Positions 1-64,000 of a stretch of DNA of 64,000 nt are shown here, piece by piece; position 1 is the first letter of the stretch; every line of letters begins with the position of its first letter. The position numbers and the translations under genes were made by a program. Source of the DNA: Burkholderia mayonis (GTDB lineage: Bacteria > Pseudomonadota > Gammaproteobacteria > Burkholderiales > Burkholderiaceae); NCBI RefSeq assembly GCF_001523745.2, contig NZ_CP013387.1, positions 1,426,001 through 1,490,000 of the forward strand, written 5' to 3'. Below the pieces are notes generated by a model. The model was not told where the DNA came from and made no database searches. It saw nothing but the letters and a program-made list of their open reading frames with translations.

Positions 1-2360
1 TTCGCCGGGTCGCCCGTCACGCCGGTCACCATCAGCCGCAGCAGATCGCAGCTTTCGCCGAATGCCAGCACGGCGTCCGCGCACGGCGCGAGCATCTCGG
101 TGCCGATCTCGACCGAATTGCTGAACGGCGTGCGCTGCGACGCGAACACCGCTGCGTTCAGCGCGCCCGCGACGTGCGCGAGCTTGCCCTTGACGATTTC
201 CAGCAGGTACGGATTCTTCTTCTGCGGCATCAGCGACGAGCCGCCGCTCAGCTCGTCCGGCAGCGCGAGGAAATCGGTCTCGCGCATCGTCCAGAGCTGC
301 AGGTCGTGCGCGAGCCGGCTCAACGTCGTCGACGCGATCGCGATCGCGGACAGGACATGCAGCACGAGATCGCGGCTCGCGACCGCGTCGAGCGCACTGT
401 CGAAGCTGCGCGCGAAGCCGAGCAGCGCCGCGCTCACGTCCGGACGGATCGGAAAATCGGTGCCGGCGCCCGCGCCCGCGCCGAGCGGGCAGACGGCGAG
501 ATCGTCGTCGAGCCGGTCGAGCGCCGCCTGGTCGCGCCGCAGCGCGGTTTCGACCGACCACAGGTAGTAGCCGAAGCTGCCGGGCTGCGCGGCCTGGTAC
601 TGGCTGTACGTGGGCAGCGGCCAGTCGAGCGTGTGCTGCGCCTTGTCGATGAGCGCCGCCCGGACGCGCCACAGCTTGCCGCCGCACGTATCGAGCCAGT
701 CGCGCGCACGCAGCTTCGCGACGCACGCGTTGATGTCGTTGCGGGACCGCGCGGTATGCACCGCGCCGCCCGCGTCGATCCCGACCCGCTCGATGATCAA
801 CTGCTCGTACAGCGCATACGCGCCGCGCGGCGCGACGGCGTCGGCGATCGCGGCGAACTCCGCGTCGCGCTGCCGTGCGATTTCCGCGAGCACCGTCGCG
901 GCCCGCGCACGGTCGCAGATGCCCGCATCGACGAGCATCAGCAGATGCGCCTCGTCGATCGCCGCGAACGCGTCGAGTTCGGCGAGCCGCTCCGCGCGCG
1001 GCGCCGGCTTGCGGACGATCGAGAGCGCCTCCGGTTGCAGCGTGCGGCGCAGCCGGCCGGTGCTCGCGCCTTCGCCGGCCGCGTCGGCGTCGTCGAGCAC
1101 GACCGTCACACGCCGCTCGACGCCTTCGAGCGCGTGCGCGAGCGTGTCCGGATCGGCTGCGGACGCGATGACGAGCGCGAGACGGTCACGGAAATCGCCG
1201 GTCAGATCGACGCGCTGGCCGGGCTGTTTCAACGGCATGAAGCGCATGCGCACCGCAGGGAAGCGGTCGTCCGGCTCGAACGACAGCGCCTTCAGCTCGC
1301 CGCGCCGCGCGGGCAGCACGAAACGGATCGCTGCGTGGTCGCGGCGGCGCGGGCCCAGGTCCGGCGGCGTGCCCGCGTGCAGGTCGATCATCGCGCCGAG
1401 GACGTCGACGCCCGTCGCCCATTCGACCGCCTGCGGGATCATGCCGCCCGCGAGACGCGGATTGATTTCGATCACGACGACCTTGCCGCCGCTCACGCGG
1501 CATTCGACGTGGGCCGGGCCGAAGCGGTGGCCGGTCGCGTCGAGCGCGCGCAGCGTCTCGGCGACGATCGCATCGCGCTGCGCGGCGGATATCCGCGCGG
1601 GAAAATCGTGACCGCGCTCGACGAAGAACGGCAGCGGCCCGAGATGCTTGCCGGTCACGCCGAGCACCGCATAGCCGTGCGCCGCGCCGAGTCCGACGAC
1701 TTCGACCGAAAATTCCGTGCCGTCGACGAACGATTGCACGAGCAGTTGCGGCGCGACCGCGATGCCGCGCTCGTTGCTGCGCGCGTCGAGGATCCGGTCG
1801 CCGTGCGCGAGCATGTCGGCTTCCGTCTGCACGAGCCGTACGCCGACGCTGCCGGAGCCGAACGCCGGCTTCAGCACGCGCGGATACGTGAGGCCGCGCG
1901 CCAGATCGCGCAGTTGCGTCCGATCGGACACGATCTCGGTGTCCGCCGTGCCGACGCCCGCGTCGCGCAGGCACCGGTAAAGCCGGCCCTTGTCGCGGCA
2001 GGCGCGGATCGCGTCCGGGTCCGCCGCGGGCAAGCCGAAGCGCGCGGCCACGGTCGCGGCGGTTTCGATGTAGTACTCGGACGTCGAGTAGATCCCGCCG
2101 ATCGCCGGATACGGCGCGAGCGCGTCGACGATCCGCTGCGGATCGGACGTGTCGGCGACGAGCGGCGCGACCCTCTCTTCCTGCAGGAACGGATAGAGCT
2201 GCGGCCGGCTCGTGACGAACAGCACGTCGAAGCCGCGCAGCAGCGCCTTTTGCAGACAGAGCCGGCCGGTGCCGGTGGTGTTGCTTTCGATGAATACGAA
2301 GGTCTTCACGATGAATGTGGCCGCCAAAGGAAAATCGAAACGCGCCGCTCGCGGCGTCAT
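1..2360 (-). CDS. ATP-grasp ligase fused to argininosuccinate-lyase-like domain (partial, runs off left edge)
   Basis: A continuous leftward reading frame of about 786 residues enters from the left edge. Residues about 18-420 form an ATP-grasp ligase, with the Mg-binding strand EINPRLAGG and a preceding glycine-rich loop. From about residue 430 the frame continues into an argininosuccinate lyase/fumarase-family domain, with HTARSRND near 533 and the family signature SSLMPQKKNPY near 711. I chose ATG at 2360 because it overlaps the upstream stop as ATGA; a GTG at 2309 (protein starting MKTFVFIES) is the alternative and fits ATP-grasp N-termini well. ATP-grasp enzymes make amide bonds through acyl phosphates; argininosuccinate lyases split N-succinyl adducts to fumarate. 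With the adjacent PLP enzyme and kinase, the lyase half could release 2,3-diaminobutyrate from an aspartate adduct (inference). The C-terminus is outside the window. Confidence 0.85.
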   Translation of the reverse strand, partial: MTPRAARFDFPLAATFIVKTFVFIESNTTGTGRLCLQKALLRGFDVLFVTSRPQLYPFLQEERVAPLVADTSDPQRIVDALAPYPAIGGIYSTSEYYIETAATVAARFGLPAADPDAIRACRDKGRLYRCLRDAGVGTADTEIVSDRTQLRDLARGLTYPRVLKPAFGSGSVGVRLVQTEADMLAHGDRILDARSNERGIAVAPQLLVQSFVDGTEFSVEVVGLGAAHGYAVLGVTGKHLGPLPFFVERGHDFPARISAAQRDAIVAETLRALDATGHRFGPAHVECRVSGGKVVVIEINPRLAGGMIPQAVEWATGVDVLGAMIDLHAGTPPDLGPRRRDHAAIRFVLPARRGELKALSFEPDDRFPAVRMRFMPLKQPGQRVDLTGDFRDRLALVIASAADPDTLAHALEGVERRVTVVLDDADAAGEGASTGRLRRTLQPEALSIVRKPAPRAERLAELDAFAAIDEAHLLMLVDAGICDRARAATVLAEIARQRDAEFAAIADAVAPRGAYALYEQLIIERVGIDAGGAVHTARSRNDINACVAKLRARDWLDTCGGKLWRVRAALIDKAQHTLDWPLPTYSQYQAAQPGSFGYYLWSVETALRRDQAALDRLDDDLAVCPLGAGAGAGTDFPIRPDVSAALLGFARSFDSALDAVASRDLVLHVLSAIAIASTTLSRLAHDLQLWTMRETDFLALPDELSGGSSLMPQKKNPYLLEIVKGKLAHVAGALNAAVFASQRTPFSNSVEIGTEMLAPCADAVLAFGESCDLLRLMVTGVTGDPA

Positions 2361-3472
2361 GCGACAGGCGCGGGCCGGACGTCGCGGATCTGCTCAAGCA
2401 CGCTGCCCGCCGGACGCGAGCGGCCGGTCGCCTGCTCGAACGTGCGGCGCCCCCATTCGACGTACGCCCACGGGCCGGACGCGGCGTTCGGACTCACCGC
2501 GCGCACGGGCTCGGCGTCCGGCGCGGCATCGGCATCGGCGTGCCCTTGCTCGCGCAGCCATGCGTCGTCATAGACGGTGTCGATGTAGCGGTGCCCTTCG
2601 TCGGGCGCGATGAACACGATCGTCCTGCCGTCGTCGCGCTGCGCGCGCAGCCATTCGGCGACCATGAATGCCGCGCCGGACGTCGGCCCGCAATACAGCC
2701 CGTGCCGCCGGTGCAGCCGGCGCGTGCTCGCGAAGGCCTCGGCGGCCGACACCCAGTGCACCTGGTCGAAGCACGTGTGGTCGAGGTTGTTCGGATAGAT
2801 CGAGTTGCCGAGGCCGCGCAGCGCGCGCGGACCGACCGGCAGGCCGAACAGCACGCTGCCGAACGTATCGACGCCGACGAGCGGAATCGACGGATCGACC
2901 TCGCGCAGCGCCCGGATCGTGCCGCACGTCGACGCGCCCGAGCCGACCGTGCCGACGATCGCGAGATGCGTGCCGAACGTGCGGATCAGCTGCGCGGCGA
3001 ATGCGCGATACGCGCGTTGGTTGTCCGGGTTGTCGTACTGCCGCGGCCAGAAGCCGCCGGGGTTGTCGCGCAGTTGCTCCTGCAACGCTTCGAGCCGCAG
3101 CACCTGAACGTTCGAGCCGGTCGCGTTCGCCCCGACGATCTGCACGCGCCCGCCGAGCTGCCGCAGGCGCGCCTGCAGCCGTTCGTCGATCGCCGCGTCG
3201 CTGACGATGTGAAACGGGATGCGCTTTTCCGCGCAGACGATCCCGATGCCCATCGCGAACGTGCCGCTCGACGTCTCGAGCACGGGCATCCCCGGATTCA
3301 GCTGCCCGCTCGCGATCGCGTGCTCGATGATGTACTTGGCGGGCACGAGCTTCATCAGGCGGAACGCGGCCGCGACGAGTCCCGGCCCGAGCCGGATCAG
3401 GTCGGGATGGTCGAGCGAGCCGGAGACGCTGTCGTACACCTGGAAGGCGGGTCTGTCGATGGTGTGGGTCAT
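2357..3472 (-). CDS. Cysteine-synthase-like PLP-dependent enzyme (DabA/SbnA-type candidate)
   Basis: 371 residues of the beta-family (fold type II) PLP enzymes. The likely Schiff-base lysine lies in LVPAKYIIEHA, the phosphate-side loop is ETSSGTFAMG, and the glycine-rich PLP phosphate loop is GTVGSGASTCGT. The protein is longer than typical cysteine synthases (about 310 residues) through a C-terminal extension. The start ATG overlaps the upstream TGA (ATGA), and the stop overlaps the next gene in the same way. In 2,3-diaminobutyrate or diaminopropionate pathways such enzymes replace a phospho-hydroxyl of a beta-hydroxy amino acid with an amine. The kinase at 5408-6325 would supply phosphothreonine and aspartate could be the amine donor. 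Family assignment is firm; substrate is inference. Confidence 0.85.
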   Translation of the reverse strand: MTHTIDRPAFQVYDSVSGSLDHPDLIRLGPGLVAAAFRLMKLVPAKYIIEHAIASGQLNPGMPVLETSSGTFAMGIGIVCAEKRIPFHIVSDAAIDERLQARLRQLGGRVQIVGANATGSNVQVLRLEALQEQLRDNPGGFWPRQYDNPDNQRAYRAFAAQLIRTFGTHLAIVGTVGSGASTCGTIRALREVDPSIPLVGVDTFGSVLFGLPVGPRALRGLGNSIYPNNLDHTCFDQVHWVSAAEAFASTRRLHRRHGLYCGPTSGAAFMVAEWLRAQRDDGRTIVFIAPDEGHRYIDTVYDDAWLREQGHADADAAPDAEPVRAVSPNAASGPWAYVEWGRRTFEQATGRSRPAGSVLEQIRDVRPAPVA

Positions 3473-4125
3473 GATGTCGTTCGTGCGATCGATTGTTCGA
3501 GCATCCGCAAATAGGCATCCGTCTCGGGGCTCGCGCCGCGCACCGCGCGCGGCCAGCGGGCGTCCCGCCATTCGTCCGCGAGCGCGGCCTTCGTGCGATC
3601 GTCGGCGCTGCGGTAGCGCCGGTAGACCCACTCGACGCCGCCCGCGATCGCGGCTTTCATTTCGTCCGCGAACTTGCTCGGCTCGAGCGAATGGCGCGGC
3701 AGCTCGACGTGCGACGGCGACGCGCCGCTTGCCGGCGCAGGCGACACGCCGAGCAGTTCGAGCCGGCCGAGCGCGTTCTTGCGGATCTCGGTCAGGAAGG
3801 CCGCGCCGGCGGGCGACGTGATGCTCACGCGGTAATTGCCGGCGGCGACGCGCCCCGTGCCGCCGACCTTCGCGCCCGGCAGCCGGTAGTACGAGACCGT
3901 GCCGCGCTCGACGAGCACGAACTCGAGCCCGCGATAGCGCAACATCGACGGATGGAAGAAGTCCGTGATCAGCCAGCGCACGCCGTCGATCCGGTGAATC
4001 CAGTAATAGATGAGCGGATGGCCCTCGACCATCTCGCCGAACGCCGCCTCGAGGCGGCGCAGCTCGGCGTCGGTCAGCGGCTCGAACGGGGCTTCGCGGT
4101 ACAGCAGGCGGCGCAGCAGCATCAT
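3469..4125 (-). CDS. Uncharacterised protein of the biosynthetic operon
   Basis: 218 residues, not recognised. The start at 4125 has a good Shine-Dalgarno (GGAGGA) and overlaps the MFS stop as ATGA; the stop overlaps the next start. No signal peptide or membrane segment is evident. An aromatic-rich middle part (around HPLIYYWIHRIDGVRWLITD) and conserved-looking WVYRRYR near residue 165 suggest a globular cytoplasmic protein. Its position inside a tightly coupled biosynthetic operon suggests a tailoring, accessory or resistance role, but nothing in the sequence identifies one. Confidence 0.8.
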   Translation of the reverse strand: MMLLRRLLYREAPFEPLTDAELRRLEAAFGEMVEGHPLIYYWIHRIDGVRWLITDFFHPSMLRYRGLEFVLVERGTVSYYRLPGAKVGGTGRVAAGNYRVSITSPAGAAFLTEIRKNALGRLELLGVSPAPASGASPSHVELPRHSLEPSKFADEMKAAIAGGVEWVYRRYRSADDRTKAALADEWRDARWPRAVRGASPETDAYLRMLEQSIARTTS

Positions 4126-5354
4126 GCTTCCTCCTTCGTGTCGAAGCAGCGCGCGACGACGAAGATCGCGCACGCGCACGCGGCGATCAGCGACGTCGCC
4201 GCCATCACCTTGTAGATCGCCAGGTACTGCGCGAGATAGCTGTAAAGGAAATACATCACGGCGATCGTGAGCGACATGCACAGCCCGATCAGCGACAGGA
4301 ACGACGCGCGAATCCGGCTCGGCAGACGCTTGTTGAAGTACTCGTTGGCGACGACCGTGACGATCGGATTGATGATCATGACGAGGAAGAACCCGGTGAA
4401 GTCGACGGCCGCGACGTTGAAAAACATCGACGCGAGCACGACCGCGGTCAAGAGCGTGCTCGCGAGCACCACCGGATAGAAGCCGAGGAACGACATGGTC
4501 CGCTGCATGACGAGATAGACCATGCCGATCAGCATCTGCGCGGCGAAAAAGAACCACGTGATGTGCTCGACGCTGAATCCGTTCTCCTTGAAGAGCGCCT
4601 GGCTGAACGTGAAGAACGGCGTCGTGCAGGCCGCGAACACGGTGAAGCCGAGGATCGGCAGCGCGACGCTTCTCCAATGTCCGCGGATGAACGCGAACAG
4701 CTCCTTCGTCACGTCCTTGCGCCCCGTGTGTTTTTCCGTCGGCGCTTCGGGCGGCTCCATCGCGAAGCACCACGCGGCGAGCGCCGCCGCGTAGATCGCG
4801 AAATACGCGGCATAGACCGCGTTCCAAGACACCTTCTGGAGCAAGCCGCCCGCGAGCACGGCGAACGCGCCGGAGATCAGGCCGAGCGCGTTCGCGCGCA
4901 GCTGCACCCGGTTGAAATGCGAGACGCGGCCGTCGACGACGAGGCTGTCGTAGAGGAGCGCGGTGTCCGAGCCGTACACGAGCGCGAGCGCGACGCCGAG
5001 GAGCGCGTACAGGCAGACGAACGGCGCGAAGCCGTCGCTGACGATGACGCCGAGCGCGTACACGCAGTACGCGACGAGCCCGAGCAGCACCGAGCGCTTG
5101 CGGCCGAACGCATCGCCGAACATGCCGGCGGGCACTTCGGTCACGATGTTCGCGAGAAAGAACACGCCCTGCAGGATGCCGATCTGATACGCGTCGAACC
5201 CCTTGTGCATCAGGAAGATCACGAAAATCGCGCGATCGATGATCGCGAGCGTCAGCACCCGGTACGCGAGATAGATGCGCTCGTTTCGCGCGCTGAGCGC
5301 GTACCCGGTCGCGACGGCGCTCGGCGCTTCAGCGACGGATTCAGAAAATGGCAT
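4122..5354 (-). CDS. MFS-family transporter
   Basis: 410 residues with about 12 hydrophobic segments. A major-facilitator loop after the second helix reads GMFGDAFGRKRSVLLG. Start ATG at 5354 is preceded by AAGGA. It lies between the kinase and the unknown gene, with a 53-base gap upstream, and is translationally coupled downstream. As the only obvious transporter in the cluster it most probably exports the product or confers self-protection. Direction and substrate are inferred from context only. Confidence 0.88.
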   Translation of the reverse strand: MPFSESVAEAPSAVATGYALSARNERIYLAYRVLTLAIIDRAIFVIFLMHKGFDAYQIGILQGVFFLANIVTEVPAGMFGDAFGRKRSVLLGLVAYCVYALGVIVSDGFAPFVCLYALLGVALALVYGSDTALLYDSLVVDGRVSHFNRVQLRANALGLISGAFAVLAGGLLQKVSWNAVYAAYFAIYAAALAAWCFAMEPPEAPTEKHTGRKDVTKELFAFIRGHWRSVALPILGFTVFAACTTPFFTFSQALFKENGFSVEHITWFFFAAQMLIGMVYLVMQRTMSFLGFYPVVLASTLLTAVVLASMFFNVAAVDFTGFFLVMIINPIVTVVANEYFNKRLPSRIRASFLSLIGLCMSLTIAVMYFLYSYLAQYLAIYKVMAATSLIAACACAIFVVARCFDTKEEA

Positions 5355-5407
5355 GGTCGTCCTTGCCGAAGCGAAGCGGGAGCGGTTCGGCCGCGCGTGC
5401 GCAGCGG

Positions 5408-6325
5408 CTATTGGATCGTGTCATAGACCTTTACGGTTCCGTATCCCGAGAGCGCATCGATCGCCTGCGCGAGGTTGTCGCGGTGGCCCGGCCGGCCGGT
5501 GTCGTACAGGATGCCGATGCACGTGCCGCTGTGCGCCGTCACGAGTCCGATCCCCCGCGTCGCCTTGCACACGTCGTGAACCGCGGCCAGATGGCGCTTC
5601 GGATTGATCTTCTGGTTGATGTACGCGCTGCGGGTCGACACGCTGCCGATCTCGTCCAGATCGCGCGCGCCGAACGCCGCGACGATCCGATCGAGCAGCT
5701 CGTTGAACTCGCTGCGATGCTCGACGTTGTGCCGATGCGCGCGGTCGCGGCGGTGATACTCGAGCGTGTCGATCGTGCCGCCCTCGTCGAGCGACAGGAT
5801 CTGGATGCCGGACAGACGCCCGAGTTTCGACCACAGCATCCCCTTGCGCTGCAGGTAGACGACCGACTCCGCGAACATCACGCCGTCGGTCGGCTCGATG
5901 CCGCTCATGTCGCGGCACAGCTCGCCAAGCGGCAGCTCGCGGCCCATGTAGACCTCGATCGCGCGCGCGGTCGCGAGCAAATCGGCGGACGAGCTGCTGA
6001 GCCCCTTGCCGATCGGGATGTCGCAATCGATGTAGAACGTCCCGCCGACGTTGTGCCCGTAGCGCCGGAGGATCACCTTCGCGAGCGCCGCGGCCTTCGT
6101 CTTGCCGCTCGGATGCGTGACGATCTCGGTGCTGCCGTGGTCCGGCACGAACGTGCTCACCGAATACTTCTGGATCGGCAGCGTGACGAGAAAATCGGCG
6201 TCGTCCTCGTGCAGCACGCCCTGCAGCAGTTCGCCGAACGAGCAGTACGAGATGCCCGACGCCGTTCGGGCGGCCGGGATGAATGAACGCATGGGCTCCG
6301 ACATGGTCAGTGCTCGCTCGGTCAT
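5408..6325 (-). CDS. GHMP-family kinase, PduX-like (L-threonine kinase candidate)
   Basis: 305 residues. The GHMP ATP-binding motif PIGKGLSSSSADLLA lies at about residues 104-118, and the overall length and N-terminal SFGELLQGVL match the PduX/threonine-kinase branch. Start ATG at 6325 overlaps the argH-like stop (ATGA), which excludes longer upstream starts. PduX phosphorylates L-threonine in cobalamin assembly. There are no cobalamin genes here; a PLP beta-replacement enzyme and an argininosuccinate-lyase domain are in the same operon, so phosphothreonine as precursor of 2,3-diaminobutyrate is the best reading. Family assignment is good; substrate is inferred. Confidence 0.8.
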   Translation of the reverse strand: MTERALTMSEPMRSFIPAARTASGISYCSFGELLQGVLHEDDADFLVTLPIQKYSVSTFVPDHGSTEIVTHPSGKTKAAALAKVILRRYGHNVGGTFYIDCDIPIGKGLSSSSADLLATARAIEVYMGRELPLGELCRDMSGIEPTDGVMFAESVVYLQRKGMLWSKLGRLSGIQILSLDEGGTIDTLEYHRRDRAHRHNVEHRSEFNELLDRIVAAFGARDLDEIGSVSTRSAYINQKINPKRHLAAVHDVCKATRGIGLVTAHSGTCIGILYDTGRPGHRDNLAQAIDALSGYGTVKVYDTIQ

Positions 6326-7722
6326 CGGCCGGGCTGATGCGCGTCCAGCATCGAGCGAAGCCGCGCGAGCAGTTCGCCGAGCGCCTGGACGCCGCACGAG
6401 CCGTACGAATTCTTGCGCGCCACCATGTCCTCGACGGTAATGCCGCCGATGTCGTCGCCGAACAGCGGGCTCGCCTCGGCGAACGTCGCATGAGGCAACG
6501 CCGACACGTCGACGCCGCGCGCATCCGCCGTCTTCACCAGCTCGCCGACGACCCGATGCGCTTCACGGAACGGCATTCCCTTTCGGACCAGATAGTTCGC
6601 GTACTCGGTCGCGATGATGTGCCCGCCGAGCGTCGCCTGCCGCATCCTGTCGGGCACGGGCGCCATCGTGCGGACCAGCTCGGTCAGGATCGCGAGCGAC
6701 GTCATGCAGTTGTCGAGCGCGGCGAACCACGCGGTCTTGTCCTCCTGCAGATCCTTGTTGTAGCCGAGCGGCAGCGCCTTCAGGAGCGCCATCAGGCTCA
6801 TCGCATTGCCGATCACGGACGCCGCCTTGCCGCGCACGAGCTCCGGCACGTCGGGGTTCTTCTTCTGCGGCATGATCGAGCTGCCGGTGCAGTAGCCGTC
6901 CGCGAGCGCGATGAAACCGAACTCCTGGCTCGTGAACGAAATGAGTTCCTCCGACAGCCGGGACAGATGGATCATCAGATTCGCCGCATGCGCGCCGAAT
7001 TCGACCAGATAGTCGCGGTCGGACACCGAATCGATGCTGTGCAGCGTCGGCTCCTTGAAGCCCAGCAGCGACGCCGAGCGCCGGCGGTCGATCGGCAGGC
7101 TCGTGCCGGTCGACGCGCATGCGCCGAGCGGGCACTGATCAGCGCGCGCGAGCGCGTCGACGAAACGGCTGCGGTCGCGATCGAGCATCACCACGTAAGT
7201 CGCGAGCCAGTGCGCGTAATACGTGAATTCGGCGCGTTGCAGATGCGTGTACGACGGCATCACGAGCCCGCCATGATGCTCGCCGTGCTCGAAGAGCGCG
7301 CGCTGCAGCGTGTCGATCGCGTCGACCAGCTCGCGCGTCGAGCGCATGAAGTAGATGCGCTGCGCGCTCGCCTGCTGATCGTTGCGGCTGCGCGCGGTAT
7401 GCGTCTTCTTGCCGAGCTCGCCGACCTTGTCGACCAGCAGCGTCTCGAGGTTCATGTGGATGTCCTCGAGCGCGGGCGACAACTGGATCTCGCCCGCGCG
7501 CCACGCGGCGCGGATCTCGTCGAGCGCGCGCGCGAGCGCCTCGTGCTCCGCCGTCTGAAGCAGGCCGACGGCATGCAGCATCTCGATGTGCGCGGCCGTG
7601 CCGTCGATGTCGGCTTCGAAGAGCCGCGCCTCGAGCGGCAGGCTCGTGTTGAACGCCACCAGGCTGTCGGTCATCGACTGGCTGAAGCGCCCGGCCCACG
7701 GATTCGCCATCGGATTGCTCAT
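6322..7722 (-). CDS. argH: Argininosuccinate lyase homologue
   Basis: 466 residues, normal length for ArgH, with HTARSRNDQQ near residue 110 and the family signature GSSIMPQKKNPD. It splits argininosuccinate-type adducts into a guanidine or amidine product plus fumarate. Start at 7722 overlaps the argG-like stop (ATGA). It is one of two lyase homologues in the operon, the other being fused to the ATP-grasp domain. Pairing with the argG-like gene points to a specialised nitrogen-transfer step, or to a dedicated arginine supply for the product. Whether the substrate is true argininosuccinate cannot be told. Confidence 0.88.
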   Translation of the reverse strand: MSNPMANPWAGRFSQSMTDSLVAFNTSLPLEARLFEADIDGTAAHIEMLHAVGLLQTAEHEALARALDEIRAAWRAGEIQLSPALEDIHMNLETLLVDKVGELGKKTHTARSRNDQQASAQRIYFMRSTRELVDAIDTLQRALFEHGEHHGGLVMPSYTHLQRAEFTYYAHWLATYVVMLDRDRSRFVDALARADQCPLGACASTGTSLPIDRRRSASLLGFKEPTLHSIDSVSDRDYLVEFGAHAANLMIHLSRLSEELISFTSQEFGFIALADGYCTGSSIMPQKKNPDVPELVRGKAASVIGNAMSLMALLKALPLGYNKDLQEDKTAWFAALDNCMTSLAILTELVRTMAPVPDRMRQATLGGHIIATEYANYLVRKGMPFREAHRVVGELVKTADARGVDVSALPHATFAEASPLFGDDIGGITVEDMVARKNSYGSCGVQALGELLARLRSMLDAHQPGR

Positions 7723-8933
7723 GCGCCGGCTCCCGATTTCGCGGCGCGCGCGGCTTCGATGCCGATGCGCAGGCCGAGCGTGTTCAGGAAACCCGTCGCG
7801 TCCTCGCCGCTGATCGCGCGGCCCGCGTGCAGCGTCACGAAATCGCGCGAATAGAGCGACTGCTCCGATTCGACGGCGGACGCCGTACATGAACCCTTGT
7901 AGAGCTGAACCTTCACGTCGCCGCTCACGTATTTCTGCGATGCGTCGATGAGCGCCTGCAGGCACAGCCGCTCGTCGCTGAACCACAGACCGCGGTAGAC
8001 GATGTCGCCGTAGTCGTCGGACACGAGGTTGCGCAGGCGCTCGACGTCGCGGCCGAGCGTGATCTTCTCGAGCTTGCGATGCGCGGCATGCAGGATCGTC
8101 AGCGCGGGATTCTCGAACACGCCGCGCACCTTGAGGCCGTTGATGCGGTTCTCGATGATGTCCTGGAAGCCGACGCCGTTGCGGGCGCCCACCTCGTTCA
8201 GCCGCTCGATCAGCTCGACCGGCCCGAGCGCCGCGCCGTCGACGGAGACGGGCACGCCCTGGCGGAAACCGACCGTGATCGTCTCGACCGCATCCGGCGC
8301 ATCGGTGGGCGGCGTGATCCAGTTCACGTCGAGCCAGTTGAACTCGTTCGCGACGCTTTCCAGATAGTCGCCTTCCGTCGTGATGTGCACGAGGTTCTCG
8401 TCGTGGCTCAACAGATTGTCCGGACGGCTTTCGACCGGAATGTCGTGCTGCTGGCAATACGCGAACAGATCCTCGCGCGATTGCAGCGACCAGATGCGCC
8501 ACGGCGCGACGGTCGGCAGATCGGGCGCGAGGATCTTCGCGGCCATCTCGAAGCGCACCTGATCGTTGCCCTTCTGCGTGCAGCCGTGCGACAGGCAGTC
8601 GACGTCATGCTTGCGCGCGTACTCGATGAGCCCCTTCACGATCGCCGGCCGGGCGAGCGGCGTGCCGAGCAGATAGTCACGCTCGTACGAGGCGTTCGCC
8701 TTCAGCGCGGGGAACACGAAATCACCGATGAACGTCTCGCGCAGATCCTCGATGACCAGATCGTCCGCACCGGCGATCGCCGCGCGGCGCTTCATCCGCT
8801 CCCAATCCTCTTTCTGCCCGAGGTTCGCGCAATAGGCGGTGACGCGGCAATCGAAATGCTGCTTCAGGAAATGCAGCGCGGTGGACGTGTCGAGACCGCC
8901 GGAATAAGCGAGGAGAATGTGTTTGGGTTTCAT
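7719..8933 (-). CDS. argG: Argininosuccinate synthase homologue
   Basis: 404 residues, usual bacterial length. The N-terminal PP-loop AYSGGLDTSTAL binds ATP. The enzyme activates a ureido (or related carbonyl) group with ATP and joins aspartate to it. Start ATG at 8933 is preceded by a GGA-type site. It is coupled to the lyase downstream, and a formyltransferase lies directly upstream. A second copy within a biosynthetic operon suggests either arginine supply for the product or amidination of a non-ornithine substrate; the formyltransferase next door makes a formamide-to-amidine reaction conceivable (speculation). Confidence 0.88.
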   Translation of the reverse strand: MKPKHILLAYSGGLDTSTALHFLKQHFDCRVTAYCANLGQKEDWERMKRRAAIAGADDLVIEDLRETFIGDFVFPALKANASYERDYLLGTPLARPAIVKGLIEYARKHDVDCLSHGCTQKGNDQVRFEMAAKILAPDLPTVAPWRIWSLQSREDLFAYCQQHDIPVESRPDNLLSHDENLVHITTEGDYLESVANEFNWLDVNWITPPTDAPDAVETITVGFRQGVPVSVDGAALGPVELIERLNEVGARNGVGFQDIIENRINGLKVRGVFENPALTILHAAHRKLEKITLGRDVERLRNLVSDDYGDIVYRGLWFSDERLCLQALIDASQKYVSGDVKVQLYKGSCTASAVESEQSLYSRDFVTLHAGRAISGEDATGFLNTLGLRIGIEAARAAKSGAGA

Positions 8934-8973
8934 GTCGGATCTTCCGTGATGGATGGGTTCGCCGCCTCGTCGA

Positions 8974-9792
8974 CTAGCCGACGAGGTAGTTGTCGCGCTT
9001 GCCGCGAATCTGGTTGACGTTGTCGGCCAGTTCCGAGAATTCGATGCCGATGCTGTATTTCTTGCCGTCGATCTTCATCACGCAGCCGCCGCTGCCTCGG
9101 AAGCAGAACACGCGCAGGAGATCGATGAGCTCGCGCGCGACGTAGGTCGCGTTCGGATCGATCTCCATCGCCTCGTTGGTTTCGGTGATCTTCTTGCGCG
9201 TGCCTTTGTGCCGCTGCCGGAATAGCTGATAGGTGCCGCTTTCGATGCTCGGCCAGGTCGTCTGGAACAGCTCGACCGACGCGTCCATGTGCTTGTCGTA
9301 GATGACGTCGCCCGTGTCCGTTCCATCGATCAGCACGCGCTTCTGGCTGATGACCGGCCCCGCGTCGACCGCCGACACGATCCGGTGAATGCTGACGCCC
9401 GCCGGCGTGCCGTCGAGCACGGCCCACGCGTAGTAATAGAAGCCCTTGTTGTACGGCAGATAGCCCGGATGCAGATTGATCGAATCCTTCGTCGGCAGCT
9501 CGATGAAGCGATCGTCGAGGATGTAGTCGAAGTAGACCGAAACGATGAAGTCCGGCGCGAGCGGCGCGATCAGCTCGTCGAAGCGGGCGCGCGCATCGAG
9601 GATATCGATCGGCGGAATGCCGTGCCGCTCGCACACCTCGACGATTTCGTCGAGGTGCGTCGCGTTCGCTTCCGGATGGACGATTGCGCCGACGACCTCG
9701 ACGCTCGCCCTCTTTGCCAGATATGTAAGCGTTTCCAGCCCTGCGACGTTGTCAATGCAGAGCAGGACTTTCTCGCGAGTCATGTCATTCAT
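8974..9792 (-). CDS. Formyltransferase-family protein (methionyl-tRNA formyltransferase-like)
   Basis: 272 residues. The formyltransferase catalytic triad is kept: Asn106 and His108 in INLHPGYLP and Asp143 in SAVDAGPVI. Such enzymes move a formyl group from 10-formyltetrahydrofolate to an amine. There is no tRNA-binding C-terminal domain of the Fmt type, so a small-molecule amine is more likely. A weak AGGA site precedes ATG 9792; ATG 9783 is an alternative. Its place between the argG-like gene and the methyltransferase suggests that it acts on the same amino acid building block. Confidence 0.82.
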   Translation of the reverse strand: MNDMTREKVLLCIDNVAGLETLTYLAKRASVEVVGAIVHPEANATHLDEIVEVCERHGIPPIDILDARARFDELIAPLAPDFIVSVYFDYILDDRFIELPTKDSINLHPGYLPYNKGFYYYAWAVLDGTPAGVSIHRIVSAVDAGPVISQKRVLIDGTDTGDVIYDKHMDASVELFQTTWPSIESGTYQLFRQRHKGTRKKITETNEAMEIDPNATYVARELIDLLRVFCFRGSGGCVMKIDGKKYSIGIEFSELADNVNQIRGKRDNYLVG

Positions 9793-9848
9793 GTAGGAAT
9801 CCTATTCGGATCGCGCACGAAAGCGCGTCGAGCCGTTGATCGGATCAG

Positions 9849-10949
9849 TCAGCGATCCGCGCCGCGATACTTGAGGACGTAGCAGATGCCGAAACCGGAC
9901 GGATCCGCCTTCGGGCTCGTGACCTCGTCCCGGACGACGTCGTAGCCCGCTTCCGCGAAGATTACGTCCCACTCGCGCTTCGGCAGCAGCAGCTGATTGG
10001 TGAACGGATGCAGCAGGAAATACGGGTTGTAATACCCACGGCCCATCGGCGACTGCATGACGCCGCGATTGTCGATGTCATAGTCGACTTCCATCACCAT
10101 CAAGTAGCTGTCGGCGAATTTCCGGCCCAGCTTGCGCAGATACTCGATGAACGCCGGCCGGCCGATCTGCGCGATGATTTCCTGCAGCACGAAGCCGAAC
10201 AAGATGAAATCGGGCTGCTCGTCGATCTCGTAATCCAGCGCATCGACGTTGACGAGACGCACCTGCTCCTGCAACCCCATTTCCGCAACCTTCTTCAGGC
10301 CGGCTTCGTACGCGCTCGTATCCGGCTCGATGCCGATCGCCTTGATGTCGCCCAGTTCTTTCGCGAGCGTGCACAGGTAGAGCGCGTTGCCGCAGCCAAA
10401 GTCGACGATCTGCTTCGCATCCGGCTTCACCGACTCGATGAAAGCCTTGGTGATCGGAATCGTGTCGTACTTCGAAATCTGGCAACTGCCGATGCCAACC
10501 CACTTGCCGTCGCGCTTGTAGCCGCCGATGCCTTCCTTCAGCATCGCGCCGATATTCGAGAAGATGCTGTCGTAACCGCCGATCAGGATGTTGAACCACC
10601 CTTCGTAGTGTTTGATGCGGGAGCCGTAATCGGACAGCCGGAAAGATACCGCGTCCTCGCGCCCTTCCTTGACGAGCAGTCCTTCGACGGTCAGATACTC
10701 GAACACGGTGCGCAACAGGTACGGATCGAGCGAACGGCCGCTCGCGATTTCGTCGATGGACTTGCCCGCGAGCAGATCGTCGAACACGCCGAGCTTGAGC
10801 ATCTGGAAGATCACCTTCGCACCGACGAAGCCTTTCACATAGTCGAGCGTCTTGAACATTTCGGGCTGGAACCAGCGCGAATCCAGAATTTCTTCGACAG
10901 ACAGGTCTTCTTCGTGCGCTTGCGCACGAACGAGCGTTGCAGCGGTCAT
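9849..10949 (-). CDS. SAM-dependent methyltransferase, 2-ketoarginine-methyltransferase-like
   Basis: 366 residues with an N-terminal helical dimerisation/winged-helix part (about 1-130) and a class I methyltransferase fold with motif I VDFGCGNALYL near residue 185. The overall layout, and phrases such as KHYEGWFNILIGGYDS, resemble the 2-oxoacid C-methyltransferases of the MrsA type that methylate 2-ketoarginine for 3-methylarginine. That resemblance is from memory and moderate. The adjacent aminotransferase would interconvert amino acid and oxoacid, as such a pathway needs. Confidence 0.8.
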   Translation of the reverse strand: MTAATLVRAQAHEEDLSVEEILDSRWFQPEMFKTLDYVKGFVGAKVIFQMLKLGVFDDLLAGKSIDEIASGRSLDPYLLRTVFEYLTVEGLLVKEGREDAVSFRLSDYGSRIKHYEGWFNILIGGYDSIFSNIGAMLKEGIGGYKRDGKWVGIGSCQISKYDTIPITKAFIESVKPDAKQIVDFGCGNALYLCTLAKELGDIKAIGIEPDTSAYEAGLKKVAEMGLQEQVRLVNVDALDYEIDEQPDFILFGFVLQEIIAQIGRPAFIEYLRKLGRKFADSYLMVMEVDYDIDNRGVMQSPMGRGYYNPYFLLHPFTNQLLLPKREWDVIFAEAGYDVVRDEVTSPKADPSGFGICYVLKYRGADR

Positions 10950-10958
10950 GGAGTCACC

Positions 10959-11981
10959 TTATGAGTGGTCGGAATATTCGGCCAGCGCCGCGAGCAACCG
11001 ATCGTTGTCCTCTTCACGGCCGATGCTGATCCTGATGTGATGATGAAGTCCGAACTGGCCGGCGTCCTTCACCTGAATGCCCCGCTCGCGCAGGAACTGC
11101 AGCGTGCGCTCGCCGACGGCGTTTTTGACGAGAATGAAATTGGCTTCGGATGACGCGACGCGGTAGCCGAGCGCGCGCAGCGCATCAGCGACGCGGCGAC
11201 GCTCCGCGAGCGTCATCGCGATGTGCGCTTCACGCGCATGATCGTTGTCGAGCGCGGCTTCGAGCGCATGCAGATCGAGCGTGCCGACGTTGCAGAACCA
11301 CTGCTTGCGTTTCATCGACGCAATCAGCTCGCGTGGCCCGAACAGTGCACCGAGCCGCAAACCGGCGAGACCGTAGGATTTAGAAAACGAGCGAAACACC
11401 AGTTCGTTCTCACCGTAAGCCAGGCCGCGTGTGCGAAACGACGAATAATCGACGTAGGTTTCGTCGATCAACAGCTTGCCCGCGCGCCGCCTCAATTGAT
11501 CGAGCTCGCCGGCCGTCAGCGCCTGGCCGGTCGGATTCGACGGATTGGCGAGTACGACGCAATCGTTGCTCGACACTCGCGCGAGATCGTCCGGTTTCAA
11601 CAGCAGATCGTCGGTCAGACCGATTTCGAAGTGCCTGAGCCCGCTGACGGCAATCCGCCCGCGATAGCCGTCGAAGCCCGGCCACGCGGTGACGAATCGC
11701 ATCGACGAAAACTCAGCGCTGACTCGATCGAAGCATTCGTCGATGCCGCGCACCAGCATCAGGTTGTCCTCGGGACAATCGAAATGCTCCGCGAGCTTTT
11801 GCATGATTCTCGGTTCGGCGTCGAACGGGTAGCGATTGATTCGTGCGGCCGCGACCGCGATCGCGGCCCGCACACGCGGCTCCACCGCTTCCGGGTTTTC
11901 ATTGAACGCCAGACAGACAGCTTCCGCAGATGCCCGTTCTTCCATCAGTACTTCGGTATCCTTTGCTTCACCAACGCTCAC
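10959..11981 (-). CDS. PLP aminotransferase, HisC-like (class I/II)
   Basis: About 340 residues of the histidinol-phosphate aminotransferase subfamily: LAFNENP near the N-terminus, ANPSNPTG in the PLP-aspartate region, and the Schiff-base lysine in FRSFSKSYGLAG. I chose GTG at 11981 because AAGGA lies seven bases before it and this leaves a normal-length arm before the NENP motif; ATG at 11945 is the alternative. It lies 9 bases upstream of the methyltransferase. Together they could take an amino acid to its 2-oxoacid, C-methylate it and return it. The actual amino acid is unknown. Confidence 0.83.
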   Translation of the reverse strand: MSVGEAKDTEVLMEERASAEAVCLAFNENPEAVEPRVRAAIAVAAARINRYPFDAEPRIMQKLAEHFDCPEDNLMLVRGIDECFDRVSAEFSSMRFVTAWPGFDGYRGRIAVSGLRHFEIGLTDDLLLKPDDLARVSSNDCVVLANPSNPTGQALTAGELDQLRRRAGKLLIDETYVDYSSFRTRGLAYGENELVFRSFSKSYGLAGLRLGALFGPRELIASMKRKQWFCNVGTLDLHALEAALDNDHAREAHIAMTLAERRRVADALRALGYRVASSEANFILVKNAVGERTLQFLRERGIQVKDAGQFGLHHHIRISIGREEDNDRLLAALAEYSDHS

Positions 11982-12043
11982 GATTTCATCCTTGCCGATT
12001 CTAATGATTGTCGATTCTTGCCTGATGCATCGTGCGGATGGAA

Positions 12044-12928
12044 TCAGCGGGGTGGGGGATTCAGACCGGCCCGCTCGTTTTCCATGCCCTTCCAGCGCCA
12101 GCCCTCGAACGCACGCTTCATGTACTCGGTGAAGAACTCGGGCACCAGTCGGAACAGTTGCGGATACGTGATGAAGAACGTGCTGATGGAAATCGAAATG
12201 TCCATCGAGATCACACAGTGCCCCCAGTTGCGCGGAATGTGCAGCGTCTCGCCCGGTTCGATGATCGCCCGGTACGGCGTGCAGTGCCGATAGTTCGGAT
12301 AGCGCTCGAGATCCGGCTTCTCGAAATCGACCGGACTGAACGTCTCGCGCTCGAACTGGCCGATATAGAGATTCTTGCTGACCTGGTCCGGCGGAAACAG
12401 GTACACCATCTTCCGGCCCACGACCTGCGTCAGGAAATTCGGCATCGGATCGGTATGGGTCGGCGTGTGCGTGCCGGCCGGTCCGATCCACAGATACGAA
12501 TCCATGTGCGCGCCGGGAATGTGCTCGATATGCCCCTGCACATACGGATGCGGCGCGAGATCGGCGCGCAGGTTCGGAAAGCTCTTGCGGAACGGATGCG
12601 ACGCCATGTAGTACATGTGATCCGGCTTCGTCCGCAGGATGTGGATCAAATCCTTCAGCTTGAGCTCCTGGAAGCGCAGGTGCTTGACGTAACCTTGTGG
12701 GCTGTTGTTGCCGGGTCCGCGCTCGTCAGGCTGAAAGCTCTCGACGCCGATGGTCTCGTCGCCGAAATTGCGCTCGAAGTAGTTGAGCGACCATTTCTGC
12801 ATCGCCGGCCACGCGTCGAGCGCCCTCGCGATCTTCACCGGACGCTCTTTTTCCAGGTAATGCTTGCGGAAATCCGACACTTTGGGTCGAACCAGCGTTT
12901 CGATAGGCAGAATTTCATCGTACGGCAT
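12044..12928 (-). CDS. JmjC/cupin-8-type Fe(II)/2-oxoglutarate oxygenase
   Basis: 294 residues. The iron facial triad is visible as His158 and Asp160 in THTDPM and His237 in NWGHCV, with Lys173 as a candidate 2-oxoglutarate ligand (GRKMVYLFPP). These enzymes hydroxylate free or carrier-bound amino acids or proteins. The start ATG lies inside the last codons of the MbtH gene (14-base overlap), so translation is coupled. In context it is a candidate for hydroxylating the arginine-like or diaminobutyrate building block. Confidence 0.85.
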   Translation of the reverse strand: MPYDEILPIETLVRPKVSDFRKHYLEKERPVKIARALDAWPAMQKWSLNYFERNFGDETIGVESFQPDERGPGNNSPQGYVKHLRFQELKLKDLIHILRTKPDHMYYMASHPFRKSFPNLRADLAPHPYVQGHIEHIPGAHMDSYLWIGPAGTHTPTHTDPMPNFLTQVVGRKMVYLFPPDQVSKNLYIGQFERETFSPVDFEKPDLERYPNYRHCTPYRAIIEPGETLHIPRNWGHCVISMDISISISTFFITYPQLFRLVPEFFTEYMKRAFEGWRWKGMENERAGLNPPPR

Positions 12929-13139
12929 AGTCGATTCCCGAGCCCGAATGTTGATTGAGATGCTCGCGGACGCTGGCAGGAACCATGTCCGTCCATAGTT
13001 GCTCGATGCGTTGCAGGCACTGCTGCTTCGTCGCAGGTTCGCCGACCGTTTCCCAGCCGGCGGGAAGGCTTCGCCCATCCATCCAGACCGAATACTGGCC
13101 CTCATTATTTCGCACCACGAAGTGCAATTCGTCGTCCAT
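12915..13139 (-). CDS. MbtH-like protein
   Basis: 74 residues. It keeps the MbtH hallmarks: NNEGQYSVW, PAGWETVG and the C-terminal LWTDMVPASVREH with the conserved tryptophans. MbtH-like proteins bind and stabilise adenylation domains of nonribosomal peptide synthetases. It is the first gene of the leftward operon. No adenylation domain occurs in this window, so its partner must be beyond the left edge or elsewhere in the genome. Confidence 0.93.
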   Translation of the reverse strand: MDDELHFVVRNNEGQYSVWMDGRSLPAGWETVGEPATKQQCLQRIEQLWTDMVPASVREHLNQHSGSGIDYAVR

Positions 13140-13289
13140 AGCTGATTCCCAGGGAAAGCAAGGTGATGTGCCGGTTTTTTGCCGTGGCGGCACGCAGGTG
13201 AAATCGCGCGAAGCCATTGGCTGGAAAGACGCACCGGATGTACTGCCTTGGCATCGCTCGGATGCAAGTCCGCGACCACGCCCAACGCA

Positions 13290-13317
13290 TTAAGTACTTC
13301 AGCGAATTAAGTATTTC
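13290..13317. repeat. Direct repeat TTAAGTAYTTC, 17-base period
   Basis: TTAAGTACTTC at 13290-13300 and TTAAGTATTTC at 13307-13317 differ at one base. They lie 150-180 bases upstream of the MbtH start, a plausible activator-binding position. Function is inferred. Confidence 0.5.
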
Positions 13318-13341
13318 TGCTGCGTGAATTGTCCCCTGAAC

Positions 13342-13359
13342 TAACCTGATATCTGGTTA
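13342..13359. promoter_or_regulatory. 18-base dyad, candidate operator
   Basis: TAACCTGATATCTGGTTA is symmetric except for one mismatched pair (T opposite T) flanking the central GATATC. It sits in the middle of the divergent promoter region and resembles a dimeric regulator site. It does not match the lux-box pattern well. Confidence 0.45.
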
Positions 13360-13366
13360 TTGGGCA

Positions 13367-13382
13367 TGCATTTTTCAATGCA
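13367..13382. repeat. Perfect 6-4-6 inverted repeat
   Basis: TGCATT-TTTC-AATGCA lies eight bases beyond the 18-base dyad. It could be part of a compound operator or a short RNA hairpin; the sequence alone does not decide. Confidence 0.4.
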
Positions 13383-14082
13383 CTTTCATCTTCAAGGCAC
13401 GAATAGAATTGGGCATAACTTCTCACGTGTCAAGCAATTTTGCGGCAAGGTGTCCTGCTTTATTTCAAACAGCAACGCATACCTGACAAATATTACAGGC
13501 GCAAAATTTACACACGGATGGCGCAAAGATTTCATTAACGGATGACAACCAGGAGGCGCGGCGCTTGCGGAGACCGATGCTTATGTTGCTCGCCGTCTGC
13601 TTCGAGGATTCAGCCAGCGCTTACTTGCCATCCGTTATCCCAGATATCGAAGGGGCGATCTATATCCATGAATCAAAACGTTATTTCCACGTCGCACACG
13701 TGCCAAATCAATCTTGCCGACTGGACTTCAGATTCGCGTGCCCGCTTATTAATTAAGCACGCACGTTATGCAAAATGTTGAATTTCGTTATGCCGATGAC
13801 GCCCAGAAATTTTTACCGAACAAGCGTTGGTTTAAAAAACATGCCAATTTCAAACGGATATACAAATCTCATCGACATCACCAGAGTCATCTGAAATTCA
13901 CTTGTATGAAATAGTTTCCACAAAACAAATAGATTGACCGATTATTTTCCGGTCGTTTTATCATTGCAATGAAGGCAACTAATTGCGCATTCGAAATGGG
14001 GCGGCTCCACTCGGGGCCCCGCTGCCCGACTGCAAAATGGGACGCGCATTTCGCGACATCGAACCCTGGAGCTCTTACACGC

Positions 14083-15972
14083 ATGCACGTTTCGATCGAT
14101 ACGTCCACCGAAGCCAACTCGCAGACACCGGATTGTCACGATGTCGATTCAGACGTAAGCACGCTCGATATGCCGAGAAGCGCCGATCTGAATCGGATTG
14201 CCGGAACTGTCGACGGCGGTGCGGCGAACGTCGAGCGAACCGCTCCGCTCACCCGCACGCTGGAGCGGATGCTGGCGCGCCATCTGCTCGATCGATGCGG
14301 CGACGGCCCGTTGGCGGCGGCGCACGTCACGCTCGACTCACGGGCCCATCTCGATGCGTTGCTGGAAGCACTGCAGCGCGCAACGGATCGGCACGCGAGT
14401 CTGCGAACGGGCATCTTTTGGGAACGCCTGCGGCGGCCGATGCAAGTCACGCTTCGCAAGGTTCGCCTGCCGGTGCACACGGCCCTGCTCGATCCCGACC
14501 TCGATCCCGCCGCGCAGTTGGCGGCGCTGGCCGCCCTGCCCGGCATGCGGATCGACGTGCAACGTCCGCCGTTGCTGCTCGCGTGCATCGCTCGCATCCC
14601 CGGCAGCGGGCAATGGCTGTTGCGGCTCGTGGCGGCCCCGATTGTGACCGGTTTCGACACGCTCGATGCGCTGCTCCGCGAAGCGGCGATCGACGTCGAA
14701 CGAGCGCACGGATCGGCGCCGTTTCACTGGATTGCCGAGACGGGCATCGAAGCGCGCGGACGCGAACCTGCGTCGTCGCCGACCGCAAGCGCGGTTTCGC
14801 CGTCGAACGACGTATCGCGCGATTCCGATGCGGGTTGCGAGTCGCCCGTCGAAGCGCGCATCGCCGCGATCGCGGCCGATCTGACAGATGTCACGCATTG
14901 CGGATCGCAAGACGATTGCTTCACACTCGGACGAACGTCGTTGCAAGCGCTTCAACTGGCGCTCCGGATCCGCGATGCGTTGCACATAACCGTGCCGATC
15001 GAGCAGATCTTCGCATGTCCGACCATCGTCGGGTTTGCCGCGTGCGTCGAACGACTGCGGTCGCGGGACGCACGCGACGACGTCCCGCAGGTGCCGACCG
15101 GCGAAAAGCCGGCGGGCGCGCACGCCCAGGCGCGCGCAGATGCGGATCGAACGGATTGCCTGCTCGTCATTCAGGCAGGCTGCGCCGGGCAAACGCCGGT
15201 GTTCTGCATCCCGGGCGCTGGCGCCAGCGTCGCATCGTTCGTTCCGCTCGCGAGCATGCTGCGCGCCGACGTGCCGGTATATGGCCTGCAGCCTCGCGGC
15301 CTCGACGGCCAGCGCCAGCCGGACCGGTCGGTCGAAGCAGCCGCGCGCCGGTACGTGCGGGCGATTCTGAATGCAAATCCGCCAGGACCGCCGCGCATCG
15401 TCGGTCACTCGTTCGGCGGCTGGGTCGCGCTCGAAACGGCGCGGCAGCTGGACGGCATGGGAAGGCGCTGCGCCCCGCTCGTCCTGCTCGATTCGATTCC
15501 GCCGCCCGCCCTGCAGGCATGGCGCGCGCCTTCCGATGCGGACATGCTGCGCACGCTGATCGGACTGCTGGAGCAGGCGGCCGGCGCGCCATCCGGGATC
15601 ACCGACGCAGAAATCACTCATTGCATCGCCGCGGGCGACGATGCACAGGATGCGTTCGTCCATGCCTACATGGTGAGGGCCGCGCTGCTGTCGCCGCGCG
15701 CGCCTGTCGCATCGGTGCGGCATCTGCGGCAGGTGTTCGATGCCAATTTGAGCACCTGCTACGCGCCACGCGGACGATACGCAGGCGACGCGACGGTGCT
15801 CGTCGCCAACGGCGATCGCGATGCAGGCGAGATGGTGCCGGCGTTCGGATGGACCGTGCTGATCGAGCGAGTCGACGCGGTCGTGACGCCGGGCAATCAC
15901 ATGAGCATGCTCGCGGCGCCATATGTTCGCCACGTCGCGCTGACGATGAAGGACGTGTGGCGAATGATCTGA
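14083..15972 (+). CDS. NRPS-like protein: truncated condensation-like domain, PCP, thioesterase
   Basis: 629 residues from ATG 14083; in-frame ATGs at 13969 and 13984 are possible. Residues about 50-215 resemble only the N-terminal half of a condensation domain ([11 protein letters not shown]), and the HHxxxDG active site is replaced by AAPIVTG at 184-190. Residues about 255-325 are a peptidyl carrier domain with the phosphopantetheine serine at 286 (LGRTSLQAL). Residues about 350-629 are an alpha/beta-hydrolase thioesterase with Ser443 (GHSFGGW), Asp470 and His606. There is no adenylation domain. It probably accepts a chain from another synthetase or ligase and releases the product by hydrolysis or cyclisation. 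Confidence 0.85.
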
Positions 15973-16240
15973 ATCTGCGCGGCAGTGCGCGCCGATCGAT
16001 GCAATGTCGGTTCGTGGACGATATTCGTCGGTCGATATCGGCGCGCCGCGATTTGCGCCGGCCCGCTCGATCGGCACTCGAAATACGCGACCGACCGGCA
16101 CCGGGAATGGATGTCGCCAGCATCGGGGCGAACGGCGGACGATCGCGACGCAACCGCCCAACGATCGCATCGAAGCTCGGCCGCGCGGCCCGCCCATGCG
16201 CAGCTCGACACGCCCGCGACGCACGTCCATCGAAACCGTC

Positions 16241-17371
16241 TCACCAATGCAGACGCAACACGTCGGCATCGCATGCCGACACATGCGTGCCGAATCTCCG
16301 GCTTTCGCGCTCGAGCACCGCGTGCAGCCAGGTCTTCGCCTCGGCGCTCGCGTGCTGCAGCCGCAGGTTGCGAATCTGCATCGGCACCACCGACAGTTCG
16401 ACGAGCGCCCCGCTGTCCGCGTCGAGCACCGGAAAATACATCAGCGTGAGATCCGGCCGAAATTGCTGATGGCCGTGGATGCCTTCATAGTCGTTCAGAA
16501 AATCGCCGCAGCCGTAAAGAATCAGCCGCCCGCGGTATATCTCGATCCCTTTGACGTGGTGCGACGAATGGCCGTAGACGATGTCGGCCGCGCCCGTGTC
16601 GATCAGCCGGTGCGCGAATGCGTGCTCGTCGTCGCCGATCTCGAATCGCCAGTTGCCGCCCCAATGCAGCGAAACGACGACGAGATCCCCCGCGCGCCGC
16701 TGCGCCGCGATCCGTTCGCCGATCAGCGTCGCGCGCTCGGACGACAGATTCGCAAGATAGTTCAGGCCGCTGCGCCGTGCAGTCGCGGCCCACGACGGCG
16801 GAACGCCGCTCGTCTCGACCGCATACGCGTAGACGCGGATTCGGCGCCCGTTCGGCAGGTCGAGCGTGGCCGGCTCGGCGGCGCGCGCGTCGTCGTCGCC
16901 GGCGCCGGTGGTCCGGATGCCGGCCTGATGCAGCGTCTCCAGCGTGTCGGCGAGGCCGGCGCGCCCCCAGTCGAGCGAATGGTTGTTCGCAAGCACGCAG
17001 CAGTCGATGCGCGCGCTCGACACGCAGTCGATGTTGCGCGGATGCATCCGATATAGAACCGATTTGTCCGGCCAATGGTCGTCGCTCGTCGTGACCGCGG
17101 TTTCCAGATTGATGATCCGTGCGTGCGGCCGCATACGGTCGAGCTCCGCGAGCGCCTCGCCCCACGGGTATGCGTAGTCGACGCACGCGGGCAGCTTGCC
17201 GTTTGCGAGCTCGGCCAGGCGCACGTAGTCGCGCGCCGACCGGCAATAGCATTCGTATAGCTGAGGATCGCACGGGTGCGGCAGGATCTGGTCGATGCCG
17301 CGGCCCGTCATCACGTCGCCGCAGAGGAAAAGGCGCACGCGATCGTCGCGCGTGTCGTCGGCTTCATTCAT
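16241..17371 (-). CDS. CapA-family (PgsA-like) metallophosphatase-fold protein
   Basis: 376 residues with the CapA signature set: FLCGDVMTGRGID near the N-terminus, INLETAVT, LANNHSLDWG, SLHWGGNW and GHSSHHVKGIEIYRG. The family is named for polyglutamate capsule synthesis (PgsA/CapA). Here there is no capBC partner and no clear signal peptide or anchor, so the role is open. ATG 17371 was chosen as the first start compatible with the family N-terminus. It lies 149 bases downstream of the GYD gene and may be read from that gene's promoter. Confidence 0.85.
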   Translation of the reverse strand: MNEADDTRDDRVRLFLCGDVMTGRGIDQILPHPCDPQLYECYCRSARDYVRLAELANGKLPACVDYAYPWGEALAELDRMRPHARIINLETAVTTSDDHWPDKSVLYRMHPRNIDCVSSARIDCCVLANNHSLDWGRAGLADTLETLHQAGIRTTGAGDDDARAAEPATLDLPNGRRIRVYAYAVETSGVPPSWAATARRSGLNYLANLSSERATLIGERIAAQRRAGDLVVVSLHWGGNWRFEIGDDEHAFAHRLIDTGAADIVYGHSSHHVKGIEIYRGRLILYGCGDFLNDYEGIHGHQQFRPDLTLMYFPVLDADSGALVELSVVPMQIRNLRLQHASAEAKTWLHAVLERESRRFGTHVSACDADVLRLHW

Positions 17372-17520
17372 CGCATCAACGCGCGAACCGATCCGGTTCG
17401 CGCTCCTCCCGTGAAACGGTCCTTTGCCGCTCGTCAGGCGATGCGAGCCGTCGCGCAGCGATCGGCTGCGCATCTCCCGCATCGGTCAACTTCAATCGGC
17501 CTGCTTCAATCGGCCCGCGA

Positions 17521-17820
17521 TCAGCCGATCGATTCGATGATTTCCTTGAACGCACGCCACTCGGTCGCGGCCCATACTTCAGCGTGCGAGCGTCCGAGCG
17601 TGCGCAGGATCGCCGACACCTTGAACGCCGTCTCGATGTCCGGCGCGGAAAACACGTCGAGATAATCGTATGGCCCGAGGATCGCGTAGCTGTGCCGCCA
17701 TTCGATGCCCGGGCACGCTTCCTCGATTTCCTTGACCGCGCGCTTCTCGAGCGTCTCCATGCTCGACGGCGATTTCAGTCCCTCCGGGGACAAACGCGTC
17801 AACAGTATGAAGTCCGGCAT
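17521..17820 (-). CDS. GYD-domain protein
   Basis: 99 residues of the small GYD family, named for a Gly-Tyr-Asp motif seen here as GPYDYLDVF. It has a ferredoxin-like alpha/beta barrel pattern. Start ATG is preceded by AAGGAG. A perfect FNR-type box lies about 60-74 bases upstream of the start, so it is probably induced when oxygen is low. The biochemical role of the family is unknown. Confidence 0.85.
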   Translation of the reverse strand: MPDFILLTRLSPEGLKSPSSMETLEKRAVKEIEEACPGIEWRHSYAILGPYDYLDVFSAPDIETAFKVSAILRTLGRSHAEVWAATEWRAFKEIIESIG

Positions 17821-17880
17821 CGTCGTCTCCTTGCGCGCTGATCGATATATTCAAGCATTGCGCATCGGATCGCGCATCCA

Positions 17881-17894
17881 TTGATTACGATCAA
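17881..17894. promoter_or_regulatory. FNR/ANR box upstream of the GYD gene
   Basis: TTGATTACGATCAA matches the FNR/ANR consensus TTGAT-N4-ATCAA exactly. Its centre is 67 bases upstream of the GYD start, compatible with a site centred near -41.5 of a transcript with a short leader. Confidence 0.8.
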
Positions 17895-17948
17895 GGTCCG
17901 GACATGTCCGGGCATCGTGCGCCGTCCATCCGGGATCCCGTCCGCCCG

Positions 17949-18644
17949 TCACGTCTTGACTGACGATAGCAGGCCGAAATCGCGCAGCTCGCGATACGAC
18001 AGTTCGCGCTTGCGTGCGCCGTATACCCCGCGCCGGCCGTAAATGTGCTCGAGGTCGAAGCGGTCCGACGCGTCGACGACGCGGCTCAGCACCGCGTCAA
18101 ACACGGTTTCGTGCTCGTGCGCGTGGCGCGCGCCCGTCTCGGCGGTTTCACGGCGCGGGAACGGCAGATAGTCGAGTTCGACCAGATACCATGCGGGTCC
18201 GATCTTGTGCGCCTGCGTATGCGCGGACACCGGACGCATCCGCGCGTGCAATTCCTCCGCACGTCGCGCTTCGCGCTCCTTCTCGTGCTGCACGCGCGAC
18301 GCGAGCGCGGCGTTGCGCATCAGCGTGCCGAGCTCCGGATGGACGTAGAACGCACAGTTCGCGTCCTCGAGCGCGACGACGCCGTGCGGCGAGTGAACGC
18401 GAACACGCCCGTGCTTCGACGACGTATGCGTCGCCACGAGATCGGCCGGAACGTCGGGCTGCTCGGGGAAGCGTCGCGCGAGTTCCGCGCGCACCGAAGT
18501 CCATTCGGCGCCGACGCGCGCGGACAGGAACGCCCGCAGCGCCCGCTGACGCGGCGGCTTGCCGGGCGCGCGCCCGCGGGCAACGGGAGGCGTTGCCGGC
18601 TGTGCGGCGGACGTGGTCCGAAAGTTGCGGTTCGCCTTGACCAT
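17949..18644 (-). CDS. Uncharacterised protein, basic N-terminus
   Basis: 231 residues, not recognised. The first 40 residues are basic and Pro/Ala-rich (likely disordered). A middle section contains HTSSKHGRVRVHSPHGVV, and the C-terminal part is charged with aromatic residues (WYLVELDYLPFP). No signal peptide or membrane segment. The start MVKANRNF at 18644 has only a weak ribosome site. It is the last of a leftward series with archease, RtcB and the 86-residue gene, so a role in RNA repair or stress is conceivable but not shown. Confidence 0.7.
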   Translation of the reverse strand: MVKANRNFRTTSAAQPATPPVARGRAPGKPPRQRALRAFLSARVGAEWTSVRAELARRFPEQPDVPADLVATHTSSKHGRVRVHSPHGVVALEDANCAFYVHPELGTLMRNAALASRVQHEKEREARRAEELHARMRPVSAHTQAHKIGPAWYLVELDYLPFPRRETAETGARHAHEHETVFDAVLSRVVDASDRFDLEHIYGRRGVYGARKRELSYRELRDFGLLSSVKT

Positions 18645-18765
18645 GACGATTCGCCTGCCTGTTTCCGACGATGACTGACGTAGTCGCAATCGCAAACGCG
18701 TTCGTGCGGCGCGGGCGCGGTACGCTTGCGTCCATCGCACCCGCGCCGCTTTCGAATGTGCGAAT

Positions 18766-19026
18766 TCACGGGCGCATGTCGTCGCCGTCCGGCTCCTCGC
18801 GCTCCAGCACCTCGAGCACGCGCGCGGTCCGGCCGTGCGGTTCGCGATCGAGGCGGAACTGCAGGCGTTCGTCGGATCTGAACCACGTGTATGCATCGAG
18901 CACCTCGGTACTCGTCGGTTCGATTTCGAGGATCTTCGCGATGACGTCGTCTTCGATCGGCCCGACGATGTCGCGAATTTCGGTCGCAGTGGCGGGGTGC
19001 GATGCGGAATTGAGCTTCATGGACAT
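18766..19026 (-). CDS. Small acidic uncharacterised protein
   Basis: 86 residues, preceded by GGGAGA. The sequence is acidic and soluble, with IVGPIEDDVIAKILEIEPTS in the middle, a pattern seen in small proteins of Burkholderia stress loci. It lies 57 bases downstream of rtcB on the same strand and is probably cotranscribed. No function can be assigned. Confidence 0.72.
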   Translation of the reverse strand: MSMKLNSASHPATATEIRDIVGPIEDDVIAKILEIEPTSTEVLDAYTWFRSDERLQFRLDREPHGRTARVLEVLEREEPDGDDMRP

Positions 19027-19083
19027 GGTTTTTCTCCCGTTCCGGTTGAGGCCGCTCGTTTCGCTCCGGCTCGACGCATCGCG

Positions 19084-20517
19084 TCAACCCTTGATGCAGA
19101 CGATCGGCACGAGCCGCGCGACCTTGCGCGCGAGCCCGGCCTCGGCGGCCGCGTCGACGACCGCGCCGACATCCTTGTACGCGCCCGGCGCCTCTTCGGC
19201 GACGCCGCGGTCCGACGGGCTGCGGATCAGGATGCCGCGGCTCGCGAGCTCGTCGACGAGCGCCCGGCCGCGCCAGCGCCGTGCAGCCGCGAAGCGGCTC
19301 ATGCTGCGGCCCGCGCCGTGGCACGCGGAGCCGAATGCACGTTCGCCGCCCGCCGCGTCCGCGCCGGCCAGGATGTACGACGCTGTTCCCATGCTACCGC
19401 CGATCAGCACCGGCTGGCCGGCGTCGCGCAGCGCGTCGGGCAGCGCCGGATGGCCGGGCCCGAACGCGCGCGTCGCACCCTTGCGATGGACGTAGAGCTG
19501 CCGGCGGCGGCCGTCGATCACGTGCTCTTCGACCTTGCAGGTGTTGTGCGAAACGTCGTAAAGCAGGGTCAGTTGCGCGGCCGGCAGCACCTTCGCGAAC
19601 ACTTCCCGGGTCAGATGCGTGAGGATCTGACGGTTCGCGAGCGCGCAGTTGATCGCCGCGCGCATCGCGCCCAGATAGCGCTCGCCGAGATCCGACAGAA
19701 TCGGCGCGCACGCGAGCTCGCGGTCGGGCAGCGCGATGCCGTAGCTTGTCGCGGCGATCACCATCTCCTTCAGGAATTCGGTGCCGATTTGGTGACCGAG
19801 CCCGCGCGATCCGCAGTGAATCGTCACGACGACTTGCCCGCGCCGCAGTCCGTAGCGCTGCGCGCACGCCGGATCGTATATATCGTCGATTTCCTGCACT
19901 TCGAGATAGTGGTTGCCGGAACCGAGCGTGCCCATCTCGTCGCGCTGGCGCTTCTTCGCGAGCGCCGACACCGCGGACGGCTTCGCGTGCGGCACCATGC
20001 CGCCCTCCTCGATGCGTTCGAGATCGAGCGGCGTCCCGTAGCCCTGCTTGACGGCCCACGCGGCGCCGCCCGTCAGCATGTCGTCCGTTTTCGCGGCGGA
20101 CAGCCTGAGCCGACCGGTGCTGCCGACGCCCGCCGGGATGTGCGTGAACAGCGCATCGGCGAGCTTTTTTTTCACTGCATCGACGTCCGCGCGCGCAAGC
20201 CCCGTATGCAACGTGCGCACGCCGCACGAGATGTCGAAACCGACCCCGCCCGCCGAGATCACGCCGCCCGCTTGCGCGTCGAACGCCGCGACGCCGCCGA
20301 TCGGGAAGCCGTATCCCCAGTGCGCGTCCGGCATCGCGAACGACGCGGCGACGATGCCCGGCAGCGTCGCGACATTGCAGACCTGCTCGTATACCTTCTG
20401 ATCCATGTCGCCGATCAGCTTGCGGTCTGCATAGAGAATGCCGGGCACGCGCATGCCGCCCGTCGGCGGAATGTGCCATTCGAACTCGCCGTGCTGCTTC
20501 AGCAGAGTCAGGTCCAT
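19084..20517 (-). CDS. rtcB: RtcB RNA-splicing ligase
   Basis: 477 residues. RtcB joins RNA 2',3'-cyclic phosphate or 3'-phosphate ends to 5'-hydroxyl ends using GTP and Mn. Hallmarks are GVGFDISCGVR, GSGNHYLEV, HCGSRGLGHQIG, the DVSHNTCK metal segment and HGAGRSMSR with the guanylated histidine. ATG 20517 was preferred over ATG 20523 because GGAG sits seven bases before it but only one base from the other. Archease lies 13 bases upstream in the same operon, the usual partnership. Confidence 0.95.
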   Translation of the reverse strand: MDLTLLKQHGEFEWHIPPTGGMRVPGILYADRKLIGDMDQKVYEQVCNVATLPGIVAASFAMPDAHWGYGFPIGGVAAFDAQAGGVISAGGVGFDISCGVRTLHTGLARADVDAVKKKLADALFTHIPAGVGSTGRLRLSAAKTDDMLTGGAAWAVKQGYGTPLDLERIEEGGMVPHAKPSAVSALAKKRQRDEMGTLGSGNHYLEVQEIDDIYDPACAQRYGLRRGQVVVTIHCGSRGLGHQIGTEFLKEMVIAATSYGIALPDRELACAPILSDLGERYLGAMRAAINCALANRQILTHLTREVFAKVLPAAQLTLLYDVSHNTCKVEEHVIDGRRRQLYVHRKGATRAFGPGHPALPDALRDAGQPVLIGGSMGTASYILAGADAAGGERAFGSACHGAGRSMSRFAAARRWRGRALVDELASRGILIRSPSDRGVAEEAPGAYKDVGAVVDAAAEAGLARKVARLVPIVCIKG

Positions 20518-20530
20518 CGGCATGCTCCGT

Positions 20531-20950
20531 TCAGACGTCGACGACGCATTCCGCGATCCACGCGCCGTCGTCGAGCCGATCCACGCGCAGCGCGGTGTAG
20601 GTCGCGCCCTTCGGCTCGACGGCCGGACGATGCCGCGCGACGTCAACCGGCTCGCCTGCGATGTGCGCGTGCAGGCCGTCGTCGGCGAGCGTCACGTCGA
20701 AACGGCTGAAGAGCATCTTGCGCACCGCCATTTCGTAGACGATTGCGTTGAGCCAGTCGACGAGCAGCAGCTCGCGGTCGGTCTCCGCGCAGGCGATCTC
20801 GAACGCGCGCAGCGGCCGGACCGACGCGGGGTTCGCGACGATCGCCGTCAGCGCGAGCGCGGCCTGCTCGTAGGCCTGCGCGAGCGTCTCGCCGACGCCG
20901 CGCACGCCGACATCCGCGTCATGCTGGAAATGCTCCCAAAGTGCGGTCAT
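20531..20950 (-). CDS. Archease, RtcB activator
   Basis: 139 residues with the archease N-terminal pattern HDADVGVRGVG and the acidic C-terminus. Archease helps RtcB become guanylated and turn over. The start is preceded by AAGGAG. As first gene of the archease-rtcB unit it probably carries the promoter; an FNR-type box lies about 100 bases upstream. Confidence 0.9.
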   Translation of the reverse strand: MTALWEHFQHDADVGVRGVGETLAQAYEQAALALTAIVANPASVRPLRAFEIACAETDRELLLVDWLNAIVYEMAVRKMLFSRFDVTLADDGLHAHIAGEPVDVARHRPAVEPKGATYTALRVDRLDDGAWIAECVVDV

Positions 20951-21400
20951 TTCGCTTCGCTCCTTGATCGACGCGCCACGCCCGATGTTCGCCGGATCGC
21001 CACATCGATCGCATGCGAAACAAGCCTAGGTGTTGCGCCCGGACGGGCCTTGACCTGCGTCAATCGCCGCACCGTGGCCGCGTTCGGAACCGAACCGTGA
21101 CGACGGGCCGTCGGCCGGGAGGTCGTCTTGCAAACGCGCGAGCCGAATATCGAGATCCTGCTGCCGATCGCGTTCGCGAGCCGGCCTTCGCGTGTCGGCC
21201 GCGCGGTGATGCGGCGGGCCGGCACGTCGTCGATTGCGGTCCGATTCGTCGTCGCGCCGGGCGTGGTGACGCGACGAAGCGTCGGCACTCGCCGTTGGCC
21301 TGCGTTCGGCCGCAGTGCATGCGGTGCGGCGGGGCGTCGATCGACATGGACGTGATTCCTCGGATCGGTTCCGAAACGCCACGGGTCCGGACATGCGCCG
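20951..21400. other. Intergenic region upstream of the archease-rtcB unit
   Basis: About 450 bases with no supported gene; open frames on both strands are composition artefacts. It holds an FNR-type site at 21050-21063 and the end of the P-type ATPase transcript. Confidence 0.55.
21050..21063. promoter_or_regulatory. FNR-type box upstream of archease-rtcB
   Basis: TTGACCTGCGTCAA fits the relaxed pattern TTGAY-N4-RTCAA. It lies about 100 bases upstream of the archease start. Confidence 0.6.
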
Positions 21401-23914
21401 TCAGTGCGCGAGCAGCGGCACGAGGCCGAACAGCGACGCCAACTGCGGAATCGCGAGCAGCGACAGCAGCCCGCACGCGGCGAACGCGAGCACTGCCCAC
21501 AGATACCGGTTGCCCGCGAAAGGCATCTGCGCGCGCGTGCCGCCCGCGAGCGCCCGGACGACGAAGATCAGGCCTACGTTGACCGCGACGAGCGCGACGT
21601 ACGCGCAGGTGCGCGCGAACGTCGGATCGCCGTTGCGCACGAGCAGCAGCGCGTACAGGCCGACGACGCCCGCCGCCGCGAGCGCGCCGGCCACCGCGCC
21701 CTGCATGACGAGCGGCGACGACCACAGCCGCACATGACGCGGCCGCGGCGGCGCGCGCATCGCGTCGGCGCGGGCGGGCTCGTTTTCGAACACGAGCGAG
21801 CATGCCGGATCGATCACGAGCTGCAGCGACACGATGTGCAGCGGCGCGAGCAACGCGGGCCAGCCGAGCAGCGCGGGCACCATCACCGCGGCGATCATCG
21901 GAAGATGGACAGCGACCGTGTAGCCGAGCGCCTGCATCAGATTCGCGTAGATGCGCCGGCCTTGACGGATCGCCGATACGATCGGCGTGAAATCGTCGCG
22001 CAGCAGCACGAGCGCGGCGACCTCGCGCGCGACCTCGGCGCCGTGCAGCCCCATCGCGATGCCGACGTGCGCGGCCTTCAGCGCGGGCGCGTCGTTGACG
22101 CCATCGCCCGTCATCGCGACAACCCGCCCGCCGCGCTCGAGCGCCGCGACGAGGCGCAGCTTCTGGTCCGGCCGCACGCGCGCGAACACGTCGGCATGCT
22201 CGACGACCTCGTCGAGCGCCGCGTCGTTCATCGCGGCGATCTCGTCGCCCGTGACGACCGCATGGACATCGATGCCGACTTCGCCCGCGACCGCACGCGC
22301 AGTCGACGGATAATCGCCTGTGATCATCACGACGCGGATGCCGGCAGAGCGGCAGGTGGCAATGGCGTCGGCCACTTCGGCGCGCACCGGGTCGATCAAT
22401 CCGACGAGGCCGACGAAACGGAAGTCGAAGTCATGCTGCTGCGCGGGCCACTCGCCGCGCGCGTGCGCGGCCCGCGCGACGCCGAGCACGCGCAGCCCGC
22501 GCGCGGCCATCCGCTCGGCCTGCGCGAGCAGCGCGCGCGCCGGCGCATCGTCGAGATGGCACAGCGAAAAGATCGCCTCGGGCGCGCCCTTGCACGCGAC
22601 CGGACAATGATCGAGCCGCGGCGCGCGCCACACGTGCGACATCGCCGGCAGCGCCGGCGTCAGCGCGTATTCCTGGACGAGCGACCAGTCCTCGTGCAGA
22701 TGCTCGGTGCCCGCCAGGCATTGCCGGCCCGCGCGCTGAAACGCGCGCTCCATCGGATCGACGGGCTCGATCTCGCTCGCGAGCACCAGATATTCGAGCA
22801 GTTCGCGAAATGGCTCGCCGATGTCGACCGCATCGTCGCCGAGCGTCCATTGCTCGCCGTTCGCGAACAGCGCGCGCACCGTCATCCGGTTCTGCGTCAG
22901 CGTACCCGTCTTGTCGACGCACAGCACCGACGTCTGCCCAAGCGCTTCGATCGCGCTCATGCGCCGCGTCAGCATCCCTTCGTCGGCAATGCGGCGCGCA
23001 CCGAGTGCCATGAACACGGTCATCACGACCGGAATTTCCTCGGGAAAGATGCCCATCGCAAGCGTGATCCCGGCGAGCACGCCGGGCAGCCATTCGCCCG
23101 AGCGCCAGCGGTAGACGGCGACGAGCACGATGCACAGCGCGAGCGCGACGAGCGCGATCCGGTTCGCCAGCGTTCTCGCGTCGCGCTGCAGCGGCGACGG
23201 CGCGCTCGCAATGCCGGTCAGCGCCTTGCCGATCCGGCCGAGCGCCGTGCGCGGCCCGGTGTCGGTCACGATCATCCGCCCCTGCCCGCGCACGACCATC
23301 GAGCCGAAGTACAGACGGCACGCGGTTCCGTCGGGCATCGGCGCGCCGGGCCGCGCGGCCGCCTTGTCGACTGGCGCCGATTCGCCCGTCAGCAGCGATT
23401 CGTCGACGCTCAGCTCGTGCACGTCGACGAGCCAGCCGTCGGCCGGTACGCGCGCGCCTTCGGCAATCCACAGCAGATCGCCCGGCACGAGCTCGGCCGC
23501 CGAGACGAGCCGGCGCTCGCCGTCGCGCATCACGTCGGCGCGCGGCGCGGACAGCGCGCGAAGCGCGGCGAGCACGCCCGCCGTGCGCTGGCTCTGCACG
23601 ATCGTCAGCACGGCGATCGCGGCGACGAACGCGAGCAACGTCAGCGCGTCCTGCAGCTCGCCGAGCGCGAGATAGACGGCCCCCGCGCCGAGCAGCAGGA
23701 GCAGCATCGGCTCGCGCAGCACGTCGAGCGACGTGCGCCACCAGCCGTGCCGACCGCCCGTATCGATCGCGTTCGGGCCGAAGCGCTCGCGCAGCTCGGC
23801 CGCCTGCGCACTCGACAGGCCGTCTGGCGGCGCGCGCCGCCACGCGTCGCCGGTCGGCTCGGGCGCATCGGGCGCGCCGGCCCGTGCGCGATGCGCGGCC
23901 GGATCCGTGCTCAT
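21401..23914 (-). CDS. Cation-transporting P-type ATPase
   Basis: 837 residues. The phosphorylation motif is CVDKTGTLTQN, the actuator loop LLTGES, the hinge MTGDGVNDAP, and the transmembrane-4 motif PEEIP. The length and the lack of heavy-metal-binding N-terminal domains place it with P2/P3-like calcium, magnesium or proton pumps, not copper or zinc exporters. The ion is not identifiable. Start ATG 23914 follows the signal-peptide gene by 58 bases, so the two probably share a transcript under the FNR-type box at 24567. Confidence 0.9.
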   Translation of the reverse strand: MSTDPAAHRARAGAPDAPEPTGDAWRRAPPDGLSSAQAAELRERFGPNAIDTGGRHGWWRTSLDVLREPMLLLLLGAGAVYLALGELQDALTLLAFVAAIAVLTIVQSQRTAGVLAALRALSAPRADVMRDGERRLVSAAELVPGDLLWIAEGARVPADGWLVDVHELSVDESLLTGESAPVDKAAARPGAPMPDGTACRLYFGSMVVRGQGRMIVTDTGPRTALGRIGKALTGIASAPSPLQRDARTLANRIALVALALCIVLVAVYRWRSGEWLPGVLAGITLAMGIFPEEIPVVMTVFMALGARRIADEGMLTRRMSAIEALGQTSVLCVDKTGTLTQNRMTVRALFANGEQWTLGDDAVDIGEPFRELLEYLVLASEIEPVDPMERAFQRAGRQCLAGTEHLHEDWSLVQEYALTPALPAMSHVWRAPRLDHCPVACKGAPEAIFSLCHLDDAPARALLAQAERMAARGLRVLGVARAAHARGEWPAQQHDFDFRFVGLVGLIDPVRAEVADAIATCRSAGIRVVMITGDYPSTARAVAGEVGIDVHAVVTGDEIAAMNDAALDEVVEHADVFARVRPDQKLRLVAALERGGRVVAMTGDGVNDAPALKAAHVGIAMGLHGAEVAREVAALVLLRDDFTPIVSAIRQGRRIYANLMQALGYTVAVHLPMIAAVMVPALLGWPALLAPLHIVSLQLVIDPACSLVFENEPARADAMRAPPRPRHVRLWSSPLVMQGAVAGALAAAGVVGLYALLLVRNGDPTFARTCAYVALVAVNVGLIFVVRALAGGTRAQMPFAGNRYLWAVLAFAACGLLSLLAIPQLASLFGLVPLLAH

Positions 23915-23972
23915 GCGGACGCGGCCCGGCGCGCGCTTGCAGGCCGGCCCGTCGGCGCCGACCGGGCGCCGC

Positions 23973-24470
23973 TCACGGCTGACGCTTGCCAGGGCACGGG
24001 TCGCATATCTGCATCGCGCCGCGGCGATCAGGTTCGGCCCAGCGGAAATCGACCTGGACGCCGCCGCGCGCGGGCACGCGCACGCTGCGGCGCTGGTCGG
24101 CGCCGCCGTAGTGTGCGTCGATCCGGTACTGCCCCGCCGGCAGCCGCGCATACAGGAACGGGCCTGTCGTGTGGACGATCAGCACGGGCTGAGCCGATGC
24201 CGCACGAATCGTGACGTCGACGTCGGACAGGTATTCGCCGTTGCGCGACACGAACCTGACGCGCAGGTTGTATTTCGGCGCGGCCGCGCGGAACGCGTCG
24301 ACTTCGTCCTGCCCGACACCGCCCGTCAGATAGGCGATGCCGTTTTGCGTGGCGGGTTCGAGCGTTTCGTTCGCGACGGCTGCCGAGCCGAATGCGGCGA
24401 CGGCGGCAACAGTTACGACCGTTGCGACCGTTGCGACGACGCGCATCGATCGATGAACAGCGTTTCGCAT
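23973..24470 (-). CDS. Secreted small protein with carboxypeptidase-regulatory-like fold
   Basis: 165 residues with a clear N-terminal signal peptide, probably cleaved after about residue 33 near SAAVANE. The mature part, with VSRNGEYLSDVDVTI and LPAGQYRIDAHYGG, looks like a single transthyretin/carboxypeptidase-regulatory beta-sandwich. Start has GGAGGA. Role unknown, presumably periplasmic. Confidence 0.8.
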   Translation of the reverse strand: MRNAVHRSMRVVATVATVVTVAAVAAFGSAAVANETLEPATQNGIAYLTGGVGQDEVDAFRAAAPKYNLRVRFVSRNGEYLSDVDVTIRAASAQPVLIVHTTGPFLYARLPAGQYRIDAHYGGADQRRSVRVPARGGVQVDFRWAEPDRRGAMQICDPCPGKRQP

Positions 24471-24566
24471 GGCGGTTCCTCCGTTTGGGCGGCGAAGACG
24501 CACACGTCCGCTCGGCGCGCACTGTTTCGCTGATGCAAAGAATGCGGTTCGCTGGTGATTGACGGG

Positions 24567-24580
24567 TTGATGCAGGTCAA
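24567..24580. promoter_or_regulatory. FNR-type box upstream of the secreted protein/P-type ATPase unit
   Basis: TTGATGCAGGTCAA, one base from the symmetric consensus, lies about 97 bases upstream of the 24470 start. Confidence 0.65.
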
Positions 24581-25291
24581 GGGGGCCGGAAGCGCGGTTG
24601 CGGCGGCGCGACGTGCGGCGGCGCCGGGTTGGCGGGTCGTCCGCCTTCGTCTGCGAGGCTCGCGCGGAGCGGAGCGAGCCGGCAGCGGCGCGCTCGCATC
24701 GCATTCGTTTGGCGTTCGCCGCGTCGTTGAGCTCCCCTGGCCACGCGCGCGAGGTTCGTCTCATTCGCTACATTCGTCGATCGTGACGATAGGCGACTCG
24801 AATGTCCGCAATGGCATGCAAGCCGGCAGCGACGCCAGCCGTCAAGGTGCCGAAACAAATCCTGCGCATGTTGACCGCAGCGTCGATCGGCATTGCCCAT
24901 TGCTCAACGCGTGCGTTCGCAGCCGCCGCGTCGATGGTTCGGATGACGCGCGGCCTCCGAAGCTTCGTGCTTTTCGCCAAGGAAACTGCGTGCTATCAAA
25001 GCAGGATTCGCTGTGAATCGCATGGGCTCCGATGCGCGTTTCGCGGCGAATACGCACAGTATCGGAAAAGAACGGTCGCATCGATTCGGAAGCTGTACCA
25101 CGCACATTGGCGTGCCTGAAATGTGATCGGACATCGAACGATCCCGGTCGCCGTTTCGCGAAGTCCCGCCGATCAGCCGACCAGCAAATCGAGGCGTCCG
25201 TGTGCGTCGCGTTGCTGTCATGCACGAGCGTCTTGCCGCGCTCCGCCCGCCAACAAGCATCACGAACGCGTGTCGAGCACGTGCGGTGCGC

Positions 25292-25325
25292 TCGCGTATC
25301 GCGTATCGCGTATCGCGTATCGCGT
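25292..25325. repeat. Heptanucleotide tandem repeat (TCGCGTA)
   Basis: Four perfect copies of TCGCGTA followed by a partial fifth. The repeat is non-coding and likely length-variable between strains. Confidence 0.85.
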
Positions 25326-25576
25326 TCGACGCTGCCGCCGCATGGCCGATCGCTTGCGCAGTTGCGACGGCCTTCGTGACGCCGTGACGCCGGCCCGCCG
25401 ATTACGCGAGCCGGCTTCGCGCAGCGGCATCGGCCACGCGGCACGGGCGCCATCCGCCCAATGCGCGCGTCGTCACTGGCCGTTCGCGGCGAGTGCGCGC
25501 GTCGCACAAGCGACATGCGACGCCCGACGCGCTTCCGCCACCGACTACGAATCGTCAAGAGGAGATCAAACGAACA

Positions 25577-26386
25577 ATGTCCAAATATGTATTGGGCCAT
25601 TCCCCGATAGAGCTTCGCCGACTGGACTTCCAGTCGGAGATGCTGAAGCCGATCACGCGGCGCCTGCTCGAATCCACGCACCTCCGGTCTTCGATGCGCG
25701 TGCTCGACATCGGCTGCGGGACGGGCGGCGTCAGCATGCTGGCGGCCGAGATGGTCGGCCCGGCCGGCGCCGTCGTCGCGATCGACCAGAGCGACATCGC
25801 GATCGACGCAGCGATCGCCAACGCGGAGCGCGCGCGTCTGCACAACGTTCGCTTCCGCGCATGCGGTCTCGATCAGGTCGAGGGCGCGCACAGCTTCGAC
25901 GTCGTGGTCGCCCGGTGCGTGCTGATGCATCAGCTTCACGTCGCGGAGTTCATCCGCCACGCGGCGCGCTTCGTGAAGCCAGGCGGATTCGTCGCGTTCC
26001 ACGAGCCCGACTTCTTCCGCAAGCCGATATCGATGCCGCCCATCAACCTGTGGGACTCGGTTGCGATGGAGATTCTCGATCGCTGCAAGCGGATGTTCCC
26101 GTCATTCGACGTCGCGCACCGGATGGTCAAACTGTTCGCGACCGCGGGGCTGCCGCTGCCGAAGATGTCGTATGAGATTCCGGTCGACGGCGGAACGGCC
26201 ACGAAGCTCAGTTCATGGCATGCGGAAATCCTGCGGGCGCTGTCCACCGATCCCGAATGGACGCTGCTCGGCAACGGCAAGCGAATCGAGTTCGACCGGC
26301 TGAGCGGGGACCTGCAGTGCGAAATCTACGAATCCCGCGCTCAGGTCGAATCCTTCGGGCAGATGTGCGCGTGGGCGCAACTGTAG
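25577..26386 (+). CDS. Class I SAM-dependent methyltransferase
   Basis: 269 residues. Motif I is VLDIGCGTGGVSML near residue 45, followed by an acidic motif II (VVAIDQSD). It is a UbiE/Menaquinone-type small-molecule methyltransferase by fold. AGGAG lies 12 bases before ATG 25577. It is a monocistronic gene convergent with the thiaminase operon, separated by a strong hairpin; substrate unknown. Confidence 0.85.
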   Translation: MSKYVLGHSPIELRRLDFQSEMLKPITRRLLESTHLRSSMRVLDIGCGTGGVSMLAAEMVGPAGAVVAIDQSDIAIDAAIANAERARLHNVRFRACGLDQVEGAHSFDVVVARCVLMHQLHVAEFIRHAARFVKPGGFVAFHEPDFFRKPISMPPINLWDSVAMEILDRCKRMFPSFDVAHRMVKLFATAGLPLPKMSYEIPVDGGTATKLSSWHAEILRALSTDPEWTLLGNGKRIEFDRLSGDLQCEIYESRAQVESFGQMCAWAQL

Positions 26387-26423
26387 ACGCGCGCGCCGGC
26401 AAAAGGCCGGCGCTGCGCGCGTC
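26386..26423. terminator. Strong GC-rich hairpin between convergent genes
   Basis: Inverted repeats around the loop AAAAG form a long GC stem (GCCGGC core plus flanking GACGCGCG/GCGCGCGTC with a small bulge). No T-run follows, as is common in this GC range. It probably ends the methyltransferase transcript and may also serve the opposing one. Confidence 0.5.
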
Positions 26424-26516
26424 GGGCGTCCGGCCCGCCGTTTCGGCCTGGCCGGACGCCGCCCGTCACGGCTTCGCGCGGCCGGCGCGATCGGTGCGGG
26501 TCGCGAGCACACTCGG

Positions 26517-27896
26517 CTATTTCGCGGAGGCCGGCGTCGCGCACGCGTTGCAACCGCACGCGGACGCGCCGGCGGGCGCCGCGGGCGACTGATTGGTCCA
26601 CTGGCCGTTCCAGCCGCCCTGCGTCGCGCAGACGGTCGGACACACGGCCTGCGCGCCGCGATAGTCGGCAATCGGCAGCGTGGTGTCGACGTCGCAGCCG
26701 CACGGATAGCCGGTGCGCGCGCGCTGCGCGATCGGTCCGCTCATCGACGCGAGCCAGTTGCGCGACTGCGCATCGATCTTGAACATCACCGGCTCGCGCG
26801 CATCGAGCAGCGCGACCATCTTCCGATAGAGCGGATAGCGCTGCGCGAGCGTCTGCAATACGCTGCGCCGCGCGGAGAACAGATACTGCGGCACGCCGCT
26901 CTGGTCCGGCCCGACGCTTTGCACCATCGTCGACGACGCGGCGATCACGTTCGCGAGCTGCACGGCGAGCGCCCGCGTACCGCGCGCGTGCGTCGTCGTG
27001 TTCACGCCGATCACGTCCGCATAGAAGAGCGGCGGCTGAGGCTCGTCCGACAGCGGCAGGAACTTGAAGTCGAGATTCTGCCGCGCCGCTTCGCTCATCG
27101 CGGACATCGATTCCGAATAGCCGATCACCGCGCGGCCTTCGCCGTCGCTGAACCACGTCGACCGGTCATATTGGCCGGGCAGCTCCGCCGTCGCGTTCAG
27201 CCAGCTCGACATCGCCATCAGCGAGCGCAGGCTCGCGACCGCCTCGCCGTTCAGGTCGTTCGCGCTCCACGGCAGCGGCAGCGGATACGCGCCCGTCCGG
27301 CTGTGCGCGGCGTCGAGATACAGCGCGGCGTTCGTCGTCCGCCCGGACATGTCGATCATCAGCCCGCGCTTGTCGGGCGGAATCTCGCTCGTGAACGTGC
27401 ACTGCTTGAGCGCGCCGTGCACTTGCGTGAGCGTCGTCGCGGCCGCGAGCGCCGCGTCGTCCTTCCGATAGAACAGCACGTTCGCGCAGCCGAGCTGCGG
27501 GATGCTGTAGTACCGGTCGCCCGCCTTCACGCCGTCGATTGCGTACGGCAGGAAATCGCCGATGTTCAGGATCTCGTTCGCCGCGAGCGGCTCAAGCCAG
27601 TTCTGGCTGCGGAAGTAATCGAAGAAAATCGCGTCGTACACATAGACGTCGGCGTTCGCGGGCGGATTGTTCCGGTAGCCGCCGTCCCATTCTTCGGTGG
27701 ACATGAATTGCAGTGCGACGGCCGGCTGCACCTTCTTCCATTCGGTCTCGATCGCGGATTTGAACTGGTCGACGCGCGGCACCCACGGATACAGCGCGAC
27801 CGTCAGTTGCTGGACGGCGGCCACGCTGCCCGCGTGCGACGGCGCGGCGGCCAGGAAGCCCAGAACGATCGTGATACAGCACAAGAGGCGACGCAT
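26517..27896 (-). CDS. Secreted thiaminase I with C-terminal mannan-binding-like domain
   Basis: 459 residues. A signal peptide is likely cleaved near residue 22 (APSHA). The body is a periplasmic-binding-protein fold matching thiaminase I, with the catalytic cysteine at 137 in IPQLGCANVLFY. Thiaminase I cleaves thiamin at the methylene bridge, transferring the pyrimidine to a nucleophile. Residues about 395-459 are a cysteine-rich tail (CGC, VCPTVC, GGWNGQWT, ACGC) resembling the mannan-binding (MVL-type) domain. Start ATG has GAGGA six bases before it. It is the last gene of the bacimethrin-type operon, 64 bases after thiD. Confidence 0.9.
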   Translation of the reverse strand: MRRLLCCITIVLGFLAAAPSHAGSVAAVQQLTVALYPWVPRVDQFKSAIETEWKKVQPAVALQFMSTEEWDGGYRNNPPANADVYVYDAIFFDYFRSQNWLEPLAANEILNIGDFLPYAIDGVKAGDRYYSIPQLGCANVLFYRKDDAALAAATTLTQVHGALKQCTFTSEIPPDKRGLMIDMSGRTTNAALYLDAAHSRTGAYPLPLPWSANDLNGEAVASLRSLMAMSSWLNATAELPGQYDRSTWFSDGEGRAVIGYSESMSAMSEAARQNLDFKFLPLSDEPQPPLFYADVIGVNTTTHARGTRALAVQLANVIAASSTMVQSVGPDQSGVPQYLFSARRSVLQTLAQRYPLYRKMVALLDAREPVMFKIDAQSRNWLASMSGPIAQRARTGYPCGCDVDTTLPIADYRGAQAVCPTVCATQGGWNGQWTNQSPAAPAGASACGCNACATPASAK

Positions 27897-27960
27897 GATG
27901 AATCCTCGTCGAATGAGTCGTGGGCGTGGATGCGCTTCGGCGCTGCGAGCGGCGGAAGCG

Positions 27961-28761
27961 TCAATTCCATAGCGCGTGGAAATGATGGACGGGCCCGTGT
28001 CCGCGGCCGACATCGAGCTTGCCGGACGCGGCGAGCGCGTCGCCCAGATACGCCTTCGCGCGGCACACGCTGTCCTCGACCGAATGGCTCGGCAGCAGCG
28101 CGGCGATCGCGGCCGACAGCGTGCAGCCGGTGCCGTGGTCGTTTTTCGTCGCGACGCGCGGCGCGGACAGCTCGACCGTCGCCGCCGCCGGGCCGCGCAG
28201 TACGTCGACGCTGCGCTCGCCCGCCAGATGGCCGCCCTTCAGCAGCACCCAGCGCGGGCCGAGCGCGTGCAGCTCGGCCGCCGCCGTATGCATCTCGTCC
28301 AGCGTGCGCGGCTCGCTTCGATCGAGCAGCACGCCCGCTTCCGGCAGATTCGGCGTAATCAGCGTCGAGATCGGCACGAGCCTGTCGCGAATCGCGTCGA
28401 CCGCGTCCGGATCGAGCAGCCGGTCGCCGCTTTTCGCGACCATGACCGGATCGAGCACGATCGGCGCGGCGCGATGCCTGACGAGCGCCGCGGCGACCGC
28501 CTCCGCGATCGCCGCCGTCGCGATCATGCCGATCTTGACCGCGTGCACGGCGACGTCGTCGAACACCGCGTCGATCTGGTCCGCGACGAACGCCGGATCG
28601 AGCGCGCGGAAACCGCGCACGCCGGTCGTGTTCTGCGCGACGACCGCGGTGATCGCCGACATCCCATACGCGCGCATCGCCGAAAATGCCTTGAGATCGG
28701 CCTGAATGCCCGCTCCGCCTGTCGGGTCGGTGCCGGCGATCGTCAGTACGTTCGCGATCAT
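27961..28761 (-). CDS. thiD: Hydroxymethylpyrimidine/phosphomethylpyrimidine kinase
   Basis: 266 residues, normal ThiD length, with the N-terminal TIAGTDPTGGAGIQADLK, the VLDPVMVAKSGDRLL segment and the C-terminal anion hole DHGTGCTLSAA. It phosphorylates HMP to HMP-PP for thiamin synthesis. Start ATG has GAGGG. In this locus it may activate HMP salvaged after thiaminase action, or phosphorylate bacimethrin, which is known to enter thiamin biosynthesis as an HMP analogue. Confidence 0.92.
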   Translation of the reverse strand: MIANVLTIAGTDPTGGAGIQADLKAFSAMRAYGMSAITAVVAQNTTGVRGFRALDPAFVADQIDAVFDDVAVHAVKIGMIATAAIAEAVAAALVRHRAAPIVLDPVMVAKSGDRLLDPDAVDAIRDRLVPISTLITPNLPEAGVLLDRSEPRTLDEMHTAAAELHALGPRWVLLKGGHLAGERSVDVLRGPAAATVELSAPRVATKNDHGTGCTLSAAIAALLPSHSVEDSVCRAKAYLGDALAASGKLDVGRGHGPVHHFHALWN

Positions 28762-28974
28762 GTTCCCTCGTGATTCATCTTTTTTAATGGATATTCGAGC
28801 GATGCGGCGCCCGTCGGCGAACCGCATCGCCCGTTCGTGCGACCGGTCGCACGGGAAACGCCCGCGTGCTTTCCCGCTCCCGTGCGGCGATCGGCGGGCG
28901 CACGGGCACTGCGGCGGCGTTCGGTCGCCCGCGCGCATCGCGGGGCGAACGCCGCGCCGCGCACGACCGCCGCT

Positions 28975-29715
28975 TCAGCGCCGCGGCTTCGTCGCCTTGA
29001 ACAACACGAATGGCTTGCTGCCTTCGGCGTCCGCATATGCGCGGGGAGCGCCGTCCGCTTCCGCCGCGCTGAAGCCGAGCTCCGTCGTCGCGGCAAGCGC
29101 GAAGCCTGCCTCTTCGAGCGTGCGGCGGTACGTCGGGATGTCCCAGTGAGTGTCGACGACGTCGAACACGCCCATGCCGGGCACGTCGAGATACACCGGA
29201 CGCGTGTCGCCGTCGCGATAGACGACGCCCGGCTCGCCGTTGCGGAACGTCGGGAACTGCACGCCCGTCGTGCGCGGGTTCGTATCGAGGACGTAATACG
29301 TGCCGCCCGGCTTCAGCACGCGCAGCACCTCGGCGGCGACGCGCACGAGCTCCGCGCGATCCGGGATGTTGACGAACAGGAAGCAACTGATCGCAGCATC
29401 GAAGCTCGCGTCGGCGAACGGCAGCGACGGCCCGTCGATGTGCGCGAACTGCAAACCCGAGTCGGCGCCGGCCGCGTTCGCGTTGTCGATCATCGTCGTC
29501 GCGATGTCGACGCCCGTCACGTGCGCGACGCCCGCCGCCTTCAGCCGCCGCGACACCTTGCCGCCGCCGCAGCCGTAGTCGAGCACGCGGATCGCCGTGC
29601 CGTGCGCGCCCGTCAGCTCGGCGATGAGCGGCCGGTAGCCGAAGCGGTCCTCGATCCGGTCGTCGTATGCGTCGAAGCGTTGCGAAACCTGCTGTTCGGT
29701 CCAGTCGGTCTTCAT
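28975..29715 (-). CDS. SAM-dependent methyltransferase, candidate bacimethrin O-methyltransferase
   Basis: 246 residues, class I fold, motif I VLDYGCGGGKVSRRL near residue 45 and motif II VTGVDIATTMID. In the known bacimethrin route (worked out in Clostridium botulinum), 5-hydroxymethylcytosine made from CMP must be methylated on the 2-oxygen; this is the only methyltransferase in the operon. It lies 22 bases after the thymidylate-synthase-like gene. Family firm, reaction inferred from context. Confidence 0.83.
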   Translation of the reverse strand: MKTDWTEQQVSQRFDAYDDRIEDRFGYRPLIAELTGAHGTAIRVLDYGCGGGKVSRRLKAAGVAHVTGVDIATTMIDNANAAGADSGLQFAHIDGPSLPFADASFDAAISCFLFVNIPDRAELVRVAAEVLRVLKPGGTYYVLDTNPRTTGVQFPTFRNGEPGVVYRDGDTRPVYLDVPGMGVFDVVDTHWDIPTYRRTLEEAGFALAATTELGFSAAEADGAPRAYADAEGSKPFVLFKATKPRR

Positions 29716-29737
29716 CGAGATTGTTGGTCCTTGTGCG

Positions 29738-30727
29738 TTATTGAGGCGAGGCGGACGCCATGTCCCAGCGGTTCAGGAGATAGGCGCGATGGAACGGGCC
29801 GACGAACGCGAGCGCGTCGTCGGGCGGCGGATTGCCGGACTTGATCTCGCGATAGATCCAGAACAGGCCGAGCACGTCGCGCCAGTACGGGTGGAAATCG
29901 ACGTCCTGCAGCGCGGCCAACGACATCTGCCCCGCGCGAATCCGGCCTTCGTGGTCGAGCACGCGCCGGATCGTCGCGGGGCCGGTGCCCGCCGGCATCC
30001 GCGGCGGCGCTTCGGCGGTGACGATCGCCGCTTCGACGTCGTCGAGGAGCGCCTGCACGCGCGGCAGGTTGTCGTCGTACACGTGGATCGAGCCGACGTG
30101 GTGCGAATACGCGCCGACCTCGCATCCTAGTCGCGACGCAACGTACTCCTGCAGGAACGTGAACGAAAAGACGTCGTTCAGGAGCCCGATGTACGCGTCG
30201 TTCGCGCGCATGAAGGCCACCGTGTGCAGCCGGCCGTCGCGCAGCAGCAATTGCAGGCCGAGCGTGCAAGACACGTCGATGTTGCGCCGGTACAGATCTT
30301 CGTCGGCGCTGAAGATCTGCAGCACGACGCGCTTGCTCTCGGCGTCGTCGCGCGACAGGATGTCGACCGCGCGCTCGATCTGGTCGAGCGCGCCCTCGCC
30401 GTAATGCAGCAGCCGCGCGCCGTAGCCGGTGCCGGGCAGATGCTTGCCGTCGGGGCTGTAGCGCGCCATCGAAGGCGCGTAGTGCTCGATGAACTCGAGA
30501 TCGTTGCGGCCGGACAGATACCACAGCGCCTCGGCGTAGTTGAAGACGACGTTCTGCCTGCGAGCGGCGTGCCGGCAGAAGCGCGCGCGCGGATCGTCGA
30601 TCCGTGCGCCGTAGCCGATGATTTCGCGCTCCGCGTGCCCGCGCGGCGCGCTCCGGTATTCGTACGCGCCGCAGACGTCCCTGAGCGTGGCGAGATAGAG
30701 CTCGCTGAGACCCGGATAGCGCCGCAT
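29738..30727 (-). CDS. Thymidylate-synthase-family CMP hydroxymethylase (bacimethrin type)
   Basis: 329 residues of the thymidylate synthase fold. The nucleophile is Cys154 in NIDVSCTLGLQ; Arg174 and Asp177 lie in MRANDAY. The asparagine that binds uracil in thymidylate synthases is aspartate here (Asp185, GLLNDVF), the substitution known to shift specificity to cytosine in dCMP/CMP hydroxymethylases. It would turn CMP into 5-hydroxymethyl-CMP with methylenetetrahydrofolate. One base separates it from the upstream glycosidase-like gene. Confidence 0.88.
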   Translation of the reverse strand: MRRYPGLSELYLATLRDVCGAYEYRSAPRGHAEREIIGYGARIDDPRARFCRHAARRQNVVFNYAEALWYLSGRNDLEFIEHYAPSMARYSPDGKHLPGTGYGARLLHYGEGALDQIERAVDILSRDDAESKRVVLQIFSADEDLYRRNIDVSCTLGLQLLLRDGRLHTVAFMRANDAYIGLLNDVFSFTFLQEYVASRLGCEVGAYSHHVGSIHVYDDNLPRVQALLDDVEAAIVTAEAPPRMPAGTGPATIRRVLDHEGRIRAGQMSLAALQDVDFHPYWRDVLGLFWIYREIKSGNPPPDDALAFVGPFHRAYLLNRWDMASASPQ

Positions 30728-30728
30728 G

Positions 30729-31184
30729 TCAGCCCCTCGCGTCGAAGCGGCCGATCGCGGCTTCGATCGCGGCCGGGTCGATCCGCCCGTCGCTGTATTC
30801 GACGCGTTCGATGTGCGTGATCTCATCGAGCCCGCGCACGAGGTACGCGTATTCCCTGCCGGTTTCGAGCAGCAGCACGATCCGCTTGCCGAGCGCGGAC
30901 GCCCAGCCGAGCTCGATGTGCGTGCCGGGCGACGCGGGCGCGCCCGGGAACGCGACGAAGTAGTCGCACAGGCTGATCTGCTCGTAGTCCGTCTTCGTGC
31001 ACACGGCGGGCGTCATGAATTCGCGCCCCCAATGCTCGCGCCGGTGCGCGCAGTGCACATTCCAGCCGCGATCCTCGAAATGATCGATCACGCGGCGAAA
31101 CAGGTCGATGCTGTCTTCCGGCATGATGCCGGTGTGCTTGTCGACCAGGGATTTGAACGGTCCGCCCAAGAACATACGCTTCAT
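30729..31184 (-). CDS. Nucleoside deoxyribosyltransferase-like CMP glycosidase (MilB-like)
   Basis: 151 residues of the nucleoside 2-deoxyribosyltransferase superfamily, with the N-terminal FLGGPF and the catalytic-glutamate motif SPGTHIELGWASALGK. The mildiomycin enzyme MilB and its bacimethrin counterpart cut hydroxymethyl-CMP to the free base. ATG overlaps the Nudix stop (ATGA). Its pairing with the hydroxymethylase matches the bacimethrin pathway. Confidence 0.85.
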   Translation of the reverse strand: MKRMFLGGPFKSLVDKHTGIMPEDSIDLFRRVIDHFEDRGWNVHCAHRREHWGREFMTPAVCTKTDYEQISLCDYFVAFPGAPASPGTHIELGWASALGKRIVLLLETGREYAYLVRGLDEITHIERVEYSDGRIDPAAIEAAIGRFDARG

Positions 31185-31672
31185 CGGTTATTTTCCTTTT
31201 GGTTGGAATGACAGATGGCGTGCGCTCGCAGCGCCACGCGCGTGACGTGGTCTGCGAGGACGCCCGGGAATTCGAGCACGCCGTCCGGCACGCGGACCCA
31301 GCGGCAGTCCGCCGCGTCGTCGCCCGGCCGCAGCGCGCCCTCGACATAGCGGCACGGCATCGCGATCAGCACGTAGTGGTGGTGCTGGCCGCCCGGATCG
31401 AAGCCGATCACCTCGACGACGTCGATCGGATCGCCGACCTCCGCGCGCACGCCGGTCTCCTCGAACAGCTCGCGCGCGGCCGCGTCGTGCAGGCGCTCGC
31501 CAGGCTCGACCGAGCCGCCCGGGAAGCCCCACGTGCCCTTCTGCGGCTCCTTGCCGCGCTGGACGAGGATCACTTCGTCGCCGCGAAACGTGACGGCGAT
31601 CACCGCGACGCGCGGTGTCGCGAGCGCCGCAGGTTCACGTGGCGCGGCGCCCGCGCTTTTCGGGTCAGTCAT
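31181..31672 (-). CDS. Nudix hydrolase
   Basis: 163 residues with a complete Nudix box at about residues 52-75: GG, the acidic helix REL-x-EETG and flanking residues. First gene of the bacimethrin-type operon, preceded by GGAGC. It could supply CMP from CTP, or hydrolyse methoxythiamin pyrophosphate or methoxy-HMP pyrophosphate as self-protection. The substrate cannot be read from the sequence. Confidence 0.88.
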   Translation of the reverse strand: MTDPKSAGAAPREPAALATPRVAVIAVTFRGDEVILVQRGKEPQKGTWGFPGGSVEPGERLHDAAARELFEETGVRAEVGDPIDVVEVIGFDPGGQHHHYVLIAMPCRYVEGALRPGDDAADCRWVRVPDGVLEFPGVLADHVTRVALRAHAICHSNQKENNR

Positions 31673-31966
31673 CGTTGATGCTCCGCATCTTCGTCTCTCT
31701 CCGCGCGCGCTTTCGTTCGGCCCCGACGCGCAAATCGACGGTAGTTGGCCGCCTCTATGATTAATGAAGAAACAATCCGGACGAATTCGCCAGGATTTTG
31801 CGAGCGCATATTTTCGCTTCGCGATTCAGCGGTCTCCCCGTTTTCGGAAATTTCGCAGAGCGCTTAGCCTAACACAATCCTATCGATTCGCTCGAATGCG
31901 ATTTGCTTAACGAAATTGCCGATCCTCGTATATTCGTGAGTATTCAACAAATATTGCGCCGACCGA

Positions 31967-31996
31967 TTGACAAATGAAACAGGGCGTTGCTATACC
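31967..31996 (+). promoter_or_regulatory. Sigma-70-like promoter for the PMT-like gene
   Basis: TTGACA at 31967-31972 and TATACC at 31991-31996 with an 18-base spacer. The predicted leader to ATG 32230 is about 230 bases and includes the hairpin at 32163-32183. Confidence 0.45.
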
Positions 31997-32162
31997 TATT
32001 AACCATCGCCGATTCAATACGTCTTTCGGCATAGCGCCGCCGCATGGGCCCAACCGGTCCGTCTGGCCGCCCGGCGGTATTTCCGCCGCACGCCCGGATG
32101 TAGTCGGCGTATCCGGTTGCGCATCAGCCTGAATTTGCCGTAATCCGTAACGTTGTTCCACT

Positions 32163-32183
32163 CCGTGCCGTCATCCGGCACGG
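32163..32183 (+). other. Stable hairpin in the leader of the PMT-like gene
   Basis: Perfect 8-base stem CCGTGCCG/CGGCACGG around the loop TCATC, 46 bases before ATG 32230. There is no T-run, so a regulatory or stability element is likelier than a terminator. Confidence 0.5.
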
Positions 32184-32229
32184 AACATCTCATCGTCACG
32201 CGACTGCAAACTAAAAAAGGTGATCGATT

Positions 32230-33024
32230 ATGCAAACGCATCCGATCGAGCTGTCCAGCGAATATGAAGCACAGCGCTATTCAAACGAGCACAATATTCT
32301 TCGTTCTGAAATTATCTACGGCGACGGTTTTCAAAGCCCGGGCGGCATCGAAGGATTCAAGACGATGCTCGCCGACAAAATGTCGATCGAGCCCGGCATG
32401 CACCTGCTCGACATCGGCTCGGGCCTCGGCGGCGCCGCGTTTCATCTCGCGAGCCGCTTCGACGTGACGGTCGTCGGGCTCGATACCGCGCCGCGGATGA
32501 CGGAACTCGCGGCCGCCCGGCAGCCGGCGCTCGATCCGCGGCGGTGCGTGCGCTTCGTCAACGCCGACATCCATGACGACGCTCTCTCCGGCGAGCGCTT
32601 CGACATCGTCTATTCGCGCGACGTGCTGATGTACGAGCACGACAAGCCGTCGCTGTTCGCGCGCTGCCACGCGCTGCTCGCGCCGCAAGGCCGCCTGTAC
32701 GTGACCGACTTCTGCCGCGGCCGCTCGTCGCTCGCGTTCGACGCTTACGCGTCGGTGTCCGGCTACGACCTGAAGACGATCGACGATTACGCGCGCATCG
32801 TCGCGAACGCCGGCTTCGATGTCGTGGCGGCGCGCGACGTCAGCGCCGACGCGCGCCGCCAGTTGATCGACGACCTGCATCGCTACGAGACGCGCGTCGC
32901 GACGCGCGATCCGTCGATCGACACGCCCGACGCCGAGCACATCGTCGAGCGCTGGCAGCGCAAGATCCGCTTCGTCGAGGAAGGATGCCTGCTGCAAGGG
33001 CTATTCATCGCGCAGCGCCGATAG
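32230..33024 (+). CDS. Phosphoethanolamine-N-methyltransferase-like protein
   Basis: 264 residues. Layout and many phrases follow the stand-alone phosphoethanolamine methyltransferases of the Plasmodium type: the N-terminal IIYGDGFQSPGG, motif I LLDIGSGLGGAAFHL, FDIVYSRDVLMY and VTDFCRG. The histidine of the PfPMT catalytic dyad is not obvious at the expected place (YSRDVLMYEHD), so the true amine may differ. AAAGG precedes the ATG. The downstream gene encodes a gamma-butyrobetaine-hydroxylase-like enzyme 35 bases away, suggesting a pathway that makes and then hydroxylates a quaternary ammonium compound. Confidence 0.85.
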   Translation: MQTHPIELSSEYEAQRYSNEHNILRSEIIYGDGFQSPGGIEGFKTMLADKMSIEPGMHLLDIGSGLGGAAFHLASRFDVTVVGLDTAPRMTELAAARQPALDPRRCVRFVNADIHDDALSGERFDIVYSRDVLMYEHDKPSLFARCHALLAPQGRLYVTDFCRGRSSLAFDAYASVSGYDLKTIDDYARIVANAGFDVVAARDVSADARRQLIDDLHRYETRVATRDPSIDTPDAEHIVERWQRKIRFVEEGCLLQGLFIAQRR

Positions 33025-33059
33025 TTCGTCCGTACGACGTGTATTCCGAAGGAGCTGAC

Positions 33060-34220
33060 ATGCTGACGTCGCATTCCGATCATCTGCAGATCGACTGGGA
33101 ATCTGGCCGTTCGAGCCGCTATCACTGGGTGTGGCTGCGCCAGGCTTGCGAGTGCGCAGACTGCTTCAACGGCTACTGCCGGCAACGCCACTTCGATCCG
33201 GGCGCGATTTCGCCAGGCATCCAGCCCGAGCGCGTGTCGCTCGACGCGCACGGGCTGCGGATCGTCTGGCGGGACGCGCACGTCAGCACGTACGCGCTCG
33301 ACTGGCTCGAGCGCAGCGACTACCGCGACGCCGCCCCCGTGACCGAGCGGCAGGCAGAGCGGCTGCGCTGGACGCCTTGGCCCGAGCGCGGCGCGCCGTC
33401 GGCGAGCCATTTCGGCATCGCCGACGTGCTGGAAAGCGACGCCACGCTGCGGCGCGCGCTGAATCAGCTGTTCGAATTCGGCATCGTCGTGCTGAAGGCA
33501 AGCGACGGCGTCGCGCCGCCGTTCGACGACGTCCGCAAGCGGCTCGCCGGCTTTCTCGACCCGTCGTACTTCGGCGACTTTTTCGATCTCGACGTGAAAG
33601 CGGACGACGTAACCGATAGCGTGTCGTTCAGCACGAAGGCATTGCCGCTGCACACCGACATCCCGTACTGCTCGCCGCCGCCCGATTATCAGTTCCTCTA
33701 CGGTCTCGACGTCGATCCGCGCTGCGCGCGCGAGCAGGTCGGCTGCACGCGCTTCGTCGACGGCTGGGCGGTCCTGTCCGAGTTGCGCGACGCGTCGCCG
33801 GACATGTTCGAGCGGCTCGCGCACACCCGCGTCGTCTACCGCGCCGACTATCCGAATGCGCGCAAGCGCTACGAGCATCGGACGCCGATCGTCCGGCTGC
33901 GTCCGGACGGCTCCGTCGAGCGCCTCGTCAACAATCCGACGAAGATGTTCTTCGACGGCATCGGCTTCGACGATCTGATGCCGTTCTTCCGCGCATATCA
34001 CGCGTTCAAGGCGCGCATCGTCGCGACGATGCGATCGTATCTGCATGTGTGGTCGCAAGGCGACATGGTCGCATGGGACAACCGGCGGATCTTTCACGGA
34101 CGCGGCGATTTCGGCGCGCCCGGAATCGCACGGACGTTGCGCGGCGGGTATTTCAAGGAAGGCGAACTGCGGGCGCGGGAGGCGTTTCTCGCCGAAGCGG
34201 AGCGGCATGCGGCGGGTTGA
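33060..34220 (+). CDS. Gamma-butyrobetaine-hydroxylase-like Fe(II)/2-oxoglutarate dioxygenase
   Basis: 386 residues with the two-part BBOX architecture: an N-terminal zinc domain with cysteines at 30, 32, 35 and 40 (RQACECADCFNGYC), and a TauD-like core with His198, Asp200 (LPLHTDIPY) and His346 (RIFHGRGDF). Start ATG 33060 has AAGGAG. Family members hydroxylate gamma-butyrobetaine or trimethyllysine. The upstream N-methyltransferase implies that the substrate is made locally and may not be a carnitine precursor. Confidence 0.9.
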   Translation: MLTSHSDHLQIDWESGRSSRYHWVWLRQACECADCFNGYCRQRHFDPGAISPGIQPERVSLDAHGLRIVWRDAHVSTYALDWLERSDYRDAAPVTERQAERLRWTPWPERGAPSASHFGIADVLESDATLRRALNQLFEFGIVVLKASDGVAPPFDDVRKRLAGFLDPSYFGDFFDLDVKADDVTDSVSFSTKALPLHTDIPYCSPPPDYQFLYGLDVDPRCAREQVGCTRFVDGWAVLSELRDASPDMFERLAHTRVVYRADYPNARKRYEHRTPIVRLRPDGSVERLVNNPTKMFFDGIGFDDLMPFFRAYHAFKARIVATMRSYLHVWSQGDMVAWDNRRIFHGRGDFGAPGIARTLRGGYFKEGELRAREAFLAEAERHAAG

Positions 34221-34419
34221 GCGCGCGGCATTCGAAGCGCTCGACTGCTGGCCGGCCGAGCGCTCGACGACGGGCTCTCGCGCCTGCCCGGCCATTGCCG
34301 ACAGCGCCGTCAGCGCGGGCGCGGTCGATCTCGACGACAGCGGGACATCGTACGGCCGCCATTCGGCGCAATGCCGCGGCCGCGGCGCACCGCTCCGGAG
34401 GATGCGCGAAGACCTGCCG

Positions 34420-35058
34420 TCAACGCAACGTCTCGATCGCCAAGAGAACGGCCATCGCGATCATCAAGCCCCCGCCCGCGATATTGATCAGCTTGAATCC
34501 TTTCTCATTGAAGAACGCGCGTGAACTGACGGCATGAGCGGTGGCGACCCACGCCGAATCGATCAACAAACCCAAGCCGATGGGCACCAGCGAAAAGAAG
34601 AGCAGCGACTCCACTGGACTTTCGACCCCTCTGCTCAGGAAACTCGGCACGATCGTACCGAACATGATCAGGGCTTTGGGATTGGTGATGCCCACGATGA
34701 CGCCGGCGACCAACGTTTGCTTCCGCTTGGCAGGCGCCCGGACTTCCGCTACGGGCAGCGATCTGGTTAACAGATATTGAACACCGATGGCCAGCAGGAC
34801 GACGGCGCCGAGCAATCGAATACCCGTCAGGACGCTGTCGGCGCGCATCAGCAAGGTGCCGATTCCCAGCGCAACGATCACTGCGACGCAATATGTTCCT
34901 ATCGCGTTGCCGATGACGCCGCGCATCGCGCTGCGCCGCCCCGCCGTCATCGCCTGCCCGACAAGAAACATGATGCTTGGCCCGGGAACGGCGATCAACA
35001 CTGCAGAGGTAAATACAAGCCCGAGCAGGCCATCGAGCGCCGTGAAGTTTCCAGACAT
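34420..35058 (-). CDS. LysE/RhtB-family amino acid exporter
   Basis: 212 residues, about six membrane segments, with the family N-terminal motif VPGPSIMFLVGQAMTAGRRS. Start has GAGGG. It is convergent with the dioxygenase gene. The family exports amino acids and derivatives; the neighbours suggest a betaine or modified amino acid, but this is only context. Confidence 0.88.
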   Translation of the reverse strand: MSGNFTALDGLLGLVFTSAVLIAVPGPSIMFLVGQAMTAGRRSAMRGVIGNAIGTYCVAVIVALGIGTLLMRADSVLTGIRLLGAVVLLAIGVQYLLTRSLPVAEVRAPAKRKQTLVAGVIVGITNPKALIMFGTIVPSFLSRGVESPVESLLFFSLVPIGLGLLIDSAWVATAHAVSSRAFFNEKGFKLINIAGGGLMIAMAVLLAIETLR

Positions 35059-35306
35059 TGAGCCGCCCTCATAATCGCCCCTGGACCGTCGCTAAACAGT
35101 CGGCATTCGTCATTTTCCAATGCCGTTCGCCGCCTGGCATGATCAATTGCCAAACCGTACGCCAGCATTCGGTTTTCCCCAATCGGTCGACAACAAACAC
35201 CGGCTCATGCCGATTTGAATCGATCGGTGATGTACCGACGGCGGTTTACAGGGTGAGTTGGTGAATGAATATCAGTATTTATACAGTTACAGGTCTCGAC
35301 ACGCAA

Positions 35307-37118
35307 TCAAGAACGGTTCGCGAGCAAAGCCAGCGTCGGCTGAATTCGAAGTGCCTCGGCCACCTCTTCTTCGCTCATCAACGGATAGCATGCGTCCACA
35401 AACTCCTCGAGCACGGGCAACATGCTGCGACGTTCATCCAGACCCAGCGCGCATGCACACGCATTGAATGCGACGTTCTTGTACTGGTCGAGATTGGTTT
35501 CCTCGTCGACATAATCGTCGAGATCCCAGCGGCTGATGAGGCTTTCCTGCATATGGAAAGAATCCACTTCGACGCCTTCCCGATAGACGTGAAACACCGG
35601 ATGGATATATGCGCTCCGGGACGTATCGAAATGATCGGCGGGCAGCGCGAAATAGTGAGTCGGCAGTTCGCCGTTGCCGTATCGGCTGAATCCATACTCG
35701 AAAACGATTTCGAGCCTCGTCGGCTCCTTGCCCCAGCGTTCAAGGTTATATGCTCGCGGAAATGCGGGCCATACACGTGCTCGGATCAAGCCTTCGTCGC
35801 CGCTTGGCTCGAACGTCACCGTGCACCCGAAGTAGCCGAACAGTTCGAACAACGGCATGCTCGTGCTCACGAGTTCGACGAGAAATTCAGAAAGATAAAT
35901 GAGCGGGTCGGAAGGGTGCGCTAGCGGAACATCGCATTCGAATACCGGTTCGAGCACCATGTCGTGATATTTTTCGGCGACGATGTATCCGAGTGCCTGA
36001 ATGTTGCAGCGGAAGCCGTGAACAAATCCGGAAGCGGCATCCGGATCATTGACGCGCATCGGAGCGCCGAGAAAGTAGAGACCCGGCACGCTGACCGACT
36101 CCCAACTCGATGTCAGCAGGCAGTATTTTCCCTTTTCGTCAATGGCCGGCCGTACGGTTTCCATGTCGAAAACGCCGGGCAGCGTGTAATTGAAGCCACA
36201 ACATACGATCACGTCGTCCACGATGCCGGTTCGCTTCATCCACCTTGGCGGAGACCAGTGGGGGCAAGGCGTTTCGTAGCGAACCAGCAAGCGGCCTTCG
36301 TATTTGCCGCTGGCGATTCGCCTGACTTCGACGATGCGATCGCTCACGATATTGTTGTTGGATTTGAGCTGCATCAGATCGAACACGTCGGAGACTTGTG
36401 CCCGCAAGTCATGCACGTTGTGTGTTTGCCGGGCGAACATGGGTAGAGACCGCGTGACGACGCGCGTCTCCGCCGTGATGTCGATGAGGTGGTGTGCAAT
36501 CTCGAATGCGGAATTGCCGCGGCCCAGAATGATGACGACCTTGTTCCGGTAGCGTTCCACCGCGGTATCGGGCTCGAAGTCCCCGTAGAAAGTGCAGGTC
36601 TCGGCATTGAGCCCCTTGATATCCGGAACGATCGGCTCCGACTTGCCGGTAGCGCAGAAAATACGATCCGCGGTGATGCACGGCGCGTTCGATACGGCGA
36701 GAACGAAGTACCCGCCTTCGCGCGCTATGCGCTGCACGCGAGCACGCGTCCGAATGTGTTTCGACAGCCCCTTCTTTTCCGCGACGTACTTCAGATACTC
36801 GTTGTAAATTCTTGCCGACGGCCAATGCTCCGACGTCCACTCCGTGAATCGCAGCTTGGGATCGTTCGTCACATCATCGGCATCGATGGTGCTCAATGTG
36901 TGCCAGTCGTATCGCATCCGATAAGTATGGCTATCGCCGGGAACGTATCTTTTGTTTAGCGAAATAAGCTGTCCGCATACCGGAAATCGATCCCACTGCC
37001 CACCGACAGTCTCGTTCGCCTCGAGCAAAAGATATTCAATCCCCCTTCTCTCGAATTCGAGAGCCATGTTGATTCCCGCTGGGCCGCCGCCAATGATGAC
37101 GTTAAAAAAATGTTCCAT
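35307..37118 (-). CDS. Flavin-dependent monooxygenase/pyridine nucleotide-disulphide oxidoreductase family
   Basis: 603 residues. The FAD-binding motif IIGGGPAGINMALEFE is at the N-terminus and an NADPH-binding motif VIILGRGNSAFEIAHHL near residue 195. Residues beyond about 400 form a long C-terminal part without a recognised domain. ATG 37118 has GAGGAG nine bases away and beats the upstream ATG 37139. It resembles FMO/FOXRED2-like oxygenases. It stands alone between the exporter and the EamA gene; substrate unknown. Confidence 0.85.
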   Translation of the reverse strand: MEHFFNVIIGGGPAGINMALEFERRGIEYLLLEANETVGGQWDRFPVCGQLISLNKRYVPGDSHTYRMRYDWHTLSTIDADDVTNDPKLRFTEWTSEHWPSARIYNEYLKYVAEKKGLSKHIRTRARVQRIAREGGYFVLAVSNAPCITADRIFCATGKSEPIVPDIKGLNAETCTFYGDFEPDTAVERYRNKVVIILGRGNSAFEIAHHLIDITAETRVVTRSLPMFARQTHNVHDLRAQVSDVFDLMQLKSNNNIVSDRIVEVRRIASGKYEGRLLVRYETPCPHWSPPRWMKRTGIVDDVIVCCGFNYTLPGVFDMETVRPAIDEKGKYCLLTSSWESVSVPGLYFLGAPMRVNDPDAASGFVHGFRCNIQALGYIVAEKYHDMVLEPVFECDVPLAHPSDPLIYLSEFLVELVSTSMPLFELFGYFGCTVTFEPSGDEGLIRARVWPAFPRAYNLERWGKEPTRLEIVFEYGFSRYGNGELPTHYFALPADHFDTSRSAYIHPVFHVYREGVEVDSFHMQESLISRWDLDDYVDEETNLDQYKNVAFNACACALGLDERRSMLPVLEEFVDACYPLMSEEEVAEALRIQPTLALLANRS

Positions 37119-37789
37119 CGTTGCTGTCTCCTCATTCATGCCTTTGAGAATCGAGAGAGGCCTCGATCGACCTTTTTCATTCGGTTTTGCCAAATGCGTC
37201 GCGCGGATGCGGAGCGTCGGGCGGCTCCTACATCCTTCGAATGCGCTGAATCCCCAAGACGTTCTCGTCATCGATCGGATCGAGCCCGAGCGATACCGCG
37301 TTTATGAATCGCCAACCGATCTTCTCGTCAGTTTTCGGGGCCTCAAACGCGCGTCGAAATTCGATTCGCAAGGTCGGCGGCTGCCTGTAGCTGCACGCTC
37401 TCGCAGTTCGGCTTGCGCATCTCGTGGCCATGCCTCGATCGATGCCAGCCACCCCCGGTCGCCGATATGCTCCCGGGTGCCTGCGATTGCTCTCGAACGG
37501 TGGTGCGCAATCATCCCGTGGAAAAGACATCGGAAAGGCGCGAATCCGCGGTACGGTCGACGACGGTCAAGCAGCCGTCGACGGCACTCGGACCGGTTCG
37601 CGGCTGAAAGTAAATCGTCAGGATCAGCCGGAATATTTTGTCATACCAATATAGCTGAAAGTAACTGAAAGCGCGCTTCGATGGAAACCCGCATTTATGT
37701 TGTCGCGCCCTCGGCTTCCGCCATTCACGCACGCGTCGTCCGACCGCGCATCATGGGCCGCCGTCGCACGTCGCGCGAACACTTGCGTC
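37119..37789. other. Intergenic region with short direct repeats
   Basis: About 670 bases with no supported gene. GCTGAAAGTAA occurs at 37603-37613 and 37654-37664, the second followed at once by CTGAAAG. No terminator or promoter could be assigned with confidence. Confidence 0.45.
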
Positions 37790-38626
37790 TCAAGCGGGAT
37801 ACGTGAGGCAGGCGGCGCCGACCGCCACCGCCGCGCAGGCGGCGAAGCGCCGCCCGCTCGGCTTCTCGCCGAGCCACGCCCAGCCGATCAACGCCGAAAA
37901 CACGATGCTCGTCTCCCGCAGCGCGGCGATCGGACCGACCGGACCGCGCGACAGCGCGTCGACGACCGCCGCGTAGCTGACGAGCGAGATCAGCCCGCCC
38001 GCCGCGGATTTCAGCATTTCGCCGCGCGTGAAGCCGTCGCTCAAACGGCGGCCGAACAGGAAGAACACAGCCGGCATCGCGATGCCGTAGACGATGAAGA
38101 TCCACGCGGCGTACGCGAGCGGATCGCCCGCGATGCGCGAGCCGACGCCGTCGACCGTCACGTAGCCGCCGATGAAGAGCGCGGTGACGAGCGCGGCGGC
38201 GAACGAGCGCAGATGAATCCGCGACCGGCCGAGCGTGAGGCTCGCGATGCCGCCCGATACGAGCGCGACGCCCGCGAGCGACGCGCCGCCCAGGCGCTGG
38301 CCCGCCCATGCGTAGCCGCCCAGCGTGACGAGCAACGGCACCGTGCCGCGGACGACCGGATAGACCTGGCTGAGCGCCGCGCCCTGATACGCGTACGCGA
38401 GAAACACGCTGTAGCCGACCTGCAGCGCGGCGGACGCCGTCAGATACGGCCAGCTCGCACGCGCGGGCAGCGGCAGCAGCGCCGCGCAGACGGCGGCGGC
38501 GGCGGTCGTCGCGAAGCTCATCATGGTGATGCTCCACAGACGGTCCGCGCCGCTTCTCAGCAGCGCGTTCCACGTCGCGTGCAGGATCGCCGCGAACAGG
38601 ACGAGCGCGATGACGGACGGCGTCAT
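37790..38626 (-). CDS. EamA/DMT-family transporter under TPP riboswitch control
   Basis: 278 residues, about ten membrane segments in two EamA repeats. ATG 38626 starts right at the first membrane segment; no clear Shine-Dalgarno is visible. A TPP aptamer lies about 90 bases upstream on the same strand, so expression should rise when thiamin pyrophosphate is scarce. It is probably an importer of thiamin or a precursor such as HMP. Its closeness to the thiaminase/bacimethrin genes supports a role in thiamin economy. Confidence 0.88.
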   Translation of the reverse strand: MTPSVIALVLFAAILHATWNALLRSGADRLWSITMMSFATTAAAAVCAALLPLPARASWPYLTASAALQVGYSVFLAYAYQGAALSQVYPVVRGTVPLLVTLGGYAWAGQRLGGASLAGVALVSGGIASLTLGRSRIHLRSFAAALVTALFIGGYVTVDGVGSRIAGDPLAYAAWIFIVYGIAMPAVFFLFGRRLSDGFTRGEMLKSAAGGLISLVSYAAVVDALSRGPVGPIAALRETSIVFSALIGWAWLGEKPSGRRFAACAAVAVGAACLTYPA

Positions 38627-38717
38627 CGGCGCGCGCCGAGCGGAACGGGAAACACGGGAAACACGGAGAGCGCGGCCGCGGCGCGGCGACCGGCGAGCTT
38701 CGGACAAGCCATGGCGG

Positions 38718-38812
38718 ACCTCATTCCTACGCCGGCATTACCCGGATCAGGTTTAGGGGTCGTTCCTTGCGCGGAACCTCTCAGCCGATCGCCCGGCTCC
38801 CCCTGATGGCCC
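38718..38812 (-). ncRNA. TPP riboswitch (THI element)
   Basis: Read on the minus strand: GGGGAGCC, then GGCTGAGAGG, then ACCTGATCCGGGTAATGCC followed by GGCGTAGGAA. These are the conserved J2-3, P2/P3 and P4/P5 elements of the TPP aptamer. The ends can pair as P1 (CCATCA with TGAGG). It precedes the EamA gene. Confidence 0.95.
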
Positions 38813-39067
38813 GGCTATTATCGATAAGAACCCGGCGGCGGGCAAGCCGATGCGGGCGGTCCGGTCGCCCTATGCGGCACCCTCGGCCGGCGCGACGGAA
38901 CGGCTGGCCGAAGCGGTTTGCAACGCCCGCTGTCGCGATGCCGGAACGATCCGATGCCGCGATGCGCGGCGCAAGCCGCTCACGATCCACGGTCGACGGG
39001 AAATGCGATCGCATCGATCGCGCCGCGCGCTGTCGCGCGTCGGCGGGGGCCGGGCGATGCCGGCATA

Positions 39068-39712
39068 ATGACCGTCGACGCCCCACTTTTCCCGCCCGCG
39101 GCCGCCATGACGCTCGCCATCGTCGTCCTGAACCTGATCGGCTTCTTCATCGAGCTCGCCGATCCCGACCGCGTGCTCACGCTGTTCGCGCTGTGGCCGC
39201 CGCGGCTCAGCACGGGCGCCGCGGCCGGCGCGCCGGCGTTCCATGTCTGGCAAATCGTCACGTACAGCGCGCTGCATGCGGGGCTGTCGCACCTGATCTT
39301 CAACATGCTCGGGCTCGTCATGTTCGGCCGCGACGTCGAGCGCTCGCTCGGCCGCGCGCGGTTCGGCACGCTCTATCTCGCGAGCGTCGTCTGCGGCGCG
39401 CTCACGCAGCTCGTCGTCGCCCGTTATACGGCGACGGGCGCCGCGCCGACGATCGGCGCGTCGGCCGGCGTGTTCGGCGTGCTCGCCGCATATGCGCTGC
39501 TGTATCCGTCGCGCCGCGTCGTGCTGCTGTTTCCGCCGATTCCGATGCCCGCGTGGGTGTTCGCACTCGTCTACGCGGGCGTCGAGTTGCTGCTCGGCGT
39601 CGCCGGCGCGGCCAGCGGCATCGCGCATTTCGCGCATCTGGGCGGGATGTTCGGCGCGCTCGTGCTGATGCTGTTCTGGGCGCGGCCGCGAAGGGAATGG
39701 CCGATCGAGTAA
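39068..39712 (+). CDS. Rhomboid-family intramembrane serine protease
   Basis: 214 residues, about six membrane segments. The catalytic dyad is Ser in GASAGVFG and His in FAHLGGMFG, with the upstream SHLIFNMLGL segment typical of rhomboids. ATG 39068 was chosen since it gives a short cytoplasmic N-terminus before the first helix. It is monocistronic and convergent with ftsH. Confidence 0.9.
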   Translation: MTVDAPLFPPAAAMTLAIVVLNLIGFFIELADPDRVLTLFALWPPRLSTGAAAGAPAFHVWQIVTYSALHAGLSHLIFNMLGLVMFGRDVERSLGRARFGTLYLASVVCGALTQLVVARYTATGAAPTIGASAGVFGVLAAYALLYPSRRVVLLFPPIPMPAWVFALVYAGVELLLGVAGAASGIAHFAHLGGMFGALVLMLFWARPRREWPIE

Positions 39713-39746
39713 GGGGTGGCGACGGGCGGCTTGCCGGCGCGCCGCC

Positions 39747-39760
39747 CGCGATCGATCGCG
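39747..39760. repeat. 14-base perfect palindrome between convergent genes
   Basis: CGCGATCGATCGCG, flanked by further GC-rich complementary stretches, lies between the rhomboid and ftsH stops and may act as a bidirectional terminator. No T-run is present. Confidence 0.35.
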
Positions 39761-40000
39761 CGGCCGGCGGCGCGTGCGCGGCGTTGGCCGCACCGGCGCG
39801 GCGCACCCCGGGACGATTGCGGCGACGAGCGCTTCGTCATGCCGTCGACGCTCGCGCCGCGCCCTTTCCGTGTGACATCGCCGCCGCAGATATCCGCCGA
39901 TCCGATCGGGCGCTCGCCTCGCTTCGCGAACCGTTGCCTCGCGAACCGTTTCGCGCCGCCCGACGCAAGCGATGAGCGCCCCGCCGCCGATACGGCTGCG

Positions 40001-41983
40001 TCACTGCGGCACCGAATGATCGGCCTTGTCGGCGCCTGTCGGCAGCGTCGGCGGATCGGGATCGTCTTCGCCCCGCTTCGCCGCGCTCCCGCCTTGCTCG
40101 CCCGATTTTCCCGTTTCGCCGGTTTCGCCTTCCAGCAGCGGCTCGTCGTTCATCAGTCTCACGAGCATCTCATGATCGACGACCTCGTGCTTCAGCAGAT
40201 ACTGCGCGATCCGTTCGAGCGCGTCGCGCCGCTCCTTCAGCGTTCGCGACACGCGATCGTGCGCTTCGGCGAGGAGCCGCTGAATCTCGTCGTCGATCCG
40301 CGTCGCGGTGCTCTCGCTGCAGCGCTCGCCTCCCGGCTGCCAGACGACGGGCAATAGCCCGCGGCTGTCGGCGTCGCCGAACGTCGCGAGGCCGATCCGC
40401 TCGCTCATCCCGTAGCGAGCGACCATGTGCCGCGCCATCTCGGTCGCGCGCTCGAGGTCGTTCTCCGCGCCCGTCGACACGTCGCCGAACACGATCTCCT
40501 CGGCGACGCGCCCGCCGAGCAGCACGTCGAGCCGGTCGAGCAGCTCGCTCTTCCTGAGCACGTAGCGGTCCTCGGTCGGCACCTGCTGCGTGTAGCCGAG
40601 CGCCGCGATTCCGCGCGGGATGATCGACACCTTCTTCACCGGATCGCTGTGCGCGCGGGTCTGCGCGATCAGCGCGTGCCCTGCCTCGTGATGCGCGATC
40701 GTGATCTTCTCCTGCTCGCTCATCACGCGGCTCTTGCGCTCCATGCCGGTCATCGCGCGGTCGATCGCCTCGTCGAAGTCCGACATGTCGATCGCCGGCT
40801 TGTCATGCTCGGCCGCGTGCAGCGCCGCCTCGTTGACGATGTTCGCGAGATCCGCGCCGACGAAGCCCGGCGTGCGCGACGCGAGCTCGCCGAGATCGAC
40901 GTCCGGCGCGAGCTTCACCTGCTTCACGTGGACCGACAGGATCTGCCGCCGTCCGGTCACGTCCGGCCGGTCGATCGCGATGTGCCGGTCGAAGCGGCCC
41001 GGGCGCAGCAGCGCGGGATCGAGAATCTCCGGACGATTGGTGGCCGCCATGATGATGACGCCCGAATTCGCCTGGAAGCCGTCCATCTCGACGAGCAGCT
41101 GGTTGAGCGTCTGCTCGCGCTCGTCGTTGCCCGACGTGAGGCCCGCGCCGCGGACCTTGCCGATCGCGTCGAGCTCGTCGATGAAGATGATGCACGGCGC
41201 CTTCTGCTGCGCCTGCTCGAACAGGTCGCGCACGCGCGCCGCGCCGACGCCGACGAACATCTCGACGAACGACGAGCCGCTCGTCGAGAAGAACGGCACG
41301 CCCGCCTCGCCCGCCACCGCCTTCGCGAGCAGCGTCTTGCCGGTGCCGGGCGCGCCGACGACCAGCACGCCCTTCGGAATCTTGCCGCCGAGCCGCTGGT
41401 AGCGCGCGGGCGCGCGCAGGAACGAGACGATCTGCTGGAGTTCGGCCTTCGCTTCGTCGATGCCGGCGATGTCGTCGAAATCGATGCCGGTCTTCGCTTC
41501 CATGTAGACGCGCGGCTTGCTCTTGCCGACGCCCGACCAGTCCTGCAAGCCGCCGCGCGGGCGGCGCAGCATCAGGTTCCAGACGATCGCGAATATCGCG
41601 ATCGGCACGACCCACGACGCGAGCGTGCCGATCCACGTGTCGTCCTCGGCGCCGCGGTAGCGGGCGCCCGTCGCGGCGAGCGTGTCGATCAGGTGGTCGT
41701 CGGTCACGCGCTTCGTCGTGAAGCGCCACGGCGCGCCCGCGCGCTTGACCGCCTCGGCGTCCGACGCCGGCAGCGCGGCCGCCGCCGCGCTGCTGCGCAG
41801 CACACCGGTGATCCGCGTCGGGCTGATTTCGAGATCGTCGACCTGCGCGGCCGCCACGAGCTTGCGGAAGTCGCTGTACGCGATCGGTGTCGCGGGCGCG
41901 GACAGCGTCGCGAGCTGCAGCGCGAGCAGCACCATGAACACCAGCACGACGACGAAGCCCAAGTATCCGGTTTCGCTCTTCAT
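40001..41983 (-). CDS. ftsH: FtsH-family membrane AAA+ metalloprotease
   Basis: 660 residues. Two membrane segments (about 7-25 and 115-135) bracket a periplasmic domain. The AAA+ module has Walker A GAPGTGKT, Walker [12 protein letters not shown] and the pore loop FVEMFVG; the protease has the zinc motif HHEAGHAL. Start has GAGGA. It sits directly after the BCAM0308-like gene, so it is probably an accessory, stress-linked FtsH paralogue and not the housekeeping one next to rrmJ. Confidence 0.93.
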
Positions 41984-42037
41984 CGGGATTCCTCGGCGTG
42001 CGGTGGGCGATACGGGGGATCGGGAACGGCGGACGCG

Positions 42038-42550
42038 CTACGTGGCGTCGCGCATCCAATGCGCGCGCAGCACGTCCTCACCTTCACGATAGTCGATTGC
42101 GAGGTCGCCGCGATGCGCGTGCACGAGCGCCTCGCTCAGCCGGTGAACGAGATGCGAGCCCGCCGTGCGGACGACCGCGCGCGCCGGCAGCGCGTCGATC
42201 GACAGGATGCGTTCGAGCGGACGATCGTTGCGCTCGTCGCCCGCCCGATGGCGCAGCAGCGCGACGATGTCGTCGCGATGGCGTGCGAAATAGCCGCCTT
42301 CGAGCACGAGTTCGCCCGCCGGCGCGTGCTCGCGGATCCGCCGGCACGCGGGGCACGCGATCTGCGCGAGCGCGCCCGCCGCCGCATGCCAGGTCCAGCG
42401 GCCGTCGTCGTACAGCGCGCCGCATTCGCTGCAGCCCATCCCGCTCTTCAGGCGCGCCGGCGCGCCGTAGCTGTCCATCGCATGCGCGCGCGGCTCGTGA
42501 TCGCGGTGCAGCTTCATCGCCGCATAGAGTTCGTTCGATCCGTAGATCAT
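42038..42550 (-). CDS. BCAM0308-family zinc-ribbon protein
   Basis: 170 residues with a CSECGALY...CPACRRI zinc ribbon in the first half and a C-terminal alpha/beta part ending in REGEDVLRAHW. It resembles the BCAM0308 family named after a gene of the B. cenocepacia low-oxygen locus. Start has AAGGA. It is 54 bases upstream of ftsH and likely cotranscribed with it. The molecular role is unknown. Confidence 0.83.
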   Translation of the reverse strand: MIYGSNELYAAMKLHRDHEPRAHAMDSYGAPARLKSGMGCSECGALYDDGRWTWHAAAGALAQIACPACRRIREHAPAGELVLEGGYFARHRDDIVALLRHRAGDERNDRPLERILSIDALPARAVVRTAGSHLVHRLSEALVHAHRGDLAIDYREGEDVLRAHWMRDAT

Positions 42551-42924
42551 CGTCTTTCCTTGTCGATATGTCGGACGTTTCGCGCGCGGCGCCGGGCGGT
42601 CGGCGGCGGCATGCGCGGGCGTCGTCGAAATCGTCGGAATCGTCGGAATAGCGGCGCGCGGCATGCGCGCAGGCGCGCGATGTATCTCAGCGAGCATCGG
42701 CGATCGCCCGTGCCCGCGATTGACGCCGATCAACGGTCGGTGAAATCGTGCCGCTTCGCGCGCATCGATTGGTACGTATTCGTGGTCAATGCGTAAGGCA
42801 CACGTGCGGTCCGCTCGGTTCCTGGCGTCGCGCGCGCAAATTGTCTTTCCACTTCCCATTACGCAGCCGGTTGGTCAGTCGTGCGGCGCCGCGCAAATCC
42901 CGGTCGTCGCGGCGCGCCAGGCGC
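42551..42924. other. Intergenic region upstream of the BCAM0308-like/ftsH unit
   Basis: About 370 bases with no gene; it contains the FNR-type box at 42720-42733. Confidence 0.5.
42720..42733. promoter_or_regulatory. FNR-type box upstream of the BCAM0308-like/ftsH unit
   Basis: TTGACGCCGATCAA fits TTGAY-N4-RTCAA. It is about 170 bases from the ATG at 42550, farther than the other sites, so a longer leader would be needed. Confidence 0.55.
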
Positions 42925-43422
42925 TCACGGCTGCACCGGAATCGCCCGCCACGGCACGTCGCACGATGCGACGTACGGGAAATAGCCCTGCGGATCGTCG
43001 CAGTAGTACCACGCCGACGCGGGCGGCAGACCGCTCGGCACGGGCGGCGGCACCTGCACGATCACCGCGGGCGGAACGTACGTCGGATACGGATAGACGG
43101 GCTCCGGATAGATGTACCAGACGCCGTCGACGACCCACCACCACGCGTAGCGCCCGCTGTGCCAGCCGTGCGACCAGCGTCCGCCGCGCCATCGGACGCT
43201 CTCGCGCGGCGCGAAGCGGCCAAAGTCGCGGCCGTGGAAATCAGGATGGCCGCGGAACGACGGATGCCCGTGAAAACCCGAATGCCCCTGGAATCGAGGC
43301 TGCCCGTGGAAACCGCCCGCGCGGCCGCCGTGGTCTTGCGCGAGCGCCCCCGCCGCAGCCGCCACGCATGCGAGCGCGACGCCGGACGCAAGCATCGCGC
43401 GCCATATCGACGAGAGGTTCAT
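42925..43422 (-). CDS. Secreted His/Tyr/Pro-rich protein
   Basis: 165 residues with a signal peptide (cleavage near GALAQ, residue 29). A region of repeated FHGHP/FRGHP-like units is followed by aromatic and proline-rich PEPVYPYPTYVPP and a C-terminal YYCDDPQGYFPYV with two cysteines. This layout is common in small exported proteobacterial proteins of unknown role. GGTGG precedes the start. It has its own FNR-type box about 62 bases upstream. Confidence 0.8.
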   Translation of the reverse strand: MNLSSIWRAMLASGVALACVAAAAGALAQDHGGRAGGFHGQPRFQGHSGFHGHPSFRGHPDFHGRDFGRFAPRESVRWRGGRWSHGWHSGRYAWWWVVDGVWYIYPEPVYPYPTYVPPAVIVQVPPPVPSGLPPASAWYYCDDPQGYFPYVASCDVPWRAIPVQP

Positions 43423-43483
43423 CGCATCCACCGAAACGCAAAACGGGATACGGACAACGTAGCGCGCGGTCCGGCCGGCCGCT

Positions 43484-43497
43484 TGACGTGCGTCAAC
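43484..43497. promoter_or_regulatory. FNR-type box upstream of the secreted His-rich protein
   Basis: TTGACGTGCGTCAA, symmetric, with its near edge about 62 bases from the start at 43422. Confidence 0.65.
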
Positions 43498-43520
43498 GGT
43501 CCGCGACACGCGCCGCCGCG

Positions 43521-44651
43521 CTAGTCGAGCGACTTCCGGAAACGCAGCACGCTCAGCGCCAGCATCGCGGCGCCGAGGAACGCCATCGCGGCGAGCTGCG
43601 GCCACAGCACCGCGAGTCCCGCGCCGCTCAGGAATGCGCCGCGCATCACGACGAGGAAGTAACGCAGCGGATTCAGATAGGTCAGCCACTGCAGCACGCG
43701 CGGCATCGCGGCGATCGGAAACGCGAAGCCGGACAGGATGAAGATCGGGTTCACGAGAAAGAAGTTGAGCGCGAACGCCTGCTGCTGCGTGCGCGAGAAC
43801 GTCGACAGCAGCAGCCCGAGCCCGAGCGTCGCGAGCAGGAACAGCGTGACGCCCGCCAGCATCACGAGCCAGCTTCCGACGAACGGCACATGGAACCAGC
43901 CGATCCCGAGCGCCGCGACGAGCGCGACGTCGCCGAGCCCGATCAGGAAGAACGGCACCGTCTTGCCGAGAATGAACTCGACGGGCCGGATCGGACTCAC
44001 CATGATCTGCTCGAGCGTGCCGACCTCGCGCTCGCGCACGACCGCGAACGCCGTGAGGCTCACGACCTGGATCAGCGTCAGCGTGCCGACGACGCCCGGA
44101 ATGAAGAACCAGCGGTCGTCGAGGCCCGGATTGAACCACGGCCGCTCGCGCAGCGACACGCTGAGCGCGGGGGGCGCCGCGCCCGCGTTCGACGGCCACG
44201 CGCGCGCCGTCCAATCGGTCTGGAACTGCGCGACGATCTGGCTCGCGTAGCCGAGCGCGATCAGCGCGGTGTTCGAGTTCGTGCCGTCGACGATCAACTG
44301 CAGCGGCGCGGTCTGCCCGCTGCCGAGAGACTGCGCGAAGCCCGCATGGATCACGATCGCGAACTCCGCGCGGCCGCCGTCGATGTCGCGGCGGATCGCG
44401 TCGTCGCTCGCCGCGTCGTCGACGATGTCGAAGCGACCCGTCGCGACGAAATGCGACACGAGATCGCGGCTCGCCTGGCTGCGGTCGAGATCGAGCAGCG
44501 CGGTCGCGACGTGGTTGACGGTAAATGTCGCCGCATAGCCGTAGATGATCACCTGCAGCAGCAGCGGCACGACGAGGCGAAACAGCGCCCAGCGGTCGCG
44601 CTTCAACTGCAGGAACTCCTTGATCAGCATCGATTGCACGCGGTCGAACAT
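43521..44651 (-). CDS. ABC-2 type transporter permease
   Basis: 376 residues: one N-terminal membrane segment, a large periplasmic domain, and five C-terminal segments, the YhhJ/YbhR arrangement. It contains EVGTLEQIMVSPIRPVEFILGK, characteristic of ABC-2 permeases (given here only in part: LEQIMVSPIRP). Last gene of the HlyD-ATPase-ATPase-permease-permease operon, 24 bases after the other permease. Likely exports a drug or lipid-like compound. Confidence 0.9.
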   Translation of the reverse strand: MFDRVQSMLIKEFLQLKRDRWALFRLVVPLLLQVIIYGYAATFTVNHVATALLDLDRSQASRDLVSHFVATGRFDIVDDAASDDAIRRDIDGGRAEFAIVIHAGFAQSLGSGQTAPLQLIVDGTNSNTALIALGYASQIVAQFQTDWTARAWPSNAGAAPPALSVSLRERPWFNPGLDDRWFFIPGVVGTLTLIQVVSLTAFAVVREREVGTLEQIMVSPIRPVEFILGKTVPFFLIGLGDVALVAALGIGWFHVPFVGSWLVMLAGVTLFLLATLGLGLLLSTFSRTQQQAFALNFFLVNPIFILSGFAFPIAAMPRVLQWLTYLNPLRYFLVVMRGAFLSGAGLAVLWPQLAAMAFLGAAMLALSVLRFRKSLD

Positions 44652-44675
44652 GGCGGCTCCGTCGGACGCGGCGCG

Positions 44676-45812
44676 TCAATCGAGATGCTTGCGGAACGCC
44701 CGCACGCTGAGCCAGCCGATCACGAGCGCGTACAGCGCGAGCGCCGCGAACGGCGCCGCGACGTTCGAAAACGGCCCGCCCTTCAGGAACACCGAGCGCA
44801 GGATCGTCACGTAGTAGCGCGCGTAGACGACGAGCGTCACCGCCTGGATCGGCACCGGCATCTGCTCGATCGCGAACGCGTAGCCGGACAGCATCGTCGT
44901 CGGCAGCATCGTCAACAGCAGCGCGACCTGGCTCGCGCCGAGCTGGCTGCGGATGCGCACCGACATCAGGTAGCCGATCCCGAGCACGACGAGCGTGAAG
45001 AGCGCGGTCGTCGCGATCAGCGTCGGCACGCTGCCGCGAAACGGCACGCCGAACCAGTAGACGGTCGTCAGCAGGCAGAACGCCGCGTCGACGAAGCCGA
45101 TCGCGAAATACGGGATCACCTTGCCGAGCATCAGCTCGATCGGCGCGATGGGCGTCGAGATCAGCTGCTCCATCGTGCCGCGCTCCCACTCGCGCGCGAC
45201 GGTCAGCGACGTGAGCTGCGCGCCGACGAGCGCGAGGATCACCGCGACGACGCCTGGAATCACGAAATTGCGGCTGTCGAGCCCCTCGTTGAACCACACG
45301 CGCGGCTCCGGATCGACGGTCCCGACCGTCTGCGCGAGCTCGCCGTGCGCCGCCTGCCAGCGCGCGTTCAGGTCCGCGCCGAACTGCGCGACGATGCCGC
45401 GCGCGTAGCCGATCGCGATGTTCGTCGTGTTGGTGTCGGTCGCATCGAAGATCGTCTGCACCGATGCCGCGCCGCGCGTCGCGACGGTGCGCGAGAAGTC
45501 GACCGGCACGACGACGGCCGCGACGCACGTGCGCCGGTCGACGGCCGCGCGCAGCGCGGCCTCGCTGCCGAGCGTCCGCACGCCCGCGAACCAGCCGGAC
45601 GACACGAAGCGGTCGATCAGCTCGCGGCTTTGCTGGCTGCGCTCTTCGTCGTGCACGCAAAGCGGCACGTGGCGAATGTCGAGGCTCACGCCATAGCCGA
45701 GCAGCGCCATCTGCATGAGCGGCATCAGGAGCGCGATCGCGAGGCTGCGCGGATCGCGCCAGATCTGCAGCGTCTCCTTGTACGCGATCGCGATCAGGCG
45801 CCTCACGCTCAT
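44676..45812 (-). CDS. ABC-2 type transporter permease
   Basis: 378 residues with the same topology as its neighbour and the ABC-2 motif MEQLISTPIAPIELMLGK. ATG 45812 overlaps the ATPase stop (ATGA). The two permeases probably form a heterodimer, as in YbhS/YbhR. Confidence 0.9.
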   Translation of the reverse strand: MSVRRLIAIAYKETLQIWRDPRSLAIALLMPLMQMALLGYGVSLDIRHVPLCVHDEERSQQSRELIDRFVSSGWFAGVRTLGSEAALRAAVDRRTCVAAVVVPVDFSRTVATRGAASVQTIFDATDTNTTNIAIGYARGIVAQFGADLNARWQAAHGELAQTVGTVDPEPRVWFNEGLDSRNFVIPGVVAVILALVGAQLTSLTVAREWERGTMEQLISTPIAPIELMLGKVIPYFAIGFVDAAFCLLTTVYWFGVPFRGSVPTLIATTALFTLVVLGIGYLMSVRIRSQLGASQVALLLTMLPTTMLSGYAFAIEQMPVPIQAVTLVVYARYYVTILRSVFLKGGPFSNVAAPFAALALYALVIGWLSVRAFRKHLD

Positions 45813-46846
45813 GCCGCGCTCCGCTTGCGCCGCTCGACGCGCGCGACGAGCTGCACGAACACGTCCTCGAGACTCGGGCGGATCGGCTGCGGCTCGCCCG
45901 CTTCGATGCGCGCGGCGGCGAGCGCGTCGCGCAGCGCGCCCGCCTGCGCGCCGCCGGCGACGAGTACGTGCAGCCGGTCGCCGAAGATCGACGCGTCGAG
46001 CACGCCGCGCGTGCCGCGCAGCACGGCGACTGCCTCGCCGAGCGGCGCGCACGCGAGCTCGAACAGCGCGCCGCCCAGCTCGCGCTCGCGCAGTTCGCCC
46101 GGGCTGCCGATCGCGATCAGCCGGCCCGCGTCGATCAGCGCGATCCGGTTGCAGTACTCGGCCTCGTCCATGTAGTGCGTCGACACGAGCACTGTCACGC
46201 CGTCGGCCGCGAGCCGGTGGATCAGATCCCAGAAGCGCCGCCGCGCCTGCGGCTCGACGCCGGACGTCGGCTCGTCGAGAAACAGCACGGGCGGCCGATG
46301 CAGGATCGCGCAGCCGAGCGCGAGCCGCTGCCGCCAGCCGCCCGCGAGCGTGCGCACGAGCGCGTCCTCGCGCCCTTCGAGGCCCGCCATCTCGATCGCG
46401 AAACGGATCCGCTCGTCGAGCGCGTCGCGCGGCACCCGGTAGATGCCGGCGAAGAAACGCAGGTTTTCGCGGCACGTCAGATCGCCGTACAGCGAGAATT
46501 TCTGCGACATGTAGCCGATGTGCGCGCGCACCGATTCGGGCTCGGCGCGCACGTCGAAGCCCGCGACCGTCGCGCTGCCCGCGCTCGGCGCGAAGAGTCC
46601 GCACAGCAGCCGGATCGTCGTCGATTTGCCCGCGCCGTTCGGGCCGATGAAGCCGACCACTTCGCCGCGCGCGATCGACAGGTCGAGCGCGTCGACCGCC
46701 GTGAACGCGCCGAAGCGCTTCGTCAGGCCGCGCGCGACGACGACGCCGTCACGCACGGCCGCGTTCGCATGCACGCTTGCGTTCGCGTTCGCGGCGGCGT
46801 CGGCGCTCGGCGAGCCCGCTGCGGGCGGTTTCGTCGCGCGCGTCAT
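45809..46846 (-). CDS. ABC transporter ATP-binding protein
   Basis: 345 residues: Walker A GPNGAGKSTT, a degenerate signature LAGGWRQRLALG, Walker B VLFLDEPTSGVEP and H-loop STHYMDE. The first 33 residues are Ala/Asn-rich and low in complexity. ATG overlaps the upstream ATPase stop (ATGA). It pairs with the next ATPase in a YbhF-like role split over two genes. Confidence 0.9.
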   Translation of the reverse strand: MTRATKPPAAGSPSADAAANANASVHANAAVRDGVVVARGLTKRFGAFTAVDALDLSIARGEVVGFIGPNGAGKSTTIRLLCGLFAPSAGSATVAGFDVRAEPESVRAHIGYMSQKFSLYGDLTCRENLRFFAGIYRVPRDALDERIRFAIEMAGLEGREDALVRTLAGGWRQRLALGCAILHRPPVLFLDEPTSGVEPQARRRFWDLIHRLAADGVTVLVSTHYMDEAEYCNRIALIDAGRLIAIGSPGELRERELGGALFELACAPLGEAVAVLRGTRGVLDASIFGDRLHVLVAGGAQAGALRDALAAARIEAGEPQPIRPSLEDVFVQLVARVERRKRSAA

Positions 46847-47796
46847 CCCGCGTCTCCGACGAGCGCGACGAACGCGTCCTCGATGCCGGGCTCGATCGCG
46901 GCAATTGGCGCATGCGCGATCCCGCGCGCCGCGAGCCGCGCAGCGAGCTCGGGCGAACGTCGCTGCGCGTCGTCGACCCGCACGTGCACGCGATCGCCCA
47001 TCAGCAGCGTGCCGAGCACGCCCGGCGCATCGGCGAGCGCGTCGCGGATCGCACGCGGATCGCCGCCGCCCACCGCGACGAGCGCGCCCCGCATCGACTG
47101 CTTCAGCCGCTCCGGCGTATCGCACTGCCGCACGACGCCCGCATGCAGCAGCGCGAGCCGCGAGCAGCGCTCCGCCTCGTCCATGTACGCAGTCGACATC
47201 ACGATCGTCACGCCCTCCTCGCGCAGCCGGTACAGGATCGCCCAGAAGTCGCGCCGCGACACCGGATCGACGCCCGTCGTCGGCTCGTCGAGCAGCAGCA
47301 CGTTCGGCCGGTGGATCAGCGCGCAGACAAGCCCGAGCTTCTGCTTCATCCCGCCCGACAGCTGGCCGGCGAGCCGCCGCCTGAACGGCTCGAGGCCCGC
47401 CGCGGCGAGCAGCTCGGCGAGATCGGCGCGATAGCGCACGCGCGGCACCTCGAACAGCTCGCCGTAGAAGAACACGTTCTCGTCGACGGTCAGGTCCTCG
47501 TACAGCCCGAAGCGCTGCGGCATGTAGCTGAGCGCGATCTTCGCGCGCTCGGGGTCGGCGATCACGTCGATGCCGTCGAGCTCGATGCGGCCCGCGTCCG
47601 GACGCAGCACGCCCGCGAGCATCCGCATCAGCGTCGTCTTGCCCGCGCCGTCCGGACCGACGAGCCCGAAGATCTCGCCGCGCGCGACCGCGAAGCTCAC
47701 GTCGCGCACCGCGTCAACCGCGCCGAAGCGGCGCGCGACATGCTCGACGCGCACGGTCGGCGCGAACGAGGCTCCGGCGGCATCGGGCGCGCTCAT
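46843..47796 (-). CDS. ABC transporter ATP-binding protein
   Basis: 317 residues: Walker A GPDGAGKTTL, signature LSGGMKQKLGL, Walker B VLLLDEPTTGVDP; the H-loop histidine position reads STAYMDE, so tyrosine/alanine replaces the usual STHYMDE histidine. This may be the non-catalytic partner in an asymmetric pair. ATG overlaps the HlyD stop (ATGA). Confidence 0.9.
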   Translation of the reverse strand: MSAPDAAGASFAPTVRVEHVARRFGAVDAVRDVSFAVARGEIFGLVGPDGAGKTTLMRMLAGVLRPDAGRIELDGIDVIADPERAKIALSYMPQRFGLYEDLTVDENVFFYGELFEVPRVRYRADLAELLAAAGLEPFRRRLAGQLSGGMKQKLGLVCALIHRPNVLLLDEPTTGVDPVSRRDFWAILYRLREEGVTIVMSTAYMDEAERCSRLALLHAGVVRQCDTPERLKQSMRGALVAVGGGDPRAIRDALADAPGVLGTLLMGDRVHVRVDDAQRRSPELAARLAARGIAHAPIAAIEPGIEDAFVALVGDAG

Positions 47797-48788
47797 CGGC
47801 CGCTCGCGATCGCAGCGATCGTCGCGTCGGCGGGCATGCCGGGCAACAGCTCGTGCGTCGGGTTGTCGATGTCGATGCGGATCCGGTAGACCTGCGTGAT
47901 CCGCTCCTCGTGCGTCTCGACCGTTTTCGGCGTGAACTCGGCCTGCGGCGACACGAAGCTGATCCGGCCGCGGTAGACGGCGGACGGATACGCGTCGGTG
48001 CGCACGTCGACCGGCTCGCCGATCCGGATGCGCCCGACGTCGGGCTCGTTCACGTACGCGCGCAGCCACACGTGATCGAGCTCGGCGATGGTGAAGATCG
48101 CGACGCCCGGCCCCGCGAGCTGACCGAGCTCCGCGTGCCGCACCGAGATCACGCCGTCGAACGGCGCGGCGAGTTCCGTGTACGACAGCGTCGTCTCGTC
48201 GAGCTTGCGCTTCGCCTGTGCGGCCGTCACGTTCGCGGCGGCGAGCGTGACGTCGTTGCGCGCAGCGGCGAGGAGCGCCTGGTCGCGCGAGAGCGCCGCG
48301 GCGGACTGGCGCTCGGCTGTCTGCGCGAGATCGCGCGATTGCTGCGACACCGCTGATTGCCGAGCGAGCGTGTCGGCGCGCGCGAAATCGCGCTGCTTTT
48401 CGGCCAGATCGAAGCGGTCGCTGACGACGCCGTGCTCGAGCGCCGCGACGTTGCTGCGATTCGCTTCGACCTGCGCGGTCTGCACGTCGACGTTCGCGCG
48501 GTCGATATCGGTCTGGCGCCGGTACAGGCGATCGTCAACGCGCGCGAGCACGGTCCCGCGCGCGACGCGTGCGCCTTCGTCGAACGGCAGATAGACGATC
48601 GGCGCCTGGACCTGTGTGAAGCTCAGCACGCTTTCGTGCGCCTCGATGTTGCCCGACACGACGATCCGCGGCGGCGGCTCGCTCGGGCCGAACAGCGCGG
48701 GCCAACGCAGCGCCGCATAGCCGAGCGCCGCGACGGCGGCGGCAAGCGCGACGGCCAGCGTGAGGCGAAGGCGGCGGTTGTGCGACAT
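47793..48788 (-). CDS. HlyD/YbhG-type membrane fusion protein
   Basis: 331 residues. One N-terminal membrane anchor (about 8-30), a long alpha-helical hairpin rich in Ala/Gln/Arg, and lipoyl/beta-barrel parts with LSYTELAAPFDGVISVRHAE. First gene of the export operon. An FNR-type box lies about 58-71 bases upstream of the start, suggesting oxygen-controlled export. Confidence 0.9.
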   Translation of the reverse strand: MSHNRRLRLTLAVALAAAVAALGYAALRWPALFGPSEPPPRIVVSGNIEAHESVLSFTQVQAPIVYLPFDEGARVARGTVLARVDDRLYRRQTDIDRANVDVQTAQVEANRSNVAALEHGVVSDRFDLAEKQRDFARADTLARQSAVSQQSRDLAQTAERQSAAALSRDQALLAAARNDVTLAAANVTAAQAKRKLDETTLSYTELAAPFDGVISVRHAELGQLAGPGVAIFTIAELDHVWLRAYVNEPDVGRIRIGEPVDVRTDAYPSAVYRGRISFVSPQAEFTPKTVETHEERITQVYRIRIDIDNPTHELLPGMPADATIAAIASGR

Positions 48789-49439
48789 CGTGAGAAGCGG
48801 CGGCGGAACGATGCGACTACTCTACGTTCGCGGTCGCGGCGTTCTTTGATGCGGGTCAACGGCCGCGCCGGCGTCAGTACGGGCGGCGAACGCACCGCCC
48901 GTCGTCCGGCGTCGCGGCAGAAGCGGCTCTGTGTGTTTGCGTCGATCGGGCGAATGGCGGAATGGCGGCGTGACCTGCCTCGCATCAGCGGCGGCATGCG
49001 CGTTGCGGCATGGGCGAACGTTCGCCGTGCATGCCGCGTCGCCACACGACATCACGCCCCGCAAAGCCATGCGAATGCCAACCGCGCCTTCACTGAACAC
49101 GACGACGTGGACGGCAAAGGACGACAGGATGGCGCGCCGCAACATCCGAGCGCCGTGTCCGCCTTGCAGCCGCCCGCACCAGCACCTTTCGTCGCCGGCC
49201 GGTTTCGGCACCTGTGCTTCGGCCGCGCCGACTCGAAGCATCACTCGATTGCAATTCATCACGACATCAGTCAATGTAACGTTCTAGTGGCGCGCGACGG
49301 CCGCCGCAATTGATGCCGACCGTCCGGCGAACCGGCGGGCGGCCCACGTCGCCCGCGACACCGGTCCGGAACGCGCGCCGAGCCGCGACGCAGCGCAGCG
49401 CATGCGCCCGGCCCGCCAGAACACAAAACGGAGACACAG
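48789..49439. other. Divergent intergenic region
   Basis: About 650 bases between the export operon and the amidohydrolase gene. Apart from the FNR-type box and a GGAG site just before ATG 49440, I see nothing supported. Confidence 0.5.
48846..48859. promoter_or_regulatory. FNR-type box upstream of the HlyD/ABC export operon
   Basis: TTGATGCGGGTCAA, one base from the symmetric consensus, centred about 64 bases upstream of the HlyD start. Confidence 0.7.
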
Positions 49440-51194
49440 ATGGCGCGTTACGACACGATCATCCAGAACGGCCTGTGGTTCGACGGCACGGGCGCCGAGC
49501 CCCGCGCGCGCGACCTCGGCATTCGCGACGGCCGCGTCGAAACGGTGTCGGACGCGCCGCTCGCGGCCGACGGCGCGAACGTGATCGACGCGGCCGGCAA
49601 ATGGGTGATGCCCGGCTTCGTCGACATCCACACGCATTACGACGCCGAGATCCTCGTATCGCCGGGGCTGCCCGAATCGGTGCGGCACGGCGTGACGAGC
49701 GTCTTTCTCGGCTCGTGCTCGCTGTCGACGGTCCACGCGGACGCGCTCGACTGCACCGATCTCTTCAGCCGCGTCGAGGCGCTGCCGCGCGAGCAGATGC
49801 TCGCGGTGCTGTCGCGCGTGAAGACGTGGGACACGGCGGCCTCGTACGTCCGCCATCTCGAATCGCTGCCGCTCGGCCCGAACGTCGCCGCGTTCCTCGG
49901 CCATTCGGATCTGCGCACGTACGTGCTCGGACTCGGGCGCGCGGTCGACGACCGCGTGCGCCCGGACGAAGCGGATCTGCAACGGATGGAGCGGCTGCTC
50001 GACGACGCGCTCGACGCGGGCTTTGTCGGACTGTCGTCGATGACGACGCCGTGGGACAAGCTCGACGGCGAGCGATACCGGTCGAAGTCGCTGCCGTCGA
50101 CGTTCGCGACGTGGCGCGAGTACCGTCGCCTGAACCGCTTGCTGCGCCGCCGCGGCCGCGTGCTGCAAAGCGCGCCGAACACGACGAATCCGCTGAACGG
50201 TCTGCTCTTCATGGCCGAGAGCTGCGGCTACTTCGTGCGCAAGCCGCTGCGCACGTCGCTCCTCGTCGCGGCCGACAGCAAGGCGGCGCCGCGCGGCACC
50301 ATCGACGTGCTGCTCGGCGGCGTGCGGCTCGCGAACGCGCTCTTTCGCGGCGCGCTCGTCTGGCAGCATCTGCCGGTGCCGTTCGAGGTCTACGCGGACG
50401 GCATCGATTTCGTGATCTTCGAGGAATTCGGCGCGGGCCGCGCGGCGCTGCATCTGAACGACGCGCTCGAGCGCAACAAGCTGCTGCAAAACGAAGGCTA
50501 CCGGCGCCAGTTCCGCAAGCAGGTCGCCAAGGGACTCGACTTGCGGCTCTGGACGCGCGATCTGTACGACACGCGGATCGTCGGCTGTCCGGACGAATCG
50601 GTCGTCGGCAAGTCGTTCGGCCGGGTCGCGGACGAGCGCGGGATCCACCCGGCCGATGCGCTCCTCGATCTCGTCGTCGCCTACGGCCAGAAAGTGCGCT
50701 GGTGCATGACGATCGCGAATCACCGCGCGGACGTGCTCGACCGGATCGCGACAAATCCCGCGTTGCAGATCGGCTTCGCCGATTCGGGCGCGCATCTGCG
50801 CAACATGGCGTTCTACAACGCGCCGGTGCGCTTCCTGCGCCGCGTGCGCGAGGCCGAGCGCGCCGGGCGGCCGTTCATGTCGATGCAGCAGGCGGTGCAT
50901 CGCGTGACGGGCGAGCTCGCCGCGTACTTCGGAATCGACGCCGGCACGCTGCGCGCCGGCGATCGCGCGGATATCGCGATCGTCGCCCCCGAGCATCTCG
51001 ACGCGTCGGTCGACGCGTATCACGAGGAAGACATGGCCGCGTTCGGCGGGCTGCGCCGGCTCGTGAACCGCAGCGGCGCGGCGATCGCGGCGACGCTCGT
51101 CAACGGACAGATCGTGTATCGCAACGGCGCGTTCGCCGACGGCTACGGCGAAACGCGGCGCTCGGGGCAGTTCCTGCGCGCGGCGACGCGCTAG
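49440..51194 (+). CDS. D-aminoacylase/N-acyl-D-amino-acid deacylase-like amidohydrolase
   Basis: 584 residues of the amidohydrolase superfamily. The metal-binding HxH is in FVDIHTHYDAE near residue 65, the later metal aspartate in GFADSGAHLRN, and the C-terminal composite beta-sandwich strand in LRAGDRADIAIVAP. The length is above the 480-500 of classical D-aminoacylases. GGAG precedes the start. It stands alone; substrate is an N-acyl-D-amino acid or related amide. Confidence 0.85.
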   Translation: MARYDTIIQNGLWFDGTGAEPRARDLGIRDGRVETVSDAPLAADGANVIDAAGKWVMPGFVDIHTHYDAEILVSPGLPESVRHGVTSVFLGSCSLSTVHADALDCTDLFSRVEALPREQMLAVLSRVKTWDTAASYVRHLESLPLGPNVAAFLGHSDLRTYVLGLGRAVDDRVRPDEADLQRMERLLDDALDAGFVGLSSMTTPWDKLDGERYRSKSLPSTFATWREYRRLNRLLRRRGRVLQSAPNTTNPLNGLLFMAESCGYFVRKPLRTSLLVAADSKAAPRGTIDVLLGGVRLANALFRGALVWQHLPVPFEVYADGIDFVIFEEFGAGRAALHLNDALERNKLLQNEGYRRQFRKQVAKGLDLRLWTRDLYDTRIVGCPDESVVGKSFGRVADERGIHPADALLDLVVAYGQKVRWCMTIANHRADVLDRIATNPALQIGFADSGAHLRNMAFYNAPVRFLRRVREAERAGRPFMSMQQAVHRVTGELAAYFGIDAGTLRAGDRADIAIVAPEHLDASVDAYHEEDMAAFGGLRRLVNRSGAAIAATLVNGQIVYRNGAFADGYGETRRSGQFLRAATR

Positions 51195-51492
51195 GCGCGC
51201 ACGAGCGCGTCGCCGGCCGGCGCGTTGCCGGTTCGCGAGAAGTCCTGCCGCTTCGTCTTTTTTCGTTCGGCGCGCCGGTCGCGCCCCTCGCTTAAACGCG
51301 ACCGCTCAAGCCGGGCGGCGGGCGGGCGGCGCGCCCGGCGTTCCGGGCGCACCGCGTGCGCTATGCGGCTGCCCATCGAGCAGCGTCGTCCGCGTGCGCG
51401 CCGCTTGTTGCGGCGCAATGGCGTCAGGCATTCGCTTTCGGATCGAGTGAGCGGCGACCGCGGGCGCGCTCGACGAGCCGCGACGCGCTCGG

Positions 51493-52191
51493 TCATTCGT
51501 CGCGCGAAGGCGCGGCCGCCCCGTCCTGCCGCGCACCGCCGGCGCACGACCGAATCCGATACGCGCAGCGCCGCGCGCCGACCGGAATGTGCTCGATGCG
51601 CTCGATCGACAGCGCATCGCCGAGCATCTCGCGAAAGATCTCGAGCTCCGACCGGCAGAACCCCTGGCACGCGGTCGCGGCCGCGCAGATCGGACAGTGA
51701 TTCTCGATGAAGAGCCAGCCGTCGCCGTCGGGCGCGCGCGACCATTCGGCGAAATAGCCTTCCCTGTCGCGAAGCTCCGCGAGCCGCGCGATCCGCGTCT
51801 CCGGGTCCGTCACGCCGGCGAGCGTCTGCGCGTACGTGCGGCGCATCTCCGTCTCGCGCGCGGAGATCAGGAGATCGAGCGTCGGCTGGCCGAGCGTCGT
51901 GCGGATGATCCGGATCAAGTCGACCGTCACGTCCGCGTGCGCGTCCGGGAAATGGCCGTGGCCGAGCGTCGTGAGCCGCCAGACCCGCGCGGGCCGCCCG
52001 ACGCCCTGCGGCACGTTCTCCGCCTCGACGAGCCCGTCCGCCTCGAGCTTCTTCAACTGCTGCCGCGCGGCCTCGGCGGTCGTGCCGAGATACGTGCCGA
52101 GCTCGGCCGCCTGCAACGGGCCACGCCGCTTCAGCACGTTCAGCACGCGCTCGGAAACCGGAATTTCCTGCTTCGAAAAGATATCGTCCAT
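51493..52191 (-). CDS. SufR-like winged-helix regulator with cysteine cluster
   Basis: 232 residues. Residues about 15-75 form a winged helix (GPLQAAELGTYLGTTAEAARQQLKKLEADG, of which the recognition part is TAEAARQQLKKLE). The C-terminal half has C166, C169, C175 and C179 in ENHCPICAAATACQGFC, the ENHCP pattern of SufR-type Fe-S sensors. It is divergent from the RND efflux operon, with a perfect palindrome over that operon's -35 box, so it probably represses the pump and is released by oxidation or a redox-active compound. Confidence 0.85.
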   Translation of the reverse strand: MDDIFSKQEIPVSERVLNVLKRRGPLQAAELGTYLGTTAEAARQQLKKLEADGLVEAENVPQGVGRPARVWRLTTLGHGHFPDAHADVTVDLIRIIRTTLGQPTLDLLISARETEMRRTYAQTLAGVTDPETRIARLAELRDREGYFAEWSRAPDGDGWLFIENHCPICAAATACQGFCRSELEIFREMLGDALSIERIEHIPVGARRCAYRIRSCAGGARQDGAAAPSRDE

Positions 52192-52266
52192 CACCGCATT
52201 ATCAAACGCGTAGCTTGCGCAATGCAACGGTCGCGCGGGCCGATCAGGCAAATCACCCAAATAAAC

Positions 52267-52306
52267 CAAGGATATCCTTGACTTATTCTGTCATCAGACA
52301 AATCAT
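52267..52306 (+). promoter_or_regulatory. Promoter with overlapping palindromic operator for the RND operon
   Basis: The perfect palindrome CAAGGATATCCTTG (52267-52280) overlaps a -35 box TTGACT (52278-52283). A 17-base spacer leads to AATCAT (52301-52306) as -10. ATG 52341 follows 35 bases later. A repressor bound here would block RNA polymerase; the SufR-like protein next door is the natural candidate. Confidence 0.65.
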
Positions 52307-52340
52307 GTCGCGATTCTTACAAAATGACTGAGAGATTTCC

Positions 52341-53438
52341 ATGGGCCGTCGGCTATTGCTTGCATTGGCGCTGTTGGCGTTCATTTTCGGTGGGCTTGTT
52401 CTGTGGCGGGAAAGCCGCGTGCAGGCCGCCGATCATCCCCCCGCCCCCCCACCTCCGCTGACGGTCTCCGCCGTCTCCGTGCGCGCCGCGCCCGAGCGCG
52501 TGACGCTCGACGCGGTCGGCTCGCTCGACGCGGTCCGTCAAGTGACGCTCGCGCCCGAAGTAGCCGGCCGCGTCGTCACGCTGCATTTCGAGGCCGGCGC
52601 GACGGTCCGCAAGGGCCAGTTGATCGTCCAGCTCTTCGACGAGCCGGAGCGCGCAAAGCTTGCGTCGATCCGGGCGAAGGCCGCATTCGCGAAGCGCCAG
52701 CTCGACCGCTCTCAGGCGCTCGCGCAAACGGGCGCCGAGCCGCGCAACATCTTCGACCAGCACCGCTTCGACTCCGACGCGGCCGCAGCCGACATCCGCG
52801 AGACGCAGGCGGTGATCACGCAAAAGGCAGTGCGCGCGCCGTTCGACGGCGTGCTCGGCCTGCGCCGCGTGAACCTCGGCCAGTATCTGAACGCGGGCGA
52901 TGCGATCGCGACGCTGACCGATCTCGATTCGCTGTACGCGAACTTCACGGTCCCGCAGAAGAACCTGAGCCAGTTGCGCCTCGGCCAGAACGTGTCGATC
53001 GCGACGGACGCGTATCCGGACCGGGCGCTCGCCGGCCGCGTGACCGCGATCGAGCCGCAGGTCGGCTCCGAGACGCGCAACGTCGCCGTGCAGGCGACGC
53101 TCGCGAACCCCGATCATCTGCTGCGCCCGGGCATGTATATCCAGGCGCGGCTCGAGCTGCCGCCGCGCGAGCGCGCGCTGACGGTGCCCGATACCGCGGT
53201 GCAGACGTCGCAGCGCGGCGAATCCGTGCTCGTCGTCGGCAAGCCGGGCCGCGACGGCCTCGGCGTCGTGCGGCTGCAGCCCGTTCGCACCGGCCGGCGC
53301 GCCGACGGCCGCATCGCGATCGCCGACGGCCTGCGGGCGGGCGACGTCGTCGTCACGTCCGGCCAGGTGCGCCTCGCGGCGGGCGACAAGGTGAAGGTCG
53401 CGCTCGAAGACGGCGCAGCGTCGGGAGCGGAGCAATGA
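52341..53438 (+). CDS. RND efflux membrane fusion protein
   Basis: 365 residues with an N-terminal signal/anchor followed by a proline-rich linker. Lipoyl half-motifs (VTLHFEAGATVRKGQLIVQL in part: FEAGATVRKGQL and RAPFDGVLGLRRV) flank a short helical hairpin. It belongs to the MexH/AcrA-like adaptors. It is the first gene of a three-gene efflux unit and shares ATGA with the next gene. Confidence 0.92.
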   Translation: MGRRLLLALALLAFIFGGLVLWRESRVQAADHPPAPPPPLTVSAVSVRAAPERVTLDAVGSLDAVRQVTLAPEVAGRVVTLHFEAGATVRKGQLIVQLFDEPERAKLASIRAKAAFAKRQLDRSQALAQTGAEPRNIFDQHRFDSDAAAADIRETQAVITQKAVRAPFDGVLGLRRVNLGQYLNAGDAIATLTDLDSLYANFTVPQKNLSQLRLGQNVSIATDAYPDRALAGRVTAIEPQVGSETRNVAVQATLANPDHLLRPGMYIQARLELPPRERALTVPDTAVQTSQRGESVLVVGKPGRDGLGVVRLQPVRTGRRADGRIAIADGLRAGDVVVTSGQVRLAAGDKVKVALEDGAASGAEQ

Positions 53439-56400
53439 ACGCCGGCGCCCCGCACGAATCCGGCGCGACGCGCGCGCGCTTCACCGACATCTTCGTCCGT
53501 CGTCCGGTGCTGTCGCTCGTGCTCAGCCTGCTGATCCTGCTCGTCGGCCTGCGCGCGCTGATGTCGCTGCCGGTGCGGCAATATCCGGCGCTCGAGAGCG
53601 CGACGATCAGCGTCGAGACCGACTACCCCGGCGCGTCGCAGGACCTGATGCAGGGCTTCGTGACGACGCCGATCGCGCAATCTATCGCGACCGCTGACGG
53701 GATCGAGTACATCACGTCGACGACCACGCAGGGCAAGAGTGTCGTGAAGGCGCGGCTGCGCCTGAATGCGAACGCGGACCGCGCGATGACCGAAGTGATG
53801 GCGAAGGTCCAGCAGGTGAAGTACAAGCTGCCCGCCGACGCGTACGACTCGGTGATCACGAAGCTGACCGACGCGCCGACCGCGGTGATGTACCTCGGCT
53901 TTGCGAGCGACACGCTGTCGATCCCGCAGATCACCGACTACGTCGTACGCGTCGCGCAGCCGCTCGTGACGACGGTGCCGGGCGTCGCATCGGCCGAGAT
54001 CCTCGGCGGCCAGAACCTCGCGATGCGGGTCTGGCTCGACGCGACGCGGCTCGCCGCGCACGGGCTGTCCGCGGGCGACGTGGCCGCGGCGATCCGCGCG
54101 AACAACGTGCAGGCGGCGCCGGGCCAGGTCAAGGGATCGCTCACGATCGCCGACATCTCGGCGAACACCGATCTGACCGACGTCGGCGCGTTCAACGAGA
54201 TGGTCGTGAAGCACGATCCGAACGGCGGCGGGCTCGTGCGGCTGAAGGACGTCGCGACGGTCGAGATCGGCGGCGAGAACTACAATTCGAGTGCGCTGAT
54301 GAACGGCCGCCGCGCGGTGTACATCGCGGTCAACGCGACGCCTGCCGGCAATCCGCTCGAGATCGTGCGCGGCGTCGACGCGGTGCTGCCCGCGATGGAG
54401 CGCAACAAGCCGGCGAGCATCCAGATCGCGAACATGTTCGACGGCGCGCGCTTCGTCAACGCGTCGATCGCCGAGGTTCGCTCGACGCTCACCGAGGCGA
54501 TCGCGATCGTCGTCGTCGTGATCTTCCTGTTCCTCGGCTCGTTCCGCGCGGTGATCATCCCGGTGCTGACGATCCCGCTGTCGCTCGTCGGCTCCGCCGC
54601 GCTGATGCTCGCGGCGGGCTTCTCGCTGAACCTGCTGACGCTGCTCGCGATGGTACTCGCGATCGGGCTCGTCGTCGACGATGCGATCGTCGTCGTCGAG
54701 AACATCCATCGGCACATCGAGGAAGGCGAGCCGCCCGTGCGCGCCGCGCTGATCGGCGCACGCGAGATCGCGTCGCCCGTGCTCGTGATGATGGCGACGC
54801 TGATCTCCGTGTACGCGCCGATCGGGCTGATGGGCGGCCTGACCGGGTCGCTCTTCAAGGAGTTCGCGTTCACGCTCGCGGGCGCGGTGCTCGTGTCGGG
54901 GATCGTCGCGCTCACGCTGTCGCCGATGCTCGGCTCGCTGCTCTTGACGAGCAAGATGTCGGAAGGCCGCGTCGCGAAGGCGATCGAGCACACGCTCGAG
55001 CGCGCGACGCAAGTCTACCGACGCGGCCTGCAAGCGAGCCTCGCCGCGCGGCCGGCGATCCTGCTGATCGGCGTCGGCGTGCTGGCGGGCATCGTGCTGC
55101 TCTTCTCCGGCGTGAAGCGCGAGCTCGCGCCGCAGGAAGACCAGGGCTCGATCATGGTCGCGGTGAAGGCGCCGCAGTACGCGAACCTCGACTACATGGA
55201 GCGCTACGCGCCCGACATCGAGCACGTGTTCCGCACGCTGCCCGAAGCGGACACGAGCTTCATCCTGAACAGCTACGGCGGCAGCAATCTCGGCTTCGCC
55301 GGCGTGAACCTCGTCGACTGGGAAAAGCGCGAGCGCAGCGCGTCGACGCTGCAGGCGCTGATCCAGGCGCGCGGCGACCAGATCCAGGGCGACCGTGTGT
55401 TCGCGTTCCAGCTGCCGGCGCTGCCCGCGTCGAGCGGCGGCCTGCCGATCCAGATGGTGCTGCGCTCGCCGTCGGGCTTCGCGGACCTCTACGCGCAGAT
55501 GGACCGGATCAAGGCGGCGGCGGCGAAGACCGGCCTTTTCGCCGTCGTCGACAGCGACCTGACGTTCGACAGCCGCGCGGTCGGCGTGACGATCGACCGC
55601 AATCAGGCGAACACGCTCGGCGTGACGATGAAGGACATCGCCGACACGCTTGCCGTCCTCGTCGGCGAGAACTACGTGAACCGCTTCAACTTCAAGGGAC
55701 GCTCGTACGACGTGATTCCGCAGGTGTCGCGCGGCGAGCGGCTGTCGTCGGAGATGCTGAGCCGCTACTACGTGAAAACGGGCTCCGGCCAGATGATTCC
55801 GCTGTCGACGGTGATCCGCGTGACGAACGGCAGCCAGGCGAACGCGCTCAGTCAGTTCAACCAGATGAACTCGGCGACGTTCTCCGCCGTGCCCGCGCCC
55901 GGCGTGACGATGGGCGAGGCGGTCGCGTTCCTCGAGGCGCAGAAGCTGCCGGCCGGCTTCTCGATCGACTGGCTCGGCGAATCGCGGCAATACGTGCAGG
56001 AAGGCAACCGGCTCGCCGTCACGTTCGGCTTCGCGCTGATCGTGATCTTCCTCGTGCTCGCCGCGCAGTTCGAAAGCCTGCGCGATCCGCTCGTGATCCT
56101 CGTGTCGGTGCCGCTGTCGATCTGCGGTGCGCTCGCTCCGCTCTACCTCGGCTTCGCGACGCTGAACATCTATACGCAGATCGGGCTCGTCACGCTGATC
56201 GGCCTGATCTCGAAGCACGGGATCCTGATGGTCAGCTTCGCGAACGACCTGCAGCGCCACGAAGGGCTCGATCGCCGCGCGGCGATCGAGCGTGCGGCGG
56301 CCGTGCGGCTGCGGCCGATCCTGATGACGACGGCCGCGATGGTCGCGGGCCTCGTGCCGCTCGTGTTCGCGGCGGGCGCCGGCGCGGCGAGCCGCTTCGC

Positions 56401-56545
56401 GATCGGCATCACGGTGTCGACCGGCATGCTGGTCGGCACGCTCTTCACGCTGTTCGTGCTGCCGACCGTCTACACGTTCGTCGCGAAGGACCACGGCGCG
56501 GCCATGCGCAGCGAGCGCGCGCAACTCCTCGCGGCAACCCGATAA
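53435..56545 (+). CDS. RND-type multidrug efflux pump (inner membrane)
   Basis: 1036 residues, the normal HAE1-RND length, with about 12 membrane segments. TM4 carries the proton-relay aspartate pair in IGLVVDDAIVVVENI. ATG 53435 overlaps the adaptor stop. It is of the MexI/MexW-like branch used for redox-active metabolites. The neighbouring pyrimidotriazine genes and the equivalent ToxFGHI pump of B. glumae suggest toxoflavin-type export. Confidence 0.94.
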   Translation: MNAGAPHESGATRARFTDIFVRRPVLSLVLSLLILLVGLRALMSLPVRQYPALESATISVETDYPGASQDLMQGFVTTPIAQSIATADGIEYITSTTTQGKSVVKARLRLNANADRAMTEVMAKVQQVKYKLPADAYDSVITKLTDAPTAVMYLGFASDTLSIPQITDYVVRVAQPLVTTVPGVASAEILGGQNLAMRVWLDATRLAAHGLSAGDVAAAIRANNVQAAPGQVKGSLTIADISANTDLTDVGAFNEMVVKHDPNGGGLVRLKDVATVEIGGENYNSSALMNGRRAVYIAVNATPAGNPLEIVRGVDAVLPAMERNKPASIQIANMFDGARFVNASIAEVRSTLTEAIAIVVVVIFLFLGSFRAVIIPVLTIPLSLVGSAALMLAAGFSLNLLTLLAMVLAIGLVVDDAIVVVENIHRHIEEGEPPVRAALIGAREIASPVLVMMATLISVYAPIGLMGGLTGSLFKEFAFTLAGAVLVSGIVALTLSPMLGSLLLTSKMSEGRVAKAIEHTLERATQVYRRGLQASLAARPAILLIGVGVLAGIVLLFSGVKRELAPQEDQGSIMVAVKAPQYANLDYMERYAPDIEHVFRTLPEADTSFILNSYGGSNLGFAGVNLVDWEKRERSASTLQALIQARGDQIQGDRVFAFQLPALPASSGGLPIQMVLRSPSGFADLYAQMDRIKAAAAKTGLFAVVDSDLTFDSRAVGVTIDRNQANTLGVTMKDIADTLAVLVGENYVNRFNFKGRSYDVIPQVSRGERLSSEMLSRYYVKTGSGQMIPLSTVIRVTNGSQANALSQFNQMNSATFSAVPAPGVTMGEAVAFLEAQKLPAGFSIDWLGESRQYVQEGNRLAVTFGFALIVIFLVLAAQFESLRDPLVILVSVPLSICGALAPLYLGFATLNIYTQIGLVTLIGLISKHGILMVSFANDLQRHEGLDRRAAIERAAAVRLRPILMTTAAMVAGLVPLVFAAGAGAASRFAIGITVSTGMLVGTLFTLFVLPTVYTFVAKDHGAAMRSERAQLLAATR

Positions 56546-56547
56546 CC

Positions 56548-58218
56548 ATGAACGACACGATGCATCGCTTCTCTCACGAAACGGCGACGGCCTCGCGCCG
56601 CCGCCACCGCCGCACACGCGACGCAGCGGCTTCGGCCACACGCTCGGCGATCCGTTCGACCGCAATCGCGCTCGCCGTGTTCGCGACGGGCTGCACGCTC
56701 GCGCCGCGCTACGAGCGTCCGGCCGCGCCCGTGTCGGGCGCGTTCCCGACCGACGGCGTCTACGCCACGCAGCCGGGCGCCGCGTCCGGCGCGCGCAGCG
56801 CGAACGGCCAGGCGGCCGTCGACATCGGCTGGCGCGAGTTCTTCGTCGATCCGCGCCTGCAGCGCTTGATCGAGATCGCGCTGAAGAACAACCGCGACCT
56901 GCGCGTGTCGGTGCTGAACGTCGAGGCTTCGCGCGCGCAGTATCAGATCACGCGCGCGGGCCTCTTCCCGACGCTCGACGGCACGGGCACGGGTGCGATC
57001 CAGCGCTATCCGGCCGGCGTGTCCACCACCGGCGCGCCGCTCATCACGCGGGCGTACAACGTCGGCGTGTCCGCGTCATGGGAGCTCGACCTGTTCGGCC
57101 GCGTGCAGAGCCTGAAGGACCAGGCGCTCGCGCAGTACTTCGCGACCGCGCAGGCCCGCAAGGCGGCGGAGATCGCGCTCGTCGCGAGCGTCGCCGACCA
57201 GTACCTGACGCTGCTGTCGACCGACGACCTGCTGCAGGTCACGGAGAACACGCTGAAGTCGGCGCGCGCGTCGTACGACCTGACGAAGCTGCAGTTCGAC
57301 AACGGCACTGGCTCGGAGCTCGATCTGCGGCAGGCGCAGACGGTCGTCGAGACGGCGCTCGCGAACCAGCAGGCGCAGGCGCGGGCGCGCGCGCAGGCGG
57401 TCAACGCGCTCGTGCTGCTGGTTGGCGAGCCGTTGCCCGACGATCTGCCGGCCGGCTTGCCGCTCAACGCGCAGAACCTGCTGACCGACATTCCGGCCGG
57501 GCTGCCGTCCGATCTGCTGACGCGCCGGCCGGACATCATGCAGGCGGAAGAGACGCTGCGCGCGGCGAACGCGAACATTGGCGCGGCGCGCGCGGCGTTC
57601 TTCCCGAAGATCTCGCTGACGGGCGCGTTCGGCACCGCGAGCCCGACGTTGGGCGGTCTCTTCAAGGCCGGCACGGCGGCGTGGTCGTTCGCGCCGAGCA
57701 TCGCGCTGCCGATCTTCGAGGGCGGGCAGAACATCGCGAATCTCGATCTCGCGCACGTGCAGAAGCGCATCGAGATCGCGAACTACGAGAAGGCGATCCA
57801 GAGCGCGTTCCGCGAAGTGTCGGACGGGCTCGCCGCGCGCGGCACGTACGATCAGCAGATCGCGGCGCTCGAGCGCAACGAGCACGCGCAGCAGCGCCGC
57901 TACGATCTGTCGGATCTGCGCTACAAGAACGGCGTCGACAGCTACCTGTCGGTGCTGACCGCGCAGACCGATCTGTACTCGGCGCAGCAGCAGCTGATCA
58001 GCGCGCGGCTCGCGCGCTGGTCGAATCTCGTCGACCTGTATCGTTCGCTCGGCGGCGGCTGGATCGAGCGCGCGGGCGAGACGCCGCGTCCGGCCGACGC
58101 GCCGGCCGACTACGGCAAGGCGGCGGCCGCGGGTGCGGGTGCGGGTGCGGGTGCGGGTGCGGGTGCGAGTGCGGGTGCGGGTGCGAGTGCGAGTGCGGGT
58201 GCAATTACGATTGGTTGA
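56548..58218 (+). CDS. NodT-family outer-membrane efflux lipoprotein
   Basis: 556 residues. An unusual basic N-terminal stretch of about 35 residues precedes the hydrophobic signal and the lipobox ATGC (Cys50; FATGCTLAPRYERP), so translation might begin further in. Two OEP repeats follow. The last 30 residues are Ala/Gly/Ser low-complexity sequence encoded by a hexanucleotide repeat. It lies two bases after the RND gene and completes a tripartite pump. Confidence 0.92.
   Translation: MNDTMHRFSHETATASRRRHRRTRDAAASATRSAIRSTAIALAVFATGCTLAPRYERPAAPVSGAFPTDGVYATQPGAASGARSANGQAAVDIGWREFFVDPRLQRLIEIALKNNRDLRVSVLNVEASRAQYQITRAGLFPTLDGTGTGAIQRYPAGVSTTGAPLITRAYNVGVSASWELDLFGRVQSLKDQALAQYFATAQARKAAEIALVASVADQYLTLLSTDDLLQVTENTLKSARASYDLTKLQFDNGTGSELDLRQAQTVVETALANQQAQARARAQAVNALVLLVGEPLPDDLPAGLPLNAQNLLTDIPAGLPSDLLTRRPDIMQAEETLRAANANIGAARAAFFPKISLTGAFGTASPTLGGLFKAGTAAWSFAPSIALPIFEGGQNIANLDLAHVQKRIEIANYEKAIQSAFREVSDGLAARGTYDQQIAALERNEHAQQRRYDLSDLRYKNGVDSYLSVLTAQTDLYSAQQQLISARLARWSNLVDLYRSLGGGWIERAGETPRPADAPADYGKAAAAGAGAGAGAGAGASAGAGASASAGAITIG
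58129..58200 (+). repeat. In-frame hexanucleotide tandem repeat GCGGGT/GCGAGT
   Basis: Twelve six-base units: nine GCGGGT and three GCGAGT, encoding Ala-Gly and Ala-Ser pairs at the C-terminus of the outer-membrane factor. Changes in copy number would keep the reading frame. Confidence 0.92.
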
Positions 58219-58465
58219 GCACGCAACCAATCGGATGACGAAGACACGGATCGATCAATGATCGGCGATACCGTAATCGGTACGGATGCACAATCGGCGA
58301 TGCTTTTGCACAATCGAACGCAGCAGCCAATCAAGAGCTCGCCTAGAACCCGAGAGACAGCAACAAACCGGAAGTCGATTCACCCCTTCGACATAACAAC
58401 AAGCAGCAACGCTTCCGTGTTCTTCGCGATGCGTATCTCAATGTTGAATAACCTTGAGGCACAGC
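58219..58465 (+). promoter_or_regulatory. Likely promoter/operator region of the pyrimidotriazine operon
   Basis: A 247-base, relatively AT-rich gap between the efflux operon and the GTP cyclohydrolase gene. It contains the inverted repeat TACCG-TAAT-CGGTA (58269-58282) and two copies of TGCACAATCG at 58287-58296 and 58307-58316, exactly 20 bases apart, which places them on one face of the helix. B. glumae controls tox genes by a LysR-type ToxR; whether these are such sites is untested. Confidence 0.5.
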
Positions 58466-59110
58466 ATGAATGATGGTCGAATCCCCCCAACGCTGAGCGC
58501 GTCCGTCCGTACGCGCGTGAACGTGCCCATTCGCCCGCGCACCGCTCAGCAGAAGTTCGAGCCCGAGATGGTGACGTTCCAGGGCCTTTGCGACAACGCG
58601 GAGCATCTCGCGCTCGTCTTCGGGCCGCTCGCCGACGCACCGCTCGTGCGCGTGCATTCCGAGTGCCTGACGGGCGACGTGTTCGGCTCCGCGCGCTGCG
58701 ATTGCGGCGAGCAGCTCGACGAGTCGGTCGCGATGTTCGGCCGCGAAGGCGGCATCCTGCTCTATCTGCGCCAGGAGGGCCGCGGCATCGGACTGTACAA
58801 CAAACTCGACGCGTACCGCCTGCAGATCTCGCAGGGCCTCGACACGTTCGCCGCGAACCGCGCGCTGAACTTCCCCGACGACTTGCGCGATTTCCGCGTC
58901 GCCGCGCAGATGCTGCAGGCGCTCGGCGTCGTCGACATCTCGCTCGTCACCAATAACCCGGACAAGATTTCGCAGATCGAGAAGTACGGCATCCGGATCA
59001 AGCGCGTGCTGCAGACCGGCGTGTTCGTCAACAGCACGAATCACGGCTACCTGCGCGCGAAGATCGATCACCACCGTCACGCCATCAACCTCAGCCAGGA
59101 ACTTCAATGA
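58466..59110 (+). CDS. toxB: GTP cyclohydrolase II, ToxB-like
   Basis: 214 residues, normal RibA length. Zinc ligands C67, C78 and C80 lie in HSECLTGDVFGSARCDCG, with the catalytic/GTP region LRQEGRGIGLYNKLDAY after it. It opens GTP to the diaminopyrimidine intermediate shared by riboflavin and toxoflavin. ATG 58466 has GAGG seven bases upstream. The following WD, methyltransferase, FGE and RibD-like genes identify it as the toxoflavin-type paralogue and not the riboflavin enzyme. Confidence 0.92.
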   Translation: MNDGRIPPTLSASVRTRVNVPIRPRTAQQKFEPEMVTFQGLCDNAEHLALVFGPLADAPLVRVHSECLTGDVFGSARCDCGEQLDESVAMFGREGGILLYLRQEGRGIGLYNKLDAYRLQISQGLDTFAANRALNFPDDLRDFRVAAQMLQALGVVDISLVTNNPDKISQIEKYGIRIKRVLQTGVFVNSTNHGYLRAKIDHHRHAINLSQELQ

Positions 59111-60801
59111 TCACTCACCGCGCACCGATCAGCGGGATTGCCGCGCATCGCGACAAATACGTCCTGACGGCGGGTTACGACAACCAGGTCATCCTGTGGG
59201 ACGCGAAAACCCAACGGCCGCTCGCCCGCGCGATGCACGACCACCTCGCGAACCAGGGGGCGTTTTCGCCCGACGGCGCGTACGTCGTCACGTCGTCGTC
59301 CGATTACAGCGCCCGCCTCTGGACCGTGCCCGACCTGCGGCTCGTCGCCGTGTTCGCCGACCAGGAAGACGACGTCGAAATGAGCGCGTTCCATCCGGAC
59401 AAGCCGCTCGTCGCGACCGCGTCGCGCGATCACCGCGTGCGGGTCTACGACTTCAGCGGCAAGCTGCTGAACACGTTCAGCGGCCACACCGCCGACGTGA
59501 TCTCGGTCGAATGGATGCGCGGCACCGACGAGATCGTGTCGTCGAGCGACGACGGCACGATCAAGCGCTGGTCGCTCGGCCACGACGGCCTCGTCGCCGA
59601 CATCGATCTCGACGGCATCGAGACCGACACGATCGCGATCGCCGCCGACGGCCGCATTTTCGCGGGCAACGACGAAGGCGAGATCATCGTGATCGGCGAC
59701 GGCGAGCGCGCGACGCTGCCGGCGCACGACGCGGGCGTGAAGCGCCTCGTGCTCGACGGCGATCGCGGCCTGCTCGTGTCGCTGTCGTACGACCGCACGA
59801 TGCGGCTGTGGAAGATCGGCGCGTCCGGACAGCCGGAGGCGCTCGGCGGCGCGGCGCTGCCGCCCGAAGTGTGGCCGCGTTCGTGCTCGTTCGAAGGCGA
59901 TGAGCACATCGTGTTCTCGACGTTCCATTCGAGCTATCGCCGCTACAACTGGAAGGCCGAGCGCTGGGATGCGGCCGAGCTGCCGCCGACGCACGGCGTG
60001 AACGCGGCGCTCGCCGTGGACGGCCATCTGTGGACGATCGGCGACGCGGGCATCGCGCGCGTCGACCAGCGCGAGCATGCGCGCACGGGCAGCCTGTGCA
60101 ACTTCCTGACGCCCGCGGGCGACCTGATCCTGACGGGCGGCCAGCTCGGCAAGGTGTTCGACGCGCGCAGCGGCCGCGAGCTTCACCAGCACCGCTCGCC
60201 GCTCAACTGCGGCGTGTCGTTCGCGCGCGACGGCGTCGCGCATGCGGTGATCGGCGCGTACACGGGCGAAGGCATCGTGCTGCGGATCGACGGCGCGAAG
60301 GCGACCCACGTCGCCGACCTGCCGCTGCACGCGAACGCGGTCAAGGGCATCGCAATCTCGGGCGACCTGATCTTCTCGGTCGCGGCCGACGCGTCGGCCA
60401 CATGGTATCGCGCGTCGACGCTCGAGCCGGTGTTCACGCTCAAGCGCGCGCACGACAAGATCGCGAACGGCTGCGCGGGCCTCGACAACGGTTTCTTCGC
60501 ATCGGTGAGCCGCGATCTGAAGCTGCGGATCTGGTCGCCCGACCATCACGCGGACGTGATCGCGACGCCGCACACGCACTCGATCAAGTGCGTCGCGGCG
60601 AGCGCCGACGGCCGCTACGTCGCGACGGGCAGCTACAACGGCCGCGTCGCCGTCTACGACCGCACCGACGCGCGCTGGGCGCTCGACGTGCGCGTGACGA
60701 CCGCAGGCGTGTCGTCGCTCTGCTACGACCCCGCCGCGCATGCGTTCCTCGCGAGCTCGTACGACGGCGACGTCTACCGCATTCCGCTGGAGCGCGTATG
60801 A
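59107..60801 (+). CDS. toxC: WD-repeat protein, ToxC-like
   Basis: 564 residues made of WD40-type blades: SSDYSARLW, ASRDHRVRVYD, SSDDGTIKRW, SYDRTMRLW, SRDLKLRIW and GSYNGRVAVYD are visible, with weaker ones between, enough for one large or two propellers. No signal peptide. ATG overlaps the toxB stop (ATGA). ToxC is required for toxoflavin synthesis in B. glumae; its exact step is not clear to me. Confidence 0.9.
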   Translation: MITHRAPISGIAAHRDKYVLTAGYDNQVILWDAKTQRPLARAMHDHLANQGAFSPDGAYVVTSSSDYSARLWTVPDLRLVAVFADQEDDVEMSAFHPDKPLVATASRDHRVRVYDFSGKLLNTFSGHTADVISVEWMRGTDEIVSSSDDGTIKRWSLGHDGLVADIDLDGIETDTIAIAADGRIFAGNDEGEIIVIGDGERATLPAHDAGVKRLVLDGDRGLLVSLSYDRTMRLWKIGASGQPEALGGAALPPEVWPRSCSFEGDEHIVFSTFHSSYRRYNWKAERWDAAELPPTHGVNAALAVDGHLWTIGDAGIARVDQREHARTGSLCNFLTPAGDLILTGGQLGKVFDARSGRELHQHRSPLNCGVSFARDGVAHAVIGAYTGEGIVLRIDGAKATHVADLPLHANAVKGIAISGDLIFSVAADASATWYRASTLEPVFTLKRAHDKIANGCAGLDNGFFASVSRDLKLRIWSPDHHADVIATPHTHSIKCVAASADGRYVATGSYNGRVAVYDRTDARWALDVRVTTAGVSSLCYDPAAHAFLASSYDGDVYRIPLERV

Positions 60802-61490
60802 GCGCCGCCGAACCGCACTACATCGACGCGCAGCGCACGATCGCCCCCGTCGACGGACCGCTCGCTGCGCCGCACGAGTACGCGGCGGTGCTGCGCTCGG
60901 ATTTCGTGTCGAGCTACCACGACGGCCGCGACGTCTGGACCGACGAGGCGGCGATGCGCCCGGCGAGCGCGATCCTGCACGAGCATCTCGGCAGCCCGGC
61001 CGACGTCCTCGACGCGGGCGCGGGCCGCGGCCGCGACACTGCGTACTTTCTCGAGCACGGTCACCGGGTGACGGCGGTCGACCTCGTCGAGCCGCCGGAG
61101 TGGGCGCAGCTCTCGCAGCGCTGGGGCGAGCGCGTGCGCTTCGTGGCGTGTCCCGTGTCCGAGCTCCAGGGTGAAGCCCTGTTCGACGGCGCGCTCGACA
61201 ACGGTTGCCTGCACCACCAGCATCCGGACGCGTACGCCGCGTATCTCGCGCGCATCCATGCGTTGCTGCGGCCCGAGGGTCTCTTCACGATCTCGGTGTT
61301 CGAGGCCGACGGCGCGGGGCGGCTGTACGCGAACCACGCACAGCGCCTCTATCGCGAGTTCACCGAGCCCGAGCTCGTCGAACTGCTGGGCGCCGCGCAT
61401 TTCACGCCCGTCAGCAGCCACCGGGTGCCGCGGCCGAAGGCCGGGTTGCACTATCTGGTGCTGACGGTCCGAAAATCCCGTCCCGACTGA
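60798..61490 (+). CDS. SAM-dependent methyltransferase, ToxA-like candidate
   Basis: 230 residues, compact class I fold: motif I VLDAGAGRGRDTAYF near residue 70 and motif II VTAVDLVEPPEW. It resembles TehB/UbiG-like small-molecule methyltransferases. In B. glumae the methyltransferase toxA precedes toxB; here the gene sits between toxC and toxD, and a second methyltransferase follows toxE. Either could N-methylate the pyrimidotriazine ring. ATGA overlap with toxC. Confidence 0.83.
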   Translation: MSAAEPHYIDAQRTIAPVDGPLAAPHEYAAVLRSDFVSSYHDGRDVWTDEAAMRPASAILHEHLGSPADVLDAGAGRGRDTAYFLEHGHRVTAVDLVEPPEWAQLSQRWGERVRFVACPVSELQGEALFDGALDNGCLHHQHPDAYAAYLARIHALLRPEGLFTISVFEADGAGRLYANHAQRLYREFTEPELVELLGAAHFTPVSSHRVPRPKAGLHYLVLTVRKSRPD

Positions 61491-61499
61491 CGCGAGTTC

Positions 61500-62489
61500 A
61501 TGCCCATGACACTCAAGCTGGCCGACAACCCGAACTATCTCAGCGACCGCGCGGCGATGGCGCTGCCGGAAGATCTGTTCGTCGCGCGCACGCCCGCGAC
61601 GGTCTTCTCGACGCATCTCGACCTGCTGCGCCTCGCGCCGGCGCAGTGGGTCGCGATCGCGCAGGATCCGGGCGCACCGTTCGAGCGGCGCTACGCGGCG
61701 GGCGCGCTGCTCGGTTTTGCCGGCGACCCACGCATCCGTCCGCTCGATCCGGAGATGTGCGACGTGCCCGCCGCGCAGGCGCGGCTCGGCACCGAGCCGG
61801 AGCAAGTGCCGCAGGTGATCGCCGAATGGGAGCGCGTCGGTGTGATCGAGGAGTGGATCGCGAAGGAATGCCCACGCTACACGACCGAGCTCGCCGCGTA
61901 CCGGATGATGCGCTACCCGGTCACGAACCTCGAATACCGGCGCTTTCTCGAAGAGACGGGCGCGCCGTGGCTGCCGACGTCGTGGGCGTTCGGCGTCTAT
62001 CCGGTCGAGCGCGCGAATCATCCGGTCTGGTCGGTGCCCGCCGAGGCGGCCGACGCCTACGCGGACTGGCTGAGCGAAGCGACCGGCCGGCGCTTCCGGC
62101 TGCCGAGCGAGGCCGAGTGGGAATACGCGGCGTCGGGCGGCACGGGCGTCGAGTATCCGTGGGGCGACGCGTTCGATCCGCGAGCGGCGAACACGGTCGA
62201 AGCCGGGCCGCTGTCGACGACGCCCGTCGGCATCTTCCCGCTCGGCCGCAGCGTGTTCGGGATCGACGACCTCGCCGGCAACGTCGAGGAATACGTCGCG
62301 GACGACTATCACCCGTATCCGGGCGGTGCGGCGATCGACGACGACCTCGCACTCACGCAAGGCAGCTACCGGATCGCGCGCGGCGGCAGCTTCACGCGCT
62401 TCGGCGATCTCGCACGCTGCGCGCGCCGTCACGGCCGCTATCAGCGCGACATCTACGCGATGGGCTTCCGGCTCGTGGAGGCGCGATGA
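61500..62489 (+). CDS. toxD: FGE/SUMF1-domain protein, ToxD-like
   Basis: 329 residues. Residues about 125-329 form a formylglycine-generating-enzyme-type fold, with VTNLEYRRFLEETG, LPSEAEWEYAASGGTG, GNVEEYVADDYH and ARGGSFTRFGDLARCARRH. The N-terminal 120 residues are a helical extension. The family includes oxygenases such as EgtB and FGE, so an oxidative step in building the triazine ring is possible (inference). ATG at 61500 or 61506. Confidence 0.88.
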   Translation: MPMTLKLADNPNYLSDRAAMALPEDLFVARTPATVFSTHLDLLRLAPAQWVAIAQDPGAPFERRYAAGALLGFAGDPRIRPLDPEMCDVPAAQARLGTEPEQVPQVIAEWERVGVIEEWIAKECPRYTTELAAYRMMRYPVTNLEYRRFLEETGAPWLPTSWAFGVYPVERANHPVWSVPAEAADAYADWLSEATGRRFRLPSEAEWEYAASGGTGVEYPWGDAFDPRAANTVEAGPLSTTPVGIFPLGRSVFGIDDLAGNVEEYVADDYHPYPGGAAIDDDLALTQGSYRIARGGSFTRFGDLARCARRHGRYQRDIYAMGFRLVEAR

Positions 62490-62595
62490 ACGCGAAACGG
62501 ACCGCCATTCGGCGCGCGCGCCGCACATCGGCTTCTCCGGCGCGCGGCCGCCCCGGGCATTCGGCACGCGCCGCGCACCGGGCGGACGGCAGACG

Positions 62596-63768
62596 ATGAA
62601 TACGTTTTCCGATATCGACCGCCTGCACATGGCCCATGCGCTGCGGCTCGCCGAACAGGGCCTTTACACGACGCGCCCGAATCCGCGCGTCGGCTGCGTG
62701 ATCGCACACGGCGAACAGGTGCTCGGCGCCGGCTGGCACCGGCGCGCGGGCGAACCGCACGCGGAAGTGCACGCGCTGCGCGAAGCCGGCGAACGCGCGC
62801 GCGGCGCGACCGCATACGTGACGCTCGAGCCGTGCGCGCATTACGGCAGGACGCCGCCGTGCGCGAACGCGCTCGCCGCGGCGGGCGTCGCGCGCGTCGT
62901 GATCGCGGCGCGCGATCCGTTCGAGCAGGTCGCGGGGCGCGGCGCCGCGCGACTCGCCGACGCGGGCGTCGTCGTCGAACAGGGGTTGATGGAAGCCGAG
63001 GCGCGCGAGCTGAACATCGGCTTCTTCAGCCGGATCGAGCGCGGCCGCCCGTGGACGCGCGCGAAGCTGATCCTGTCGATCGACGGGCCGCTCGATGCGA
63101 TCGACCGGACGGTGCTCGGCGCGACGGAATCCGAGTCGCGCGACGATGTCCGGCACTGGCGGGCGCGCAGTTCCGTCGTGCTCGCGCCGCACGGCGCGCC
63201 CTTCCCAGCGGCGCGCAAGGGCGCCGCGTCGCGCTACGTCGTCCGCTCGCGCGACTTCGCAGCGCTCGACGCGTCGCCCGCGGCGACGGAAAGCGTGCCG
63301 ACGCTCGCGCTGCATCGGGAAGACGCGGGCGTCGCCGCCGGTTACGCAGCCGCGCATGCCGATGCGGCGGCCGCATCCGCATCATCCTCCGATGCCGACG
63401 CCGACCTCCGCTTGCCCGACGCACTCGTACGCCTTGCGGCGCGAGGCGTCAACGAGCTGTTCATCGACGCCGATCTCGCGCTATGCGACGCGTTGTTCGA
63501 AGACGATCTCGCCGACGAGCTGCTGCTGTACGTGCATCCGTCGCGCTGCGGCGTGCCCGTGCCGGCGCCGCGGCTCGTCGCGTCGATCGACGACGTCGCG
63601 CACCGCTGGGGCCTGCGGCCGTTCCACCATCGCGCGATCGGCTGCGGCCAACGCATCCTGCTGCGCCGTCGCGAGGCAACCCGAGCAGACAGTACGTCAA
63701 TAGCCGCGCGGCGCCCGTCGCCGCGCACCGGTTTTTCCCAGGACCACATCGAACGAGGACCTCAATGA
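62596..63768 (+). CDS. toxE: RibD-like bifunctional deaminase/reductase, ToxE-like
   Basis: 390 residues. The deaminase zinc site is intact: His55/Glu57 in PHAEVHA and Cys80/Cys89 in EPCAHYGRTPPC. The reductase half is altered: the usual KxAxSLDG start reads AKLILSIDGPLDAIDR, and the middle holds an Ala/Ser/Asp low-complexity stretch (around residues 255-275), so reductase activity is doubtful or changed. It lies 106 bases after toxD and overlaps the next ATG. Confidence 0.9.
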   Translation: MNTFSDIDRLHMAHALRLAEQGLYTTRPNPRVGCVIAHGEQVLGAGWHRRAGEPHAEVHALREAGERARGATAYVTLEPCAHYGRTPPCANALAAAGVARVVIAARDPFEQVAGRGAARLADAGVVVEQGLMEAEARELNIGFFSRIERGRPWTRAKLILSIDGPLDAIDRTVLGATESESRDDVRHWRARSSVVLAPHGAPFPAARKGAASRYVVRSRDFAALDASPAATESVPTLALHREDAGVAAGYAAAHADAAAASASSSDADADLRLPDALVRLAARGVNELFIDADLALCDALFEDDLADELLLYVHPSRCGVPVPAPRLVASIDDVAHRWGLRPFHHRAIGCGQRILLRRREATRADSTSIAARRPSPRTGFSQDHIERGPQ

Positions 63769-64000
63769 GCGCATCTGCAGTCGAGACCATCTACGAGTCG
63801 ACCGAAGACAAGGCGGCACTGACTTCGGTCGTCGACTTGGTGAAGCTGTCCGACCAATACCGGCAATCGGCGATCCTGCATTACGCCGTCGCCGAAAAGC
63901 TGTTCGATTTGACGCAAACGAGCCGCACGCCGGCCGAAGTCGCCGCGAGCTTCGGCATGGTCGAGAGCAAGGTCGCGATCCTGCTGCACGCGCTCGTCGC
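63765..64000 (+). CDS. O-/N-methyltransferase N-terminal domain (partial, runs off right edge)
   Basis: Only the first 78 residues are in the window. They form the winged-helix dimerisation domain typical of two-domain methyltransferases (YRQSAILHYAVAEKLFDL, then TPAEVAASFGM). ATG overlaps the toxE stop as ATGA and has GAGGA upstream, so it belongs to the same operon. It would be the second methyltransferase of the cluster; the SAM-binding domain lies outside. Confidence 0.8.
   Translation, partial: MSASAVETIYESTEDKAALTSVVDLVKLSDQYRQSAILHYAVAEKLFDLTQTSRTPAEVAASFGMVESKVAILLHALV

What the first reader, a model, noticed from the sequence alone, without database searches (positions are those of the whole stretch)
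1..13139. Orphan biosynthetic operon built on aspartate-derived nitrogen, with an ATP-grasp/argininosuccinate-lyase fusion
One chain of at least twelve same-strand genes, many joined by ATGA overlaps, combines an MbtH-like protein, JmjC oxygenase, aminotransferase, C-methyltransferase, formyltransferase, ArgG, ArgH, threonine-kinase-like enzyme, PLP synthase and an ATP-grasp domain fused to a second ArgH-like domain. Two fumarate-releasing lyases in one operon imply two separate uses of aspartate as amine donor. I do not recognise the combination as a known product cluster.
Basis: partly seen in the sequence, partly recalled or inferred. Interest (0 to 1): 0.85.

Follow-up and report, generated by a model that had tools for sequence, protein, structure and literature searches.

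The report
Lipopeptide gene cluster with aspartate cassette
A run of bacterial genes that most likely makes an uncharacterised fatty-acid-linked five-residue peptide carries a small, widely shared enzyme set that appears to take nitrogen from aspartate to make an unusual diamino acid; the cluster is real and its product is unknown.

Summary
In detail: twelve same-strand genes, MbtH to the ATP-grasp/lyase fusion, run from 13139 leftward. The chain continues about 25 kb left of the window through an aldolase, a GNAT, a 6292-aa NRPS (FAAL-ACP plus five C-A-PCP modules), a carbamoyltransferase and a penicillin-amidase-family enzyme. The fusion is complete (911 aa). The cluster recurs in one other genome of the genus and in two Nannocystis genomes, with similar codes in all five A domains.

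Kinase, SbnA-like PLP enzyme, ATP-grasp and lyase form a cassette: 23 of 23 loci with ATP-grasp plus this lyase have the PLP gene, 21 of 23 the kinase; 0 of 70 lyase-only loci have either. An acidic, Dab-like A-domain code recurs beside it in some.

Best reading: phospho-threonine (or -serine) plus aspartate gives an N-substituted aspartate; the lyase frees fumarate, leaving a 2,3-diamino acid. The second aspartate use (ArgG/ArgH) fits a methylarginine-type residue. The ATP-grasp role is open. Fused lyases have Tyr-Ser-Gln where argininosuccinate lyases have Tyr-Thr-His.

Related diamino-acid gene sets are reported or recalled from other peptides, so this is a new variant of a known kind.

The parts
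1..2360 (-). ATP-grasp (L-amino-acid-ligase type) + ASL-superfamily lyase fusion; continues 375 bases left of the window, 911 aa in all
   Evidence: Pfam ATP-grasp_4, Lyase_1, weak LAL_C2 (below its cut-off); NF002563 PRK02186 1218.8 bits against cut-off 625; full length
2357..3472 (-). SbnA/cysteine-synthase-like PLP enzyme (PALP), 371 aa
   Evidence: PF00291; best NCBIfam TIGR03945 SbnA 206.9 bits (below the 349.95 cut-off); best solved structures SbnA 5d84-5d87
3469..4125 (-). p218, protein of unknown family, 218 aa
   Evidence: no Pfam or NCBIfam match; 23 homologues; AF2 pLDDT 91.9; no Foldseek PDB match at E<=0.001
4122..5354 (-). MFS transporter, probably export
   Evidence: PF07690; weak similarity, below cut-offs, to efflux models
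5408..6304 (-). GHMP kinase, probably an amino acid O-kinase (Thr or Ser)
   Evidence: PF00288; a 31%-identical homologue lies in a B12 operon with threonine-phosphate decarboxylase
6322..7722 (-). argininosuccinate lyase (ArgH), canonical
   Evidence: TIGR00838 495.4 bits against cut-off 279.5; Tyr-Thr-His motif kept
7719..8933 (-). argininosuccinate synthase (ArgG)
   Evidence: NF001770 464.1 bits against cut-off 334; the genome holds a second ArgG on C1
8974..9792 (-). formyltransferase (amino-sugar / NRPS-formylation type)
   Evidence: PF00551 over cut-off, PF18216 below it; nearest structures sugar N-formyltransferases and linear gramicidin synthase subunit A
9849..10949 (-). C-methyltransferase, 2-ketoarginine methyltransferase-like
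   Evidence: TIGR04543 310.7 bits (cut-off 425); nearest structures 8rvc/8r4z, E about 3e-69
10959..11945 (-). class I/II aminotransferase, HisC-like (start uncertain, may lie upstream)
   Evidence: PF00155; TIGR01141 199.1 bits (cut-off 276.55)
12044..12928 (-). JmjC/Cupin_8 oxygenase, JMJD5-like
   Evidence: PF13621; nearest structures JMJD5, E about 1e-33
12915..13139 (-). MbtH-like protein
   Evidence: PF03621
13969..15972 (+). divergent gene: partial condensation domain + PCP + thioesterase; candidate release enzyme (no thioesterase was seen in the NRPS)
   Evidence: PF00975 and PF00550 over cut-off, part of PF00668 below it; a 43% homologue in the same position and orientation in G050

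Best explanation
The window holds the precursor-supply half of one NRPS cluster that makes an acyl-pentapeptide. The kinase phosphorylates an amino acid hydroxyl, most likely threonine. The SbnA-like PLP enzyme replaces the phosphate with the amine of L-aspartate, giving an N-(2-amino-2-carboxyalkyl)aspartate. The lyase half of the fusion releases fumarate, leaving a 2,3-diamino acid (2,3-diaminobutyrate, or 2,3-diaminopropionate if serine is used), which module 4 of the NRPS activates. The ATP-grasp half is an ATP-dependent carboxylate-amine ligase working on the same intermediate or product; its exact reaction is unknown. Separately, ArgG/ArgH, the ketoarginine-type methyltransferase and the aminotransferase supply an arginine-family residue, probably 3-methylarginine. 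JmjC oxygenase, formyltransferase and carbamoyltransferase decorate, the FAAL loads a fatty acid, and a penicillin-amidase-family enzyme may later remove it. Shown here: gene content, order, conservation, cassette co-occurrence, A-domain codes and motif changes. Inferred: every chemical step and the product.
For: Cassette: 23 of 23 loci with ATP-grasp plus this lyase have the PLP gene (match starts within 3.4 kb) and 21 of 23 the kinase (within 6.4 kb), against 0 of 70 lyase-only loci, 38 of which hold 3.5 kb or more on both sides. Gene fusions join ATP-grasp to lyase, and PLP to ATP-grasp in Streptomyces globosus. The PLP enzyme is nearest to SbnA and also matches CmnB. A kinase homologue sits beside threonine-phosphate decarboxylase in a B12 operon. 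The lyase keeps Arg-Ser-Arg-Asn and Ser-Ser-x-(Met/Leu)-Pro-Gln-Lys. Module 4 code DVWE(V/I)NTDDK is kept in 4 genomes, and a like code is found in 5 of the 13 further loci where an A domain was recovered (15 scanned); in L126 it is the lone A-domain gene inside the cassette. The methyltransferase is nearest to solved 2-ketoarginine methyltransferases. Papers, passages only: 2,3-diaminobutyrate of pacidamycin comes from threonine (PMC10714638); cysteine-synthase and argininosuccinate-lyase genes lie in a cluster for a diaminobutyrate lipopeptide (PMC12471526).
Against: No enzyme activity or product is known. In this model the ATP-grasp domain has no necessary task. The fused lyases lack the His of true argininosuccinate lyases, though 6 of 10 control lyases also have another residue (Tyr) there. 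PMC10714638 says diaminobutyrate is made from threonine and ammonia, not aspartate. The PLP enzyme scores below the SbnA cut-off and the methyltransferase below the ketoarginine one. No kinase was recognised near the Vibrio ruber cassette. 8 of the 13 further loci with an A domain do not show the Dab-like code in the stretch held, and three of the five that do are near-duplicates. The code comparison is with a recalled code (2,4-diaminobutyrate, DIWELTADDK). PMC12471526 also reports a related gausemycin producer without those two genes.
Confidence: 0.53

Rival explanations
1. The fusion is an amide-forming machine like PurC/PurB of purine synthesis (recalled): the ATP-grasp half couples a carboxylate to the amine of aspartate and the lyase half releases fumarate, leaving a carboxamide. 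Kinase and PLP enzyme make the substrate with some other nucleophile.
For: ATP-grasp and lyase are one protein in 16 of the 23 loci and lie within two genes of each other in the rest; the ligase half resembles L-amino-acid ligases; it gives both halves a joint task.
Against: The PLP enzyme is as tightly linked as the ATP-grasp and is fused to ATP-grasp in one locus, so all four probably act on one path. The recurrent neighbouring A-domain code looks like that for a basic diamino acid, not an amide (code recalled).
Confidence: 0.2
2. ArgG/ArgH in this operon do not make arginine but act with the neighbouring formyltransferase: an amine is formylated and the formamide is turned into a formamidine by aspartate addition and fumarate loss. 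(This rival concerns the second aspartate use and could hold beside the first-use models.)
For: Formyltransferase, ArgG and ArgH genes are consecutive in all four clusters, and the genome has another ArgG and another ArgH-like gene on C1, so extra copies need a reason.
Against: ArgG and ArgH score above the curated cut-offs for the ordinary enzymes, and a ketoarginine-type methyltransferase and a JMJD5-like oxygenase in the same operon point to arginine chemistry.
Confidence: 0.12
3. The cassette makes the diamino acid with ammonia or another amine, and the lyase and ATP-grasp halves only recycle or modify a by-product.
For: PMC10714638 names ammonia as the nitrogen source of diaminobutyrate in pacidamycin (passage).
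Against: Lyase and ATP-grasp accompany the PLP gene in all 23 loci, but those loci were recruited by similarity to the fusion, so cassettes without them would not have been seen. The lyase superfamily is of C-N/C-O lyases that release fumarate (general knowledge).
Confidence: 0.15

Closest known systems
Diaminobutyrate gene sets of friulimicin and of pacidamycin/mureidomycin-type clusters (gene content recalled; related passages seen in PMC4572928, PMC10714638, PMC12471526)
   Same: cysteine-synthase-like and argininosuccinate-lyase-like genes (PMC12471526; kinase recalled) tied to NRPS products with 2,3-diaminobutyrate; in mureidomycin an npsG homologue proposed for diaminobutyrate synthesis is needed for production (PMC4572928; the passage does not name its enzyme family)
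   Different: Here ATP-grasp and lyase are one protein with a Tyr-Ser-Gln motif; I could not compare sequences, as those papers or clusters were not held.
SbnA/SbnB staphyloferrin B pathway (2,3-diaminopropionate; SbnB recalled)
   Same: PLP enzyme nearest to SbnA
   Different: No SbnB-like gene was recognised among the operon's Pfam matches; a lyase, an ATP-grasp and a kinase are present instead; amine donor aspartate inferred, not glutamate
PRK02186 / NF002563 'argininosuccinate lyase' subfamily
   Same: The fusion is a clear member (1218.8 bits, cut-off 625)
   Different: The name is probably misleading: below the argH cut-off and without the usual His
Malleipeptin (mpn) lipopeptide cluster of the Burkholderia pseudomallei group
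   Same: Same genus, lipopeptide NRPS
   Different: 12 modules and 2,4-diaminobutyrate (PMC9581180 passages) against five modules here
3-methylarginine pathway (MrsA/MrsB, recalled)
   Same: Ketoarginine-type methyltransferase plus aminotransferase
   Different: Below the curated cut-off; embedded in an NRPS operon with its own ArgG/ArgH

Membership tests
PRK02186 (NF002563) ATP-grasp/lyase subfamily | whole-protein score over the curated cut-off of 625 | tested here: met
   1218.8 bits on the 786 aa inside the window
Argininosuccinate lyase (TIGR00838), fusion protein | score over 279.5 bits | tested here: not met
   209.3 bits, on the 786 aa inside the window, which lack the C-terminal 125 aa
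Argininosuccinate lyase (TIGR00838), fusion protein | Tyr-Thr-His in the region holding the catalytic-type His (role recalled) | tested here: not met
   Tyr-Ser-Gln in the window protein and in 17 of 23 loci; the other 6, with the lyase as a separate gene, keep Tyr-Thr-His; the three ASL/crystallin chains aligned have Tyr-Thr-His
Argininosuccinate lyase (TIGR00838), second gene 6322-7722 | score over 279.5 bits and Tyr-Thr-His | tested here: met
   495.4 bits; motif
Argininosuccinate synthase | NF001770 score over 334 | tested here: met
   464.1 bits
SbnA 2,3-diaminopropionate synthase (TIGR03945) | score over 349.95 | tested here: not met
   206.9 bits, though the best of the nine models matched
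2-ketoarginine methyltransferase (TIGR04543) | score over 425 | tested here: not met
   310.7 bits; nearest solved structures carry that name
GntG-type PLP aldolase (NF041359), left of the window | score over 230 | tested here: met
   269.4 bits on a 257-aa piece
Malleipeptin cluster | 12 NRPS modules | tested here: not met
   five A domains in one 6292-aa NRPS
Friulimicin/pacidamycin-type diaminobutyrate module | orthology of kinase, PLP synthase and lyase to those clusters | not tested
   the clusters were not at hand by name; two papers asked for were not held
Threonine kinase PduX/BluE (recalled) | phosphorylates L-threonine | tested here: inconclusive
   only a 31% homologue beside threonine-phosphate decarboxylase

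The most novel reading that the evidence does not exclude
The four-enzyme cassette is a general aspartate-fed nitrogen-transfer device of natural product assembly that has spread among at least five bacterial phyla. In the lineage where ATP-grasp and lyase are fused, a new catalytic arrangement (Gln in place of the His) arose. The fused protein either forms an amide from aspartate nitrogen in two steps or prepares the intermediate so that fumarate can leave, a reaction that, to my knowledge, is not assigned to any enzyme.
Probability: 0.25. Interest if true: 0.75.

Novelty: new variant of a known kind. Interest (0 to 1): 0.52.

Why it matters
If right, a gene signature (kinase, SbnA-like, ATP-grasp, lyase) would flag clusters that make 2,3-diamino acids with aspartate as nitrogen donor, a route parallel to the glutamate-based SbnA/SbnB one. 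It would give a task to a set of proteins now labelled 'argininosuccinate lyase' or 'lyase family protein' (of the 120 listed of 351 matches, 116 are 870-941 aa long, the length of the fusion) and to an unassigned ATP-grasp domain. The cluster itself predicts an uncharacterised acyl-pentapeptide shared by Burkholderia and myxobacteria.

Tried and rejected

Limits of the counts: the 93 loci were recruited by similarity to the fusion, so a cassette without ATP-grasp would have been missed; the cut-offs (ATP-grasp over 100 bits, lyase over 80 bits, within 4.5 kb) were my choice. L015-L017, L117-L119 and L128-L129 are near-duplicates, and L011/L019 close kin. Of the 70 lyase-only loci, 32 have less than 3.5 kb on one side or both, and L021 looks like a cassette cut by the contig end (226 bits to the lyase at the first bases); five of the 70 have weak ATP-grasp matches of 45-62 bits. 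Only 8 of the 20 listed plasmid hits were opened. The tree puts the L133 lyase outside the cassette group, on a long branch; it is rooted at the midpoint for drawing only. The Fisher p-values ignore relatedness and are not used. The motif slice missed L011, which was read. The GNAT gene was not among the queries for the other clusters.

Full report
WHERE IT LIES. The window is C2:1426001-1490000 of a two-contig, 6.59 Mb genome. The nearest named copies of the fusion are from Burkholderia sp. F1 (93%), B. pseudomallei (90%, a protein cluster of 790 member sequences) and B. gladioli (77%); the nearest p218 is named from B. oklahomensis (92%). I take it as a Burkholderia near, but not identical to, B. 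pseudomallei (inference; records near the window's own genome may have been left out of some searches, as the tools say).

THE OPERON. Reading leftwards from 13139: MbtH, JmjC oxygenase, aminotransferase, C-methyltransferase, formyltransferase, ArgG, ArgH, GHMP kinase, MFS transporter, p218, PLP enzyme, ATP-grasp/lyase fusion. Left of the window the same strand continues with a GntG-type aldolase (window coordinates -522 to -1592), a GNAT acetyltransferase (-1649 to -2221), an NRPS of 6292 aa (-2218 to -21096), a carbamoyltransferase (from about -21190, ending at -22908) and a penicillin-amidase-family enzyme (-23025 to -25400). The NRPS reads as FAAL-ACP followed by five C-A-PCP modules, with no thioesterase seen at its end (motifs and sequence; Pfam on four pieces). 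A divergent gene at 13969-15972 (+) carries a PCP and a thioesterase.

CONSERVATION OF THE CLUSTER. Only G050 has a 77% copy; G033, G012, G021 and G030 have 37-41% copies in other gene settings. G050 carries the queried genes in the same order from MbtH to the acylase (66-89% per protein, NRPS 70%), and the TE protein is 43% identical; GNAT was not queried. Two Nannocystis genomes carry the block from JmjC to carbamoyltransferase in the same order (40-72%); MFS, MbtH, TE and acylase gave no hit at E<=1e-5 in the 52-kb stretches. Codes of the five A domains are alike in all four: A1 D(A/V)WF(L/F)(G/A)AV(V/I)K, A2 DAWFLGHVVK, A3 DAE(T/V)SGIIGK, A4 DVWE(V/I)NTDDK, A5 DVQQ(I/V/L)GHVD. So a similar five-residue scaffold is probably made in both lineages, which points to horizontal transfer (inference).

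THE CASSETTE. I examined 93 loci: 80 from the genome scan (135 relatives found, best 80 kept), 5 of the same genus and 8 plasmid records. ATP-grasp plus this type of lyase was found in 23. All 23 have an SbnA-like PLP gene close by, and 21 have the kinase. The two without are Vibrio ruber (L013), where Pfam shows no kinase among five neighbouring proteins, one of them without any family, and L020, whose contig ends about 1 kb upstream of the PLP gene. None of the 70 lyase-only loci has a PLP or kinase hit; 38 of these have 3.5 kb or more on both sides, and one of the others, L021, looks like a cut cassette. The lyase is a separate gene in three Streptomyces records, S. globosus, Azospirillum and Sulfuriferula, ATP-grasp and lyase are one protein in 16 loci and are in two frames in L019; PLP and ATP-grasp are one protein in S. 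globosus. NRPS-like sequence lies within the stretch in 16 of 23 loci and not in 7, among them Azospirillum, the two rhizobial records and Sulfuriferula. In the tree the cassette lyases form one group apart from ordinary lyases, L133 excepted, and the fused type one group within it (98/96 support). The loci come from Pseudomonadota, Myxococcota, Bacillota, Chlamydiota and Actinomycetota.

MOTIFS. The fused type has Tyr-Ser-Gln-(Tyr/Phe)-Gln: the window protein and 17 of 23 loci. The 6 loci with the lyase as a separate gene have Tyr-Thr-His, as has the operon's own ArgH. Of 10 control lyases, 3 have Tyr-Thr-His, 1 Trp-Thr-His and 6 Thr-Tyr, so loss of the His is not confined to the fused type; Ser-Gln is. 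As the fused type is one clade this may be one event. Arg-Ser-Arg-Asn and Ser-Ser-x-(Met/Leu)-Pro-Gln-Lys are kept in the cassette lyases that could be read there. The ATP-grasp half has Glu-Ile-Asn-Pro-Arg, the metal-site motif of ATP-grasp enzymes (sequence; the role is recalled).

WHAT THE CASSETTE MAKES. The PLP enzyme is nearest to SbnA and also matches CmnB. A kinase homologue lies in a cobalamin operon with threonine-phosphate decarboxylase, which fits a kinase making O-phospho-threonine. Since O-phospho-serine is already a general metabolite (general knowledge), an added kinase favours threonine (inference). An A-domain code D(V/I)W(E/Q)xx(T/A)DD occurs in module 4 of all four clusters and in L013, L015, L016, L017 and L126, that is 5 of the 13 other loci where any A domain was recovered out of 15 scanned (L015-L017 are near-duplicates); in L126 it belongs to the single A-domain gene inside the cassette. 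It resembles the recalled code for 2,4-diaminobutyrate. Together this supports a 2,3-diamino acid built from phospho-threonine or phospho-serine and aspartate. A paper on related antibiotics names ammonia as donor (PMC10714638, passage), which speaks against it. The ATP-grasp role stays open; a PurC/PurB-like amide formation is the main rival.

THE SECOND USE OF ASPARTATE. ArgG and ArgH score as ordinary enzymes though the genome has other copies. With a methyltransferase nearest to 2-ketoarginine methyltransferases, a HisC-like aminotransferase, a JMJD5-like oxygenase and a GntG-type aldolase, an arginine-derived, probably methylated residue is the simplest reading. The neighbouring formyltransferase leaves a formamidine route open.

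p218. It has no Pfam or NCBIfam family. 23 proteins matched and the confident model (pLDDT 91.9, pTM 0.86) has no Foldseek match in the PDB at E<=0.001. It is present in all four clusters. Its function is unknown.

VERDICT. A real, conserved cluster for an uncharacterised acyl-pentapeptide with a recurrent aspartate-linked cassette: a new variant of known diamino-acid supply modules, with one unexplained domain and one protein of unknown family.

Noticed in passing
26517-28013 and 29738-30826, minus strand: Thiaminase-I-type protein and a thymidylate-synthase-like protein a few kb apart, reminiscent of the bacimethrin/thiaminase operon (recalled).
   Followed up: no
3469-4125, minus strand: p218: protein without known family and with a confident predicted fold that has no Foldseek PDB match at E<=0.001.
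   Followed up: partly
L013:12694-15105 +: The Vibrio ruber cassette has a penicillin-amidase-family gene directly after the fusion; the window's cluster has one further downstream.
   Followed up: no
L019:10001-12648 and L011:8908-9950: In Nannocystis sp. RBIL2 the ATP-grasp and lyase halves match in different frames; in N. pusilla the two parts of the PLP gene do. Real splits or assembly errors were not told apart.
   Followed up: no
L116 (G033, same genus): A second, 41%-identical kinase/PLP/fusion set beside NRPS sequence, with a piece of an aldolase at the stretch's edge; 40-42% proteins are also named from B. thailandensis, B. oklahomensis and B. mayonis.
   Followed up: partly
62326-63768, plus strand: RibD-like deaminase/reductase domain protein.
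   Followed up: no
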